Origin: a virus
DNA length: 46,545 nucleotides
Strand: one strand, 5' to 3'
Virus record (IMG/VR): IMGVR_UViG_3300003324_000411
Location: 1 to 46,545 of that record
The notes under the pieces are model-generated. The model was given only the letters and a program-made list of their open reading frames with translations, searched no databases and had not been told where the DNA came from. Both the position numbers and the translations under genes were made by a program. Each line of letters begins with the position of its first letter. Within the stretch, counting starts at the first letter, position 1. Shown one piece after another: positions 1-46,545 of the stretch.

Positions 1-21
1 ACGCATTCACATCCGAAAACG
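1..21. repeat. Terminal direct repeat, left copy
   Basis: These 21 bases are identical to the last 21 bases of the window (46525-46545). This length is typical of an assembler overlap left when a circular or circularly permuted molecule is closed. One open reading frame continues in frame through the joint, which supports circularity. A genuine packaging repeat would normally be much longer. Confidence 0.9.
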
Positions 22-202
22 CCGCCGCTGTCACACCCTGCCCGCCATCCCCTTTCAATAGCCCACTTAGAACACCTTGATTAGTGGTAACTGTAGACGC
101 CGAACATTGAGCAACGGTTGTGCCAACTGAGGTATTCTGTAATATTTGCGAATTAGCACTTGTTACTAATAAAAGAATAATTAGTATTTGTAAATATTTC
201 AT
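1..202 (-). CDS. Phage fibre/appendage protein with signal peptide, N-terminal part (continues at 45920-46545)
   Basis: This is the 5' part of a 268-residue protein that crosses the circular joint. The ATG at 200-202 opens a Sec-like signal peptide: two early charged residues, a leucine/isoleucine-rich core (LQILIILLLV) and a small-residue site near SANS. The frame then runs through base 1 into 46524 and on to the stop at 45920. The first third is AT-rich; from about base 60 toward the joint it becomes GC-rich, which hints at a mosaic gene. No Shine-Dalgarno sequence is visible before the ATG. The gene lies just downstream of the beta-helix spike gene (235-1836) in the same late transcript. 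A virion appendage role is inferred from the C-terminal part. Confidence 0.8.
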   Translation of the reverse strand, partial: MKYLQILIILLLVTSANSQILQNTSVGTTVAQCSASTVTTNQGVLSGLLKGDGGQGVTAAAFSDVNA

Positions 203-234
203 AACTTACTCTATCCTTTACCTTAAAGTGGTCA

Positions 235-1836
235 TTATTGAGGTGTCACTGATGTAGTACTATCACTGTCAAATTCCACACGCCACCGTGTTTTGAGAGT
301 AGTTTGAGTAAGAGAGGAAACCGCATTGCATTTAACATCAAAAGAATTTCCATTAGCTACGGCCGTCCAAGTAGTGGTCAAAGTGCCAGTTGTGGCCTTC
401 ACAGCTTGCGGAGCCGCAGCAGACACTGTTGTTGATACTGTTCCTGCTTTATTGACCGCAGCGATAGCAATAGTTTCAGCGACTGCTTGAAAATCAGTTC
501 CGTCATCAGCATCCGTAGTGGCCATTAATCGAAGACCACAAAATTTGCCCGAGGCGAGAGGCACGTTAAATACTAATGTCGCAGAGGACTCAGTTAAAGT
601 TACTGGCCGAGGACTTACAAAAGCAAAAGGAAGGCAAGAGTTATAGACTGTCGCACCCGAGCTGTCTTGAAATGTAACACAACCAGAAGTAGTAGAATTT
701 GTCGTTAGGAAATAAGGATTCGCGGACGCGCCCGACAAGATAATAGGGGAAGTGCTATAGAGCCTAGTACCGTAGAAAACGTTGGTAATCTGTGTTAAAG
801 ATAATGGCTGGTTAGCCGTAGTGCCACCAGAGCAACCAAAAACGCTATAGTAATCACTCCACTGAACAGTTGTGTCAAGATTTAGCCCTTGTGCATAACC
901 TGCCGAAGGAGCGTTAGTCGCCCATCCCCACAAGTTCTTTGTCGTCAGTATCATGTTGCCGGATACCTTAAGATAGTCGTAAGTGCCCAAAAGAATCAAG
1001 TTATTAACTATTAAACTTGATTGAGACAAATTAGTTTGTGCAAAATAGAGCGTATCAATATTCCCACAAATCAAACCACTACCTCCGATAAAGACATTCG
1101 TAGCCATCCTGTTCGTGATTCCATAAAAGATGGGGCTCCAAGTATTGATGCTATCAAACCAACCGACAGCCGCATCATTACTATTCGTGGCATAAATCGC
1201 ACCATCAACGATAATAGTCGAATTATTGCCGGGAATGATCATTGGACCAGACGAAGAAAGCTGTCCAAACATTATAGTCTGGATTGTACCATCTTGGGCG
1301 TAAAACTTATTGGTTCGCACTATGGCTGCACCAGCAGGAACGAAAAGGTTTAATCCAAGTGAAGGGTCACTATTAAGTGGACAACTTGGTGTAATATGCA
1401 CGCCAGGCAAGCAGACTAAAGTATCTCCAGCTTGCGCAGCAGTTATTGCTCCATAAAAACTATGAGTAGTCTTATTATTACAATTGTAAAGAGTCTTAAA
1501 GGGCCGTTCCCGAAAGCCCCTTAGACCAGTATTGTCATTACCGTTTATGGGGTCGATCCAGATGACAGAGGAATTACTATACGAAAGGGTTGCCAGTATG
1601 CCCGTTCGTGTAAAGTAAATTGGGTTTGAGTAATTCGTGAAGTTAACAGATGGCTTATTAACAAAGTCCATCATAAGTACCGCATCGTCCAAAGGAGTCA
1701 ACGTTACCTGATACTTTGATGGACTAATAAACTTAGTGTTGCCACCAAAGGCTTCGTCCGTCCTTAAAACTTGTGCCGCCCACGAAGTCATGGCAGCCAC
1801 CACTACCACTGCAACTACTAACAATTTTTTCTTCAT
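235..1836 (-). CDS. Signal-peptide-bearing beta-helix protein, probable tail spike
   Basis: The 533-residue product begins with a clear Sec signal peptide (MKKK, then a valine-rich core, cut probably after SWAA near residue 21). Residues 94-146 contain a pattern typical of right-handed parallel beta-helix proteins: IDPINGNDNTGLRG, a PFKTL step, then AITAAQAGDTL and PGVH. The middle is rich in Asn, Thr and Ser with short repeating strands, as in tail spikes and pectate-lyase-like folds. The last 130 residues look like a beta-sandwich. It sits between the adaptor gene and the fibre gene, so a receptor-binding or polysaccharide-degrading spike is the best guess. The signal peptide is odd for a virion part; a secreted host-surface-acting protein is the alternative. 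No catalytic residues can be assigned. Confidence 0.6.
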   Translation of the reverse strand: MKKKLLVVAVVVVAAMTSWAAQVLRTDEAFGGNTKFISPSKYQVTLTPLDDAVLMMDFVNKPSVNFTNYSNPIYFTRTGILATLSYSNSSVIWIDPINGNDNTGLRGFRERPFKTLYNCNNKTTHSFYGAITAAQAGDTLVCLPGVHITPSCPLNSDPSLGLNLFVPAGAAIVRTNKFYAQDGTIQTIMFGQLSSSGPMIIPGNNSTIIVDGAIYATNSNDAAVGWFDSINTWSPIFYGITNRMATNVFIGGSGLICGNIDTLYFAQTNLSQSSLIVNNLILLGTYDYLKVSGNMILTTKNLWGWATNAPSAGYAQGLNLDTTVQWSDYYSVFGCSGGTTANQPLSLTQITNVFYGTRLYSTSPIILSGASANPYFLTTNSTTSGCVTFQDSSGATVYNSCLPFAFVSPRPVTLTESSATLVFNVPLASGKFCGLRLMATTDADDGTDFQAVAETIAIAAVNKAGTVSTTVSAAAPQAVKATTGTLTTTWTAVANGNSFDVKCNAVSSLTQTTLKTRWRVEFDSDSTTSVTPQ

Positions 1837-1844
1837 AATTTAAA

Positions 1845-1869
1845 GTCTTGTTCAGTTACTGAGCATTAC
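1845..1869. repeat. Dispersed 25-bp palindrome, copy 1
   Basis: The arms are GTCTTG and CATTAC around the core TTCAGTTACTGAG. The copy sits in the gap between the adaptor stop codon (which it overlaps) and the spike start, upstream of the spike on the transcribed minus strand. Confidence 0.85.
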
Positions 1870-2591
1870 CTCACAATAATGAGAGGCACTAGCTTTCTCG
1901 GATTCTTCTGTTCAAACCCACCTCCTAAGATTACAGCTCTCTCAGGCACTGGATAATGTTGCCGTTGGCGCTCCAGTAGCCTCGTAGCCTTCTCTAACTT
2001 TAACTTAGCATCGGGCTGTCCGCTGCGCGTGAGCTTCTCGGCGGCCACCAGCAAAACTACGAGCATATCGTCGAAGTCTAGCTTATCCCCATCCGCTGCA
2101 ACCGTTAGGACTTTCCTCTGTCCTGTGAAGCGGACGCTTTGGTCGGTAACGGGAACTGGCCAGACCTCGAACTGATCTGCATTGGCGGCCTCCGAGGTAT
2201 TCGTTGACATCCTCCAACGGCGAATCGGGTCTTGCTGTTGGTTCTTCGCAATGTTCGACACATTGTACTCCGCCGCCCCTATGCCGTGCTCTATCTCATT
2301 ATAGATCTGGTTGTAATAACGCTCAACCAGAACTGGACGTTCGAAATTAATTACCGTATTAGCGCCCCTATCATTAACTGTTGGGAACGCTACAAATTGT
2401 TGCCCCGCGGCACAAGCGGCGTTCCAACGTTCTGCAAGGAATGGCCAGTCATACTCACTAGCTAGCCACTTCTGCATGTTGTCGATAAGTTGAGTGTACT
2501 CTGCGTCACTCTGAGTATTGGTGCCAGTAAAGTCACCAACCTCCGCTTTCAACATCGAACGTGCAACACTTAGCGCTGTACCGCGGGGCAT
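1866..2591 (-). CDS. Head-to-tail adaptor (tail tubular protein A-like)
   Basis: The 241-residue protein has the look of podovirus neck adaptors: an N-terminal helical segment, then WLASEYDWPFLAERW near residues 42-56, a mid-region of short strands, and a C-terminal helical segment (LVVLLVAAEKLTRSG, LEKATRLLERQRQHY). Known adaptors of this kind (T7 gp11 type) bind the portal and start the short tail. It lies between the capsid block and the spike gene, and the stop of 2597-2983 is a few bases upstream of its ATG. The fold assignment is from pattern recognition only; a completion protein of a related family is the alternative. Confidence 0.6.
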   Translation of the reverse strand: MPRGTALSVARSMLKAEVGDFTGTNTQSDAEYTQLIDNMQKWLASEYDWPFLAERWNAACAAGQQFVAFPTVNDRGANTVINFERPVLVERYYNQIYNEIEHGIGAAEYNVSNIAKNQQQDPIRRWRMSTNTSEAANADQFEVWPVPVTDQSVRFTGQRKVLTVAADGDKLDFDDMLVVLLVAAEKLTRSGQPDAKLKLEKATRLLERQRQHYPVPERAVILGGGFEQKNPRKLVPLIIVR

Positions 2592-2596
2592 AGGCT

Positions 2597-2983
2597 TTAA
2601 GATTTGACCTCAGTCAACTTATTGGTTGGCAATGATTTGCCAATACCTGCCTTACGTGCCTCGTCAAAAGTCGCCGGTAAGTTCGGCGATGTCCCAGGGA
2701 ACAAGGCATTGATTTTGTTCGCAGCATACTTTTGTCGTAGCCGCTGAATCTCGTCCGTCACCGTCCGCTGGACCGGATTTGTTTCCTTGACCTCAAGGAT
2801 TGGGTCCTTACCAGCATTGAACTGATGCTCGGCCACAAGCAATGTGACCTCAGCAGGCGTCACATCCGATATCGCAATATCGTGACCCGACTTGTCCAGT
2901 AGCAGTCGGATATTCGCTTGTTTCATAGTCGGCCCCGTAGGAGCAGCCGGTGTAGGACTTGCAGGTGTAGCTGTTGTACTCAT
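2597..2983 (-). CDS. Hypothetical virion-associated protein
   Basis: The 128-residue protein is not recognised. It starts with a Thr/Ala/Pro-rich stretch (residues 1-20) that looks disordered, followed by a mixed segment (MKQANIRLLLDKSGHDIAI) with short strands and helices. The C-terminal region mentions no known motif. It lies in the middle of the capsid-to-adaptor block with close spacing on both sides, so a structural or assembly role is likely by position. Confidence 0.6.
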   Translation of the reverse strand: MSTTATPASPTPAAPTGPTMKQANIRLLLDKSGHDIAISDVTPAEVTLLVAEHQFNAGKDPILEVKETNPVQRTVTDEIQRLRQKYAANKINALFPGTSPNLPATFDEARKAGIGKSLPTNKLTEVKS

Positions 2984-3028
2984 ATTCGGTTATTATATCT
3001 AAGTGATGGTCAGCTCAGGTCCTAATTC

Positions 3029-3721
3029 TTACGGCACAAAGCCGTTAAAGTTAACTGCTTGCACAATCGCTTGGTCGCTGGCAGCAGCCGTCACAGCATT
3101 ACGAATGCTTTGTAGCCGAATATACTTACATCCGGCGAACGTGTTCATCGGCACGTTCGTATAAACAACCACAGTCGACGTAGTGCTCGGTGTCACCCCG
3201 ACCGTCCAAATCGGACTGCCAGAGCCGACCGTCCCAGTCGTAGGCTCATTAGTGCCATCAGGTATACCGATAAAGGCAAAGTTAATATTTGCCCCCGTGG
3301 TTCCTGACGCACCAGTCAACCTAATACAAACGTTGCAGCCCGACAAGGCGGTCTGGCTAGCAGTATTAGTTGCTTGTGGAAACGGACTTGCTTCTCGATT
3401 TGGGTATAGCGGCACATCGACCGTCAGCTGAGTGCTATCGTTCGTGACAAACGAAATACCCGTGACCGTTGCCGGGACGTTATTTGTCGGGATTACCCAA
3501 ATACCCGACGAATTTGTCCAAGTCAAGTTCAAGGCATTCGTACCAGACGCTCCAATGCTCAGCACGTTAGTATACGCACCAAGCGACCCGGATGCCCCGT
3601 TCGACACCACGATTGATGTAATCAGCGGATTAATGAAGGACCGGGACTGGAAGTTCTGTGCCTCGACGTTCAGCGCCAAGACACCCAACAATAAACCTAC
3701 GAATTTAAGTATTTTGTTCAT
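3029..3721 (-). CDS. Signal-peptide protein directly after the major capsid gene
   Basis: The 230-residue product opens with a textbook signal peptide (MNKILK, core FVGLLLGVLAL, cut near NVEA). The mature part is rich in Ser, Thr, Asn and Gly with alternating hydrophobic residues, suggesting an all-beta protein. A decoration or head-fibre protein often occupies this position after a capsid gene, but those are cytoplasmic. Secretion would imply a different task, for example modifying the cell surface or coating released virions. The function cannot be fixed from sequence. Confidence 0.65.
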   Translation of the reverse strand: MNKILKFVGLLLGVLALNVEAQNFQSRSFINPLITSIVVSNGASGSLGAYTNVLSIGASGTNALNLTWTNSSGIWVIPTNNVPATVTGISFVTNDSTQLTVDVPLYPNREASPFPQATNTASQTALSGCNVCIRLTGASGTTGANINFAFIGIPDGTNEPTTGTVGSGSPIWTVGVTPSTTSTVVVYTNVPMNTFAGCKYIRLQSIRNAVTAAASDQAIVQAVNFNGFVP

Positions 3722-3765
3722 GTTCTTTTCTTATTACTTTGTTAATGTTTTGTGATGGCGATCGA

Positions 3766-4818
3766 TTATGCTACGGAGTAAACCCCGTTGCCGTTAAGCT
3801 GCTTGACCGTAAGAGCACCCGTCCAAGTCATGGTCTTGAGGAAGATCATGTACTGGTAAGGCCGAGCCGGGCTGAGCACCTTGTTATCCTCTTCCTCCAT
3901 TGGACGAAGCTGCACTTTCTTGCCGTCCAGAATATAACAATACTTCTGAAGGCCGAGGCTGTCCAGTGTCGGGTCATACTCAAACGCTCCGAGGCCGGAA
4001 ATGTGCAGTCCTCCCACGCCAAGGTCAGTCGCTTTATCGCCTTGGAAACCTTCCATTGTGAAGTAACCTTTGGCGACCAGCTCCAACCGGAGGGCGTCAA
4101 GCCAAGACGAGCCACACAGCGCCTTATTCGGCTTACCGCCATAGCGTCTGAGCTGGACCAACTCACTGTTCAGGAACTGAATCAGTGTCGAGTTCTGGGC
4201 ACTAGTCGCAAGGCCGAGGCTTGCCCGGTTCCTCCAAGAAGGATACGTCACACGGCTAACGCCACCGGTCGAACCAAGGGTTGGTGTTGTGGTGATAAGG
4301 GCTTGAATGCCTGGCACCTGCTTCGCATCTTGTGAGCCGTCCTGCCACAGCATCTGATTGAACACCCTGCTCCACGATTCGCCGTAGTCATCAAGGCGAT
4401 TCTCCAGAATGCCGGTAATACGAGTCAGCGCCGTATCGGAATGCTCCGAGGTCCGGCCACCTTTGCTGTCATCAACAATCGTAATGCCGTCCTTTTTCAA
4501 CTCGGTCCATGTGATGATAAGGCTCGCAGCGACTTCCTTCCAGTTGAAGACCGCTCGTAGAATGTTCTGCGCTTGACCGAAGTTAAGGCTGTCATCTTCC
4601 TGATAGCCTTGAAGGAACCCGGCGGTGTCCGACATAAAGACAGCCTGAATAGGCTCGCTGATCTGTAAATTGCCAGAAGGGAACGTTTTCTGTCCATCTC
4701 GAAGCCACTTCAGTAAGGGCTTGTCTTGAGTCGTCTGGCTAAGTGCTTTGCCCCGCACATAAAATATAAGGGCCGCACTTGCAATATCGTTTGCTACTGT
4801 AAGTCCTAATGTTGCCAT
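3766..4818 (-). CDS. Major capsid protein
   Basis: The 350-residue product has the size and position of a major head protein: it follows a scaffold-like gene, which follows the portal. Its features fit HK97-fold capsids of podoviruses, with an N-terminal helical region, a segment rich in aromatic and charged residues (WTELKKDGITIVDD), a central domain with a conserved-looking SSWLDALRLELVAKGYF helix, and a C-terminal beta-rich end (YQYMIFLKTMTWTGAL). The ATG has no Shine-Dalgarno sequence. The product name rests on context and general appearance rather than on a single signature motif. Confidence 0.8.
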   Translation of the reverse strand: MATLGLTVANDIASAALIFYVRGKALSQTTQDKPLLKWLRDGQKTFPSGNLQISEPIQAVFMSDTAGFLQGYQEDDSLNFGQAQNILRAVFNWKEVAASLIITWTELKKDGITIVDDSKGGRTSEHSDTALTRITGILENRLDDYGESWSRVFNQMLWQDGSQDAKQVPGIQALITTTPTLGSTGGVSRVTYPSWRNRASLGLATSAQNSTLIQFLNSELVQLRRYGGKPNKALCGSSWLDALRLELVAKGYFTMEGFQGDKATDLGVGGLHISGLGAFEYDPTLDSLGLQKYCYILDGKKVQLRPMEEEDNKVLSPARPYQYMIFLKTMTWTGALTVKQLNGNGVYSVA

Positions 4819-4839
4819 TGTTATTTAAAGTTCTAAGCC

Positions 4840-5991
4840 TTAGCTCTGTCCAGCGACGACCATGTCGACCACTTCTTTGAGTGACTTGGCCTCGGCGAAC
4901 GACTTCGGCTGTTTTGAGGAAGAACCATTTCGAGTAAGAACCGGCTTGGACTTAGGTTTCGGTCTCTGTGCCGCAAAGGTCGCACTTGCCTCACTATAGG
5001 CTTGGTCTAGCAAAGTCACAATATCTTGTGGACCTTTAATCAGGTTCACATACTGACCTCGCTCGTCCCTCGAATGCAGTTTCTTCAAGAACAGCGCCTC
5101 GGTCATCTCCCACTTACCCATCGGATCAGTAGGCTTAGCCCGTGGCTTGTAGTCTGGGTCCTTAGCACGCTTAGTGGTCTCCCACTGGTCTGACGCAGCC
5201 ATCAGCGTCTCCTGAAACCTACGAGCTTCAGCCCGCTGTTGTTCCGCTTGCCGCTGAGCAGCCGTCATCTTTGTAACCTTTTCACCATGCTGCGACATCA
5301 CCCTTAGCTGTGCGATCTCTTTCGCCCTTGCCAACGGTAAATCACCGCTATCCACTTCGCGCTGTAGGTCATCTGGCAACTTGCCATTCGTCGCTCCCTG
5401 TAGCTGCTCCACAATGGGTAACAGTCGCTTGAGCGCCTCAGCGGGATTAGTATTAAGCAGTGCTTGCACCTCAAGCATTTGCTGAAATTGCTGTGGTGTA
5501 ATATGCGCCTGTTCGCAATACTCAACAATCTTTTGGTGCTGTTCAGCAGCAGGCTTAAGCGTGTTAAGCTCTTGCTCAACTTGCTGCCTTGCCTTGACTA
5601 CTTCTTGAAACCTTTCTAACGGTACAGGACCTTTTTCCTCGTCCTTACCTTTGTCCTTATCCTCGGTGGTGACCTCTTCCGTTTGGTCCTCCACTTTTGA
5701 CTTGTCGTTGGCGGCCTCTTCCTCAGTCTTGTTCAGTTTCTGAGCATCACTATCCGCCTCAGCCTCTTCACCTTCGGTCTGCGATTCCGAAGCCTTGATC
5801 GCCGTATCGAACGCCTCTTTAATGACATCCGACATCGTGGTCTTATCGGCAGTATCGCTCTGCGTGCGGGCTGCTTGGTCAGTTGGCGAGGCTGACTGAT
5901 TATCGCCTCCAGACTCATCAGCGCTGGTGCTGTCGACCGTTGACGACTCGGTCGCATTCCTTACGTCTAAATTTTCATTTTCCGGTGGCAT
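4840..5991 (-). CDS. Capsid scaffolding protein
   Basis: The 383-residue protein is strongly acidic and low-complexity over residues 1-125 (many Glu, Asp, Ser, Thr). It is then helical and coiled-coil-like (PLERFQEVVKARQQVEQEL and following Gln/Glu-rich helices). It ends in a basic Lys/Pro/Arg-rich region (RPKPKSKPVLTRNGSSSK). An acidic helical body with a basic C-terminal capsid-binding tail is the usual design of scaffolds such as T7 gp9 and P22 gp8. It lies between portal and major capsid protein, the expected place. Confidence 0.8.
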   Translation of the reverse strand: MPPENENLDVRNATESSTVDSTSADESGGDNQSASPTDQAARTQSDTADKTTMSDVIKEAFDTAIKASESQTEGEEAEADSDAQKLNKTEEEAANDKSKVEDQTEEVTTEDKDKGKDEEKGPVPLERFQEVVKARQQVEQELNTLKPAAEQHQKIVEYCEQAHITPQQFQQMLEVQALLNTNPAEALKRLLPIVEQLQGATNGKLPDDLQREVDSGDLPLARAKEIAQLRVMSQHGEKVTKMTAAQRQAEQQRAEARRFQETLMAASDQWETTKRAKDPDYKPRAKPTDPMGKWEMTEALFLKKLHSRDERGQYVNLIKGPQDIVTLLDQAYSEASATFAAQRPKPKSKPVLTRNGSSSKQPKSFAEAKSLKEVVDMVVAGQS

Positions 5992-5997
5992 AACTTT

Positions 5998-8157
5998 TTA
6001 AGCCGCTACTGGCGGCGGATACATTTGTCCTTGTCCTTCATCGTTAACCGGAACCGGGTGCTGAGGACTAGGACGATGAAATGGCGGTCCCGGTGGTGGA
6101 CCTTGTGGCCCTTGTTCAAGTTGCTGAGGCTCTCCTTCTTGTGGCTGCTGAGGCTGCATTGGCCCTAGACCCACAGGATAGAAGTCCGCCGGGTCCAGCT
6201 TATCATCAAGTCTCTTAAGCAGCTCCCTAATGACAGCCATCGGATTCGCCCCGAACTGCAACAAAAATGGCCCAACCTTCTCAAAGTTAGCAAGCTCTAA
6301 TGCCTTATTAGGCCGTCCGCTAGACGCCGATTCAATCTCCAACGAAATCTCGTTAAGGAAGTCCGCCCGACTAGCCGTCGGCCAAACAGCGCCAATTCCT
6401 ACAATTCGCTGCACTGTCGTGGCACTCATCTCCATCAGCAATAGTTCCCCACCACATCTCGCTACGGCGGACAAGCAGTCATCAAGGTCATCGACATTCG
6501 AGGAGCTAATTGTCTGGCGACTCTGCTCTGCAATAGAACCGACAGTCGCCGTCACATTCGGCTGAGCTGCACCTATGTTTGCCTCCTGCATGGCGGTCAC
6601 AAGCATCGCATCCTCTTCCAACGGCCTTGTGTCATAGACCTCTGGATCAATCTTGGCCACCTGTAAGGGAACCACGACTTTGCCGGGATCTGTGCCTGGC
6701 GGCAAGTTCTCAAGTTCAATCACCTGATTATCACGCGCCATCTCAATCGCGTCCTTGTCCTTTTCCGACAACATGCCTTTGGGCGTCATGTACTTCGGCG
6801 CATTGGCCTTTCGCTGCTCACGCAAGGCTTGCCTCGTTCTATTCCACTCCTGCTGGATAGGCCGCATTAGGTCAACATCCGAGGGCGGAAAGATCTTGTT
6901 CTTGCAACCGGGCTCAGTCTCAACGTCGTTAAAAGTCAGCGGAAAGATCGTCCAAAAGGACTTAGGTGCCGGGGTCATCACCTCGGGAGCTTGAACATAG
7001 TCTTTCCAACCATCACAGATAATAAACGTCGACTTGTCCTTAAGGTTATAGACCTGCCAGAGACAAACCAGTGGCGACTCAGCCGAGTCCTCATCAACCT
7101 TAACTGGCACTTCGCTCTCGGTTCCATCTGCGTTGTACTCTTTAAGCTCTCCGCCAGCGGTAATGTTCGTGCCATACTTAGCATTAACGTCGTCCAACGA
7201 ATAGATGAACTCCTCAGTAATGTACTGAGCCCCCACAAATCCCTTCAGAATCCGTGTTCGACGGTCGGGAATGATGGCGGTCGCTGGCGGGAAGTCGAAC
7301 ACAAGACGCTCCTTGACCTCGGTGTTCTCATGGTCATCAAGCGAGGTCTGACTAGAGTTAAGCAACTCTTGCAGTCTCTGCATCTCGGCATCGGTCTCTT
7401 CCACCTTGCCGTCGACAATCTGTTGCAAAATCTCTTGTGCCATCTTTAACCTATCTAAAGGCACCTGTCGGCGGTCGCTATAAGTCAGTTGACTTTCATC
7501 TTCCCGCACAAACAAGACCTTGATATAGCCAACGCCACAAACGCTAACTCGGCGAACGAACTGCTTAGCTTGAACCTTGAAGTCCGGCTCTTGGGAGTCT
7601 TGTTGATACTGATATAGAATCTCAAGAGTCTTACCAACGTTATCCATCAAGGTCTCGTATTGGCGACCGCGCTGAAAATCGTTCATCAGCTCAAGGGCTG
7701 CTGGCGGTGGCGCGCCCATCTGCTGCATACCCATCATTGCAGCCCCTACCGCTTGCTGAATGGTCTCCATCTTACCATCCCAAACCGAGAAGTTCAGCTT
7801 CTTGCGCCTAGAAACGACCGTCCGAGGATTGCGAGCGTAAAGCGTAGCGACCTTTTGATTAATACGCTGCAAGGTCCAATTCGCGATGTAATTCTCTTCC
7901 TCTATCTTGTTCTGACCTTTCCACTGAAGGCTCGACACAAAATCCATATTGCGTCGCATCCGGTCAAAATCATTCTTCCACCACGCTTTGTCCTTCTTAA
8001 TTTCGCTCTGCCAGTGCTTAACCTGTGCTCTAGCCGCCAAGACCTCGTTCGTCTCAGGACCTTCAGGCACGTCCGACCTTGGGGTCATGACCGTCGGCTG
8101 ACCAAGTGTCGCATTATTAATCGCGTTGGCGGGACTATTTAGTAGCGTAATAGCCAT
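5998..8157 (-). CDS. Portal protein
   Basis: The 719-residue product has podovirus portal size and follows TerL. Early residues (KHWQSEIKKDKAWWKNDF, then MDFVSSLQWKG and NWTLQRINQKVATLYARNP) match the usual start of such portals, where a helical clip precedes the wing. The last 60 residues are Pro/Gln/Gly-rich and probably disordered. I chose the ATG at 8155-8157, two bases after the TerL stop codon; an in-frame TTG seven codons upstream would overlap TerL and is less likely. The portal forms the dodecameric gate through which TerL packages DNA. Confidence 0.85.
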   Translation of the reverse strand: MAITLLNSPANAINNATLGQPTVMTPRSDVPEGPETNEVLAARAQVKHWQSEIKKDKAWWKNDFDRMRRNMDFVSSLQWKGQNKIEEENYIANWTLQRINQKVATLYARNPRTVVSRRKKLNFSVWDGKMETIQQAVGAAMMGMQQMGAPPPAALELMNDFQRGRQYETLMDNVGKTLEILYQYQQDSQEPDFKVQAKQFVRRVSVCGVGYIKVLFVREDESQLTYSDRRQVPLDRLKMAQEILQQIVDGKVEETDAEMQRLQELLNSSQTSLDDHENTEVKERLVFDFPPATAIIPDRRTRILKGFVGAQYITEEFIYSLDDVNAKYGTNITAGGELKEYNADGTESEVPVKVDEDSAESPLVCLWQVYNLKDKSTFIICDGWKDYVQAPEVMTPAPKSFWTIFPLTFNDVETEPGCKNKIFPPSDVDLMRPIQQEWNRTRQALREQRKANAPKYMTPKGMLSEKDKDAIEMARDNQVIELENLPPGTDPGKVVVPLQVAKIDPEVYDTRPLEEDAMLVTAMQEANIGAAQPNVTATVGSIAEQSRQTISSSNVDDLDDCLSAVARCGGELLLMEMSATTVQRIVGIGAVWPTASRADFLNEISLEIESASSGRPNKALELANFEKVGPFLLQFGANPMAVIRELLKRLDDKLDPADFYPVGLGPMQPQQPQEGEPQQLEQGPQGPPPGPPFHRPSPQHPVPVNDEGQGQMYPPPVAA

Positions 8158-8158
8158 A

Positions 8159-9655
8159 TTACTTGTCCAATAAAGCAAGTTCTTTAAAATGTCGTTCTCT
8201 ACGGTCCGACTGCTTCACCCAACCTAACGTCATCCGCTGCCAAGCATTTAGTGGCCCATCAGGGTCCGGCGTGGCGGGACGATGTGGCATTAAAATACCT
8301 AAGCCTTGCCCTATCTTTGACAACGCATCGACAAAGTCATCGTGCGTGCCAGCGGGGAAGGTCAGCAACTGGTTAAGTGCTTTCTCCCAGTCCGGTGCAA
8401 ACCTAGGGAATAGCACCATTTTCTGTGACATTCGGCCCTTAATGCTCTGTGCCTTAGCTTGCTTGTCCTTGCTCTCACTCAACTCAACGACCGGAATGTA
8501 AACCTGTTCCTCTCTCATTCGTTTAAAAAGGAACGGCTCGATGGCACCTGTGATATTCTCCCTCCCTGCCCACCAGCAAATCGGACTGTGCTTTCGCCCC
8601 ATCTCTATCTGTGCATTCACCGCTTCGCCAGTATCAGCCCTTTGCCAATACCAGTCAGGCAATACCCATATCCGGTCACTAGCGTCGACACCGACAGGGA
8701 GGAAACAAAATTCGTCATTCTCCGCGTCCTTTCGGACAGCATAGTCAGCCCCCACATACTTCCGAAGGCCTGTGCGCTCAACGGCGGCTAAGTCCGCTAA
8801 GCTATAAGTCACAATCCAGTCCTTCTTGAAATAATTACCCTCTTCAGGCGCTGGGCGTTGCTGATAAAGACCTGCCCAAGTCCTTGGCACCTTCTTCGCC
8901 ACGGCGACCATCTCATCTGTGAACCATTCCGGCCAAAGGCGTTCGCCCGGCCTACGACCTAGCGGGTCTTTATCCTCGGCAATCATTGGCAACCTAATAA
9001 GCAGCCACTTATCTGGTTCCTCTGCCAATAGCCGACCCACAAGGTCATCCTCATGGCGACGGTTAGCGATAATGACTTGCGCGGCATTCGGCTTAAGGCG
9101 TGGCCAGAAGTCATTCCTATACCAATTATATTGGCTCTGCCGAATAGTGGCTGAATCAGCGTCTTGTTGGCTACCCAAGTAGTCGTCAATAAAGCCAAGG
9201 TCCGCTCTATGACCCGCTATACCTGAGCCTACGCCCGCACAGAAATAGCCACCACCCTTACTAATTCGCCAGTCACCAGCAGCTGCGGCACTCTTTGACA
9301 GCTCATAGCCAAGCTCGTTCTTGTGCAAGTCAATCAGGTCTCTGCACTGACGACCGAAACCTTCGATAAGGCTATAGCTGTAGCTACAAGCAAGGATAAG
9401 GTTCTGAGGATGCTGGCAAAGGTACCAAGGCGGAAAAAGTACTGAGGTATAAGTCGACTTGGCGGCCCCGGGTGGCATTAGGAACATGACGTTCTTAACC
9501 TCGCCGCGCGTCACCTTCTCCAAGACATCAATAATAAGGCGGTGATGTAAAGCCGGAGTCTCCTGTTTGAAGGCAAGGGCGGCCACGCACCATGCCAAGA
9601 AACTCCGGCGAATCTCTCGTCTTTGCAACAGGATTTGTGCTGGCGACTGACTCAT
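8159..9655 (-). CDS. terL: Terminase large subunit
   Basis: The 498-residue protein carries both terminase domains. The ATPase has Walker A PPGAAKST (residues 61-68), Walker B-like LGFIDDYL (153-160) and an ILACSYS segment before it (87-93). The C-terminal RNase H-like nuclease has VGADYAVRK with its acidic residue near 311, and HDDFVDAL near the end. It cuts concatemers and drives packaging through the portal. Its start overlaps the stop of 9652-9999 by four bases, and its stop is two bases before the portal ATG. The family cannot be narrowed to a headful or cos type from sequence alone. Confidence 0.93.
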   Translation of the reverse strand: MSQSPAQILLQRREIRRSFLAWCVAALAFKQETPALHHRLIIDVLEKVTRGEVKNVMFLMPPGAAKSTYTSVLFPPWYLCQHPQNLILACSYSYSLIEGFGRQCRDLIDLHKNELGYELSKSAAAAGDWRISKGGGYFCAGVGSGIAGHRADLGFIDDYLGSQQDADSATIRQSQYNWYRNDFWPRLKPNAAQVIIANRRHEDDLVGRLLAEEPDKWLLIRLPMIAEDKDPLGRRPGERLWPEWFTDEMVAVAKKVPRTWAGLYQQRPAPEEGNYFKKDWIVTYSLADLAAVERTGLRKYVGADYAVRKDAENDEFCFLPVGVDASDRIWVLPDWYWQRADTGEAVNAQIEMGRKHSPICWWAGRENITGAIEPFLFKRMREEQVYIPVVELSESKDKQAKAQSIKGRMSQKMVLFPRFAPDWEKALNQLLTFPAGTHDDFVDALSKIGQGLGILMPHRPATPDPDGPLNAWQRMTLGWVKQSDRRERHFKELALLDK

Positions 9656-9999
9656 TGGTTAAGCTTGACTATAGTCTGCTTTACTTGCTTAGCGCTTCGA
9701 CACTTAAATACTAACTTGAACTCGCACTTGCCACTAAGGTCATGTGTTACTATGCCGTACTCGCCATTCTGCATGTCAACTGAGAGGAACTTCTCTAACT
9801 TATCAAAGGCTTGACCTTTCCACTCGGCACTCTTGATACCCATGCGAGTGATTGAGTAATTAACAAGACTCCGACTGACCCCTAACAGCCTTGCGGCACC
9901 TTGAACTGTCTGAGCCTCAATCAGTGCACAGACAATCGCATTCCTTCGATACTCTTTATAATGGCGAGGTGCGGCAAGGTCCTCACTCGGATCGCGCAT
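9652..9999 (-). CDS. Small helix-turn-helix protein upstream of TerL
   Basis: The 115-residue protein has a clear HTH at residues 27-52 (ALIEAQTVQGAARLLGVSRS and the following recognition helix), of the Fis/HTH_8 kind. The C-terminal half is a short beta-rich domain (LSGKCEFKLVFKCRSAK). It overlaps its upstream neighbour by 17 bases and TerL by four. It could regulate late genes or help select packaging DNA as an accessory small terminase; the larger HTH protein at 10322-11035 is the stronger candidate for that job. Confidence 0.65.
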   Translation of the reverse strand: MRDPSEDLAAPRHYKEYRRNAIVCALIEAQTVQGAARLLGVSRSLVNYSITRMGIKSAEWKGQAFDKLEKFLSVDMQNGEYGIVTHDLSGKCEFKLVFKCRSAKQVKQTIVKLNQ

Positions 10000-10291
10000 T
10001 GGCTTGAACCTCCATTAGCTTTAGTGCCATGATCGCCTCTTCACGTAGCATTTTCTCTGCTATGTCGCACCCTACACTCTGTTCATAAGAGCCGAGGTCT
10101 GGGTTGCCAATGAGCTTCTGTCGGCTATTACGCAGATGCGCAGCGAGCTTGGCAACCTCGTCCGCCGCATATTGCAACGTCCTAGGACAAAGCCAAGGGC
10201 GGTCGCTGACTGATTGAGATGCGGCTTGTGGCGAGTCCTTTTGCTGCTTGGCGGCAGCGTGCCTAGTCAGTTGAGTTAGTGTAGGTGACAT
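9983..10291 (-). CDS. Hypothetical protein in the terminase operon
   Basis: The 102-residue product is not recognised. It has an Ala/Gln/Ser-rich beginning and a longer amphipathic helical region (LQYAADEVAKLAAHLRNSRQ; MLREEAIMALKLMEVQANA). It lies between the two HTH proteins with tight spacing, so it belongs to the packaging operon. An assembly or regulatory helper is possible. Confidence 0.6.
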   Translation of the reverse strand: MSPTLTQLTRHAAAKQQKDSPQAASQSVSDRPWLCPRTLQYAADEVAKLAAHLRNSRQKLIGNPDLGSYEQSVGCDIAEKMLREEAIMALKLMEVQANARSE

Positions 10292-10321
10292 TAAAGCCTA
10301 AATGATTCCAAGCAACGCGGG

Positions 10322-11035
10322 CTAGGCCGTCCCTGTGCTTTCGGTCGCCGGGAGCATCTTCGCCAGCTCACTATCGCTAAGCTTATTAAGATCAACATCA
10401 GTGCCCCGGTTAATAGGCTGGTTTGCTTTTCCATAACGCCTTTCTAAGAGCGCGTTGGCTGCCGCTATTCTGTCCGAGCCACGCGCTTTCTCGTCCTTAA
10501 TAATCGAGGCAAGAGTCTTGACCGCCACCACAACATTCTGCTTAATTACCTCCACAACTTCCTCGTCCTCGCCTTGGACGCGCCTAATCTCCTTGACTAG
10601 ATCTTGTTGAAGCATTGGCTGTCGCAGAATATTGTTAACATTCACTGGCGAGCGGTCAAGCTTGTCGGCGATTTCCTTAACGCTGTAGCCCTTGGCTGCA
10701 AGGTGCAACATTGCTCTGTGCGCTGGAGCCTCTTTCTGCACATGATAAAATGGCGGCTTTCGGTTCTTAAGGGGTACGGGTTCGCTGACGGTAGGGATAG
10801 AGCTAAGAGGTACGACTAAGGTTCCCAAGGTAACGCCGCAACGGGCGCTCACCAGCGCCGGAGGTAAGGGTAGCTCGAACTGCTCCGCAATGTGACGTTT
10901 CGACGCTTGACCGAGATCTACTGATTCCTCGCCCAGCTTGACTGATTCCTCGCATCCGCTCGGCGAGTGCTGCTCAGTTACTGAACAAAACTCTGCTTCT
11001 AATTCCTCAAGAAACGTGACTGGAATCTTTTTCAT
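10322..11035 (-). CDS. Probable terminase small subunit (HTH)
   Basis: The 237-residue protein carries an HTH at residues 111-138 (HLAAKGYSVKEIADKLDRSP followed by VNVNNIL). A long helical region (EVVEVIKQNVVVAVKTLAS) and a C-terminal segment typical of small terminase oligomerisation regions follow. Small terminases recognise the packaging site and load TerL. It is one of the first genes of the late arm and lies 4 bases after the 42-residue ORF upstream. One copy of the dispersed palindrome lies within its coding sequence (10967-10991). Confidence 0.65.
   Translation of the reverse strand: MKKIPVTFLEELEAEFCSVTEQHSPSGCEESVKLGEESVDLGQASKRHIAEQFELPLPPALVSARCGVTLGTLVVPLSSIPTVSEPVPLKNRKPPFYHVQKEAPAHRAMLHLAAKGYSVKEIADKLDRSPVNVNNILRQPMLQQDLVKEIRRVQGEDEEVVEVIKQNVVVAVKTLASIIKDEKARGSDRIAAANALLERRYGKANQPINRGTDVDLNKLSDSELAKMLPATESTGTA
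10967..10991. repeat. Dispersed 25-bp palindrome, copy 2 (inside a gene)
   Basis: The core CTCAGTTACTGAA is intact, with decayed arms GTGCTG and CAAAAC. It is translated as part of the small terminase-like protein (FCSVTEQH). Confidence 0.7.
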
Positions 11036-11039
11036 AACG

Positions 11040-11168
11040 TTAAGTTAAACGATGACGTATGCCTACCCTTAACTCTCGAATCTTGGCCTCGGTTGCCAAG
11101 CGACGTAAGGCTTGGCGACGAGCTTTGTGGCTTTGTAACCAAGCGAGGATAAGGTGAAGTGGTCGCAT
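11040..11168 (-). CDS. Small basic protein, 42 residues
   Basis: This ORF runs from the ATG at 11166-11168 to a TAA ending at 11040. It encodes a very basic helical peptide (LILAWLQSHKARRQALRRLA, then KIRELRVGIRHRLT). Its stop is four bases from the ATG of the terminase small subunit, and its ATG is two bases after the stop of 11171-11371. Such spacing matches the coupled genes elsewhere in this genome and is the main reason to call it. The function is unknown. Confidence 0.45.
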   Translation of the reverse strand: MRPLHLILAWLQSHKARRQALRRLATEAKIRELRVGIRHRLT

Positions 11169-11170
11169 GA

Positions 11171-11371
11171 CTATTCGCTTGGCTTAGTGCTCGGGCTGAG
11201 GTCGCCTTGGCGGTGGACGTGGCTTAGGACTGTAAAGGTAAAAGGCCGTAGGCCGTTCATTGGCTGAGCAAGCATTAGCTCAGTAACACGTGGTCCGTAA
11301 GGTGAGGTGTGGTCAAGTTCGGGCGCAACGCGCCTCGAAATTCGGCCCTCTTGATCTACGTTGTGAACCAT
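11171..11371 (-). CDS. Hypothetical 66-residue protein at the head of the late arm
   Basis: This is the most upstream ORF of the leftward late transcript. The product shows no known motif and no convincing structure. Support comes from position: its TAG is followed two bases later by the ATG of the next small ORF. If neither small ORF is translated, this region would be a long leader of the terminase operon instead. Confidence 0.4.
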   Translation of the reverse strand: MVHNVDQEGRISRRVAPELDHTSPYGPRVTELMLAQPMNGLRPFTFTVLSHVHRQGDLSPSTKPSE

Positions 11372-11475
11372 ACTTAATAGCTTAGCCCACCTAGCAAGGG
11401 AAAGCTACTAGGATAAAGTACCTATAAAGAGGCGTAGGCCCTAATTTCGCTTTGCTACGCAAGGTATTGCTGTAG

Positions 11476-11500
11476 GTCTCGTTCAGTAACTGAGCAAGAC
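11476..11500. repeat. Dispersed 25-bp palindrome, copy 3
   Basis: The arms are GTCTCG and CAAGAC around the core TTCAGTAACTGAG. It lies in the divergent control region; a second half site follows at 11512-11522. Confidence 0.85.
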
Positions 11501-11641
11501 GCGCGAAGCGCCTGAGCAAGACTAAAGAGGCCGCTAGGCCGCAAGACTATAGGCGAATGTTGAAATTTTAGTCCGGTAGGTACGGTGGGCTAGCCTCGAC
11601 TCGAAAGGACTTTTTGTGGGGGGTGCCGGGCGGATATGTTA

Positions 11642-11704
11642 AGTTACTAAACCTTTAGTAGCTGAACATTTAGTAGCTAAATGACCTTGTCTTTAGTAAC
11701 TAAT
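11642..11704. repeat. Cluster of TTTAGTARCT repeats
   Basis: Three direct copies start at 11654, 11669 and 11692, and one inverted copy lies at 11642-11651 (AGTTACTAAA). The unit resembles the core of the dispersed palindrome (TTCAGTAACTGA), so this may be a multi-site operator or iteron-like cluster. It lies upstream of the first rightward gene. Confidence 0.7.
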
Positions 11705-11709
11705 CATTA

Positions 11710-11779
11710 GGCCAGCTTATGACCGCCATAAGGCCCTCTTAAATCTTACATTTTCTCTTGCATCACCTCAGGCCTTATG
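11710..11779 (+). promoter_or_regulatory. Mutually exclusive hairpins, attenuator-like
   Basis: CTTATG (11716-11721) can pair with CATAAG (11727-11732). The same segment, as CATAAGGCC (11727-11735), can instead pair perfectly with GGCCTTATG (11771-11779). The two foldings exclude each other, as in attenuators and riboswitch-like leaders. If transcription starts upstream, this would be the leader of the gene at 11862. No ligand class is recognised. Confidence 0.4.
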
Positions 11780-11861
11780 CCATAGTTGGGCATGCTAGAG
11801 ATTGAGCTTGCGACACCTCCGGGATTCTCCGGCCAAGCGAGGTCTTTAGCCATGACTAAAT

Positions 11862-12176
11862 ATGGCTAATAACAAGCAACTTACAGAAACGGACGCCTTG
11901 GCGAAATGCTTAGCGCGTGCTCTCAAGGACGAGCCGAAAGGTTTCGGCGCTACAGAGGCTAAGGCTGCCACGACTTGCGCCACTGAGCTTTTGCAAGCTG
12001 GCAAGGTTGATGCTGAGACCTTTACGCGCGTCATTGCTCGCCTTGGCAATCACTCTGCACTTCGCCAATGGGCCACGTCTCATGGGTTCCTCGCTAAAGA
12101 GGCTGACGCCTTAGCGAATGCGGTGAGCCACGAGCTTGCAGTTATCAAAGAAGGTCTCGCGAAATTAGCAGAGTAG
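11862..12176 (+). CDS. Hypothetical helical protein, first rightward gene
   Basis: The 104-residue product is Ala/Leu-rich and mostly helical, with no recognised domain. It is followed at once by a strong rho-independent terminator, so it forms a one-gene transcript separate from the main early operon that starts near 13430. A five-codon frame starting at 11851 (MTKYG) overlaps its ATG and has a purine-rich GAGG upstream, which could couple translation. An early, abundantly made takeover protein would fit this position, but that is inference. Confidence 0.7.
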   Translation: MANNKQLTETDALAKCLARALKDEPKGFGATEAKAATTCATELLQAGKVDAETFTRVIARLGNHSALRQWATSHGFLAKEADALANAVSHELAVIKEGLAKLAE

Positions 12177-12185
12177 CACCTAATT

Positions 12186-12220
12186 ACTTCCGCCAGCGAC
12201 CTTCCTGGCGGAGGTCTTTT
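12186..12220 (+). terminator. Rho-independent terminator
   Basis: The stem ACTTCCGCCAG (12186-12196) pairs with CTGGCGGAGGT (12205-12215), with one G-U pair and an 8-base loop, followed by CTTTTT. It ends the transcript of the gene at 11862-12176. Confidence 0.85.
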
Positions 12221-12263
12221 TAGGCCTTACTTTTTATCTGAATGAGTCGTGCCTTAGTAGAGC

Positions 12264-12297
12264 CTAATCTTAACTCAAGACTTCTGTTAAAGATTAG
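12264..12297. repeat. Inverted repeat in the convergent gap
   Basis: CTAATCTTAAC (12264-12274) pairs with GTTAAAGATTAG (12286-12297) around an 11-base loop with one bulged base. It lies between the terminator and the long palindrome. Confidence 0.6.
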
Positions 12298-12338
12298 TCG
12301 AAGCGTAGTACCTATAATAGCTATATGCTAAATTCTAG

Positions 12339-12527
12339 CGTGCTATCTATCTATCTATCGATCTCATAATAGAAAAACCTAGCTATAAATGCCCCCCGAG
12401 GGGCCTAAGGGTGTATAGTTATAAAAAAAAAAAAAAAAAAAAATACTATAACTACTACTCCCCCCGGGGCCTTGGGAGCCTTTATAGCGTGGTTTTGCAT
12501 TTATGAGATCTAACGCTAGATAGCACG
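12339..12527. repeat. Long imperfect palindrome around a run of 21 A's, candidate replication origin
   Basis: Arms of about 85 bases mirror each other about position 12435. Matching blocks include CGTGCTATCTA/TAGATAGCACG, GATCTCATAA/TTATGAGATC (12360-12369 and 12501-12510), GCTATAAA/TTTATAGC, and TAGTTATA/TATAACTA next to the centre. The centre is A21 (12423-12443). Each arm has its own GC-rich small hairpin, and a CTAT microsatellite lies at 12343-12359. The structure lies in a gap between convergent genes. An origin of replication or a bidirectional transcription stop is most likely; read on the minus strand, a GC hairpin precedes a T tract. Confidence 0.8.
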
Positions 12528-12603
12528 TAGCTAGCACATAGCACATATCACGATCGCCAGATAGCAATAATTCACCTCACCGCCAAGCAGCTTAGCCCTT
12601 GCA

Positions 12604-12628
12604 GTCTTGCTCAGTTTCTGAACAAGAC
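12604..12628. repeat. Dispersed 25-bp palindrome, copy 4
   Basis: Both six-base arms are perfect (GTCTTG, CAAGAC) around the core CTCAGTTTCTGAA. It lies two bases beyond the stop codon of the leftward gene 12631-13236. Confidence 0.9.
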
Positions 12629-12630
12629 TC

Positions 12631-13236
12631 TCACAGCGATTCAACGTCCCTTAAATACTCACTATCTGACTCAATCTTAACCGTAATATAGGGTTCACTT
12701 CCTTTTGGCGGATCAATACGTATCACATAATACTTATCCTGCAACTTACTCGCCTCCGCTACTGCAATCTCATTACTATCACAATAAATAAGGTAATCGC
12801 CAAACGGCACACCGAAGCACTGTCTAACCTTATCGATCTTACTCGCCAACTCTAAGAACTTAATCGTACGCTCATCGCCAAGGCGCATACCTTCCCATGA
12901 CTGAATAGCGTCGGCCACCCGGAGATTCCTTATCAACACCTTACCATCAGCACACACCTCAGGTTTCAACATCGTAAGGTCATACCCCGGCGGTATCATG
13001 TCACTCTTATATCCGTACCGTCTATAACCCAAGCACGCATCTCTAAATCTTACCATATAACTATACGCACTCATCTTAATCGGTGGTGTTATAACAACCG
13101 ACCCTTTGCACGCCTCAGCTATCGCTGCCTCATACTTTCTAAAGGCACGCTCCTGGAGATCGTACCTTGGCAAAGTCTTAACTTCGCCACCTCGATACGG
13201 TTGAATGTCACAATTAAACTTTTCTTGATTATTCAT
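12631..13236 (-). CDS. Lone leftward gene in the early arm, candidate regulator
   Basis: The product (201 residues from the ATG at 13234-13236) is not recognised. It has a Tyr/Arg-rich middle (YMVRFRDACLGYRRYGYKSD) and no obvious HTH. It is the only leftward gene between 11.9 and 32.1 kb. A good promoter (TTGACT-17-TATGAT, 13247-13275) lies directly upstream, so transcripts should begin about 5 bases before this ATG. The mRNA would then be nearly leaderless, as in some phage repressor genes. Longer starts (ATG at 13251, TTG at 13275) overlap the promoter. The promoter geometry suggests a regulator; the sequence itself does not prove it. Confidence 0.7.
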   Translation of the reverse strand: MNNQEKFNCDIQPYRGGEVKTLPRYDLQERAFRKYEAAIAEACKGSVVITPPIKMSAYSYMVRFRDACLGYRRYGYKSDMIPPGYDLTMLKPEVCADGKVLIRNLRVADAIQSWEGMRLGDERTIKFLELASKIDKVRQCFGVPFGDYLIYCDSNEIAVAEASKLQDKYYVIRIDPPKGSEPYITVKIESDSEYLRDVESL

Positions 13237-13248
13237 AAGTGCACTTAT
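13235..13248. promoter_or_regulatory. 14-bp perfect palindrome at the leftward start site
   Basis: ATAAGTGCACTTAT is a perfect palindrome covering the predicted transcription start and the ATG of the leftward gene. It is a candidate operator, possibly for autoregulation. Confidence 0.6.
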
Positions 13249-13275
13249 CATATCGATCTTTATAGCTAAAGTCAA
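13247..13275 (-). promoter_or_regulatory. Sigma70-like promoter, leftward
   Basis: On the minus strand TTGACT (13270-13275) and TATGAT (13247-13252) are separated by exactly 17 bases. It drives the gene ending at 12631. Confidence 0.75.
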
Positions 13276-13393
13276 TAGGCTAAACTACCCATGCCCGGCC
13301 TAGCAGATCCCATGCCAAGCGGCTCTAAGCAATCTCCATGCCAAGCAGCCCCGGAAGCCTCATTTAAATCCATATAAATCGCTACGTAGGCCC

Positions 13394-13422
13394 TTGCCAA
13401 GCTCCCGGCCTTCTGCTATGAT
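13394..13422 (+). promoter_or_regulatory. Sigma70-like promoter for the main early operon
   Basis: TTGCCA (13394-13399) and TATGAT (13417-13422) are 17 bases apart, and the start is predicted near 13429. The 230-base gap between the two opposed promoters also holds two copies of CATGCCAAGC (13311-13320, 13337-13346) and otherwise no gene. Nearly all rightward genes from 13510 on are so tightly packed that this may be their main promoter. Confidence 0.65.
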
Positions 13423-13428
13423 CCCCTT

Positions 13429-13440
13429 AGAGCATGCTCT
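13429..13440. promoter_or_regulatory. 12-bp perfect palindrome at the rightward start site
   Basis: AGAGCATGCTCT is a perfect palindrome lying at the predicted start of the early transcript. Together with the palindrome at 13235-13248 it gives each of the two opposed promoters a symmetric candidate operator at +1. Confidence 0.5.
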
Positions 13441-13509
13441 ACTATTTAAATCTCAGGTCCGCGCCTCGGAAGGCTCGCCAAGCAGAGCAAGGCTTCATGA
13501 CTGAATCCT

Positions 13510-13692
13510 ATGACTAAAGAACAAATACGCATCCTCAACGCAGTGCTGTCACGCAAGCATTGCCAGCAACCTATCATCTCATTACACGTGCTTGACCAAG
13601 ACCTAGTAACTACAATGAGCCAAATCATCATCGAGTTGGCCGCCAAGCTGGACGAGGCGCAAATACCATTCGGTGGAGGTGAGCCGCAATGA
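13510..13692 (+). CDS. Small hypothetical early protein
   Basis: The 60-residue product (begins MTKEQIRILNAVL) is mostly helical, with no known domain. It resembles in layout the next tiny protein (helix, HVLDQDL or HSGDQPLVNDL, helix), so the two may be diverged copies. Its stop overlaps the next ATG (ATGA). It is the first gene after the early promoter; no Shine-Dalgarno sequence is present. Confidence 0.65.
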   Translation: MTKEQIRILNAVLSRKHCQQPIISLHVLDQDLVTTMSQIIIELAAKLDEAQIPFGGGEPQ

Positions 13693-13808
13693 CAAAGCCT
13701 AACCTTCTACAGCTCGTTCTTAGGTCACATGTCATCGCTTTTCACTCTGGTGACCAGCCTTTAGTCAACGACCTTTGCTCTATCATCCAAGACCTGCACG
13801 CAAAGTAG
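13689..13808 (+). CDS. Small hypothetical early protein, 39 residues
   Basis: The ATG overlaps the stop of the upstream gene. The peptide (MTKPNLLQLVLRSHVIAFHS, then DQPLVNDLCSIIQDLHAK) has the same general pattern as the preceding protein, with which it may be related by duplication. Support comes from the ATGA coupling and a plausible sequence. Confidence 0.5.
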   Translation: MTKPNLLQLVLRSHVIAFHSGDQPLVNDLCSIIQDLHAK

Positions 13809-13835
13809 CAACGCCTTACACCCTTGTTAAAGCGC

Positions 13836-13952
13836 ATGTTAAGCGAAGGTGAATGTTATTGCACCGACGACGTTGCAGCACATTGCGCCTATTGTGAGCT
13901 ACAAAAGCTGGTCGGCGACCTATCCAAGTCGGTCGATTTAAAAATAATATGA
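13836..13952 (+). CDS. Mini cysteine-pair protein, 38 residues
   Basis: This tiny product has cysteines at residues 7, 9, 17 and 20 (CYC and CAYC), enough for one zinc site. Its stop overlaps the next ATG. It is one of about ten tiny proteins of this kind in this genome. The target is unknown. Confidence 0.5.
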   Translation: MLSEGECYCTDDVAAHCAYCELQKLVGDLSKSVDLKII

Positions 13953-14077
13953 AACGCTAATACATCACAGTCGGCGCGTTTGTCGATATTCACACCTATG
14001 TAGATGCTGAGAGCTTCGACATCAAAGCAAGCACTATAGCGGAGGCTATAGAAAAGGTCCAACTTATCGGGTTTTGA
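13949..14077 (+). pseudogene. Small gene interrupted by a TAA at codon 4
   Basis: The frame begins MKR, hits TAA at 13958-13960, then continues YITVGAFVDIHTYVDAESFD to a stop at 14075-14077. The layout after the stop, a beta strand pair followed by an Ala/Glu-rich helix (AEAIEKV), is typical of small phage proteins that start 'MKKYxVxV'. It looks like a complete gene with one nonsense base. No alternative ATG, GTG or TTG follows closely. Readthrough or a sequencing error are the other explanations. Confidence 0.5.
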
Positions 14078-14502
14078 GCTACAACTACCTACAGCAATGT
14101 AGAGCTAACACGCGACATCGTCGCTGTGCAACGAATAAAATGAGCACTAAGCAATTCCTTGCAATGTACGGCACGCACGGTGCTAGCATTATCATTTCTA
14201 ACTTACTAGAGAGCATCGAGAACCCCGTGCTTAAGGACAAATTACGAAAGAACTCCGCACAGTTCTGTGATCACCTCACCTTAATGCTAGAACGCGAACA
14301 AGCAGCCTTACAAGGTGACAAGCACGGTGCGAATCCGACCTATAGTCTAGTAATACGTGAAAATTCCGCTTCGACCGAAAGCGACTGGTTTCTTGTACCT
14401 GATAATGCAATATGCTCTCGTGACATCGGACCGTTCGATTCTACGCTAGAGGCCAAGAACTACGCAAAGGACAATAATATCACAATAAGCAATTTTAATT
14501 AG
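14074..14502 (+). CDS. Hypothetical protein
   Basis: The reading frame is open from a TTG at 14074, which overlaps the preceding stop. The first ATG is at 14140, giving 120 residues starting MSTKQFLAMYGTHGASIIIS, and that start gives the more natural N-terminus. The body is helical (NLLESIENPVLKDKLRKN) with a short C-terminal strand region (LVIRENSASTESDWFLVPD) that resembles small phage proteins of the early region. The function is unknown. The dispersed palindrome follows directly. Confidence 0.65.
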   Translation: MSYNYLQQCRANTRHRRCATNKMSTKQFLAMYGTHGASIIISNLLESIENPVLKDKLRKNSAQFCDHLTLMLEREQAALQGDKHGANPTYSLVIRENSASTESDWFLVPDNAICSRDIGPFDSTLEAKNYAKDNNITISNFN

Positions 14503-14526
14503 TAATGCTCAGTAACTGAGCAAGAC
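14502..14526. repeat. Dispersed 25-bp palindrome, copy 5
   Basis: The arms are GTAATG and CAAGAC. The core GCTCAGTAACTGAGC is a fully paired palindrome, and the copy directly follows a stop codon. Confidence 0.85.
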
Positions 14527-14568
14527 TCCTAAATAAAACCTAAACCAAAGTAAAACTAAACTAAACCT

Positions 14569-14871
14569 ATGACAGTAAAAACTACACGCACAGAAGATGG
14601 CAAGAACCTTGCCGAATGGACCTTCACCTTAACCGACGCAGAGGTCGTCGACTACCTATTCGACCGCCTAGAAAAGCTCGGTCCTATCGGCAAGATAGTA
14701 CTAATGCTCATGACTAGCAGTCGAGCCGAGCTTCGTGATCACATAAATGAAATAGTCAATAGGGTCGCCAAGATCGACCCTTTCGCTGCACAGATTATCA
14801 AGACCTATTATGAAGCTGGCGTCGAAGCCTCGAACATTACAACCGTCGTACCAGTTTCAGACATCCTATGA
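14569..14871 (+). CDS. Hypothetical protein
   Basis: The 100-residue product starts with a short strand region (MTVKTTRTEDGKNLAEWTF) and continues as amphipathic helices. No motif is recognised. Its stop overlaps the start of the next gene by four bases. The upstream leader is A-rich and lacks a Shine-Dalgarno sequence. Confidence 0.7.
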   Translation: MTVKTTRTEDGKNLAEWTFTLTDAEVVDYLFDRLEKLGPIGKIVLMLMTSSRAELRDHINEIVNRVAKIDPFAAQIIKTYYEAGVEASNITTVVPVSDIL

Positions 14872-15527
14872 CTGACCCCTTGCTCGACATTAAGTTCAAG
14901 GTTCGAGCCCTACTCGACCATCCTTGCGACGCATCTGACTTTGCTCGTTGGCTCTCAGCCTACGCAGCACGTGCCAACGAGCTTGTCCACTCAGGCAAAG
15001 CAGGGCCAAGCGGCAACCGTGAAGCACAACGTCGCGACCTCCTAGCCGACCTCTCTCGCTTTCAGTCCGATCAGCTCTGCATCGACTGGGCACATAAACA
15101 CAAGCTAGTCCTACGTGATGGCGTCTTTTACTGGTGGCTGAATCCAGAGAACCGAGTAGCGACCTTGCACGCTCTCGAAGGCACAACCCGAGGAATTCCC
15201 CGCATAACCAACGGCATTGACGTTTGGCTCGAACTGCCCGATGGTCGGCCATTTCTCGGGCATCGCGACAACCTTAAGTGGGAACGTCGAGGGGCACCCT
15301 TAACCCTCAAGAGCCAACAGCCTAAGGAACCCAAAACTAAAGCAAGCAAGGCAACTCGTAATCTCTATCAAGAGACCGCCGACAAGATGACCGAGAGCGC
15401 ACGGAAAGTCTTCTATACTAAGTACGAAGCTGCTACCGGTCGCCAAGTGCCCCCTAATCGCTCGTTAGCTAGCCTTATCGAAGAGTACATGAACGCTATC
15501 TCGATCCTTAACGACAAAGGCCTATGA
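14868..15527 (+). CDS. Hypothetical protein
   Basis: The 219-residue protein has a helical N-terminal half with many charged residues, a Trp/Arg-rich middle (RDGVFYWWLNPENRVATLHA; VWLELPDGRPFLGHRDN) and a Lys-rich linker. A C-terminal segment (ARKVFYTKYEAATGRQVPP) could be a small nucleic-acid-binding region. No family is recognised. It is coupled to the upstream gene by an ATGA overlap. Confidence 0.7.
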   Translation: MTDPLLDIKFKVRALLDHPCDASDFARWLSAYAARANELVHSGKAGPSGNREAQRRDLLADLSRFQSDQLCIDWAHKHKLVLRDGVFYWWLNPENRVATLHALEGTTRGIPRITNGIDVWLELPDGRPFLGHRDNLKWERRGAPLTLKSQQPKEPKTKASKATRNLYQETADKMTESARKVFYTKYEAATGRQVPPNRSLASLIEEYMNAISILNDKGL

Positions 15528-15601
15528 CTTTCTCGGTGCAGAACCGAAAACGGGACCGGATGACCCGACTTCGTCCGACGGCTCCGCCAAGTAGCCTTTA
15601 A
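15524..15601 (+). CDS. Possible 25-residue basic peptide
   Basis: An ATGA overlap with the upstream stop opens this short frame, which encodes an Arg-rich peptide (QNRKRDRMTRLRP). The coupling is the only support, so chance is quite possible. Confidence 0.25.
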   Translation: MTFSVQNRKRDRMTRLRPTAPPSSL

Positions 15602-15632
15602 CCCTAACACTTGGCAAACAAAGTAAAGTCAA

Positions 15633-16373
15633 ATGAAACCACGTAACTACAAAAGCCTAGGCTTAAACGTCGCCCTACTCGTCCCAGAAACAGTACAAGA
15701 GTTCGACGCGAACGCCAAGAAAGAAGGCGCATGTCTCAACGAAGGCATCAATAACGTTGTATATCGGGGCGCACTCGCCGAGTTCCGCGATACCTTCTTA
15801 CATGGTCGGAAAGAAGAACCTGCCGCTGACGGTAAGCCCGCAGTAACCGAGATTAAAGGCGTTGAACAGCTCACCGGAGTTGAGCGCCTAACTGAACCTG
15901 TGAAGGGCAAAGACGGCAAGCCTGTTGTCAAGGACGGTGAAGCAGTCACGAAGTACAGCGAAAGCGAAGGCGACTACTTCGACCGAGTCTGTGCAACGAC
16001 CAATCGCACACCTGAATCATTTCAGGCCTTGGCTGACGAAGTCGCTGCTCAAATCGTCTTCGACGCATCCGCCACCGAGCGTAAGCCCGCAGGTCCAAAG
16101 AAGCTCGCACAGAAGTACAAGCTGACCGCCGCCAGGATCTTGGCAGGTCCAAACTTGGGCAACTTCGTCTCAACCAAGTTGAGCAACATTGGCAAGACCT
16201 TTACCGCTACTGGCGACATGACCAAGACCTACGAGGGCACTTACACAGCCGCGGACGGCACTACAAAGACCATCAAGGTCAGCGACAAGGATGCCGAAGC
16301 ACTCGGATGGCTCGTCAAAGAGCTGTCAGATTGGCAGGACGCTCAACGCCTTGCTGAAATGGCCGCCGAGTAG
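15633..16373 (+). CDS. Hypothetical early protein
   Basis: The 246-residue product has an N-terminal helical region (ALLVPETVQEFDANAKKEGA), a Lys/Glu/Val repeat-like middle (VTEIKGVEQLTGVERLTEPV, with GKDGKPVVKDGEAV) and a compact Thr-rich C-terminal domain. A short linker with several Pro and Lys residues (ERKPAGPKKLAQKYKL) separates the parts. The family is not recognised. Abundant early DNA- or capsid-associated proteins can look like this, but no function can be claimed. Confidence 0.7.
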   Translation: MKPRNYKSLGLNVALLVPETVQEFDANAKKEGACLNEGINNVVYRGALAEFRDTFLHGRKEEPAADGKPAVTEIKGVEQLTGVERLTEPVKGKDGKPVVKDGEAVTKYSESEGDYFDRVCATTNRTPESFQALADEVAAQIVFDASATERKPAGPKKLAQKYKLTAARILAGPNLGNFVSTKLSNIGKTFTATGDMTKTYEGTYTAADGTTKTIKVSDKDAEALGWLVKELSDWQDAQRLAEMAAE

Positions 16374-16601
16374 CCCTAACTTAGAGGTGCAAAAATGCTT
16401 ATGGCGTCAACCTTAGCATATACAAAAACCTCCGAGCTTGACGGCTCGTCAGCCATCGAAGTCCTTTGACTGAAACTCATAGACCTCGGTGGCACCTAAA
16501 TTTTACGCTCGGCGGCATAGAGTGGTAGGGAGAGCCTATCAACCAACGAAGGCATGCGTGTCCTTCTCTGTCATTAACACCGCTGAGCATCTCTTTACCT
16601 T
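16374..16601. other. 228-base gap without a convincing gene
   Basis: Only a 24-codon frame (16395-16469) and shorter ones are present. The stretch can form local pairings (CGAG/CTCG near 16446; CCGAG with CTCGG about 40 bases apart), so a structured leader or small RNA is possible but unproven. Confidence 0.4.
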
Positions 16602-16817
16602 ATGACTAGAGCTGAAGCACAAAAAGAAGCACCAAGTTACCTCCGTATGCCAAGCGATGGAGCACCATTTCGTTGCTCCTTATGTAAGGAACTTAAGCCA
16701 CATGATCGAGTAATTATACCGTTTACACCAGACAAGAAAAACCACTTCGCCCAATGCCTTGACTGTACAGACCAGCTTTGGCTTGTTAACGCCAAGGACT
16801 GTGGCGAGATAACCTAA
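16602..16817 (+). CDS. Small zinc-ribbon protein
   Basis: The 71-residue protein has two CxxC pairs, CSLC (about residues 25-28) and CLDC (about 52-55), 23 residues apart. This is the layout of a single zinc ribbon. It has no other domain. The start is an ATG without a Shine-Dalgarno sequence. A nucleic-acid- or protein-binding adaptor is likely. Confidence 0.65.
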   Translation: MTRAEAQKEAPSYLRMPSDGAPFRCSLCKELKPHDRVIIPFTPDKKNHFAQCLDCTDQLWLVNAKDCGEIT

Positions 16818-16824
16818 AAACTAT

Positions 16825-17094
16825 ATGTCAGAACCATTTAAATACCCACCTAAAATCTCCAACCAAGTAAACCGAGAAATATACGACGCGGTCCAGAAAA
16901 TAATCGGACCTCGACCATTCCTAGTCGCCATACCCGAAGGCGAAGAGACTGGTTTCGGTGTCTCTTTCTGTGTTGGCAACCTATCAGAAAAGGGCTTGAC
17001 TCGCTTTATGCGCGACATAGGTCGCCTAGCTGACCTACCACCGACTGAGGCCCATGAGTGTCCGCCACCGACCACTACAACCCCGGCACCTTAA
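16825..17094 (+). CDS. Hypothetical protein, paralogue of the next gene
   Basis: The 89-residue protein shares a body with its downstream neighbour: N-[RH]-EIY, then RPFLV-x-IPE, then FC-x-GN, then a helix. The middle is a short alpha/beta unit, and the C-terminus is a Pro/Thr tail (PPPTTTTPAP). Tandem duplication explains the pair. No family name is known to me. Confidence 0.65.
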   Translation: MSEPFKYPPKISNQVNREIYDAVQKIIGPRPFLVAIPEGEETGFGVSFCVGNLSEKGLTRFMRDIGRLADLPPTEAHECPPPTTTTPAP

Positions 17095-17095
17095 T

Positions 17096-17332
17096 ATGAA
17101 ACTTGCCAACGAGACACCGAGGCCTGAACCTCCGCCGGTAAGCACCGAGCTTAACCACGAGATCTACGAACTTGTTATGGCTAAACTTGGTAGCAATCGA
17201 CCATTCCTTGTAGTCATACCTGAGGTCGATGGCTTAACCTTCTGCATCGGCAACATGACACGTGAGTCGCTAGCCACTGTTCTTGAGCAATGCGGTAAGG
17301 TCGCACCTCAAGCCGTAGCTCATAAGAATTAA
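17096..17332 (+). CDS. Hypothetical protein, paralogue of the previous gene
   Basis: The start is taken at the ATG 17096-17098, one base after the upstream stop, giving 78 residues. Core residues match the upstream copy (NHEIYELVMAKLGSNRPFLV against NREIYDAVQKIIGPRPFLV; FCIGNM against FCVGNL). The N-terminus is a Pro/Glu-rich linker. The stop codon abuts a copy of the dispersed palindrome. Confidence 0.65.
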   Translation: MKLANETPRPEPPPVSTELNHEIYELVMAKLGSNRPFLVVIPEVDGLTFCIGNMTRESLATVLEQCGKVAPQAVAHKN

Positions 17333-17357
17333 GTCTTGCTCAGTAACTGAACAACAC
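17333..17357. repeat. Dispersed 25-bp palindrome, copy 6
   Basis: The arms are GTCTTG and CAACAC around the core CTCAGTAACTGAA. It lies between the stop at 17332 and a tiny membrane-peptide gene. Confidence 0.85.
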
Positions 17358-17374
17358 TATAAGCTAAGGCTAAG

Positions 17375-17455
17375 ATGACCACTTTCCTCTTTATAACACT
17401 CGCAGTAACTATCGGCCTCGCGTATTTACTGGCTAACTTCAAAGCGTGGCAGTAA
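17375..17455 (+). CDS. 26-residue single-span membrane peptide
   Basis: The peptide (MTTFLFITLAVTIGLAYLLA, then NFKAWQ) is one hydrophobic helix with a basic end. It lies between the palindrome and the next ATG, with three bases after its stop. It could be an inner-membrane-acting takeover or lysis-timing peptide. The call rests on the clear membrane profile and the tight spacing. Confidence 0.5.
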   Translation: MTTFLFITLAVTIGLAYLLANFKAWQ

Positions 17456-17458
17456 CTT

Positions 17459-17971
17459 ATGTCTGAACAATTCAAAAATCCGTACGAAGGGATGCAAGAT
17501 GTATCCCGAGTCACAACCGATGTCGCTAAGGGTGACTATTACTTAATCAAACAAATCCGGCCAACCTCAGGCACCATTACCGGTGTCCTAGGTCTCCTCT
17601 GGCAAAAACTATGCAATGAACTCCGCGAACGAAACATCACAGATTACACCCGAGTCGAAGAATTCGAACTCCTTGTCGCCAACAGCCGACTCATCGGTAA
17701 TGACGAATACGAACGACTTAGCAACGAAGCAGCCCAATGGTCAGAGCGACAAGCCGCAACCGGCCACGTCGCAGAAGGTGGACCTCGAAGTGCCACTCGA
17801 AGGACTATGCCCAAGACCGCTAAACGAAATGTCGGACGACGAACTCCGCGATTGGGTCGTCAGGATTCAACAGGACCGAGCCAGTCATCAAACGTTCAAC
17901 AGCCGAGTAGCTCAGAGAGCGGAGACCGAGAAGGAGGAGAAAGTAGCCAAGGCGCTGAACGAGTTGAGTGA
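17459..17971 (+). CDS. Hypothetical protein with a doubtful C-terminal half
   Basis: The 170-codon frame looks real for about 95 residues (helical, IKQIRPTSGTITGVLGLLWQ, EFELLVANSRLIGNDEYERL). It then becomes Arg/Ser/Gly-rich and out of character. From about 17770 the next frame looks genuine (see 17829-17981). Either a frameshift joins the two, by indel or programmed slippage, or two genes overlap in different frames. The N-terminal part resembles small Gln/Glu-rich phage proteins of unknown function. Confidence 0.55.
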   Translation: MSEQFKNPYEGMQDVSRVTTDVAKGDYYLIKQIRPTSGTITGVLGLLWQKLCNELRERNITDYTRVEEFELLVANSRLIGNDEYERLSNEAAQWSERQAATGHVAEGGPRSATRRTMPKTAKRNVGRRTPRLGRQDSTGPSQSSNVQQPSSSESGDREGGESSQGAERVE

Positions 17972-17981
17972 ATTCTTCTAA
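17829..17981 (+). CDS. Small protein overlapping in the +1 frame
   Basis: From the ATG at 17829 this frame encodes 50 residues (MSDDELRDWVVRIQQDRASH, then a Glu/Lys helix). It ends four bases before the next ATG, the usual spacing here. 'MSDDELR' openings are common in small phage proteins. The same frame is open back to 17616 and looks coding from about 17770, so it may be the true C-terminus of the upstream gene after a +1 shift. Confidence 0.5.
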   Translation: MSDDELRDWVVRIQQDRASHQTFNSRVAQRAETEKEEKVAKALNELSEFF

Positions 17982-17985
17982 GCCT

Positions 17986-18288
17986 ATGTCCAACGTCCTA
18001 TGTGAAAAGTGCGGCAAGCGAGTCGTCTCCGGTGTAGAAGTCACTGTTCTCGACACTACGATTTGCCAATGTGACATCCCCACGGCAACGCAGGTCGCCG
18101 CTCAGCGAGTCATGACTGTTGCGCAAGAGAGATTGTACTTAGACGCTGTCTTCCACCTCGACAACGCCCTAGATAGTACAAAGGCTTTAACTCAAGTCTG
18201 TCTTCGCTATAGGGTGCAACTCGCCAAGAGGCGTTGTCAGCAAGCACTTGCCGCCTTACAAGAACTAGAAAATATAACACCGATATGA
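17986..18288 (+). CDS. Small protein with N-terminal zinc site
   Basis: I take the ATG at 17986-17988, giving 100 residues. It opens with CEKC (residues 6-9) and a later CQC pair, then a long helical region (AQERLYLDAVFHLDNAL and on). The GTG six codons earlier overlaps the upstream gene. A zinc-stabilised adaptor is plausible. Its stop overlaps the next ATG. Confidence 0.6.
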   Translation: MSNVLCEKCGKRVVSGVEVTVLDTTICQCDIPTATQVAAQRVMTVAQERLYLDAVFHLDNALDSTKALTQVCLRYRVQLAKRRCQQALAALQELENITPI

Positions 18289-18491
18289 GTAAAGTCTTCC
18301 ATAGAAAATGTGACGTCTGTGAGAAAGGCTCAGGACCACCCATCCCTAAAGGTTGGATGTCTATTAATATAGATGGCTACATTTACTTCGACCCCGGAAT
18401 GAGTCGTAGCTTTACATCCAAAGACCTAGACTTCTGCTCCAAGGAATGTCTTGTCAAATGGATAGAATCTCGTCTTGTCCAACCAGCCTAA
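18285..18491 (+). CDS. Small FCS-type zinc-finger-like protein
   Basis: The 68-residue product has CDVC near its start and FCSKECLVKW near its end. The second motif is typical of FCS/MYM-type zinc fingers. It is coupled to the upstream gene (ATGA) and ends on the first base of the nuclease gene start (TAATG). An interaction with a nearby replication protein is possible. Confidence 0.65.
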   Translation: MSKVFHRKCDVCEKGSGPPIPKGWMSINIDGYIYFDPGMSRSFTSKDLDFCSKECLVKWIESRLVQPA

Positions 18492-19507
18492 TGACCTTAC
18501 CTCCCTTACCTTTAATTGACGGCGTCCTATTCATGGACAACTCAGGCTGGCTCGAATCAATGCAGACCTGTGACCGCTACTTAGAGTACAAAGCGCTGCA
18601 TCGCCGTATTGAGTCGGGCGAAAAAGCAGCCCTAAACTTCGGCTCAGCTATCCACTTGGCCCTTGAACATCGGTACCGCAAGTACGGCACCGAGTTCCTA
18701 CCTGATACTTACTACGCTGAGGTAGCCAAGATCCTAACCTCGTTCTTTGACGAGCATCCCGTGCCAGCCGATGACTTCCGCAACCTTAACTGGGCAGACA
18801 CAGTCATCCGCAAGCACAACGAGAAATACGAAATCGAGGAGTTCGCCTTGCTCGGTGACCCCGATACTAACAAGCCAATGGTCGAACTCTCCTTTAGTGT
18901 TCCGCTATTTACATGGAAAGGACGTCTAGATGATAAAGATGTAGTAATCCCCATTATCTACACTGGCCGAATCGACCTGCCGGTAGTCCTCGACGGCCAA
19001 CTCTATGTCATGGACCACAAGACCACCTCGATGCTAGGTGCTCAGTTCTTCGAGCGAATGAAAATGTCCAGCCAACCTAAAGGCTACTGTTGGGCAATGC
19101 AAAAGGCCACCGGCAAGCAAGTCGCTGGCTACGTTGTCAATGCTATCAGGACTAAGCAGCCTCCGCTTTACGTAACTGAAGGTCGCACCTCAAGCAAAGG
19201 TAAGAACCAAAGCCCTGAGACATGGTGGAACGAATCACTCCAGCGCGAACGTTATCACTTACAGCCTAACGAACTAGAAGAATGGGAGCAGAACACGATT
19301 GCCCTAGTCAATCAGTTCTTCAAGAACTATCAAGCTGGCTACTTTCCAATGAAGACCACTCAGTGCACCAACTTCGGTCGCTGTCCTTACTACGACGTAT
19401 GCTCACTCGCCTCTGAGGACCGAGGCGTGATGCTTAACAGTGGTCGCTTTACAGAGAACGTCTGGACCCCCTTACAATCACCTACCCAACCAAAGGCTAC
19501 TGTATGA
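18491..19507 (+). CDS. RecB/Cas4-like PD-(D/E)XK exonuclease with iron-sulfur cysteines
   Basis: The 338-residue product has the order of PD-(D/E)XK nuclease motifs: GSAIHLALE (51-59), an acidic residue after the second strand (GRIDLPV, D162) and DHK (175-177). A Gln/Tyr motif follows (QPKGYCWA, 195-202). Cysteine 27 (TCDRY) and three C-terminal cysteines (CTNFGRCPYYDVC, residues 292-304) form the cluster signature of AddB/Cas4-type nucleases. It probably resects DNA ends for recombination with the Sak4-like ATPase at 20805. The ATG at 18491 is preferred over an upstream in-frame start inside the previous gene. Confidence 0.85.
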   Translation: MTLPPLPLIDGVLFMDNSGWLESMQTCDRYLEYKALHRRIESGEKAALNFGSAIHLALEHRYRKYGTEFLPDTYYAEVAKILTSFFDEHPVPADDFRNLNWADTVIRKHNEKYEIEEFALLGDPDTNKPMVELSFSVPLFTWKGRLDDKDVVIPIIYTGRIDLPVVLDGQLYVMDHKTTSMLGAQFFERMKMSSQPKGYCWAMQKATGKQVAGYVVNAIRTKQPPLYVTEGRTSSKGKNQSPETWWNESLQRERYHLQPNELEEWEQNTIALVNQFFKNYQAGYFPMKTTQCTNFGRCPYYDVCSLASEDRGVMLNSGRFTENVWTPLQSPTQPKATV

Positions 19508-19812
19508 GCGAACTAGAACAAGAACATATCGCTATCGCTTGCCACAGAGCAAGCCACATACCTAAGGACGGCTGCATAGAAAAGTGCGGCTCATGCTTGT
19601 TCTGTTGCTGTTTCGTCTGTAGCAAATGTGGCCTACTCGAAGGAGCCTTAACATCTCACTGCTCGAACAGTCCTGTAAGTCCAGACAAGCTGGAGCGAAT
19701 ATACAAGGGCCAACTGAACTACCGTGGCGGGATCTGGTTAGAGGAATGTAGCGAACATTCGCCAGCCTTTTTACACAAGCACGAAAAAGAGTGGAAGGAG
19801 CAACATTCATGA
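19504..19812 (+). CDS. Cysteine-rich small protein
   Basis: The 102-residue protein has a dense cysteine cluster (CIEKCGSCLFCCCFVCSKCG, about residues 24-43), enough for two metal sites, then a charged helical tail. Its ATG overlaps the nuclease stop, so it could be a partner of the nuclease. No family is recognised. Confidence 0.65.
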   Translation: MSELEQEHIAIACHRASHIPKDGCIEKCGSCLFCCCFVCSKCGLLEGALTSHCSNSPVSPDKLERIYKGQLNYRGGIWLEECSEHSPAFLHKHEKEWKEQHS

Positions 19813-19949
19813 CAGCTATAGCTATCGGCATCCTATGTCTAAACTTCTGCTTAGTTAGCATAGCCATTCATTTAATACAACAGCGCCCCTCTCGTTTAGA
19901 GGACACTGTCTATGACATCGAAGAAGAACTCTACGACGACCACAAATGA
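19809..19949 (+). CDS. Small membrane protein with acidic tail, 46 residues
   Basis: An ATGA overlap opens this frame. One hydrophobic span (IAIGILCLNFCLVSIAIHLI) is followed by an acidic cytoplasmic-type tail (EDTVYDIEEELYDD). It is coupled on both sides. A membrane anchor or inhibitor is possible. Confidence 0.55.
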   Translation: MTAIAIGILCLNFCLVSIAIHLIQQRPSRLEDTVYDIEEELYDDHK

Positions 19950-20305
19950 CCCGTGATGAAAAGAGAAAGGCCTTGGCGACTGCCCTTAACTACCGCAACA
20001 TAAGGGGGACCGGTCCTTTTAACACCCTAGTTGGTGAGGTTGGTCCATTCAATGACCTTATGAACGTTCCTGACTACCCAGATGACTACAAAGCCCTTTA
20101 CTGGGCGAAGTTGAACCTCGGACTAATGGATAGGTCAAACCGAGAGATGCGAGTCAAGTACGTCAATGCTCTCCGTAAAATCGTATCGCTAGACTGTCCG
20201 AAGAATAAGGTCGGCGAACCGATAGTCTCAGATGTGGACCTACTCAATGCTAACGCAATGCAGCAACTCGACGCTTTACTGATAATGCTTGGATATCAAC
20301 CCTAA
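19946..20305 (+). CDS. Hypothetical protein
   Basis: The 119-residue product is of mixed alpha/beta look with a Lys/Arg start and conserved-looking GPFNTLVGEVGPFNDLM repeats early on. The C-terminal half is helical. No motif is recognised. It is coupled to the upstream membrane peptide. Confidence 0.65.
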   Translation: MTRDEKRKALATALNYRNIRGTGPFNTLVGEVGPFNDLMNVPDYPDDYKALYWAKLNLGLMDRSNREMRVKYVNALRKIVSLDCPKNKVGEPIVSDVDLLNANAMQQLDALLIMLGYQP

Positions 20306-20311
20306 ATAACT

Positions 20312-20452
20312 ATGCCTAAAACTGTAATCTATCATCGCGCTGACTTCGACGGCATCTTCTGTCGAGAAATCGCCAAGAAGTACGGCGGCGGAGGTCATAA
20401 GGGCGCGTGTGGCTTTGTTTGTAAAGTATTACCTTTTATCGGTTCATTATGA
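20312..20452 (+). CDS. Miniature DHH/DHHA1 phosphoesterase remnant
   Basis: The 46 residues join the two ends of a DHH-family phosphoesterase. VIYHRADFDGIFCREIAKK is the usual N-terminal strand and 'DxDG' motif, and YGGGGHKGACGF is the DHHA1 'GGGH' motif normally about 250 residues later. It looks like an in-frame internal deletion that kept both motifs. ATGA coupling to the next gene keeps translation intact, and no frame damage is seen. Full-length relatives degrade short oligonucleotides or cyclic dinucleotides. This piece lacks the DHH histidine pair and is unlikely to be an enzyme; a retained ligand-binding or decoy role is speculative. Confidence 0.65.
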   Translation: MPKTVIYHRADFDGIFCREIAKKYGGGGHKGACGFVCKVLPFIGSL

Positions 20453-20628
20453 AATGCACCCGTTGCGGCTCAACTGATATCTTACTCACTATAAGGCGAA
20501 AGACTACTTTCGGTGAAGAGGTAGCTACTTTCTGCCCTAAGTGCTTAAGAGTTCTAGTCCTTAACCTCTTGCTTTGGAATCCCGACTTAATGTCCCGCTC
20601 TATTGAGTGGGCAAGTCTAGACCCCTAA
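20449..20628 (+). CDS. Small zinc-ribbon protein, 59 residues
   Basis: CTRC near the start and CPKC 26 residues later form a zinc ribbon. The rest is hydrophobic (LRVLVLNLLLWNPDL) with a short tail. It is coupled by ATGA to the DHH remnant. Function unknown. Confidence 0.6.
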   Translation: MKCTRCGSTDILLTIRRKTTFGEEVATFCPKCLRVLVLNLLLWNPDLMSRSIEWASLDP

Positions 20629-20632
20629 CCTT

Positions 20633-20830
20633 ATGAAAGACACCGAAGCTAGGTTCTTAATCAAGAACCTGAGAGAGGAAATTGACGAGCTAAGAAATCG
20701 ACTTTACCGTCAAATAGAACGTCATAGTCGCTTACTTAAGCATCTAAACTTAACCGAAGAAGACGTACCAGCCACAACTAAATTAGTGCCAACTAAACAC
20801 GTAGATGAAATCAACACCAGATCAACCTAA
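20633..20830 (+). CDS. Small coiled-coil protein
   Basis: The 65 residues form a charged coiled coil (FLIKNLREEIDELRNRLYRQ) with a Val/Thr tail. It overlaps the start of the Sak4-like gene by 26 bases. It may act with that ATPase. Confidence 0.6.
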   Translation: MKDTEARFLIKNLREEIDELRNRLYRQIERHSRLLKHLNLTEEDVPATTKLVPTKHVDEINTRST

Positions 20831-21566
20831 ACGTACCGGACCTCTATCTATACTCCTTATCGGACCTCCTGGCGGTGGCAAGACTACACTCGCCATGCAG
20901 ATGCCGGGAATATGTTTCATGGACTGCGATGGTAACCTAGACGGGCCTGAGCGACTCGTGCGGAGCCGTAAGAAAGACCTTGTCTATACCTATCACCCGA
21001 TTCGTTATGATGATAAGGGCGTGCCGGTCCCTATTCACGAGTGCTATAACCGGCTTGTCGACGAAATCGTCGCTGCTGGCAAGGACCCCGACAGCAAGAT
21101 AATCGCCGTCGACGGCCTGACTCACGTCAACGAGTTCATCATCCGCAATGTCTTGTCGTTACAGAACAAGACGAAAAACCCCTTCGAAATGGAGGCACGA
21201 GACTGGATTCCTTTCAAGTCCAAAGCCTATCAGTTACTAATAACTAAGCTTCAAGGCACTGGCAAGCACACAATCTGCATGTGTCATGAGCGGATAGTGA
21301 CCGAGTCCGACCCTACTCAGATAATGAAGGAGCGCGTCGTAAGACTAGAGCCAGCGTTCCAAGGAGGCATCACTGACTACTTCGGCGGCTTCTTCACTGA
21401 CATGTGGCGAGTTGAATGCCGTAAAGCTGCCGCTGGCCAATATAAGTACTATGTCGTAACAAAACGCACTACTATTTCCGACCTCAAGTGCAGCTTTCCT
21501 AATTGTCCAGACGAGGTCGATGTAACGAACGGTGCAGAAGCTTTACTTAAATACATAACACTATAA
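20805..21566 (+). CDS. Sak4-like RecA-fold recombination ATPase
   Basis: The 253-residue protein has Walker A GPPGGGKT (residues 20-27), an acidic strand in IIAVDGLTH (D103), and a later KGY-like region. The 'MDCDGNLDGPERL' stretch matches phage Sak4-type proteins, which promote single-strand annealing with an SSB. The likely partners in this window are the nuclease at 18491 and the possible ssDNA-binding protein at 22672. It is also close to other phage AAA ATPases of the same size, so the exact subfamily is uncertain. Confidence 0.8.
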   Translation: MKSTPDQPKRTGPLSILLIGPPGGGKTTLAMQMPGICFMDCDGNLDGPERLVRSRKKDLVYTYHPIRYDDKGVPVPIHECYNRLVDEIVAAGKDPDSKIIAVDGLTHVNEFIIRNVLSLQNKTKNPFEMEARDWIPFKSKAYQLLITKLQGTGKHTICMCHERIVTESDPTQIMKERVVRLEPAFQGGITDYFGGFFTDMWRVECRKAAAGQYKYYVVTKRTTISDLKCSFPNCPDEVDVTNGAEALLKYITL

Positions 21567-21571
21567 CTATT

Positions 21572-21799
21572 ATGCTAGTATTACACTTAATAATTGACAA
21601 CGACGAAGGTATCGCAATGTTGAGCCACGTAAAGGCAGCTCAAGCTCCTACTGAGTGGGAGGCAAAGGTTGCAGAATTTGTACGTAGTGTCGTAACCTCG
21701 ATACCTGGACCAGATGGTAAGGGTTTGCAGTCAGTGGACCTGACCGAACATGCCAGAGAATTTATAAAGAAACAGAAACTAGATAGCATACTAAAGTGA
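21572..21799 (+). CDS. Hypothetical protein
   Basis: The 75-residue product has a hydrophobic opening (MLVLHLIIDND), a helical middle and a Lys-rich end. An internal ATG at 21617 would give 60 residues (MLSHVKAAQAPTEWEAK). No motif is recognised. Its stop overlaps the next GTG start. Confidence 0.55.
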   Translation: MLVLHLIIDNDEGIAMLSHVKAAQAPTEWEAKVAEFVRSVVTSIPGPDGKGLQSVDLTEHAREFIKKQKLDSILK

Positions 21800-22137
21800 A
21801 CAAAGAAGAACATAACCGCATAGTTGACGCTGCGTCTAAGCAGCTTAAGTTCGCACCTAAGGAGCGCCATAATCCGATGGACGCCCTTGTCGCCAAGGCG
21901 CAGCAAACGACAATCTTTGTCCGTAATGCGATTAAGCCAGTGCTGAAGGCTGGAGGTTGGAAAGACCGCGAAGCCCTTACGGACTTAATCACGCGGCAAT
22001 ACCTATTGCACTTCCAGAACTACAGCCAAGAGGAACTCGCCAACCTGTGCACAATGTTGCACACTCAACTAATGCTTGAAACTGTCGATGCCTCACCTTG
22101 GGGTGATGATAAGCCGGACGCCTTATCCGGTCAATAA
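21796..22137 (+). CDS. Hypothetical helical protein (GTG start)
   Basis: The 113-residue product begins with GTG, which overlaps the upstream stop (GTGA). It is helical with several Gln/His/Arg residues (AKAQQTTIFVRNAIKPVLKA; YLLHFQNYSQEELANLC). It follows the Sak4-like block and could be a recombination helper. The family is not recognised. Confidence 0.65.
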   Translation: MNKEEHNRIVDAASKQLKFAPKERHNPMDALVAKAQQTTIFVRNAIKPVLKAGGWKDREALTDLITRQYLLHFQNYSQEELANLCTMLHTQLMLETVDASPWGDDKPDALSGQ

Positions 22138-22140
22138 CTT

Positions 22141-22497
22141 ATGCACTGTATAAAATGCAATAGGGACCTAGCTAGGTGCGAGTGCCCAGACCTAGAGGAA
22201 CGACTAAACGAAATCATGAGCTTTCCTAGCGGCCTAATAGGCAGTGAGTACGCACAGCAAATTCGAGAACAAGCTCAGAAGAACAAAGCAAAACCTAAAA
22301 TGGAATCTTACCAACTACGGGTCATTGAAGAAAAAGCCGACTTAGACCTTAAAATCGCTCGACTAAGCACCTTCATGGCTAGCGACAAGTGGCGACACTT
22401 ACCCACTATCGAGAGAGACCGACTAAGTCGCCAGCATTTAGTCATGCAGGAGTATTCTAAAATCTTAGGCGAACGAATTCACGCCTTTTCGTTTTGA
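22141..22497 (+). CDS. Zinc-site plus coiled-coil protein of a widespread phage family
   Basis: The 118-residue product begins with CIKC and CEC (a zinc site). Its C-terminal half (SYQLRVIEEKADLDLKIARL, then RLSRQHLVMQEYSKILGERI) matches a small helical domain seen in many phages, often annotated as crAss001_48-related. The role of that domain is unknown. The match is from memory of the pattern, not a search. Confidence 0.65.
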   Translation: MHCIKCNRDLARCECPDLEERLNEIMSFPSGLIGSEYAQQIREQAQKNKAKPKMESYQLRVIEEKADLDLKIARLSTFMASDKWRHLPTIERDRLSRQHLVMQEYSKILGERIHAFSF

Positions 22498-22504
22498 ACA
22501 CAAG

Positions 22505-22611
22505 GGCCTCATGGCGGAATGTAGACGCAACCTGCTGTGTTGTGGTATATGGGTGCACTTAAAGGATAGCCGCTCTAGTGCGTACAGGTTCGAGTCCTGT
22601 TGAGGCCACCA
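22505..22611 (+). tRNA. tRNA-like gene with irregular anticodon region
   Basis: The acceptor GGCCTCA/TGAGGCC, discriminator A and encoded CCA, a leucine-type D arm (TGGCGGAAT...GACGC) and a canonical T arm (ACAGG-TTCGAGT-CCTGT) are all clear. The middle is 15-20 bases too long and does not fold normally. One reading is a 5-bp stem GCAAC/GTTGT with loop CTGCTGT (anticodon GCU, serine); another is ACCTG/TGGGT with a 15-base loop. The long variable arm GCACT...AGTGC supports a type II (Leu/Ser-like) tRNA. It may be decayed or specialised. Confidence 0.65.
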
Positions 22612-22671
22612 ATTTCACACCTAGGTTGGTGTGAGTCTAGACAAAACACAAACAAAACACAAACAAAACAA

Positions 22672-23163
22672 ATGAGTACAGAAGCACAAATCGACCCGTT
22701 AAGTCAAGCAGCAGGTAGTATCGACACATCGTTTCCTCTGCTTATGGCTGACCGAGTCCTTGAGTTCAAGGTTGAGTCGAGCAAGGTTGCTCCCTCGAAA
22801 AGTAATGAGGCTAATAATACCTTGACCATCAAGTTCAAGACGACTAAAGAGGCGACCCTTCAGGACGGCAAAAAGACACCGCCGGGGTTCCCTCTCTTTA
22901 AGCGTATCGGTGTGACCGTGACTGAGCCAACGGTCGACGAGAAGGGTAACGAGAAGGCGGGTCGCTCGATCGACAACATTGCAAGAGACCTCGCAGCAGT
23001 CCTACAAGCGTGCTACGGCCCAAAGACCGACAAGACGCCTCGTCAGCTTCTTGACAATCCCTCGATGATTGAGGGCGAAGTCGTGAAGATGAAGATCGGT
23101 ATTGACAAAGGCTCCGGCAACTTTGGGCCCTCGAACACTGGGTCTTTTGTAATTCCCGCGTAA
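22672..23163 (+). CDS. Possible ssDNA-binding protein
   Basis: From the ATG at 22672 the product has 163 residues; an upstream in-frame start falls inside the tRNA-like gene. It is mostly beta-rich with Lys and Thr (LTIKFKTTKEATLQDGKKTP; FKRIGVTVTEPTVDEKG), a helical middle (NIARDLAAVLQACYG) and a C-terminal basic strand region. Size, charge and place near the Sak4-like ATPase fit a phage SSB-like OB-fold protein, but no signature proves it. The N-terminus has DPLSQAAGS, shared with the protein at 26752. Confidence 0.55.
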   Translation: MSTEAQIDPLSQAAGSIDTSFPLLMADRVLEFKVESSKVAPSKSNEANNTLTIKFKTTKEATLQDGKKTPPGFPLFKRIGVTVTEPTVDEKGNEKAGRSIDNIARDLAAVLQACYGPKTDKTPRQLLDNPSMIEGEVVKMKIGIDKGSGNFGPSNTGSFVIPA

Positions 23164-23181
23164 TCCTATCACATAGCGCAT

Positions 23182-23212
23182 GGCGGCACTAGGTCCAATC
23201 CCTCTTGCCGCC
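23182..23212 (+). other. Hairpin resembling a tRNA acceptor and T-arm minihelix
   Basis: GGCGGCA (23182-23188) pairs with TGCCGCC (23206-23212). Between them AGG-TCCAATC-CCT imitates a T arm. There is no CCA end. It could be a tRNA remnant, a terminator without a T tract, or chance. Confidence 0.35.
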
Positions 23213-23237
23213 GTATTGCTCAGTAACTGAACAAGAC
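23213..23237. repeat. Dispersed 25-bp palindrome, copy 7
   Basis: The arms are GTATTG and CAAGAC around the core CTCAGTAACTGAA. It ends one base before the ATG at 23239. Confidence 0.85.
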
Positions 23238-23238
23238 T

Positions 23239-23595
23239 ATGGCTTGGACCATTCAAGAAGGTATAATTTTCTGTCGCCAAGTTCAACCGATAGCTATGGC
23301 TTATGGTTGGCACGTAGCACTAGGTGGCAGCGTCCTTATACGTAACAGCTCAGAAAAAGACCTCGATGTCTTTCTTTATGAACATACTCCTAAAAAGGAC
23401 GAAGAGATTGACATCGCTTACCCTGACGTCGTAGTGTCGCGACTTAGTAGCTTAATAGGCCTTCGGCCACTCGACGATAAGGCTAAGTCACCCTCTGACG
23501 AGGTCTATAAAACGATTTACCGTTGCACCTACCACCAGAAACGAATTGACTTTATTTTCCTTAACAACTTAAAGAAATATGCCGATAACACTTAA
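23239..23595 (+). CDS. Minimal nucleotidyltransferase-fold protein
   Basis: The 118-residue product has the polymerase-beta-like signature: ALGGSVLIRN (GGS at 29-31), then KDLDVFLYE (acidic pair at residues 41 and 43), and a later RIDFIF that could give the third acidic residue. Such minimal proteins are common in phages, and their substrate is unknown. It opens the nucleotide-chemistry block and overlaps the next gene by 17 bases. Confidence 0.7.
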   Translation: MAWTIQEGIIFCRQVQPIAMAYGWHVALGGSVLIRNSSEKDLDVFLYEHTPKKDEEIDIAYPDVVVSRLSSLIGLRPLDDKAKSPSDEVYKTIYRCTYHQKRIDFIFLNNLKKYADNT

Positions 23596-23929
23596 ACAAG
23601 ACCTAGAAACTGTTGACAAAGTAATCAAGGTACAAGAGATCGCAACGGCCCTTGGAGTTGAATCTCCGGTCGCCGTCGACTTCATTCGTTACTCACTAGC
23701 CAATGCGCTCTTATTCGAACGTAAGAATCAGGATTACGGACCAAAGAACATCGCTGAGTTCGGAGCCTTTGGCTGCCTAGTCCGTATGTCCGACAAGTAC
23801 TCAAGGCTAAAGCATCTCTACCAGAACCGACGTAAGAAAGCGACGAACGAGAGCATAACTGACTCTTGGCGGGACCTTCCTAACTACGGTATAATTGCCC
23901 TACTCTGTGAGGATGGCAAATGGAGATAG
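23579..23929 (+). CDS. DUF1599 (nucleotide modification associated) protein
   Basis: The 116-residue protein matches the DUF1599 pattern: ERKNQDYG (47-54), IAEFGAFGCLVRMSDKYSRL (58-77), then TDSWRDLPNYGIIALL. This all-alpha, MazG-like family has been linked to nucleotide modification pathways in phages. It overlaps both neighbours. A role in clearing or making unusual nucleotides with 24348-24716 is possible. Confidence 0.8.
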   Translation: MPITLKQDLETVDKVIKVQEIATALGVESPVAVDFIRYSLANALLFERKNQDYGPKNIAEFGAFGCLVRMSDKYSRLKHLYQNRRKKATNESITDSWRDLPNYGIIALLCEDGKWR

Positions 23930-24351
23930 ACCCACTCGATAAGCCAGCCAACCTGATAGTTACGTCCTTACCGCGTAACTTTGCGACGTTCTACGAGCCA
24001 GAGCTGTTCTTCGACGGCGACCGGTTTCTCGCTTACCTTAACTCATCGTATGACGAGTTCGACGTAATTACCTATTCGCAGTCTAAGGCACTAAGACCTC
24101 CATTACCTAGGATTCGCCGACTTATCTACGGCCTTAAGGATAGCGGTCGCCAACGATGCAAGGCTCGGAAGCACTGCCTGAACATCCACGTTAAGCTATT
24201 CATCTGCTACCGGTTTAACATGAAGGCGGACGCCTTTATTGGTAGCCAGAACCTTACCCATGGCACCAACATCAACCTAATGTATAAGGTCGCACCTCGT
24301 CATGTGGACGCGATGCTTATGTTTTTCAATCAGATATGGGACTCCCTATGA
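23920..24351 (+). CDS. PLD-like phosphodiesterase domain protein
   Basis: The 143-residue product has one HKD-type half site: IHVKLFICY (H90, K92), then ADAFIGSQNLTHGTN (G108, S109, N111). Proteins with one motif act as dimers; the family includes nucleases such as Nuc and BfiI. It may be a DNA-end or nicking nuclease. Its stop overlaps the ATG of the next gene. Confidence 0.7.
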   Translation: MEIDPLDKPANLIVTSLPRNFATFYEPELFFDGDRFLAYLNSSYDEFDVITYSQSKALRPPLPRIRRLIYGLKDSGRQRCKARKHCLNIHVKLFICYRFNMKADAFIGSQNLTHGTNINLMYKVAPRHVDAMLMFFNQIWDSL

Positions 24352-24716
24352 TTCCTCAGAACCAAGTCATTTACCTATGTGCGCCTTATACTCACTCTGA
24401 CTGGCACGTCGTCTTTTACCGTATCAAGAAGGTTAACCTAATCGCCGGACATCTCATAAATAAGGGCTTCTTCATCTTTAGTCCTATTTCGCACTGTCAT
24501 GAGATAGCTATGGCTTGCCACTTACCGACTGACTTTGACTTCTGGCAACGCTATAACAAGGCAATGATTGACGCTTGTGACTGCCTATTACTCGCTACTT
24601 TAGCTGGCTGGCGTGAAAGCAAAGGCGTGACTGGTGAGATAAGCTACGCTCGCCAACGAGTTAAGAATATCTATACTGTCGACGCTGAGAGCTACAAAAT
24701 CGAGATGATGCTATGA
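24348..24716 (+). CDS. DUF1937 / deoxyribosyltransferase-like protein
   Basis: Using the ATG at 24348 (overlapping the previous stop), the product has 122 residues. YLCAPYTHSDWHVVFYR, GHLINKGFFIFSPISHCHEI, then DFWQRYNKAMIDACDCLLL and GWRESKGVTGEISYA follow the DUF1937 family closely. It is a Rossmann-like relative of nucleoside 2-deoxyribosyltransferases. Such enzymes move bases between deoxyriboses, so a part in modified-nucleotide metabolism is plausible; the exact substrate is unknown. Confidence 0.85.
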   Translation: MIPQNQVIYLCAPYTHSDWHVVFYRIKKVNLIAGHLINKGFFIFSPISHCHEIAMACHLPTDFDFWQRYNKAMIDACDCLLLATLAGWRESKGVTGEISYARQRVKNIYTVDAESYKIEMML

Positions 24717-24907
24717 TCATCACGACCGATAAGATAAACAAGCTCGCCGATGCCCTGCGTAAGCACCGAGCAATCTGCCCATTTTGTAAAGGATTTATTC
24801 ACTTTCACCTTAGCGATGAAGGTAAGCCGCAACTTCAACTAGGCCTACAAGGTGAAATGTATCTCTGTCGAGAGGCCGAACTCTTAATCTTTAGCATACT
24901 AACATGA
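24713..24907 (+). CDS. Small protein with CxxC motif
   Basis: The 64-residue product has CPFC near residue 22, a His pair (FIHFH) and one later Cys (YLCREAEL), which might complete a zinc site. It overlaps its upstream neighbour by four bases and the ParB-methyltransferase gene by four. Confidence 0.6.
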   Translation: MIITTDKINKLADALRKHRAICPFCKGFIHFHLSDEGKPQLQLGLQGEMYLCREAELLIFSILT

Positions 24908-26400
24908 CCCGAACAACCCTTCCTATTAATGAAATCGTCGTTGAAAACAGACTGCGTGAAGATCTTGGTGATATTACTGGTCTTGCAGATAGTATCAAAC
25001 GCTTTGGGCTTATACAGCCGATTGTTGTCTCACAAGATAAGCGGCTCATCGCTGGAGGTCGTAGACTTACAGCTTGCCGTCAACTTGGTCAATCTCACAT
25101 TGATGTTGTATATCGTGAGACTCTTACGGCGGACGAACTTCACGAGCTAGAGCTTGAAGAGAATATCCGCCGGAAGTCAATGACGTGGGTCGAAGAGGTC
25201 CTCTCTATTGACGAGATCCACCGGATCAAGAAACGCCGAGGTGCCTTAGAGGGTTGGACATGGAACCAACGTCTAGCTGCCGAGGCATTCGGTGTCCAGA
25301 CCGGCACTATTAACTACATCTTGAAGGTCGCTGAGAAGCTACGACAAGAAAAGTACTTGCCCGAGGACCAGAGAAAATACAGCAAATATAACTCAGCTTA
25401 TGAAGCCTACCGACTCGGTATTCTACGTGAAGAAGAGGAAAGACTTCAGGCTGAGCTTGCCAAGCGACACCGAGAGATGGCCAACCAAGGTTCCAAAGAG
25501 ACCGAGGCTGCGCAACTTATCCAGTACGTTGAAGAAGTCGAGACTAAGCCGGACCTCTTAGCATTTGAACGGGAACGTTATAATAGCAACCCGCTAAACA
25601 CAGTACCTTTTGACGAGTACTGGGCTGAGAAACAAGCTGAGGCTAAGAAGGCCGCCGAGACTATTTACCTCTCGAACCGAGTGCTTCATCTTGACAGCAT
25701 CGGCTATATGGCGCATCTTGACCAGTTCCAACGCTTTGACCACATCATAACGGACATTCCTTACGGCATTGACATCGAGATGTTAAATCAGCAGAACCCT
25801 CATGGCGGGCTGGCTGACCTCGACACCGTAGCGAACGAGCACGATGTTAAGGAGAACCTTGCCCTGATAGCGGCGTTCTATCCAGCGGCTTTTCACTGCA
25901 CTAAGCCCTCAGCCTTCGTCATTACTTTCTGTGATATAATGAACTGGCAATATATGTATGACATTGCTGTCAATGCTGGCTTTGCGGTCCAACGTTGGCC
26001 CTTTATGTGGGTCAAGCCTCAGGCCATGAACCAGTGTGCAAGTTATAACTTTACAAAGAATTATGAGCCGGTCATAATCGCTCGTAAGCCAGGGGCAACC
26101 CTTGTGAACAAGGTGCAAAGGTGCGACTTCTTGGCTGACAATGCTCAAGCGGTCAACGAGACTGGTCACAAATTCGCCAAGCCTTACGAGGTCACAGGAC
26201 TATTAGCTAATGCGGTCAGCCTTGAGGGACAAGAAATCCTAGAGCCGTTTGCTGGACGAGGCTCGATGGCGATACAGATGCTCAGAATGAAACGACGTGT
26301 TGTTGCAGTCGAGAAACAAGAGGCGCATTACAACGCCCTAGTAGAAAATATTAAGAGACATGTCTATCTCGCAGTAAACCCCAACTATACTTTTAAGTGA
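24904..26400 (+). CDS. ParB-like domain fused to an amino-methyltransferase
   Basis: The 498-residue fusion starts with a ParB/Srx-type domain (INEIVVENRLRED; GLADSIKRFGLIQPI; IAGGRRLTACRQLG, residues 49-62) and a KorB-like HTH (WNQRLAAEAFGVQTGTINYI, 120-139). A charged helical linker runs to about 230. Then comes an N6-adenine/N4-cytosine methyltransferase: motif IV as DIPY (284-287, in place of DPPY), and FAGRGS (449-454). Motif order fits class beta. It probably modifies phage DNA against restriction or marks origins. The ParB part may tether it to specific DNA sites. Confidence 0.85.
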   Translation: MTRTTLPINEIVVENRLREDLGDITGLADSIKRFGLIQPIVVSQDKRLIAGGRRLTACRQLGQSHIDVVYRETLTADELHELELEENIRRKSMTWVEEVLSIDEIHRIKKRRGALEGWTWNQRLAAEAFGVQTGTINYILKVAEKLRQEKYLPEDQRKYSKYNSAYEAYRLGILREEEERLQAELAKRHREMANQGSKETEAAQLIQYVEEVETKPDLLAFERERYNSNPLNTVPFDEYWAEKQAEAKKAAETIYLSNRVLHLDSIGYMAHLDQFQRFDHIITDIPYGIDIEMLNQQNPHGGLADLDTVANEHDVKENLALIAAFYPAAFHCTKPSAFVITFCDIMNWQYMYDIAVNAGFAVQRWPFMWVKPQAMNQCASYNFTKNYEPVIIARKPGATLVNKVQRCDFLADNAQAVNETGHKFAKPYEVTGLLANAVSLEGQEILEPFAGRGSMAIQMLRMKRRVVAVEKQEAHYNALVENIKRHVYLAVNPNYTFK

Positions 26401-26588
26401 TTAAAACTCTAAATGTGTTCTATGGCGACCAATGCTATGAGGTAAAACTCAAAGACTATAACATTGTCCGAATCACACGATATACGTCAGACTCCAACTT
26501 CAGCCGCGAGGTTGAGTTCGACCACTTACCGCATGACATTCAAGAAGCGATTATCGAGAAGTTTAGTGAGTATCTATTAACGATATGA
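26397..26588 (+). CDS. Hypothetical small protein (GTG start)
   Basis: The 63-residue product begins with GTG overlapping the methyltransferase stop. It is a compact beta-rich protein (LNVFYGDQCYEVKLKDYNIV) with a C-terminal helix. No family is recognised. The next ATG overlaps its stop. Confidence 0.6.
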   Translation: MIKTLNVFYGDQCYEVKLKDYNIVRITRYTSDSNFSREVEFDHLPHDIQEAIIEKFSEYLLTI

Positions 26589-26755
26589 AAAAGAAGCTGA
26601 TTTTTGTAGATATCAAAAACGAGGTTCATTGCATAAGGTGTGGTCAGGTAACAAAGCGAGAAGAGGCACTAGTAATGAAACATATCCTAGGGCTTAAAAC
26701 CATCTTTCCGCTCTGTACTGAATGCTATGCAACTCTAATCGAACAACTGCCATGA
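26585..26755 (+). CDS. Small zinc-ribbon protein, 56 residues
   Basis: CIRC (about residues 16-19) and CTEC (about 45-48) give one zinc ribbon. ATGA overlaps occur at both ends. It joins the other mini zinc proteins of this arm. Confidence 0.6.
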   Translation: MKKKLIFVDIKNEVHCIRCGQVTKREEALVMKHILGLKTIFPLCTECYATLIEQLP

Positions 26756-26994
26756 CTAACGACGACCCTCTCAGCCAAGCGGCAGCTTCAGTGCCGACCA
26801 GCGCAGCAGTTCCTTACGACGACCTCGACCCTATGCCTTTTGGTAAGCATAAGGACGTGCCTTTACAGGACGTTCCAGCGACCTACCTTCACTACCTCTG
26901 GACGAATCGGCCTATCAGTGATCCACGACTAGAGGCCTACATAAAAAAGAGCTTAAACGCACTTAAAATGGAGAACCGTAACCTAATATGGTAA
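26752..26994 (+). CDS. DUF3820-like protein
   Basis: From the ATG at 26752 (coupled) the product has 80 residues. The motif MPFGKHKDVPLQDVPATYLH is the hallmark of DUF3820 and the exonuclease X C-terminal domain. It is usually found attached to, or near, replication and repair enzymes. The N-terminus has DPLSQAAAS, shared with the possible ssDNA-binding protein at 22672. It precedes the UDG-polymerase gene. Confidence 0.75.
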   Translation: MTNDDPLSQAAASVPTSAAVPYDDLDPMPFGKHKDVPLQDVPATYLHYLWTNRPISDPRLEAYIKKSLNALKMENRNLIW

Positions 26995-27113
26995 GGTATT
27001 ACATTCCACAAAGAGAACAACTTTTGACTTGGGAGCAGCCTAAGCGTCTAGCGACCAAATATAAATGGCTTACTATTCGCCATGCCTCAAATGGCTTACA
27101 TGACGACCTTTAG
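26988..27113 (+). CDS. Small basic hypothetical protein, 41 residues
   Basis: The ATG overlaps the end of the DUF3820-like gene. The peptide is basic and aromatic (MVRYYIPQREQLLTWEQPKR). It overlaps the next tiny frame. The support is spacing only. Confidence 0.4.
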   Translation: MVRYYIPQREQLLTWEQPKRLATKYKWLTIRHASNGLHDDL

Positions 27114-27189
27114 CAACGTGCCAGTCTTTAACGGCATTAGGATAGTAGTTAATCCTTTTATAAACGGAATCGTTCCCCTAGACTTTTAA
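27082..27189 (+). CDS. Small hypothetical protein, 29-35 residues
   Basis: The frame can start at 27082, 27091 or 27100; from the last it encodes MTTFSNVPVFNGIRIVVNPF and ends two bases before the polymerase ATG. 'PVFNGIRIVVNPF' resembles short phage peptides of this type. Low-level support. Confidence 0.4.
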   Translation: MPQMAYMTTFSNVPVFNGIRIVVNPFINGIVPLDF

Positions 27190-27191
27190 CT

Positions 27192-29945
27192 ATGCCTAAG
27201 ACCTTATTTGAGGACTTCTTTGACGAGTCAGAACCTTGCGTTCTGGACAACATAAGAGCAGTGCCTAATGTGCATCCTTTAGTCCCGCCGCAGAGCTATC
27301 GTATTGCACTAATAGGTGAAGCGCCTGGCGCGGACGAGGTAGCCGAAGGTAAGCCCTTTGTAGGCTACAGTGGTAGGGAGCTAGACAAATACCTAAGCCA
27401 TGCAAGCATTCTACGTAACATGTGTTTTGTTGGCAACGTCTGTCAGCACAGACCGTTCGCCAACAAGTTAGCAACTTTCAAGTGGCTAGGCCCTGAGATT
27501 CAGGATGGACTGTCTAAGCTTAGTGCGGACCTCGTGGCCTTTAGGCCTAACGTTGTGGTCTGCCTTGGAGCCGCAGCCTTACACGCCTTTAAGGAAGGTC
27601 GAAGTGCGGACGTCAGTGTTAAGAAATCTGGTAAGGACCTGACGTTCAACTTCCCGAACCCAATCTCTAGTTGGCGAGGCAGTTTCTTCATGTCGCATCT
27701 CGATGCGCCGTTACCCAATGTCAAGTGCATAGCGACGTATCATCCCGCAGCTTGCCTTCGGAACTTCGAATGGATGCCCCTCTTGATGTTAGACCTTAAG
27801 AAGGCCGCCAACGCTGCCTTGACTCCAGAACTGGTCCTGCCTGACCGGGTGCTAAGGATTGACCTATCCCCTGACCAGATAGTGAGTGAGCTACAGCGAA
27901 TCAAAGAAGAGAAACCTATTATAGCTATCGACATTGAAGGTTACGTCGCAGTCCTAGACAATAAGCACTTCGGTATGAAGTGCATCTCCGTAGCGATTAA
28001 TCATAACTACTGCTTTATCGTGCCATTTGCACATCGAGATAACCGTTCGGTCTGGTCAGTCGAGGATGAGACTAGAATCTGGCGAGCCTTAGCCAGCGTG
28101 CTTAGCGACCCAAGTATCGGCAAGATCTTACAGAACTCTTTATATGACCGGTTCGTGCTACAGTATAGCTATAACTTGCCGGTCAGAGGCGTAGTTGAAG
28201 ACACTATGCTTAAGCATTGGGAGCTTTACAGCGAGCTTGAAAAGTCGCTAGGCTTTCAATGTAGCGTTTACACGATGGAGCCTTATTACAAAGAGGACCG
28301 CGAGAGCGAGAGTCACGAGACTTTCTGGACCTATTGCTGTAAAGATTCGGCTGTTACGCACGAGATTAGCGGTCGCCTTGACAAGTTCCTGAGAGGCAAG
28401 GCCTTGCAGCACTACCGCTTTAACATGGACCTGCTTAACCCATTCCTTTACATGGAGCTGCAAGGTATCCAATACAACTGGAGCTTGGCGAAGGAACGCT
28501 ACAAAGAGGTCATGGCGCACATCTACGACCTTCAGGTCGACCTTGACAAGATAGCAGGAACCGGGTTGCCAAGCGGCAAGACAAAGGGCGAACTTATTAG
28601 CCTAGTTCAAGACTTAATGTGCTATAAGCGAGACCGAACTAAGCCTAAGAAGGAGTATGCTGAGGTCTATGATATTAACATGCGGACGTTGCTAGGGCTA
28701 GGACCTCTTAGTAAGCAAGAAGTGGGCCGCTTAGCTGTAGACTGTGACCTTAGCCTTAACATTAAGAGTGACAAATTCAAAAAGTTCCTATATGAAACGC
28801 TCAACTTACCGGCGCAAATCGACCCGAAAACGAAAGCCCTTACCTCAGACTACGAAGCCTTGCTCAAGGTCAAAGACCACGACAAAAGCGGGGCCGTTGA
28901 CATTGCTATATCCATTGGTATGCTCCGCACTAGAGCACAAATGTTATCGATCCATCCAGATAAAGATGGACGCGTACGCTGTGGATATAACACTGTCGGA
29001 ACGGAGACTGGACGGATTACTTGCTATACCAGCCCTACCGGAAGTGGTTATAATCTACAGACGATACCGTCGGAGAATCCGCTCAGACCAGAAGGGCACC
29101 CCCTCCGTTCAGGTATGCGCGATTTATTTACCGCGGACCCGGGTTACTACCTCTTTCAATGCGACTTATCAGGAGCTGACGGATGGACAGTGGGAGCACA
29201 TCTTGCAGCTCTCGGCGAGAGCACTATGCTCGCTGACCTGAAGGCGAAAATAAAACCTGCCCAACGCATTGCTTACATGTTAAGGCACGGCAACGATAGC
29301 CTTCGAGGTCTTAGCCGTGATGAGATAAAGATAGCACTTAAAGAGATTAAGAAAGAGGACTTCGACTACTTTATGTGCAAGTGCGGTATCTGGGGTATCT
29401 GCTACTTGATGGGCGTCGACCGCCTTGCGAACCTTATCCTTGAACAGAGCGAAGGACGTATCAAGATGAGCCGGACAGACGTGGCGACCTTTAGGTCCGC
29501 GGTCTATGCCTGCTATAAGCCGAACATCTGGCATGATGCCACTAAGCGAAAGCTCAGTAATCAGCCCTATCCACCTAGGCTGACTTCGGCCTCTGGTCAT
29601 ACACGAATTTTCTTTGGGCGCTATAGCGAGGTGCTAGGCGAAGCCTTAGCCAATGAACCACAGGAGAACACTACCTATGCCACGAATCTTGCAGCTTACA
29701 ACTTATGGAAAGACCCAGAGAACAGGGTGGGGAATAAGCTTAGAATCGTGCCACTCCATCAAGTTCACGATGCACTTGTTGGACAGTTCAAAATCGAGGA
29801 CCTTGAGTGGGCATTACCTAAGATTAAATCCTACTTTAATAACACGCTTGAAATAGCGGGTCTTAAAATCGTAATCCCTTTCAGTGGTCAATACGGCCAT
29901 AATTGGGCCTTTGACAAAGACAGCCAAGTCGGAACGTTCGAATGA
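27192..29945 (+). CDS. Uracil-DNA glycosylase fused to family A DNA polymerase
   Basis: This 917-residue fusion joins two enzymes. Residues 37-190 are a family 4-type uracil-DNA glycosylase: GEAPGADE (42-49), GKPFVGYSG (53-61), NVCQHRP (82-88) and HPAA (184-187). Residues 240-400 are a 3'-5' exonuclease with DIE (247-249), NSLYDRF (315-321, D319) and YCCKD (381-385). The polymerase part has motif A DLSGADGWT (658-666), a motif B-like KCGIWGICY (730-738) and motif C QVHDAL (857-862). There is no 5'-3' exonuclease. Motif A and B residues differ from E. coli Pol I. It is the replicative polymerase of this phage, probably acting with 30042-31271. Confidence 0.92.
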   Translation: MPKTLFEDFFDESEPCVLDNIRAVPNVHPLVPPQSYRIALIGEAPGADEVAEGKPFVGYSGRELDKYLSHASILRNMCFVGNVCQHRPFANKLATFKWLGPEIQDGLSKLSADLVAFRPNVVVCLGAAALHAFKEGRSADVSVKKSGKDLTFNFPNPISSWRGSFFMSHLDAPLPNVKCIATYHPAACLRNFEWMPLLMLDLKKAANAALTPELVLPDRVLRIDLSPDQIVSELQRIKEEKPIIAIDIEGYVAVLDNKHFGMKCISVAINHNYCFIVPFAHRDNRSVWSVEDETRIWRALASVLSDPSIGKILQNSLYDRFVLQYSYNLPVRGVVEDTMLKHWELYSELEKSLGFQCSVYTMEPYYKEDRESESHETFWTYCCKDSAVTHEISGRLDKFLRGKALQHYRFNMDLLNPFLYMELQGIQYNWSLAKERYKEVMAHIYDLQVDLDKIAGTGLPSGKTKGELISLVQDLMCYKRDRTKPKKEYAEVYDINMRTLLGLGPLSKQEVGRLAVDCDLSLNIKSDKFKKFLYETLNLPAQIDPKTKALTSDYEALLKVKDHDKSGAVDIAISIGMLRTRAQMLSIHPDKDGRVRCGYNTVGTETGRITCYTSPTGSGYNLQTIPSENPLRPEGHPLRSGMRDLFTADPGYYLFQCDLSGADGWTVGAHLAALGESTMLADLKAKIKPAQRIAYMLRHGNDSLRGLSRDEIKIALKEIKKEDFDYFMCKCGIWGICYLMGVDRLANLILEQSEGRIKMSRTDVATFRSAVYACYKPNIWHDATKRKLSNQPYPPRLTSASGHTRIFFGRYSEVLGEALANEPQENTTYATNLAAYNLWKDPENRVGNKLRIVPLHQVHDALVGQFKIEDLEWALPKIKSYFNNTLEIAGLKIVIPFSGQYGHNWAFDKDSQVGTFE

Positions 29946-29975
29946 TAACTTTAAATGAACTCCAATTCAGCCGCA

Positions 29976-30000
29976 GTCTTGTTCAATTACTGAGCAAGAC
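29976..30000. repeat. Dispersed 25-bp palindrome, copy 8
   Basis: The arms are GTCTTG and CAAGAC around the core TTCAATTACTGAG. It lies in the short gap between the polymerase stop and the replication ATPase. Confidence 0.85.
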
Positions 30001-30041
30001 ATTGGAGGGCCTTAACCTTAACGTTATGAATATCCTTATTG

Positions 30042-31271
30042 ATGGAAGACTTCATATCGAAATACCTCCTTTACAATTCGGGCAACATGGCACCCAAGCG
30101 CCACCACCAGTGGGCGGCGATCAGTATCCTTGCCATGACTTCAGGCCGCAAGATCTTTGTAGATCACCAGTACTACAAGATCTATCCGTCAATGTATATC
30201 TGCCTAGTCGGACGCCAGGGTATCCGCAAAGGCACTGCCAAGGATCTTGCGTGCGACCTTTTTACTGAGGTCTTCCCAACCTACCCCCTAGCACCTAGCG
30301 TAATTTCACGTGAGAAGCTCGTCGAGCGCCTCGCCGACCCAGAGCTATGTCGATGCTACACGGATGAAAACGGTGAGGTAATCGAGTGGCGACCGATGGC
30401 CTTGTTCATCAACGAGCTTAAGAACTTTATGTCGGTGAATCCCGGCGCAATGATAGAGTTCTTAACGGACATCTATGACCGCAAGTTCTTCAACGCTGGT
30501 ACTATCAAGCACGGCCTTCAGAACATCACTAATCCTTGTATCAACATCCTGGCTTGTGAAACGCCAGACTGGATTATTGACAAGCTAAAGTTAAAAATCA
30601 TCTCTGGTGGGTTTAGTCGCCGTATGCTCTATGTCTATGAGACCGAGCAAGCACCTAGAATCACGTTCCCCTACGTCTCACCCGAGGCTGCGGAAGCTCG
30701 GCAATGGTGTGCCAAGCACCTAGAAAAGGTCAGCACTATCGCTGGCTCCTTTAAGTGGGAGAACCAAGCGACTCGGGACTTCTTTGACGAATGGTTCAAG
30801 GCCCTACCTGTGCCGGATGACACAGTCATGGCCGGGTTCTATGAGGCAAAGGACGTCCTTGCACAAAAGGTAGCCATGATGTTGGCTATCGCCCAACCTG
30901 AGCCGAAGTTAGTCTTCACTATCGACCTCTTAGATACGGCCATTGCCTTCCTAGAGTCCATCGAGGAGAACTTACCTAAGCTGTCGGTCGCCGTCGGGCG
31001 TAATGAACTAGCACTGCCTCAGCAGAAGCTACTAGAGATCGTCGCCAAGCACAATAACTTTATTGAGGTAAGGGCACTAAAGCGCCTTATGGAGACCGAG
31101 ACTTCACCTATGGAGTATAACACTATCACTAGGCACTTAGAGGACACCCGGCAGCTTTTAGTCCGGGCTTGGAAAGAGAACGGCGTAACGAGGATGGTCT
31201 ACATAACACCTGAAAAGTTAGACGAGATGGCAAGGGCTGGCGAAGTCAGAATTACCAAGGAGGGACCATGA
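30042..31271 (+). CDS. DUF3987-type replication ATPase
   Basis: From the ATG at 30042 the product has 409 residues. It resembles DUF3987 proteins: an N-terminal helical part, MYICLVGRQGIRKGTAKD with a Walker A-like loop (57-65), a strand-rich section with INELKNFMS, and a C-terminal helical region (QQKLLEIVAKHNNFIEVRAL) like a winged helix. Such proteins serve as primase-helicase-like ATPases in phages. The loop is irregular (GRQGIRKGT), so activity should be checked. A neighbouring frame (29942-30268) covers the same DNA and is not supported. Its stop overlaps the next gene's ATG. Confidence 0.75.
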   Translation: MEDFISKYLLYNSGNMAPKRHHQWAAISILAMTSGRKIFVDHQYYKIYPSMYICLVGRQGIRKGTAKDLACDLFTEVFPTYPLAPSVISREKLVERLADPELCRCYTDENGEVIEWRPMALFINELKNFMSVNPGAMIEFLTDIYDRKFFNAGTIKHGLQNITNPCINILACETPDWIIDKLKLKIISGGFSRRMLYVYETEQAPRITFPYVSPEAAEARQWCAKHLEKVSTIAGSFKWENQATRDFFDEWFKALPVPDDTVMAGFYEAKDVLAQKVAMMLAIAQPEPKLVFTIDLLDTAIAFLESIEENLPKLSVAVGRNELALPQQKLLEIVAKHNNFIEVRALKRLMETETSPMEYNTITRHLEDTRQLLVRAWKENGVTRMVYITPEKLDEMARAGEVRITKEGP

Positions 31272-31909
31272 AATTTAAACGTAAGCTAATATCGTTCTGC
31301 GAGCACTCAGGAACTAGTCTTGTACCTTGGGCCATGCTTGGCGGTTATGAGTGTGAGTGCATAGATCTACTTAATGATAACACTGTAAAGCGCTTCGAGA
31401 GCGGTGGCTCAATCATGTTTACTAGGGCTAACATCTTACAGTGGGAACCTGAGCACTTGCCTTTAGGCTACGGAATCTTCGCCTTTCCGCCTTGCACTCA
31501 CCTCGCTAGCTCCGGTGCACAGCACTTCAAGAGCAAGGGACTCGCCAAGCTGATAGAAGCCTTAACACTAGTCGAGAGGTGCCGATTCCTTTGTGAAAAG
31601 TATGGCCGCCTATACGTTATCGAGAACCCAGTCGGGATGCTATCGACCTATTGGCGGGAACCAGATTACTACATGCAGCCTAACGAATATGCTGGCTATC
31701 TTGACGGCGACAAGCCTTTGCCGCTCGACGCCTACACTAAGAAGACGTGCCTATGGACAAGTGATAACTTTGTAATGCCGGGTAAGAAACCAGTGCAGCC
31801 TGTAAAGGGGAGTATCGTGCATACTAAGCTCAGAGACGCTCAGGAACGTGCGTTATTTCCTATGTCGTTCGCCTACGCAATTTACCTCCACAATAAACAC
31901 CTGTTATGA
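31268..31909 (+). CDS. C5-cytosine methyltransferase-like protein
   Basis: The 213-residue product follows a known phage family of compact Dcm-like proteins: an opening strand with EHSGT (12-16), FPPCTHLASSGAQHF (73-87, motif IV PPC), IENPVGMLST (118-127), and TKKTCLW (157-163). It may methylate cytosine or modify DNA or nucleotides in another way. With the ParB-methyltransferase it gives the phage two modification enzymes. Confidence 0.8.
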   Translation: MKFKRKLISFCEHSGTSLVPWAMLGGYECECIDLLNDNTVKRFESGGSIMFTRANILQWEPEHLPLGYGIFAFPPCTHLASSGAQHFKSKGLAKLIEALTLVERCRFLCEKYGRLYVIENPVGMLSTYWREPDYYMQPNEYAGYLDGDKPLPLDAYTKKTCLWTSDNFVMPGKKPVQPVKGSIVHTKLRDAQERALFPMSFAYAIYLHNKHLL

Positions 31910-32163
31910 CCCTAACAAAACGAGAAAGGGAAGTCCTCATTTTACTAGCCAAGGGCCTAGCGAACAAGGAAGTAGCCGCTAGGTTGAAGATCTCGATTCA
32001 CACTACGTTCCACCACCGAGAATCAATTTACCGAAAGCTACGAGTCAACAACACTGGCCAGATGATTTGTAGAGCCCTAGACATTAAGGTGATTTCTTTA
32101 CAGGACCTTGGTATAGCTCCTGTAGCATCTTCGCCGAAGCCACCTTTTTCGCCCTTAACATAA
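31906..32163 (+). CDS. LuxR/GerE-type HTH protein, last gene of the early arm
   Basis: The 85-residue product is a lone LuxR-type DNA-binding domain: LTKREREVLILLAKGLANKE, then VAARLKISIHTTFHHRESIYR and KLRVNNTGQM (about residues 3-57). The last 20 residues are Pro/Ser-rich. Its end overlaps the end of the 1670-residue late gene on the other strand by 80 bases. It could be the switch from early to late transcription. Confidence 0.8.
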   Translation: MTLTKREREVLILLAKGLANKEVAARLKISIHTTFHHRESIYRKLRVNNTGQMICRALDIKVISLQDLGIAPVASSPKPPFSPLT

Positions 32164-35100
32164 TAGAGTTAAACACTAGCTTTTGCTCCTCAGCAGACGC
32201 CTTGTCAAAGCGTAGGTCTTTAGCAAGGCTCTGTATTGCGGTGTTATACTCACTAGCAATATAATCCCGATACTTAGTGGTCTCCTCTGGCGTTAGCGGT
32301 AGTCTAACCTTTTGATAGTTAATCTTATCATCGAACCCTGGCGGCGTAAGGCCATGACCAGTCAGCCAAACTCTAGTCTCACTTGGCAACTGGCTAATCA
32401 GGTCTTTACGTCGCTGAGCCTCATGTCGCTGAGCCACTTCGCCAGCAGCCTCACTCTGGTCAATGTCATAAGGTGCACGCTTAACAAGACGTTGCTTCTC
32501 CATCTCGTATCTCTGGTCTAGTGTCTTGCCTTGAACTTGGCGGCTTAATTGCTCAGTTGGCGACTCAGGTTCAGCCTTGATACCTAACAAGGAGAAAGCT
32601 TGCCTTTGACCTAGCGTAATATCCTTCTGCTTGACTGATTCCTTGACCTGCCTCACAAGCAACGGCATAGCATTAGCAGCCGTAACAGCCGCTTGCTTAA
32701 CTCGTTCCCACTGGTCGTTAATCTTTTGGTCCTTCCAGTCAGTGCCATAGATAAGAATACGAGTAGCCTGAGTCAGAGACGAGGCCTTATTATTAAAGAT
32801 ACGTGCCAAAGACTCCACCGTATTAAGTCCGCTATGGCCATATCGTATCATATCATGAGTCAGCTCGGCGGCAACGCTAGCAGGGCTAACATAGAATCCT
32901 TTACCTCCCTCACTTAATGGTGGAATCCAAGCGTCCAACTTATGGCCCTCAGGATTACCCCACGTCCCATGACCCTTGCGTGGGTCGCCATGGCCAGTAG
33001 TGAAATAATTAAGAACCTGGGCAGCTACGGCAGAGAAAAGTAAAATCGCGCCGGTCGACTTAGCTAACGAGCCAAGCTTAAGAAAGTGCTCTGACTTAGG
33101 ATTAACACTCTGTGCAAGCTGAAAGGCTGACCTAGCCTCACTCTGTGCCATGGACTCGACCCATTTAGGTGCGCTAAACAAGAGCTGACTAATAGCTTGC
33201 ATCTCTTTACTCTTGATAATCGCCTGGCGTCCCGGATTGCCAAACCTAAAGTTCAGGTCCGTCGTGACCTTATCGACCACCTGCTCTAGTGGCCAAGTAG
33301 GATGCAGCTTGGCGATACGGCGAGCCTCTATCAAGGCTGACTCCATCATAGCGCCCCTCGTTAACTTATCAAATATAAAGCGGTTCGAGGCTCCGGCGGT
33401 CTGCTTCACTATAGGAAAGGTCCGCACAAAGGTGCTGTAAAGGTTCTCGCTATGGCGACCGACATTAAAGCCACGCCTTAGAAACATCGTCGCTAGGCCT
33501 CGATTGGTCACCTTACCTTGAGGTAAATCATTGACTGTATTAGCGTAGGTCTCAGCCTCTTTAGGTGCCAAGCCCTGATTAATCGCCTCACGGAGATTAC
33601 CCTTGCTATACTCCAGTAAGGATAGGCCTTTCTTAAAACCTAAGCCTCCAAGTGAGCCTCGGAACCACAACATTTTCGAGGCATGGTAAACATCAAAAGC
33701 GAAGGTCCCGTGCTTGACCGTACCGACTGCTTTAAGAGCCGCATGGCCGAGGTGCGACTCCTCGATGACCGAGTGACCAGTCATAGCCTTGAAGATGTCG
33801 GAATGAGAGCCTACGACCCCGACATTTAGCTCTGGATTCCTAACGTAGCCGAGCTGAGCCTTGCCCTTAACGAGGTCAGTAATAATCGGGTTGCCCTTGT
33901 CATCAGTCACTTTCTTGAAGCCTTCGACAATGACCTTAGTATTGGCTACACGCTGGATGTCGGTTGTGACCTTATTAAGCAAGGCTGCCAAGTCAAGAGA
34001 TAAGGGCTTACGGCCTGCTGCAATAGCGTCCGCCAAGGAGCCGAATGCTTGGCTACCGGGGTCCTCTTCTCGACCCTTTAGGAATAGGCCACGTTCAGAT
34101 GTATTATACAAGGTCTTGAGTTGCTCCTCTAACGAAACATAGGGTCTACCGGCTATTGCTGAGGTGACTTGGTTTTGCTGGTCAATCTGACGTGCGGCAT
34201 TAGCTAAAGCATTGACTTTCGTCCAGTTCTTCTGAGCAAAGTCGATAGCTTGGGCTGCTTCCCTATTACCTTGAAGCTTGGTCGCCATGGCGGTTAGTTT
34301 TGACTGACTCCCAGCTTCCAGTGCAAAGGTTGCAGCCTTACGAGCAAGGTCTGCCTCTTGACCAGCTTTGAAGATTTTAGTGCTAACTAACCTTAAGGCC
34401 TTCTCGTTCATGTCGGCCACGACGTGTGTCACATTGTCAATCGAGTCGAACAAGGGGCCGACACTCTTGATAGTTTCCCTATTGGCGAGCATTTCACCCA
34501 AGGTCTTGAGGTCATTATTAAGCCTCTCGGCCAACGGTTTTATGGCCTCACCAACGTGCTTGACTGCATCAACGATGTCAGAAATAGTCGGAATTGGTAG
34601 GCCTGAGTAGAACTTCAAGGGCTTATCCTTGCCGAACAACGAATAAGGTGCCTTCTGACGTGCCTCTTTAGCCTTATCGAGGTTAAACATCAAGGCTTTA
34701 GCATGCTGTTGTGGAGCGACCTGATGCTCGGCTAACTGGTGCTCGCCAAAGTCGACCTTTTCCCCTTTGTTACCTGTTAGCTCCTCGGCAATCTTAGGTA
34801 AAATCTTGTCATAGTGAAGTTCCATGCCCTTCTTTTGTTTAGGCACTTGCTTCTCACCATAATGAATCGTTCGACCGTTTGGCTCTACAAAGTGAGGAAT
34901 GTCGTCGTCCTCTAACTCTCGAATAAAGGCATCTGCATCGTCACCAAATGTAAAGGACTCGTCTCTAGTAAAGATTAACTCTGGAGAGTAATGTCCTTCG
35001 GTCATCATAGCTGTAGGACTATCACTAATCGCTATAGCGTCCGCGCCGTCCTTACGGGCTTGGTCCATTGCAGCCTTAAGGACTAGGCGCTCGTGCTGGT

Positions 35101-37096
35101 TAAGCAACGGATGGTCAAGCTGGTCTAACTCTTTACCCGCTTGCAAAGGTCGGCCACTAGGAGTAATTGTGTAACGGCCTTCAGGATACTTGCCTAGTTC
35201 CTTCTCAAGCTTCTTAACTTCTTTAGCCCAGTCACTCTGCACCTCGATAATATGGGCCACTTTCTTATCGCCGACTTGTTCATACTGAATCCGTGCCCAA
35301 CCTAGGACGTTTTTATCCTCAGGTCCAAAGTGGCTACCACGGTGTAAAATACCATACTCATCAGCACTTTCACCAGTTACACTTTTTTCTGTAGGAACTT
35401 TGACCATCACTACTGTCTGGTCCGCGTCCTTGGGAGCCACGCCGCGATAGATGTCCGGGTCAAAGCCTTCTGAACTGAACTTAGTTGACTCTGCTAGAGC
35501 GTTGTTTAAATTTTGAACTAAAGTTTGGTCAGCTTTAGGCAACTCACTAAACTGAACGATATCTCCACCCGGTTTTGCTAAGCTCATCTCGTTACCCATT
35601 CGATGAACTTCATATCCACGTGTTTCAGCTTGATGTTGTAAGTTTGCAAATTCTTGTCCACCTTTATTGCCACCACTCTTTAAGACTCTAACCTCGGCCC
35701 TAGGTGTCAAGGCTTGCACCGCCTTGGCGACCTCGTCGAACGTGGTCTTTTGTCCAGCAGGGAACTGCTCACGCAATGGCTCCAGAATTGCACGCTCATC
35801 CGTCGGCACAAGGTTCATTAGCCGATTGACCAACTGTCCAGCGTCGACCTCACCTTTACGATCCGCCGAGTACCTCAATCGTTCGGGACTCTTGAGAAGC
35901 TTCGAAGCTTGTAAGACGAAGTCATCCGAAGGTGCTGGAGCTACTTCCGGCTTGGCGACTTCTTTTTGCTCTGGTTCTTGTGGAGCACTTTGTTCTCCGG
36001 CACTGGGCCGTACTTCTTCACCCACCGGTTGTATATCGCTGGGTGCTTGTGCTTCAGGTAAGCGATTTGAGCGTAGCTTTGAAACGGCATCTTGAGCCTC
36101 TTTCATTGTATACTTGCCAGAAGGAAGTTCTGACAAGTCGGGCACATTGTAGCCCTCGTTTCTTAATGTTTCTGGACCTTTAGACCATCGGTTCTGACCA
36201 CCGGATACATCGTCAATCTGCACATAGCCAGGTATAGTCCTACCGGATTCGTGAGCTTGAGGGGCCTGAACCGTGACTTGCCAATTCGGATCGACCTCCT
36301 TAGCCGAAGGCTTCTCTAACTCAAAACCTTGAGGCGGGACTGGTTCAACTCTCGACTCAATGTCAATCGGCTCAGGACTAGGTGCCGCCAATTGGCGAGG
36401 GGCTTCGAAACCTAGCTGAGGGGCTGGTCGACCGCCAAGCTCTGGTGCTCTATAGGTAAGCTGCCCCGGCTCTACTGGCGGGACCGTGACTGTTGGCTCA
36501 ATACTAGGTGCCAAGGCTTGAGGCGGAGGCGTACGCAAGAACTTAGCTGAACCAGCAGCACCTGCGGTCATAAGTCCCATACCTATCATCTGACGAACAG
36601 CTTCTGAGTCGCTAAGTGCTCCGGGCACCGATAACGCTCCGCTACCTTCACCGATAGACTTAGCCGCCAAGCCGCTTAGTATCCCAACACCTATAGGCGG
36701 AGCGACATAGGTCAAGGCCCCGATACCTAGGTTCACCGGGTCCTTGGCGGCATCAGCTACGTCGATAAAGCCTTTCTGTAAGCCCCTAGCTACATCCATC
36801 GACGGTGGGTCATAAACGCGCTGAGTAGCCTCACGCATGACGGCATTGCGCTTTATCCTATTAATGGCATCTTGGTCATAGCCTGAGATACCTTGCTCAG
36901 GTTGGAAGCTAACTCCCATGTCTTGCATAGTCTCAGGCACACGCAAGGCAAGCTGAGAGCCTAAAGTCATGTTCAGTAACTGAGCATTACTAGAGGCTTT
37001 AGGCGCTGGTGCTACATCTTCTATCTCGAACCCTGGCGGAAGGCCGTCGTAGCTAGTCGGTGCCTCTTCTAGTTCGAACCCAGGAGGTAATGGCAT
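32084..37096 (-). CDS. Large internal virion (ejected) protein with polyvalent-protein domains
   Basis: The 1670-residue product is the last late gene. It has repeated LPPGFELE/LPPGFEIE motifs at its N-terminus (and GFELE again near residue 255), a motif shared by ejected core proteins. The middle has a block that resembles the phage large-polyvalent-protein domain: IIEVQSDWAKEVKKLEKELG, HERLVLKAAMDQARKDGADA, MTEGHYSPELIF, MELHYDKILPKIAEEL. The C-terminal half is long and helical. It probably enters the cell with the DNA. A copy of the dispersed palindrome lies inside the gene near its start. Confidence 0.75.
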   Translation of the reverse strand: MPLPPGFELEEAPTSYDGLPPGFEIEDVAPAPKASSNAQLLNMTLGSQLALRVPETMQDMGVSFQPEQGISGYDQDAINRIKRNAVMREATQRVYDPPSMDVARGLQKGFIDVADAAKDPVNLGIGALTYVAPPIGVGILSGLAAKSIGEGSGALSVPGALSDSEAVRQMIGMGLMTAGAAGSAKFLRTPPPQALAPSIEPTVTVPPVEPGQLTYRAPELGGRPAPQLGFEAPRQLAAPSPEPIDIESRVEPVPPQGFELEKPSAKEVDPNWQVTVQAPQAHESGRTIPGYVQIDDVSGGQNRWSKGPETLRNEGYNVPDLSELPSGKYTMKEAQDAVSKLRSNRLPEAQAPSDIQPVGEEVRPSAGEQSAPQEPEQKEVAKPEVAPAPSDDFVLQASKLLKSPERLRYSADRKGEVDAGQLVNRLMNLVPTDERAILEPLREQFPAGQKTTFDEVAKAVQALTPRAEVRVLKSGGNKGGQEFANLQHQAETRGYEVHRMGNEMSLAKPGGDIVQFSELPKADQTLVQNLNNALAESTKFSSEGFDPDIYRGVAPKDADQTVVMVKVPTEKSVTGESADEYGILHRGSHFGPEDKNVLGWARIQYEQVGDKKVAHIIEVQSDWAKEVKKLEKELGKYPEGRYTITPSGRPLQAGKELDQLDHPLLNQHERLVLKAAMDQARKDGADAIAISDSPTAMMTEGHYSPELIFTRDESFTFGDDADAFIRELEDDDIPHFVEPNGRTIHYGEKQVPKQKKGMELHYDKILPKIAEELTGNKGEKVDFGEHQLAEHQVAPQQHAKALMFNLDKAKEARQKAPYSLFGKDKPLKFYSGLPIPTISDIVDAVKHVGEAIKPLAERLNNDLKTLGEMLANRETIKSVGPLFDSIDNVTHVVADMNEKALRLVSTKIFKAGQEADLARKAATFALEAGSQSKLTAMATKLQGNREAAQAIDFAQKNWTKVNALANAARQIDQQNQVTSAIAGRPYVSLEEQLKTLYNTSERGLFLKGREEDPGSQAFGSLADAIAAGRKPLSLDLAALLNKVTTDIQRVANTKVIVEGFKKVTDDKGNPIITDLVKGKAQLGYVRNPELNVGVVGSHSDIFKAMTGHSVIEESHLGHAALKAVGTVKHGTFAFDVYHASKMLWFRGSLGGLGFKKGLSLLEYSKGNLREAINQGLAPKEAETYANTVNDLPQGKVTNRGLATMFLRRGFNVGRHSENLYSTFVRTFPIVKQTAGASNRFIFDKLTRGAMMESALIEARRIAKLHPTWPLEQVVDKVTTDLNFRFGNPGRQAIIKSKEMQAISQLLFSAPKWVESMAQSEARSAFQLAQSVNPKSEHFLKLGSLAKSTGAILLFSAVAAQVLNYFTTGHGDPRKGHGTWGNPEGHKLDAWIPPLSEGGKGFYVSPASVAAELTHDMIRYGHSGLNTVESLARIFNNKASSLTQATRILIYGTDWKDQKINDQWERVKQAAVTAANAMPLLVRQVKESVKQKDITLGQRQAFSLLGIKAEPESPTEQLSRQVQGKTLDQRYEMEKQRLVKRAPYDIDQSEAAGEVAQRHEAQRRKDLISQLPSETRVWLTGHGLTPPGFDDKINYQKVRLPLTPEETTKYRDYIASEYNTAIQSLAKDLRFDKASAEEQKLVFNSIMLRAKKVASAKMLQELYQGPVKKSP
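36966..36990. repeat. Dispersed 25-bp palindrome, copy 9 (inside a gene)
   Basis: The arms are GTCATG and CATTAC around the core TTCAGTAACTGAG. It is translated as SNAQLLNM in the large internal protein. Confidence 0.75.
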
Positions 37097-37097
37097 T

Positions 37098-38042
37098 TTA
37101 GTAACTTAAGTTTGGAGCTTTAATTGAGTTATCAGTGTCCTCATCCTCATCGTCATAGCTAAACGACTGCGGCGCAGAAGGCACAGGAGTCCAAGTCTTA
37201 CCACCATCAATCGACTGAAGTCTCTGTGAGCCATCCTTATTACGTGCATAGATAGGCTTCTGAGCCGGGACTGCAACAGAACCTTGACCTTGCTGAGGGC
37301 CATAGATCTGCTGCACTGCGTTCGAGGCAAAGTTGGACACCGCCGTTTGGTCAGGTCTATAGAACTGAGGCACAGCGGCATTCATTCCGTGCATCTGAGA
37401 CAAAGCCATTTGACCGATAAGCTTCTCTCTCGCGAGCTGTCGCTTCTGGTCAAAGGTCTCACCTCGGGCTGGCATCGGTGGCACTAACGCTCGGTCATTA
37501 TACACATCGTAGAGGCCCTGATTAGGAACCGCCATCACAGGTTTCTGCCCGGTAGCAATAAGTTGCGCCGTTCTTGGGTCTTGCATAGTTGCCACGATCC
37601 TCGGCACCTGCTCACTGATATTCTGAGGGTGTAAGGCTGCAATAATGGCCTGATTACGTGCAAGCTGAGCCCTAAAGGTTGCCGCAAGGCTTGGATCGTT
37701 GGCTAACGATGGCACCTGACGAGCTTGGTCCATCTGATTTAGTGTCCAAGAAAGGTTCTGCCCGGCGGTCTGCTGAGCTTGAATCTGTTGAGCTAACGCA
37801 GCTTGTCGCTGAGCCTCAGCTTGCCTTTGCACTGCCTGAGCATCCCACATTGGCTGTTGAGCGGCAACTTTTGACATCTGTTGCTGAATGATAAGTCTTC
37901 GAAGGACCTCCTGCTGAGCGAGACGCTCTTGCTGCATCCTTTCTTGTATCAAGGCTGCCCGACCTCGTTGCACAACGTTACCAAGGTTCTGCAACGCGTT
38001 CCGTCTAACGTAGGTATCGTCTTTATAGTGTAGTTCAGCCAT
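37098..38042 (-). CDS. Internal virion protein, Gln-rich
   Basis: The 314-residue protein has a very Gln/Ala/Arg-rich coiled-coil half (residues 25-110, such as RRLIIQQQMSKVAAQQPMW). A Pro-rich middle and an acidic end (YDDEDEDTD) follow. It lies between the 227- and 1670-residue genes, one base from the latter, as the ejected-protein set of podoviruses would. Confidence 0.65.
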   Translation of the reverse strand: MAELHYKDDTYVRRNALQNLGNVVQRGRAALIQERMQQERLAQQEVLRRLIIQQQMSKVAAQQPMWDAQAVQRQAEAQRQAALAQQIQAQQTAGQNLSWTLNQMDQARQVPSLANDPSLAATFRAQLARNQAIIAALHPQNISEQVPRIVATMQDPRTAQLIATGQKPVMAVPNQGLYDVYNDRALVPPMPARGETFDQKRQLAREKLIGQMALSQMHGMNAAVPQFYRPDQTAVSNFASNAVQQIYGPQQGQGSVAVPAQKPIYARNKDGSQRLQSIDGGKTWTPVPSAPQSFSYDDEDEDTDNSIKAPNLSY

Positions 38043-38046
38043 ATGT

Positions 38047-38730
38047 TTATCCTTCTTCTACCCAGTTATAGTTGTAGTCGTAGCTTGGCGGCGGAGGCTC
38101 GTAACTTTGCGCAGGGACCGGCGTATAATTACCATACGCTCCACCGGTCGCCATGTTCGGTGAAGGCGTGCCTTGGTTATACTTAGAATAATCTGTAGAG
38201 CCACCGCCAAGGCTAGAGATCGCTTGACCAATCTCTGACAAGGTGTCCCAGCTATGCTGTGCATCGTACATCCGATAAGGAAAGACCGATGCTGTTCCGC
38301 CAGCGAAGTTCTCAATCTGGTTGAGTGCATGTTGAGTTTGGATGTTTTGAATCGCTTGCTGTAAGGCCCAGTCGCTATACGCACCTAATCTCGCCCTATT
38401 CGCACCTTGTAGCTTAGCTGTGGCTGCCTCTCTAGCCGGGTTGCCAGATGGCTGACCATGAGTGCTGACAGCTAGGGGAGCTTGTAGAATCTGGTTGTAG
38501 CGCTGATTCCTGAGCGCTGCACCTTGAGCCATCTGCTGCTGAGCGGTGCCTAGGTCGGCAGTCCCTCCTCGCTGGTTGAAAACTTGACCTGCTTGCTGCC
38601 TGTAGGCTGCTTGGCGACGCATCTCTGCGTCATAGGCATCCTTCATGGCCCATTTGTCAAGGAGAGCGGCCCAACCTTGTAGCTCACCTCCTGCGATGTT
38701 AGCGTACATTCCTACTCCGGCGGTACTCAT
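38047..38730 (-). CDS. Internal virion protein
   Basis: The 227-residue product has an Ala/Gln-rich helical N-terminal half (MKDAYDAEMRRQAAYRQQAG; QQQMAQGAALRNQRYNQILQ) and a Gly/Tyr/Pro-rich C-terminus (SYEPPPPSYDYNYNW). Composition and place match T7 gp14/15-like ejected proteins. The exact equivalent is uncertain. Confidence 0.65.
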   Translation of the reverse strand: MSTAGVGMYANIAGGELQGWAALLDKWAMKDAYDAEMRRQAAYRQQAGQVFNQRGGTADLGTAQQQMAQGAALRNQRYNQILQAPLAVSTHGQPSGNPAREAATAKLQGANRARLGAYSDWALQQAIQNIQTQHALNQIENFAGGTASVFPYRMYDAQHSWDTLSEIGQAISSLGGGSTDYSKYNQGTPSPNMATGGAYGNYTPVPAQSYEPPPPSYDYNYNWVEEG

Positions 38731-38736
38731 AAGATT

Positions 38737-39363
38737 TTAGTAATGTCCGACAACTGCTGCTCCGGGACTGTTATAGTCATTGTTCGGCTGCTGTATATAC
38801 GACGGAGCTTGATTCCTGTTAATCAGCTGACTGTCGTAATACTGCTGTGCGATAGACCCAAACATGTTTGCCAAAGGTGCGAACGTTGAAGGGGCTGTAA
38901 ATGAGGCAGCTTGAGCCGTAGCGTTACGTGCTGCGCTCGCCGGGTCAGCACTTTGATAAAGCTGATTAAGCAAGTTCTCCTTTTGGCCTTCGACTTGGCG
39001 ACGAAGTTGCTGTGCTTGACTAATGCCTTGGTCGACAATCTCTTGCTTACTCTGATTCGTCGTATCTTGTAGCTTGCTCCACTGAGCATTCGCCGTGCCT
39101 GATCTTAACAGCCCACGATTCGCAAGGTTAAACAAGATCTGGTTCCTCGTGTTATGATACTGCTGGCTAAGCTGCGGTAAGGCAAAGTCTTGGTAGGCCT
39201 TCGCCCTCTGGTTATAGAAGTCATCGTCAAAGCCACTGAACGCCTTATCTATGGAGGCAGTTCCTTGAGTTATCGCTGCTTGACGTTTCTTCTCTGCCGC
39301 TGCTGCTGACGGAGCGTAGTCTGTGTCACCTCCGAATGCTAACTCACTAATAGCAAAACCCAT
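38737..39363 (-). CDS. Internal virion protein, gp14-like
   Basis: The 208-residue product has the signature stretch of ejected proteins of T7/phiKMV-type phages: AFSGFDDDFYNQRAKAYQDF, QLSQQYHNTRNQILFNLANR, GLLRSGTANAQWSKLQD. It forms part of the DNA-ejection channel in relatives. It is tightly packed between its neighbours. Confidence 0.7.
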   Translation of the reverse strand: MGFAISELAFGGDTDYAPSAAAAEKKRQAAITQGTASIDKAFSGFDDDFYNQRAKAYQDFALPQLSQQYHNTRNQILFNLANRGLLRSGTANAQWSKLQDTTNQSKQEIVDQGISQAQQLRRQVEGQKENLLNQLYQSADPASAARNATAQAASFTAPSTFAPLANMFGSIAQQYYDSQLINRNQAPSYIQQPNNDYNSPGAAVVGHY

Positions 39364-39364
39364 A

Positions 39365-39739
39365 CTACAGATCCTTTACAAAGAAGTCATAGGTTCCCCC
39401 ATTAGCATACCCCAATGACTTCATAATAGGGTAAAAGGGGCTATGTTTAGGCACTGGAAAGCAGACACCACGTCCGCCATTCATCGCTACATGATTCTCA
39501 ACCCTGTTAATAAGGCTAAGGCTCTCACGAGCTTGTAGCTCCTTAGTCGAAAGCCAAGCCATGACTATCGGACGACCGGGAGCGCCGATACTGAAGTAGC
39601 CTACTAGCTTGCCGTCCTTAACTATCGGGTGAGTTGGCAAAAATACGCCATGGTCGTCAGCCTTGGCTAACTCTACCAAGGCCTTATGGTCCTCGTGTGT
39701 GCACCCTGGCTTTATCCAAGCAAACTTACTACTTATCAT
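39365..39739 (-). CDS. gp13-like / GNAT-fold protein
   Basis: The 124-residue product ends with GYANGGTYDFFVKDL and has SPFYPIMKSLG before it, in the manner of GNAT-like domains. Podoviruses commonly have such a protein between nozzle and ejected proteins (T7 gp13 family). No acetyl-CoA loop is clear, so an enzymatic role is not claimed. Confidence 0.55.
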   Translation of the reverse strand: MISSKFAWIKPGCTHEDHKALVELAKADDHGVFLPTHPIVKDGKLVGYFSIGAPGRPIVMAWLSTKELQARESLSLINRVENHVAMNGGRGVCFPVPKHSPFYPIMKSLGYANGGTYDFFVKDL

Positions 39740-40926
39740 CGTTCGGCCTTGTTATAGTGGAACAGGACTGTGCTGATATGGGCAGGTCCCGTCCACGTTG
39801 GGTCGCCCACGATCTTTAACTTGAAATGAGTACCTTGTTGGCTAAAATTGATATGCTTTAGGTCAAAGGTCGAGTCCTTCTTAGCGTCACCTTGTGGAGT
39901 TGGCGTCGTAAAGATAAGCGTTAAGGCTCCACCCGAAGGATACATGCCACCATAGACCTTCCAGCCACCTTCGGCACCAATGTCAATGCCTTGTGCGAAC
40001 TTATTCAGCTTAGGAGTTCCATCCGCCAGCCATGGCAACTCAAAGACCGGAGCTGTCGCATCATAGGTGTTATTGTCAGCACCTCCATAAAGTATATGAC
40101 CGCCGTCGGATGCTCGGCAATAGACCTGATTATTAAAGACTACGAACTTAATCGGCGTAAACGTCGTGCCTTGTGAGTCGACTGGCAAATAGGTCGACCA
40201 AGCAGTAATCTTGTCGGAGGTAAAGCGGCTTAGAACGTAAATCTTACCATTAAGATAAGCCCAGTAGCGCTTCCCTTCAGGTATGACTATCGAGCAACAG
40301 GTTGAGGCCGATGCAGTCAAGAGGTCAGCCTGAACTAACGAGTCAATCGCCAGTCCAATGTCATCCACATACGCATTAAGCGTGACCTCTCTAGGTCGAA
40401 GGCTACGGAAGCCCGTGCGGTCCAGAAATATGACATCATAATCCCCAATACTTCGAACCGACAACGGGGCTTCCGTGCCTATGTTTTCGAGCGTCTGTAC
40501 TAAGTTGAAAAGGCTAGGGTCTGCGTCGACCGTCCAAATTTGGACCGTCTTGGTCGCCAAGATGATAAGGCGACCTTGCATCTGAGCAAAGGCCTTAACT
40601 AAGTCCTGAGTTCCAAATTGAGTAAGGTAATCCTCAAACCCTGCGCCAGGGGCTTGCTCTTCGAACTCAGTCGGGTCGCTATTGTCAGAGAAAACATAGC
40701 GGCTACTGAGCCCTACGTATTCCCGATTCTTAAAAGTGAAGCACACAGTCGGATTGAGGTTATTAAACACTCCCATGCCGAGCGTAAAGGGAAACGCAGC
40801 CGTGGCGACTTCTAAGGTCCAGCTATCGCCAATAGCCCAGTCATCAGAGAACCCTATCTGCCAGCGTTCTCCGTAACCCGGCACCTCGGCGACTCCACCA
40901 GCGAAAGCGAAATTAGTTACAGCCAT
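39736..40926 (-). CDS. Tail nozzle protein, second part
   Basis: The 396-residue product resembles the C-terminal half of podovirus nozzle/DNA-stabilising proteins: GRLIILATKTVQIWTVDADP, IGTEAPLSVRSIGDYDVIFL, then GKRYWAYLNGKIYVLSR as short propeller-like repeats. It directly follows the 560-residue protein that looks like the first half, so the nozzle is split in two genes here. It ends four bases into the next gene. Confidence 0.7.
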   Translation of the reverse strand: MAVTNFAFAGGVAEVPGYGERWQIGFSDDWAIGDSWTLEVATAAFPFTLGMGVFNNLNPTVCFTFKNREYVGLSSRYVFSDNSDPTEFEEQAPGAGFEDYLTQFGTQDLVKAFAQMQGRLIILATKTVQIWTVDADPSLFNLVQTLENIGTEAPLSVRSIGDYDVIFLDRTGFRSLRPREVTLNAYVDDIGLAIDSLVQADLLTASASTCCSIVIPEGKRYWAYLNGKIYVLSRFTSDKITAWSTYLPVDSQGTTFTPIKFVVFNNQVYCRASDGGHILYGGADNNTYDATAPVFELPWLADGTPKLNKFAQGIDIGAEGGWKVYGGMYPSGGALTLIFTTPTPQGDAKKDSTFDLKHINFSQQGTHFKLKIVGDPTWTGPAHISTVLFHYNKAER

Positions 40927-40929
40927 AAA

Positions 40930-42612
40930 TTAAGAACCTTGAAAGATGATTGTAAAGTCAACTGACACAGGCGGCAAAGCACCGGAATTAGCAGTGCATC
41001 TCCAAACACCTTGACCAGTAGCAGGTATCACGGTTCCATGGGTTCTATTATTAGTATCCCCAACTGAACCTGTAGTGCCACCACTTATAACTCCAGGGAG
41101 ACTGAAGTAAATAGTATTAGCCGATAAAGGTGTGTCCAACTTAGTGCTACACAAAATACCATTTGGATTACTAACCTCATGCCACGTATAAGTTACAGGT
41201 CCCGGTGCTCCAGAGACAATGGCTTTATTAGAGGCATACTGTGTAGTTTGACCTGTTTGGGGGTGAGAGATAACAGTAGAAAACTGCATCTTTATAGCGA
41301 ATGTAGGTAAAACTGTTCCTACAAAAGCAGCTACCGTCATAGTACCTGTCGTTGTTACACTCAAATTATAAGTAAAGGCACCAAAGCCATCTGGCGCTAT
41401 CACTGTAATGTCAGCTCCAGATGAGTTAGCTGCCGTGTAGCCCGTTAGATATGTGTTATTGTTAATAGCCGTGACAACATCCACTGCGGTCTGATGCAAG
41501 CTAGTGTTGTAAGAAATAGCCCCATTAGTTAAGTCAACCGTCCCTGTGCCATCTGCGTTCTGTGGGGCACTAACCTGAATCGTATCTCCGCCAGCACCTC
41601 CCGTGATCGTAAACGAAGCCTTAGCCGCAGTCTCGGGCACTCCTGGATAATCCTGATCAATTAGTTTTGCTCCGATAAGGCCGTTGTCTGAATCCTTACT
41701 AACCGTCGGTATAAAGTGCACACCTCCTGGACTCATTACAAGAGTGGACCCGGCTAAGGCAGTTCCAGTTTGATTCGCTTGAGTCAAGGCATTCTTATTA
41801 GCCACTGCTCGCCAACCTAGATAAGAGTCATTTGTTGCAGCTAAATTGTTGATCTGATCAGCAAGGTCTTGAGATAAGTCACTTATAGTCTCATTTCCAG
41901 TTGATAGGATAATAACTCGTCCATTGCGTGATGGCGCGATTATATCTCCATCATAGTAACAGAACACCGAGCCGTTGTTGAATCGAGCAATAGCAAAGGC
42001 CTTACCAAGAAAGTTGTCAGAGTAAACAAGCTCAGTCATGAAAATGTTCAAGGCCTCAGTATTGCCGTTAGGCGGCTCTAAGACTTGGTACCCAACTCCC
42101 ACAGGTAGAACCGTTGCATTACTCCAGGCACAGTTGCCATCAGAATTTGTTACACCTTCATTAGTGCCAACGTTTGCATAGCGAAAGTCATGGGGTCCAA
42201 CCAAGGTAATGACATACGTGCCATTATAATTCCCAGCAACGGCATTGGTTAGTCCAGAAATAGTGACTTGCATTCCGGCCTGTAGAAACTGATTTGGAGG
42301 GTAGGGAGTATTTAACGTAAGCACCGCAACGTTAGCTGCGCGTTGTCGAGTTTTAATAGGAATTGTCAACGGCAACGAGCCGAACGTTATAAGACCTGAA
42401 TCTGTGTCTTGTAAGCCAAAACTATAGTTCGGATAAGCTCCCGTAGCGTCCCGCACAAAGGCCTTACGTTTCTCAAACTGACCTCCGGGATTAATATGAC
42501 CGTCTTGCGCCGTAAGCAAGGTGCCAGGCACAAGGCTCAAGGCATCACGGCGAGAATCAAGGCCATACTTAAAATTCTCAAGGACTAAAGACTTTTGAAT
42601 GCTATTCGCCAT
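40930..42612 (-). CDS. Tail nozzle protein, first part (tail tubular protein B-like)
   Basis: The 560-residue product opens with the tubular-protein-B pattern: NFKYGLDSRRDALSLVPGTL, then AQDGHINPGGQFEKRKAF (about residues 14-51). An insertion of Thr/Asn/Gly-rich beta-sandwich domains follows, and the frame ends with an Ig-like fold. The rest of the nozzle is in 39736-40926. The dispersed palindrome lies directly upstream. Confidence 0.75.
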   Translation of the reverse strand: MANSIQKSLVLENFKYGLDSRRDALSLVPGTLLTAQDGHINPGGQFEKRKAFVRDATGAYPNYSFGLQDTDSGLITFGSLPLTIPIKTRQRAANVAVLTLNTPYPPNQFLQAGMQVTISGLTNAVAGNYNGTYVITLVGPHDFRYANVGTNEGVTNSDGNCAWSNATVLPVGVGYQVLEPPNGNTEALNIFMTELVYSDNFLGKAFAIARFNNGSVFCYYDGDIIAPSRNGRVIILSTGNETISDLSQDLADQINNLAATNDSYLGWRAVANKNALTQANQTGTALAGSTLVMSPGGVHFIPTVSKDSDNGLIGAKLIDQDYPGVPETAAKASFTITGGAGGDTIQVSAPQNADGTGTVDLTNGAISYNTSLHQTAVDVVTAINNNTYLTGYTAANSSGADITVIAPDGFGAFTYNLSVTTTGTMTVAAFVGTVLPTFAIKMQFSTVISHPQTGQTTQYASNKAIVSGAPGPVTYTWHEVSNPNGILCSTKLDTPLSANTIYFSLPGVISGGTTGSVGDTNNRTHGTVIPATGQGVWRCTANSGALPPVSVDFTIIFQGS

Positions 42613-42614
42613 AA

Positions 42615-42639
42615 GTATTGTTCAGTTACTGAGCAAGAC
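42615..42639. repeat. Dispersed 25-bp palindrome, copy 10
   Basis: The arms are GTATTG and CAAGAC around the core TTCAGTTACTGAG. It overlaps the last codons (GLAQ) and stop of 42626-43015 and lies two bases before the nozzle gene start. Confidence 0.85.
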
Positions 42640-43015
42640 CCATTCGGGCTCGATAGAAAGTGTTCGAGCCATAATTAGGTACCACTACCGTAGGATTTGT
42701 CGAAGACAACGTCAGCTGAAAGTTCTCTTGCGGATACGCCGTCCAATTAGTTAAGTCTGGACTAGACTCAATAAAAAAGCGTTCATCTCCAAACAGCTCT
42801 ATGGCGGCTAACTGGAACGCAGGACCGTCGTAGCTACTAACTTGTGGGGTCCCATAGCCTCCACTCGCACTCACGAGGGCCGCATTCGGCCATGAGACCA
42901 CACACAAGTCAGTGACATTCGTAGCCGTAATGCTTAATGAAGCCGGGATTACTTGAATCCCTAGCAGTCGCAGCAACACACAGATTAGCAAAACGGCTAC
43001 TATAAACTTTTTCAT
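42626..43015 (-). CDS. Secreted protein with verrucomicrobial-type C-terminal module
   Basis: The 129-residue product begins with a signal peptide or anchor (MKKFIVAVLLICVLLRLLGI). The rest matches the small beta module common at the ends of secreted Verrucomicrobiota proteins: FFIESSPDLTNWTAYPQ (80-96), then NTFYRA (118-123). The module is normally part of longer host proteins, so this looks host-derived. It lies between the nozzle and the secreted zinc-ribbon gene. A role in surface attachment or receptor blocking is speculative. Confidence 0.65.
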   Translation of the reverse strand: MKKFIVAVLLICVLLRLLGIQVIPASLSITATNVTDLCVVSWPNAALVSASGGYGTPQVSSYDGPAFQLAAIELFGDERFFIESSPDLTNWTAYPQENFQLTLSSTNPTVVVPNYGSNTFYRARMGLAQ

Positions 43016-43486
43016 CTATTGAGTGCCTTTGGGCGTGTTCTTTACTACTACCATTCGGCTCTCATGGAAGTCCTCGCCGCATTTCTTGCAGTGGTACGCT
43101 AACAAGTAGGCCGTCGAGATGTCCATAGCCGTAATCTGCTCACCGCTTTTCGTAATCTTGGCTCTAACCTTCGGATTATGGCAGTGCGGACACTCCTTAT
43201 AGACCCTGGACTTGAGATTTATTGGCTTCTCGATGTCCTTAGCCAGCGACGGTCCAGCCATTTCCGCCACAATTCGTTCAAGGTTCGCGACTCGTCTCTG
43301 TAGCTCAGCGTACTGAGCTAAAGTGAACGCTGGCGAGCCCGTTTCCCTTAGTCTATTGACTCGGTCCTCAAGATGTTGTAGCCTCGACTCTACCACTGAG
43401 GGGACCTGAGGTCCTCCTGGCGGTGTCGGAGGTTCACCTGCTCTAACAGTCAAGGCTACAAGAGATAAAAACGCAATAATCTTCAT
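43016..43486 (-). CDS. Secreted or anchored zinc-ribbon protein
   Basis: The ATG at 43484-43486 gives 156 residues with a signal peptide (MKIIAFLSLVALTVRAGE), a Pro-rich linker, a coiled coil (residues 32-77, ESRLQHLEDRVNRLRE and so on), and a zinc ribbon with CPHC (99-102) and CKKC (133-136). An exported zinc ribbon is unusual. Longer versions of the frame start inside the upstream gene and lack the signal peptide at their N-terminus. Its start overlaps the stop of the 59-residue gene (ATGA). Confidence 0.65.
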   Translation of the reverse strand: MKIIAFLSLVALTVRAGEPPTPPGGPQVPSVVESRLQHLEDRVNRLRETGSPAFTLAQYAELQRRVANLERIVAEMAGPSLAKDIEKPINLKSRVYKECPHCHNPKVRAKITKSGEQITAMDISTAYLLAYHCKKCGEDFHESRMVVVKNTPKGTQ

Positions 43487-43662
43487 TTTGGTGGCACTGA
43501 GGGGATTCCAAAGGCACTGTACGGCTTTAAGTCCTTGAACAACGTGATAAAATCGTCTAGTGTGGCACCTTTTTTCTGCCATAACTGAGCGACTTGCACT
43601 GCCAACTCGGGTCCGTACTTAGCCGCGAGTATAACTAGTGCCTCAATAGCTGCTTCTGACAT
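43483..43662 (-). CDS. Small helical protein, 59 residues
   Basis: The ATG at 43660-43662 has one of the few good Shine-Dalgarno sequences here, AAAGGAG (43672-43678), nine bases upstream. The peptide (MSEAAIEALVILAAKYGPEL, AQLWQKKGATLDDFI) resembles short proteins found in phage lysis blocks. It is coupled to the zinc-ribbon gene. Confidence 0.65.
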   Translation of the reverse strand: MSEAAIEALVILAAKYGPELAVQVAQLWQKKGATLDDFITLFKDLKPYSAFGIPSVPPK

Positions 43663-43663
43663 G

Positions 43664-44044
43664 TTACTTGGCTCCTTTCTGCCTAAAGTTAGCAATTAAC
43701 GAGACCAAAGCAGCCCCTGACTGACCGACTTTCGAGGTTGCCTCTACTACGCTATTGCTATTATCCGGCGAATTTACTGCCAAATAGGCATTGACAGCAT
43801 CTCGCGCCACAAGTTGTGCTTGGTAATAAGTCTCGTAGGCATTCTGAACAAGGTTAATCTGTTCAACAGTCACCCCGTTCGTGCTCTTTACCCAGTCCGC
43901 CCAAGCAAGCATCGAGGTGTTCACTGTCGCTATGAGCGATCCCTCGACCTTGTAAGCCACTGTAGTTGGTGTCGTGCTCTGACAAGCCGCTATCGCGACC
44001 AGTAGCCAAACACCCATAAAGCCATAAAGAAATAAGTTCTTCAT
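43664..44044 (-). CDS. Small lipoprotein, possible spanin-like
   Basis: The ATG at 44042-44044 gives 126 residues with a lipobox (AIAAC, cysteine near residue 21) after a Phe/Leu/Val core. The rest is helical (AWADWVKSTNGVTVEQINLV, YYQAQLVARDAVNAYLA). Outer-membrane spanin subunits of phages are small lipoproteins, but usually shorter and Pro-rich. A superinfection-exclusion lipoprotein is the alternative. An upstream in-frame start at 44086 runs into the 44053-44114 hairpin and is unlikely. Confidence 0.6.
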   Translation of the reverse strand: MKNLFLYGFMGVWLLVAIAACQSTTPTTVAYKVEGSLIATVNTSMLAWADWVKSTNGVTVEQINLVQNAYETYYQAQLVARDAVNAYLAVNSPDNSNSVVEATSKVGQSGAALVSLIANFRQKGAK

Positions 44045-44052
44045 AATCAAAG

Positions 44053-44114
44053 AAGGGTCGCCCAGCCTAGCATAAGGAAAGTCCACAACCTTACACTAAA
44101 CTTAGGCGACCCTT
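44053..44114 (-). promoter_or_regulatory. Large hairpin between two late genes
   Basis: AAGGGTCGCC and GGCGACCCTT (44053-44062 and 44105-44114) pair perfectly over 10 bp. A second stem TAAGG/CCTTA can form inside. It lies upstream of the lipoprotein gene on the transcribed strand. It could be a processing site or partial terminator; there is no T run. Confidence 0.55.
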
Positions 44115-44123
44115 GCATCCGGG

Positions 44124-44504
44124 TTATGGGGTGGGAGGTGGAGGAACCTCAACGGTCTCAGCACCTTGAGCCGCTGCCGCTTTCAACGCTGCCGCGATTG
44201 CCTTGATATGGTCAATCTGAGGCTGAACGTCCGGCGGCACTGTGATCTTAGCCAAGGCTGCGGTCAACGCATTCTCAATCTGAGTCGCAGCATCCGTAAG
44301 GTCACCTTGAATCTCCGCATCCAAGTCTGCAATTGTTGCCATAAGTTTTATCTCCATTTCGTTAAGTGTCCGCAAGATCTGGCACAAGGCTCTCTCTAGC
44401 CGACACTCAAGGTTGTAAAGGTCTTGTTGAGTAGCCGGACGAGAAGAAGACCTAGTGACTTCTCGTTCAGATTCGTCCTTTGGACTATAAAGTTTATGCT
44501 GCAT
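44124..44504 (-). CDS. Coiled-coil hypothetical protein in the lysis block
   Basis: The 126-residue product is charged and helical (LECRLERALCQILRTLNEME) with an Ala-rich second half (AAALKAAAAQGAETVEV) and a Pro-rich tail. It overlaps the holin-like gene by 11 bases. There is no membrane span. It may be a virion or lysis accessory protein. Confidence 0.6.
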   Translation of the reverse strand: MQHKLYSPKDESEREVTRSSSRPATQQDLYNLECRLERALCQILRTLNEMEIKLMATIADLDAEIQGDLTDAATQIENALTAALAKITVPPDVQPQIDHIKAIAAALKAAAAQGAETVEVPPPPTP

Positions 44505-44796
44505 CTTTGTCCTTAGGTTGCACTTTAGCCAAAGGGTTTAAAGAGATCTTCTGCGGCTCACCCACAAATGGCGGGTTAGAATCGTCGGTTGGCGGCAGAG
44601 GGTTATTATTCCACCACTGCAAGAACCTGACCATACCGTTGCCAAAGAACTGCGCCTCAACCGAGGTCCAGAAGGTTGACGACCAGATCGGCGTGCCTAC
44701 TTTCCATGCCACAAAGGAGGCAATCAGTGCCGAGGTCCCACCATGTATCAGCACCTCAATCCCACCTCTCAACCATTTACGTGTCTTATTACTCAT
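44494..44796 (-). CDS. Putative holin-like membrane protein
   Basis: The 100-residue product has one clear membrane span (HGGTSALIASFVAWKVG, about 19-35) and a second weak amphipathic stretch around residues 45-63. A Pro/Lys-rich cytoplasmic-type tail follows. Size, position and the charged N-terminus (MSNKTRKWLRGG) fit a holin. No specific family is proven. Confidence 0.5.
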   Translation of the reverse strand: MSNKTRKWLRGGIEVLIHGGTSALIASFVAWKVGTPIWSSTFWTSVEAQFFGNGMVRFLQWWNNNPLPPTDDSNPPFVGEPQKISLNPLAKVQPKDKDAA

Positions 44797-44802
44797 AGGC
44801 TT

Positions 44803-45108
44803 TTACTTAAATACCAATTTTAACAGCTCCAAAGCTACAATCGAAAGCACACTTGTAAGCACTGTTCCTAGTAGCTTTGTATTGCGCATACTCCGTTCTT
44901 TCATTGCTGCAATTTCGTATGTCAGCTTATCTACCGCCTCTAGTCTTTGAGTGAGCTTTTCCATAGCGTTACTTAGAGCTTGTCGTTTCTCTTGCTCGCT
45001 CATTAGATAACTGATCACATGTGCAACATTTTGCACTAACTGTTCGATGTGCGGGTTCTCCAGAATAGTGTCTCTTATCCGCCTTAGTTCGTCCAGATTC
45101 ATGCTCAT
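44803..45108 (-). CDS. XhlA-like membrane-anchored coiled-coil protein
   Basis: The 101-residue product has a charged coiled-coil body (LSNAMEKLTQRLEAVDKLTY) and a single C-terminal span (LLGTVLTSVLSIVALELLKLVF). This matches the layout of XhlA-type proteins that help holins. It precedes the holin-like gene by a few bases. No family search was possible. Confidence 0.55.
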   Translation of the reverse strand: MSMNLDELRRIRDTILENPHIEQLVQNVAHVISYLMSEQEKRQALSNAMEKLTQRLEAVDKLTYEIAAMKERSMRNTKLLGTVLTSVLSIVALELLKLVFK

Positions 45109-45123
45109 TCATTTCGTTATGTT

Positions 45124-45918
45124 TTATTGCTTCCGCGCCCGATAAAACCCCGGCACCGCCGCGCAGCTATTCTCTCCCATCGCAGTGCTCCAATAATTCC
45201 AGGTCGAAAGCTCCTCCGACCTTTCCACCGTGTAACTCACGCTCGGGTCCCCATGCACCGTTAGCGTCCCGTCCGAGGAGATGGCTAACCACAAGCGCAC
45301 ATCATCCACCGCAAACGAAACCAGATTGAACCTCGCGGCGCCACTCACCACCGCCACGCCCGTGTCATAAAATGACCCTCCCCCAAACGCCAACCCGATT
45401 TGCGCAACGTTCGAAACCGTATTCCAAAACCCTCCCACCAAATCATCATTCGCTGTCGAGTAAGGCCCTCCCGCATCCGTCCAATCCCCCACATGATCCA
45501 GTGTAGCCGTGAGCGTGTTAGTCAGTCCGTTCGTCGAAATCTCTACCCAAGGCGTGTTAAACCAAAAGTTCGTGGGTGCCGTCGTGTTATTGTCATATCC
45601 AGTCTGACAGCTAAAAAATAGTCTCGCGCTTGCAGGCCTTGACCCAGTGTTCCATGTACCTTGTCCGCCAAAGCGAAACACCGTGTTGCTTTCGCAGTCC
45701 ACCACGAAACTGCACGTGAGAATCTTCCCTGAAATATCCCCACAAAATTGTTGCGTTGAAACCAGGAACGCCGGGTAGTGCGCATGCATCGCCGCATCTG
45801 GAAAGTCAAAGCTTCCCCCTGGTGCATCCGCAAACGTGTAACCGGGATAATAATCCAGGAGTTGCCAGTCGGAGGCCGCGCAACTGAGGGCGAGTAAAAA
45901 TGGAAGGAGGAATTTCAT
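45124..45918 (-). CDS. Secreted host-like beta protein with verrucomicrobial C-terminal module
   Basis: The 264-residue product has a signal peptide (MKFLLPFLLALSCA), a long beta-rich domain with many Trp, Phe, Asn and Thr, and a C-terminal YTVERSEELSTWNYW...GFYRARKQ module typical of secreted Verrucomicrobiota proteins. G+C is much higher than the phage average (76 of 120 bases at 45241-45360, against 26 of 60 at 3001-3060). A recent transfer from the host is likely. It follows the fibre gene and may act in host recognition or surface modification. No enzyme motif is recognised. Confidence 0.75.
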   Translation of the reverse strand: MKFLLPFLLALSCAASDWQLLDYYPGYTFADAPGGSFDFPDAAMHAHYPAFLVSTQQFCGDISGKILTCSFVVDCESNTVFRFGGQGTWNTGSRPASARLFFSCQTGYDNNTTAPTNFWFNTPWVEISTNGLTNTLTATLDHVGDWTDAGGPYSTANDDLVGGFWNTVSNVAQIGLAFGGGSFYDTGVAVVSGAARFNLVSFAVDDVRLWLAISSDGTLTVHGDPSVSYTVERSEELSTWNYWSTAMGENSCAAVPGFYRARKQ

Positions 45919-45919
45919 T

Positions 45920-46545
45920 TCAGTTGCTCGCGATGACCCACCATTGCGCTCCGTCAGAAATCACCTGCACATACTTATTCTGCGCACTGAGAGAGTAGCT
46001 CAGAGATGAATCAATATTCTGCGCCCCCGTCGCGTTCGTGACAGTGCCGCTCGAATTCGCGATTTCCTTGATGATGAAAGTTTTTCCCGTGTTACCAACG
46101 GCAGTCGGCAATGTCACAACCTTGGTTGCCGCATTCACCAGAATTACTGAATCAGAAACCGACGCTGTATAATCCACCGTCTTAGTGGTCACCTGCTCAA
46201 TGAAACCGTTAGTTGCGGTTATTGAATTTTTTAGTGTAAGTGCGCCATTGGTCTGGATGGTTGCCACCGATCCGCCATCCCCTAGAGAATAAAACACAAA
46301 GGATGGAGAACTCGCTCTGGTTCCTATTATCCAGTCCCTGGACCCTCCTGTGCTAAACATGAATTCTGCGTAATCCGTGAAAGATGTTCGACTGATTTCA
46401 AACTGAGAGTTGTTTGCCTTGAATCTCACCTGCGCATTTGCCCCAGATCCCACCGTTACTCCCACATCATTCGTTACAGCGTTGGCCGATGCAGATACTC
46501 GAAAATTTTGACCGCTGTTAGCCAACGCATTCACATCCGAAAACG
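45920..46545 (-). CDS. Phage fibre/appendage protein, C-terminal part (starts at 202)
   Basis: This is the 3' part of the gene that begins at 202, reading through the circular joint. The last part (VDYTASVSDSVILVNAATKV, VTLPTAVGNTGKTFIIKEIA, LSAQNKYVQVISDGAQWWVI) is a common C-terminal domain of phage fibres and appendages. Before it lies a stretch like trimeric fibre repeats (ANAQVRFKANNSQFEIS; TIQTNGALTLKNSITATNGF). The fold is all-beta and probably trimeric. It faces the host surface in the virion if it is a fibre; the N-terminal signal peptide leaves open a secreted form. Confidence 0.75.
   Translation of the reverse strand, partial: FSDVNALANSGQNFRVSASANAVTNDVGVTVGSGANAQVRFKANNSQFEISRTSFTDYAEFMFSTGGSRDWIIGTRASSPSFVFYSLGDGGSVATIQTNGALTLKNSITATNGFIEQVTTKTVDYTASVSDSVILVNAATKVVTLPTAVGNTGKTFIIKEIANSSGTVTNATGAQNIDSSLSYSLSAQNKYVQVISDGAQWWVIASN
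46525..46545. repeat. Terminal direct repeat, right copy
   Basis: These 21 bases equal positions 1-21 exactly; see the left copy. Confidence 0.9.

Follow-up and report, generated by a model that had tools for sequence, protein, structure and literature searches.

Exported late proteins in a clade of short-tailed phages suggest an outer layer fitted outside the host cytoplasm

The phage studied here belongs to a clade of uncultured viruses in which several late proteins carry export signals, and the distribution of these signals suggests that the outer layer of the particle is fitted outside the host cytoplasm. The best explanation, to which we give a probability of about 0.48, places the phage, which is short-tailed, in a clade with exported outer-layer proteins, which would dock onto the particle in the periplasm or at lysis. 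As judged from their sequences, the late proteins in question are almost certainly exported. The exported set probably consists of attachment-type proteins, and the chance that these are present on the virion, as we infer, is even.

Results

Organization of the late region

The window, i.e. the whole 46,545-base IMG/VR record, bears a 21-bp direct repeat at its two ends; thus the fibre gene spans the circular joint. The predicted crossing was borne out, with the frame running from bases 202..1 into 46524..45920 and encoding 268 aa in total. The late genes are encoded on the minus strand; TerL (phrog_38 match, E 1e-90) comes first, then portal, scaffold, capsid, the 3721 protein, a small gene, connector, spike and fibre, followed by the 45918 protein, two small membrane-type proteins, small genes including that of the lipoprotein, the nozzle pair and ejection-type genes (Table 1). 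Window genes without a family match were named by the gene order common to annotated relatives. In OP028995 a tail tubular protein is annotated at the position of the connector, and the equivalent of the nozzle pair is annotated as packaged DNA stabilization protein. The nozzle pair forms the downstream border of the exported block. The span 43016-46545, with which the original prediction was concerned, holds a part of the set; the spike, the start of the fibre and the 3721 protein lie at 1-3721.

Table 1. Late features of the window (a slash in a motif marks the predicted cleavage site)
Feature	Length	Position	Strand	Export signal (score)	Remarks
Fibre, first 67 codons		1..202	-	Sec, SANS/QIL (15.7)	
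Spike-like protein	533 aa	235..1836	-	Sec (16.9)	
Head-tail connector (tail tubular type)		1866..2591	-	none	homologues in most loci
Post-capsid (3721) protein	230 aa	3029..3721	-	Sec, VEA/QNF (14.6)	
Major capsid protein		3766..4818	-	none	phrog_9953, E 1.5e-36; anchor for the comparison and the capsid tree
Nozzle pair p40926, p42612		39736..42612	-	none	homologues in most loci
Small (43015) protein	129 aa	42626..43015	-	(14.8)	weakest signal case
Zinc-ribbon protein	156 aa	43016..43486	-	Sec, VRA/GEP (14.2)	sub-threshold Zn_ribbon_8 match
Lipoprotein	126 aa	43664..44044	-	lipobox IAA/C (14.7)	
Two small membrane/coiled-coil proteins, holin-like		44494..45108	-		lysis-like cassette; weak holin matches only
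Exported beta-type (45918) protein	264 aa	45124..45918	-	(12.7)	C-terminal VERSEELSTW..FYRA stretch
Fibre, remainder		45920..46524	-		tail-type C-terminal domain; phrog_37034, E 6e-11

Export signals in the window

Signal peptides were called with a home-made scorer of the n-, h- and c-regions. Of 25 known signal peptides from E. coli, 24 reached 12.25 or more, the exception being AmiA, which has a long Tat signal. On a control, a 40-kb flagellar region of E. coli, the scorer called YceB, FlgA, FlgH, FlgI and two N-terminal membrane proteins; it flags N-terminal membrane helices as well as signal peptides. The seven late proteins named beforehand were all found to open with a Sec or lipoprotein signal, their N-termini being where they had been placed and their scores ranging from 12.7 to 16.9, and the remaining 17 late proteins scored 8.6 or less from their annotated starts. 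When alternative starts were allowed there was one false call, inside TerL, and none of the early genes of the window was flagged. Shuffled N-termini passed at a rate of 1.9%, which for 7/24 late proteins gives P = 2e-7 and, with the lipoprotein excluded (6/24), P = 4e-6.

A positive n-region, an uncharged h-region and small residues at -3/-1 were present in six window proteins and in the lipoprotein, the 43015 protein having an Arg within its hydrophobic stretch and a poor cleavage site. No Tat signal was found in the window itself. Cysteine makes up 1.5% of the mature exported parts vs 0.5% of the core proteins, a threefold difference, and charged residues 11.9% vs 22.1%, about half. The exported proteins are thus Cys-rich and weakly charged, and they are also rich in S, T and N. 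Start-codon error was considered as a source of the signals and rejected: the starts are ATG, the upstream spacing is as short as in the core genes, and the signals are conserved.

Properties of the individual proteins

The gene of the 3721 protein adjoins the capsid gene, a position conserved across the clade, and its product is a candidate capsid decoration protein. Its structural model (pLDDT 65) has an N-terminal helix and a beta-rich body, the fold matches of which are non-specific (lectins, carbohydrate-binding domains, viral jelly rolls). Comparison with known decoration proteins gave neither a sequence nor a fold match, the searches made returned no known virion protein, and a single-sequence search of IMG/VR revealed no further relatives. 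The spike, judged by eye, is a probable beta-helix appendage; no homologue was detected in phages, PDB or IMG/VR, and no known tailspike or virion protein matched it. The C-terminal domain of the fibre also ends an Arthrobacter phage gene located in a minor-tail cluster, as well as long signal-free proteins in five loci (L130-L134).

For the 45918 protein no family match was obtained, and a plasmid search was also without a match. The 43015 protein ends in an IESSPDLTNW..FYRA stretch, which by eye is also present in L007:11094 and L034:13096. The start of the zinc-ribbon gene overlaps the preceding stop (ATGA). The lipoprotein matches the Rz-like phrog_456 weakly (E 0.014) and is a small late lipobox protein near lysis-like genes, as spanins are; a lipoprotein occurs in the equivalent block of L002, L003, L034, L036, L039 and G006. 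From these sequence features it is probably an ordinary outer spanin. Perhaps ordinary readings apply to the other small genes of the lysis-like cassette too, and the holin-like small proteins have TM homologues in L005 and L033.

A signal-bearing post-capsid gene marks one clade

The comparison set, assembled by capsid searches, comprised 102 viral contigs and six genome records, plus two isolate phages. The gene directly following the capsid gene encodes a signal peptide in 20 of the 21 testable clade loci vs 0/79 loci counted as testable outside. Four further loci, L030, L041, L049 and L108, scored just above threshold and were treated, on inspection by eye, as false positives, the call falling on the 'GVLAAAVANSGTFTVAYPAGT' strand that opens the signal-free post-capsid protein. 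The 20 signal-bearing loci make up one side of a capsid-tree branch with 100/100 support. There are two exceptions within the branch: L075 is without a post-capsid gene and L038 stops before it. The exported post-capsid family is highly divergent (18-38% identity to the window member), and the signal is present in 15/15 members, with Lys nearly invariant at positions 2-3. Homology of this family to the signal-free post-capsid family A4 was considered and found unsupported, there being no profile match.

Under a stricter rule, 46/248 ORFs were signal-bearing in the clade vs 13/868 outside (P 7e-21), where the calls include several plain membrane proteins. Homologues of the packaging, capsid, connector and nozzle proteins gave one signal-like call in more than 500. 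Each of four near-complete clade genomes has three to eight flagged genes, all confined to the interval from the capsid gene to the nozzle genes, and no packaging, ejection or early gene was flagged; the L042/L043 contig has seven signal-bearing genes within this block. AxA-type motifs follow the hydrophobic stretch in 26/47 clade signals vs 10/54 internal hydrophobic segments (P 1.6e-4), an enrichment which argues against simple membrane anchors. After the connector, most clade members encode a signal-free family of ~240 aa, an appendage candidate. The window and G006 are without this family, which leaves the nozzle proteins as their only evident signal-free appendage candidates.

A capsid search of genomes yielded distant relatives only, in Rhizobiales, other alphaproteobacterial and one Deltaproteobacteria (Myxococcota) record. 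The host may be a member of the Verrucomicrobiota, a guess prompted only by the C-terminus style 'ESS.DLTNW...FYRA'.

Domains and export routes of the clade proteins

The signal-bearing proteins of the clade include LamG-type lectins (PF13385), a BNR sialidase-like protein (PF13088), an SGNH esterase (phrog_8480) and one protein with a baseplate-type C-terminus (phrog_20556). A LamG protein of L003 is led by a Tat motif (SRRQFV), and a LamG protein of L042 by a Sec signal. The Tat motif leading the L002 adhesin is PRRKFL; in L005 the homologue of this adhesin (33% identity) has no signal, and a protein of L022, a locus outside the clade, resembles the adhesin by eye and has a Sec signal. A scan for a twin-arginine followed by a hydrophobic stretch found L002:8456 and L003:12955 in the clade and 0 in 857 ORFs outside, and a third clade motif, L003:7865, was recognized by eye. 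That similar cargo is led by either of two kinds of export signal argues that selection acts on export itself. Two relatives outside the clade encode proteins with a signal and a PEP-CTERM-like end.

The original prediction is supported in part. The scores, the clade-wide conservation, the AxA-type sites and the Tat/Sec swaps all favour the view that several late proteins are made to be exported. An attachment-type character is supported, by domain content, for several clade members, and the lipoprotein has an ordinary reading as a spanin. Assembly into virions after lysis would be a further step, and secreted non-virion enzymes or adhesins would give a very similar picture.

Discussion

The core parts are signal-free and the surface-type parts are signal-bearing, so the simplest model is assembly in two compartments. 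The core particle would be built and filled with DNA in the cytoplasm, while the host Sec or Tat translocases would carry the outer proteins to the periplasm, where the signal would be cleaved and the proteins would fold. Upon cell lysis or opening of the membrane the exported proteins would bind the finished, DNA-filled core: the 3721 protein would decorate the capsid, and spike and fibre would attach first to the tail and then to the next host. It is a tentative extension, somewhat short of an even chance, that virions throughout the clade are built in two compartments and that particles from one cell could share a pool of attachment proteins. Several observations speak against two-compartment assembly. 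The L005 adhesin homologue is signal-free, L075 has no post-capsid gene, most clade members retain a signal-free appendage candidate, and the spike and the 3721 protein are unmatched to known virion proteins. A further difficulty is that adhesins, once exported, might adhere to the cell that made them.

The main rival, which is serious though rather unlikely, is that the exported proteins are non-virion depolymerases, lectins or surface modifiers secreted late in infection, and that another protein binds the receptor. Such products might open up the capsule or matrix, prevent superinfection or cover the cell. Secreted enzymes, too, typically have domains of the sialidase-like, esterase and lectin types, and the 45918 and 43015 proteins resemble, by eye, bacterial secreted proteins; the PEP-CTERM-like proteins of the two relatives outside the clade point in the same direction. 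The receptor-binding role could be filled in most clade members by the signal-free ~240-aa appendage candidate, but the window and G006 offer no such candidate besides the nozzle proteins. The position of the post-capsid gene within the morphogenesis block, in 20/21 testable clade loci, and the tail-type domain at the C-terminus of the fibre also disagree with purely secreted products.

It is improbable that the signal-like N-termini are retained, i.e. that assembly is cytoplasmic and the hydrophobic N-terminus serves in the virion as a docking or trimerisation peptide. Tail appendages often attach via the N-terminus, and cleavage is a matter of prediction alone, with a poor site in the 43015 protein. 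On the other hand, AxA-type sites are enriched, a family at 18-38% identity has retained both the KK and the signal, and Tat replaces Sec on similar cargo, which a docking peptide would not need. The reading that the list consists of misplaced starts, lysis genes and membrane anchors is already contradicted. In its favour, the lipoprotein is probably a spanin, the scorer also responds to N-terminal membrane helices, and outside the clade four post-capsid proteins without a signal are just above threshold. Against it, P is 2e-7 for the window and about 1e-20 over the loci, the ATG starts have core-like short upstream spacing, and the signals are conserved across non-redundant clade loci.

Among known systems, the short-tailed Microcystis phage Mae-Yong1326-1 and Rhizobium phage RHph_N65 have the same capsid as the window and match its arrangement of TerL, portal, scaffold, capsid, connector and nozzle genes. 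Unlike the window, they have no exported block between the capsid and nozzle genes, and the post-capsid protein of RHph_N65 is signal-free, in contrast to the 3721 protein. P22-like tailspikes and other receptor-binding proteins resemble the clade proteins in their tail-type C-termini and their beta-rich domains of adhesin or enzyme type; in the P22 structural genes the scorer called no signal peptide, and what it did flag in P22 was the Rz spanin and one spurious frame. In filamentous phages the coat proteins pIII and pVIII are virion proteins that start out with a signal peptide, which is cleaved. These phages assemble in the membrane, whereas the window phage is tailed and DNA-packaging, with a capsid module of the cytoplasmic type.

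The decoration proteins of several phages are added once the capsid has assembled, and Dec of phage L, which joins the capsid post-assembly, binds finished P22 capsids in vitro (PMC6449081). Docking onto finished particles is therefore biochemically ordinary. The 3721 protein, encoded next to the capsid gene, may likewise dress the capsid; it differs from Dec in having a Sec signal. Host export is used by phage lipoproteins, spanins and SAR or signal-bearing endolysins (PMC8951688). These are lysis proteins, unlike the appendage-type window proteins, and this group would account for the 44044 lipoprotein. Searches of open-access papers gave no precedent for signal peptides on virion proteins of tailed phages or for exported phage proteins of this kind, and such an absence is weak evidence.

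If two-compartment assembly is true, a tailed phage assembles its outer layer outside the cytoplasm, contrary to the usual picture of assembly. Its attachment proteins could form disulfides, and the link between the genome of a particle and its host-range proteins would be looser. No report of clade-wide export of adhesin- or enzyme-type proteins was found in the open-access literature. Even if the proteins are secreted and never join the virion, depolymerases and lectins can be drawn from a clade that exports several such proteins from each genome. For annotators, the signal pattern can serve as a marker of candidate receptor-binding proteins in this clade.

Predicted exported proteins within and outside the clade

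In L022, a related viral contig locus outside the window's branch of the capsid tree, an adhesin with a predicted Sec signal is encoded upstream of the terminase gene TerL (L022:524-1573). By eye, this protein is similar to the adhesins of the relatives at L002:8456 (Tat signal) and L005:13497 (no signal), a likeness which suggests that exported adhesins may range more widely than the clade itself. Two further loci outside the clade, L011:1513-2361 and L048:6-770, also located upstream of the terminase gene, each encode a protein combining an N-terminal signal with a PEP-CTERM-like sorting end (VPEPASMTILGMGLIGLATLRRKWR and VPEPGTLSLVGFALMLLGWLGLRKKF, respectively). The two proteins are possible phage-encoded exosortase substrates.

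A similar C-terminal stretch, of the type 'SS.DLTNW ... FYRA', ends several exported proteins, two of the window (42626-43015 and 45124-45918) and others of relatives (L007:11094 and L034:13096). Such ends may resemble those of secreted proteins of Verrucomicrobiota, and could possibly point to the host.

Other features of the window

Fused ORFs are listed in the table together with a tRNA call, which is probably spurious.

Fused ORFs and tRNA call in the window
Feature	Position	Strand	Tool
Uracil-DNA-glycosylase domain (PF03167), exonuclease and family A DNA polymerase in one 917-aa ORF	27192-29945	+	
DNA N6/N4 methylase with fused ParB-type N-terminal domain	24904-26400	+	
tRNA-Leu (gag) within portal gene	6231-6317	-	ARAGORN
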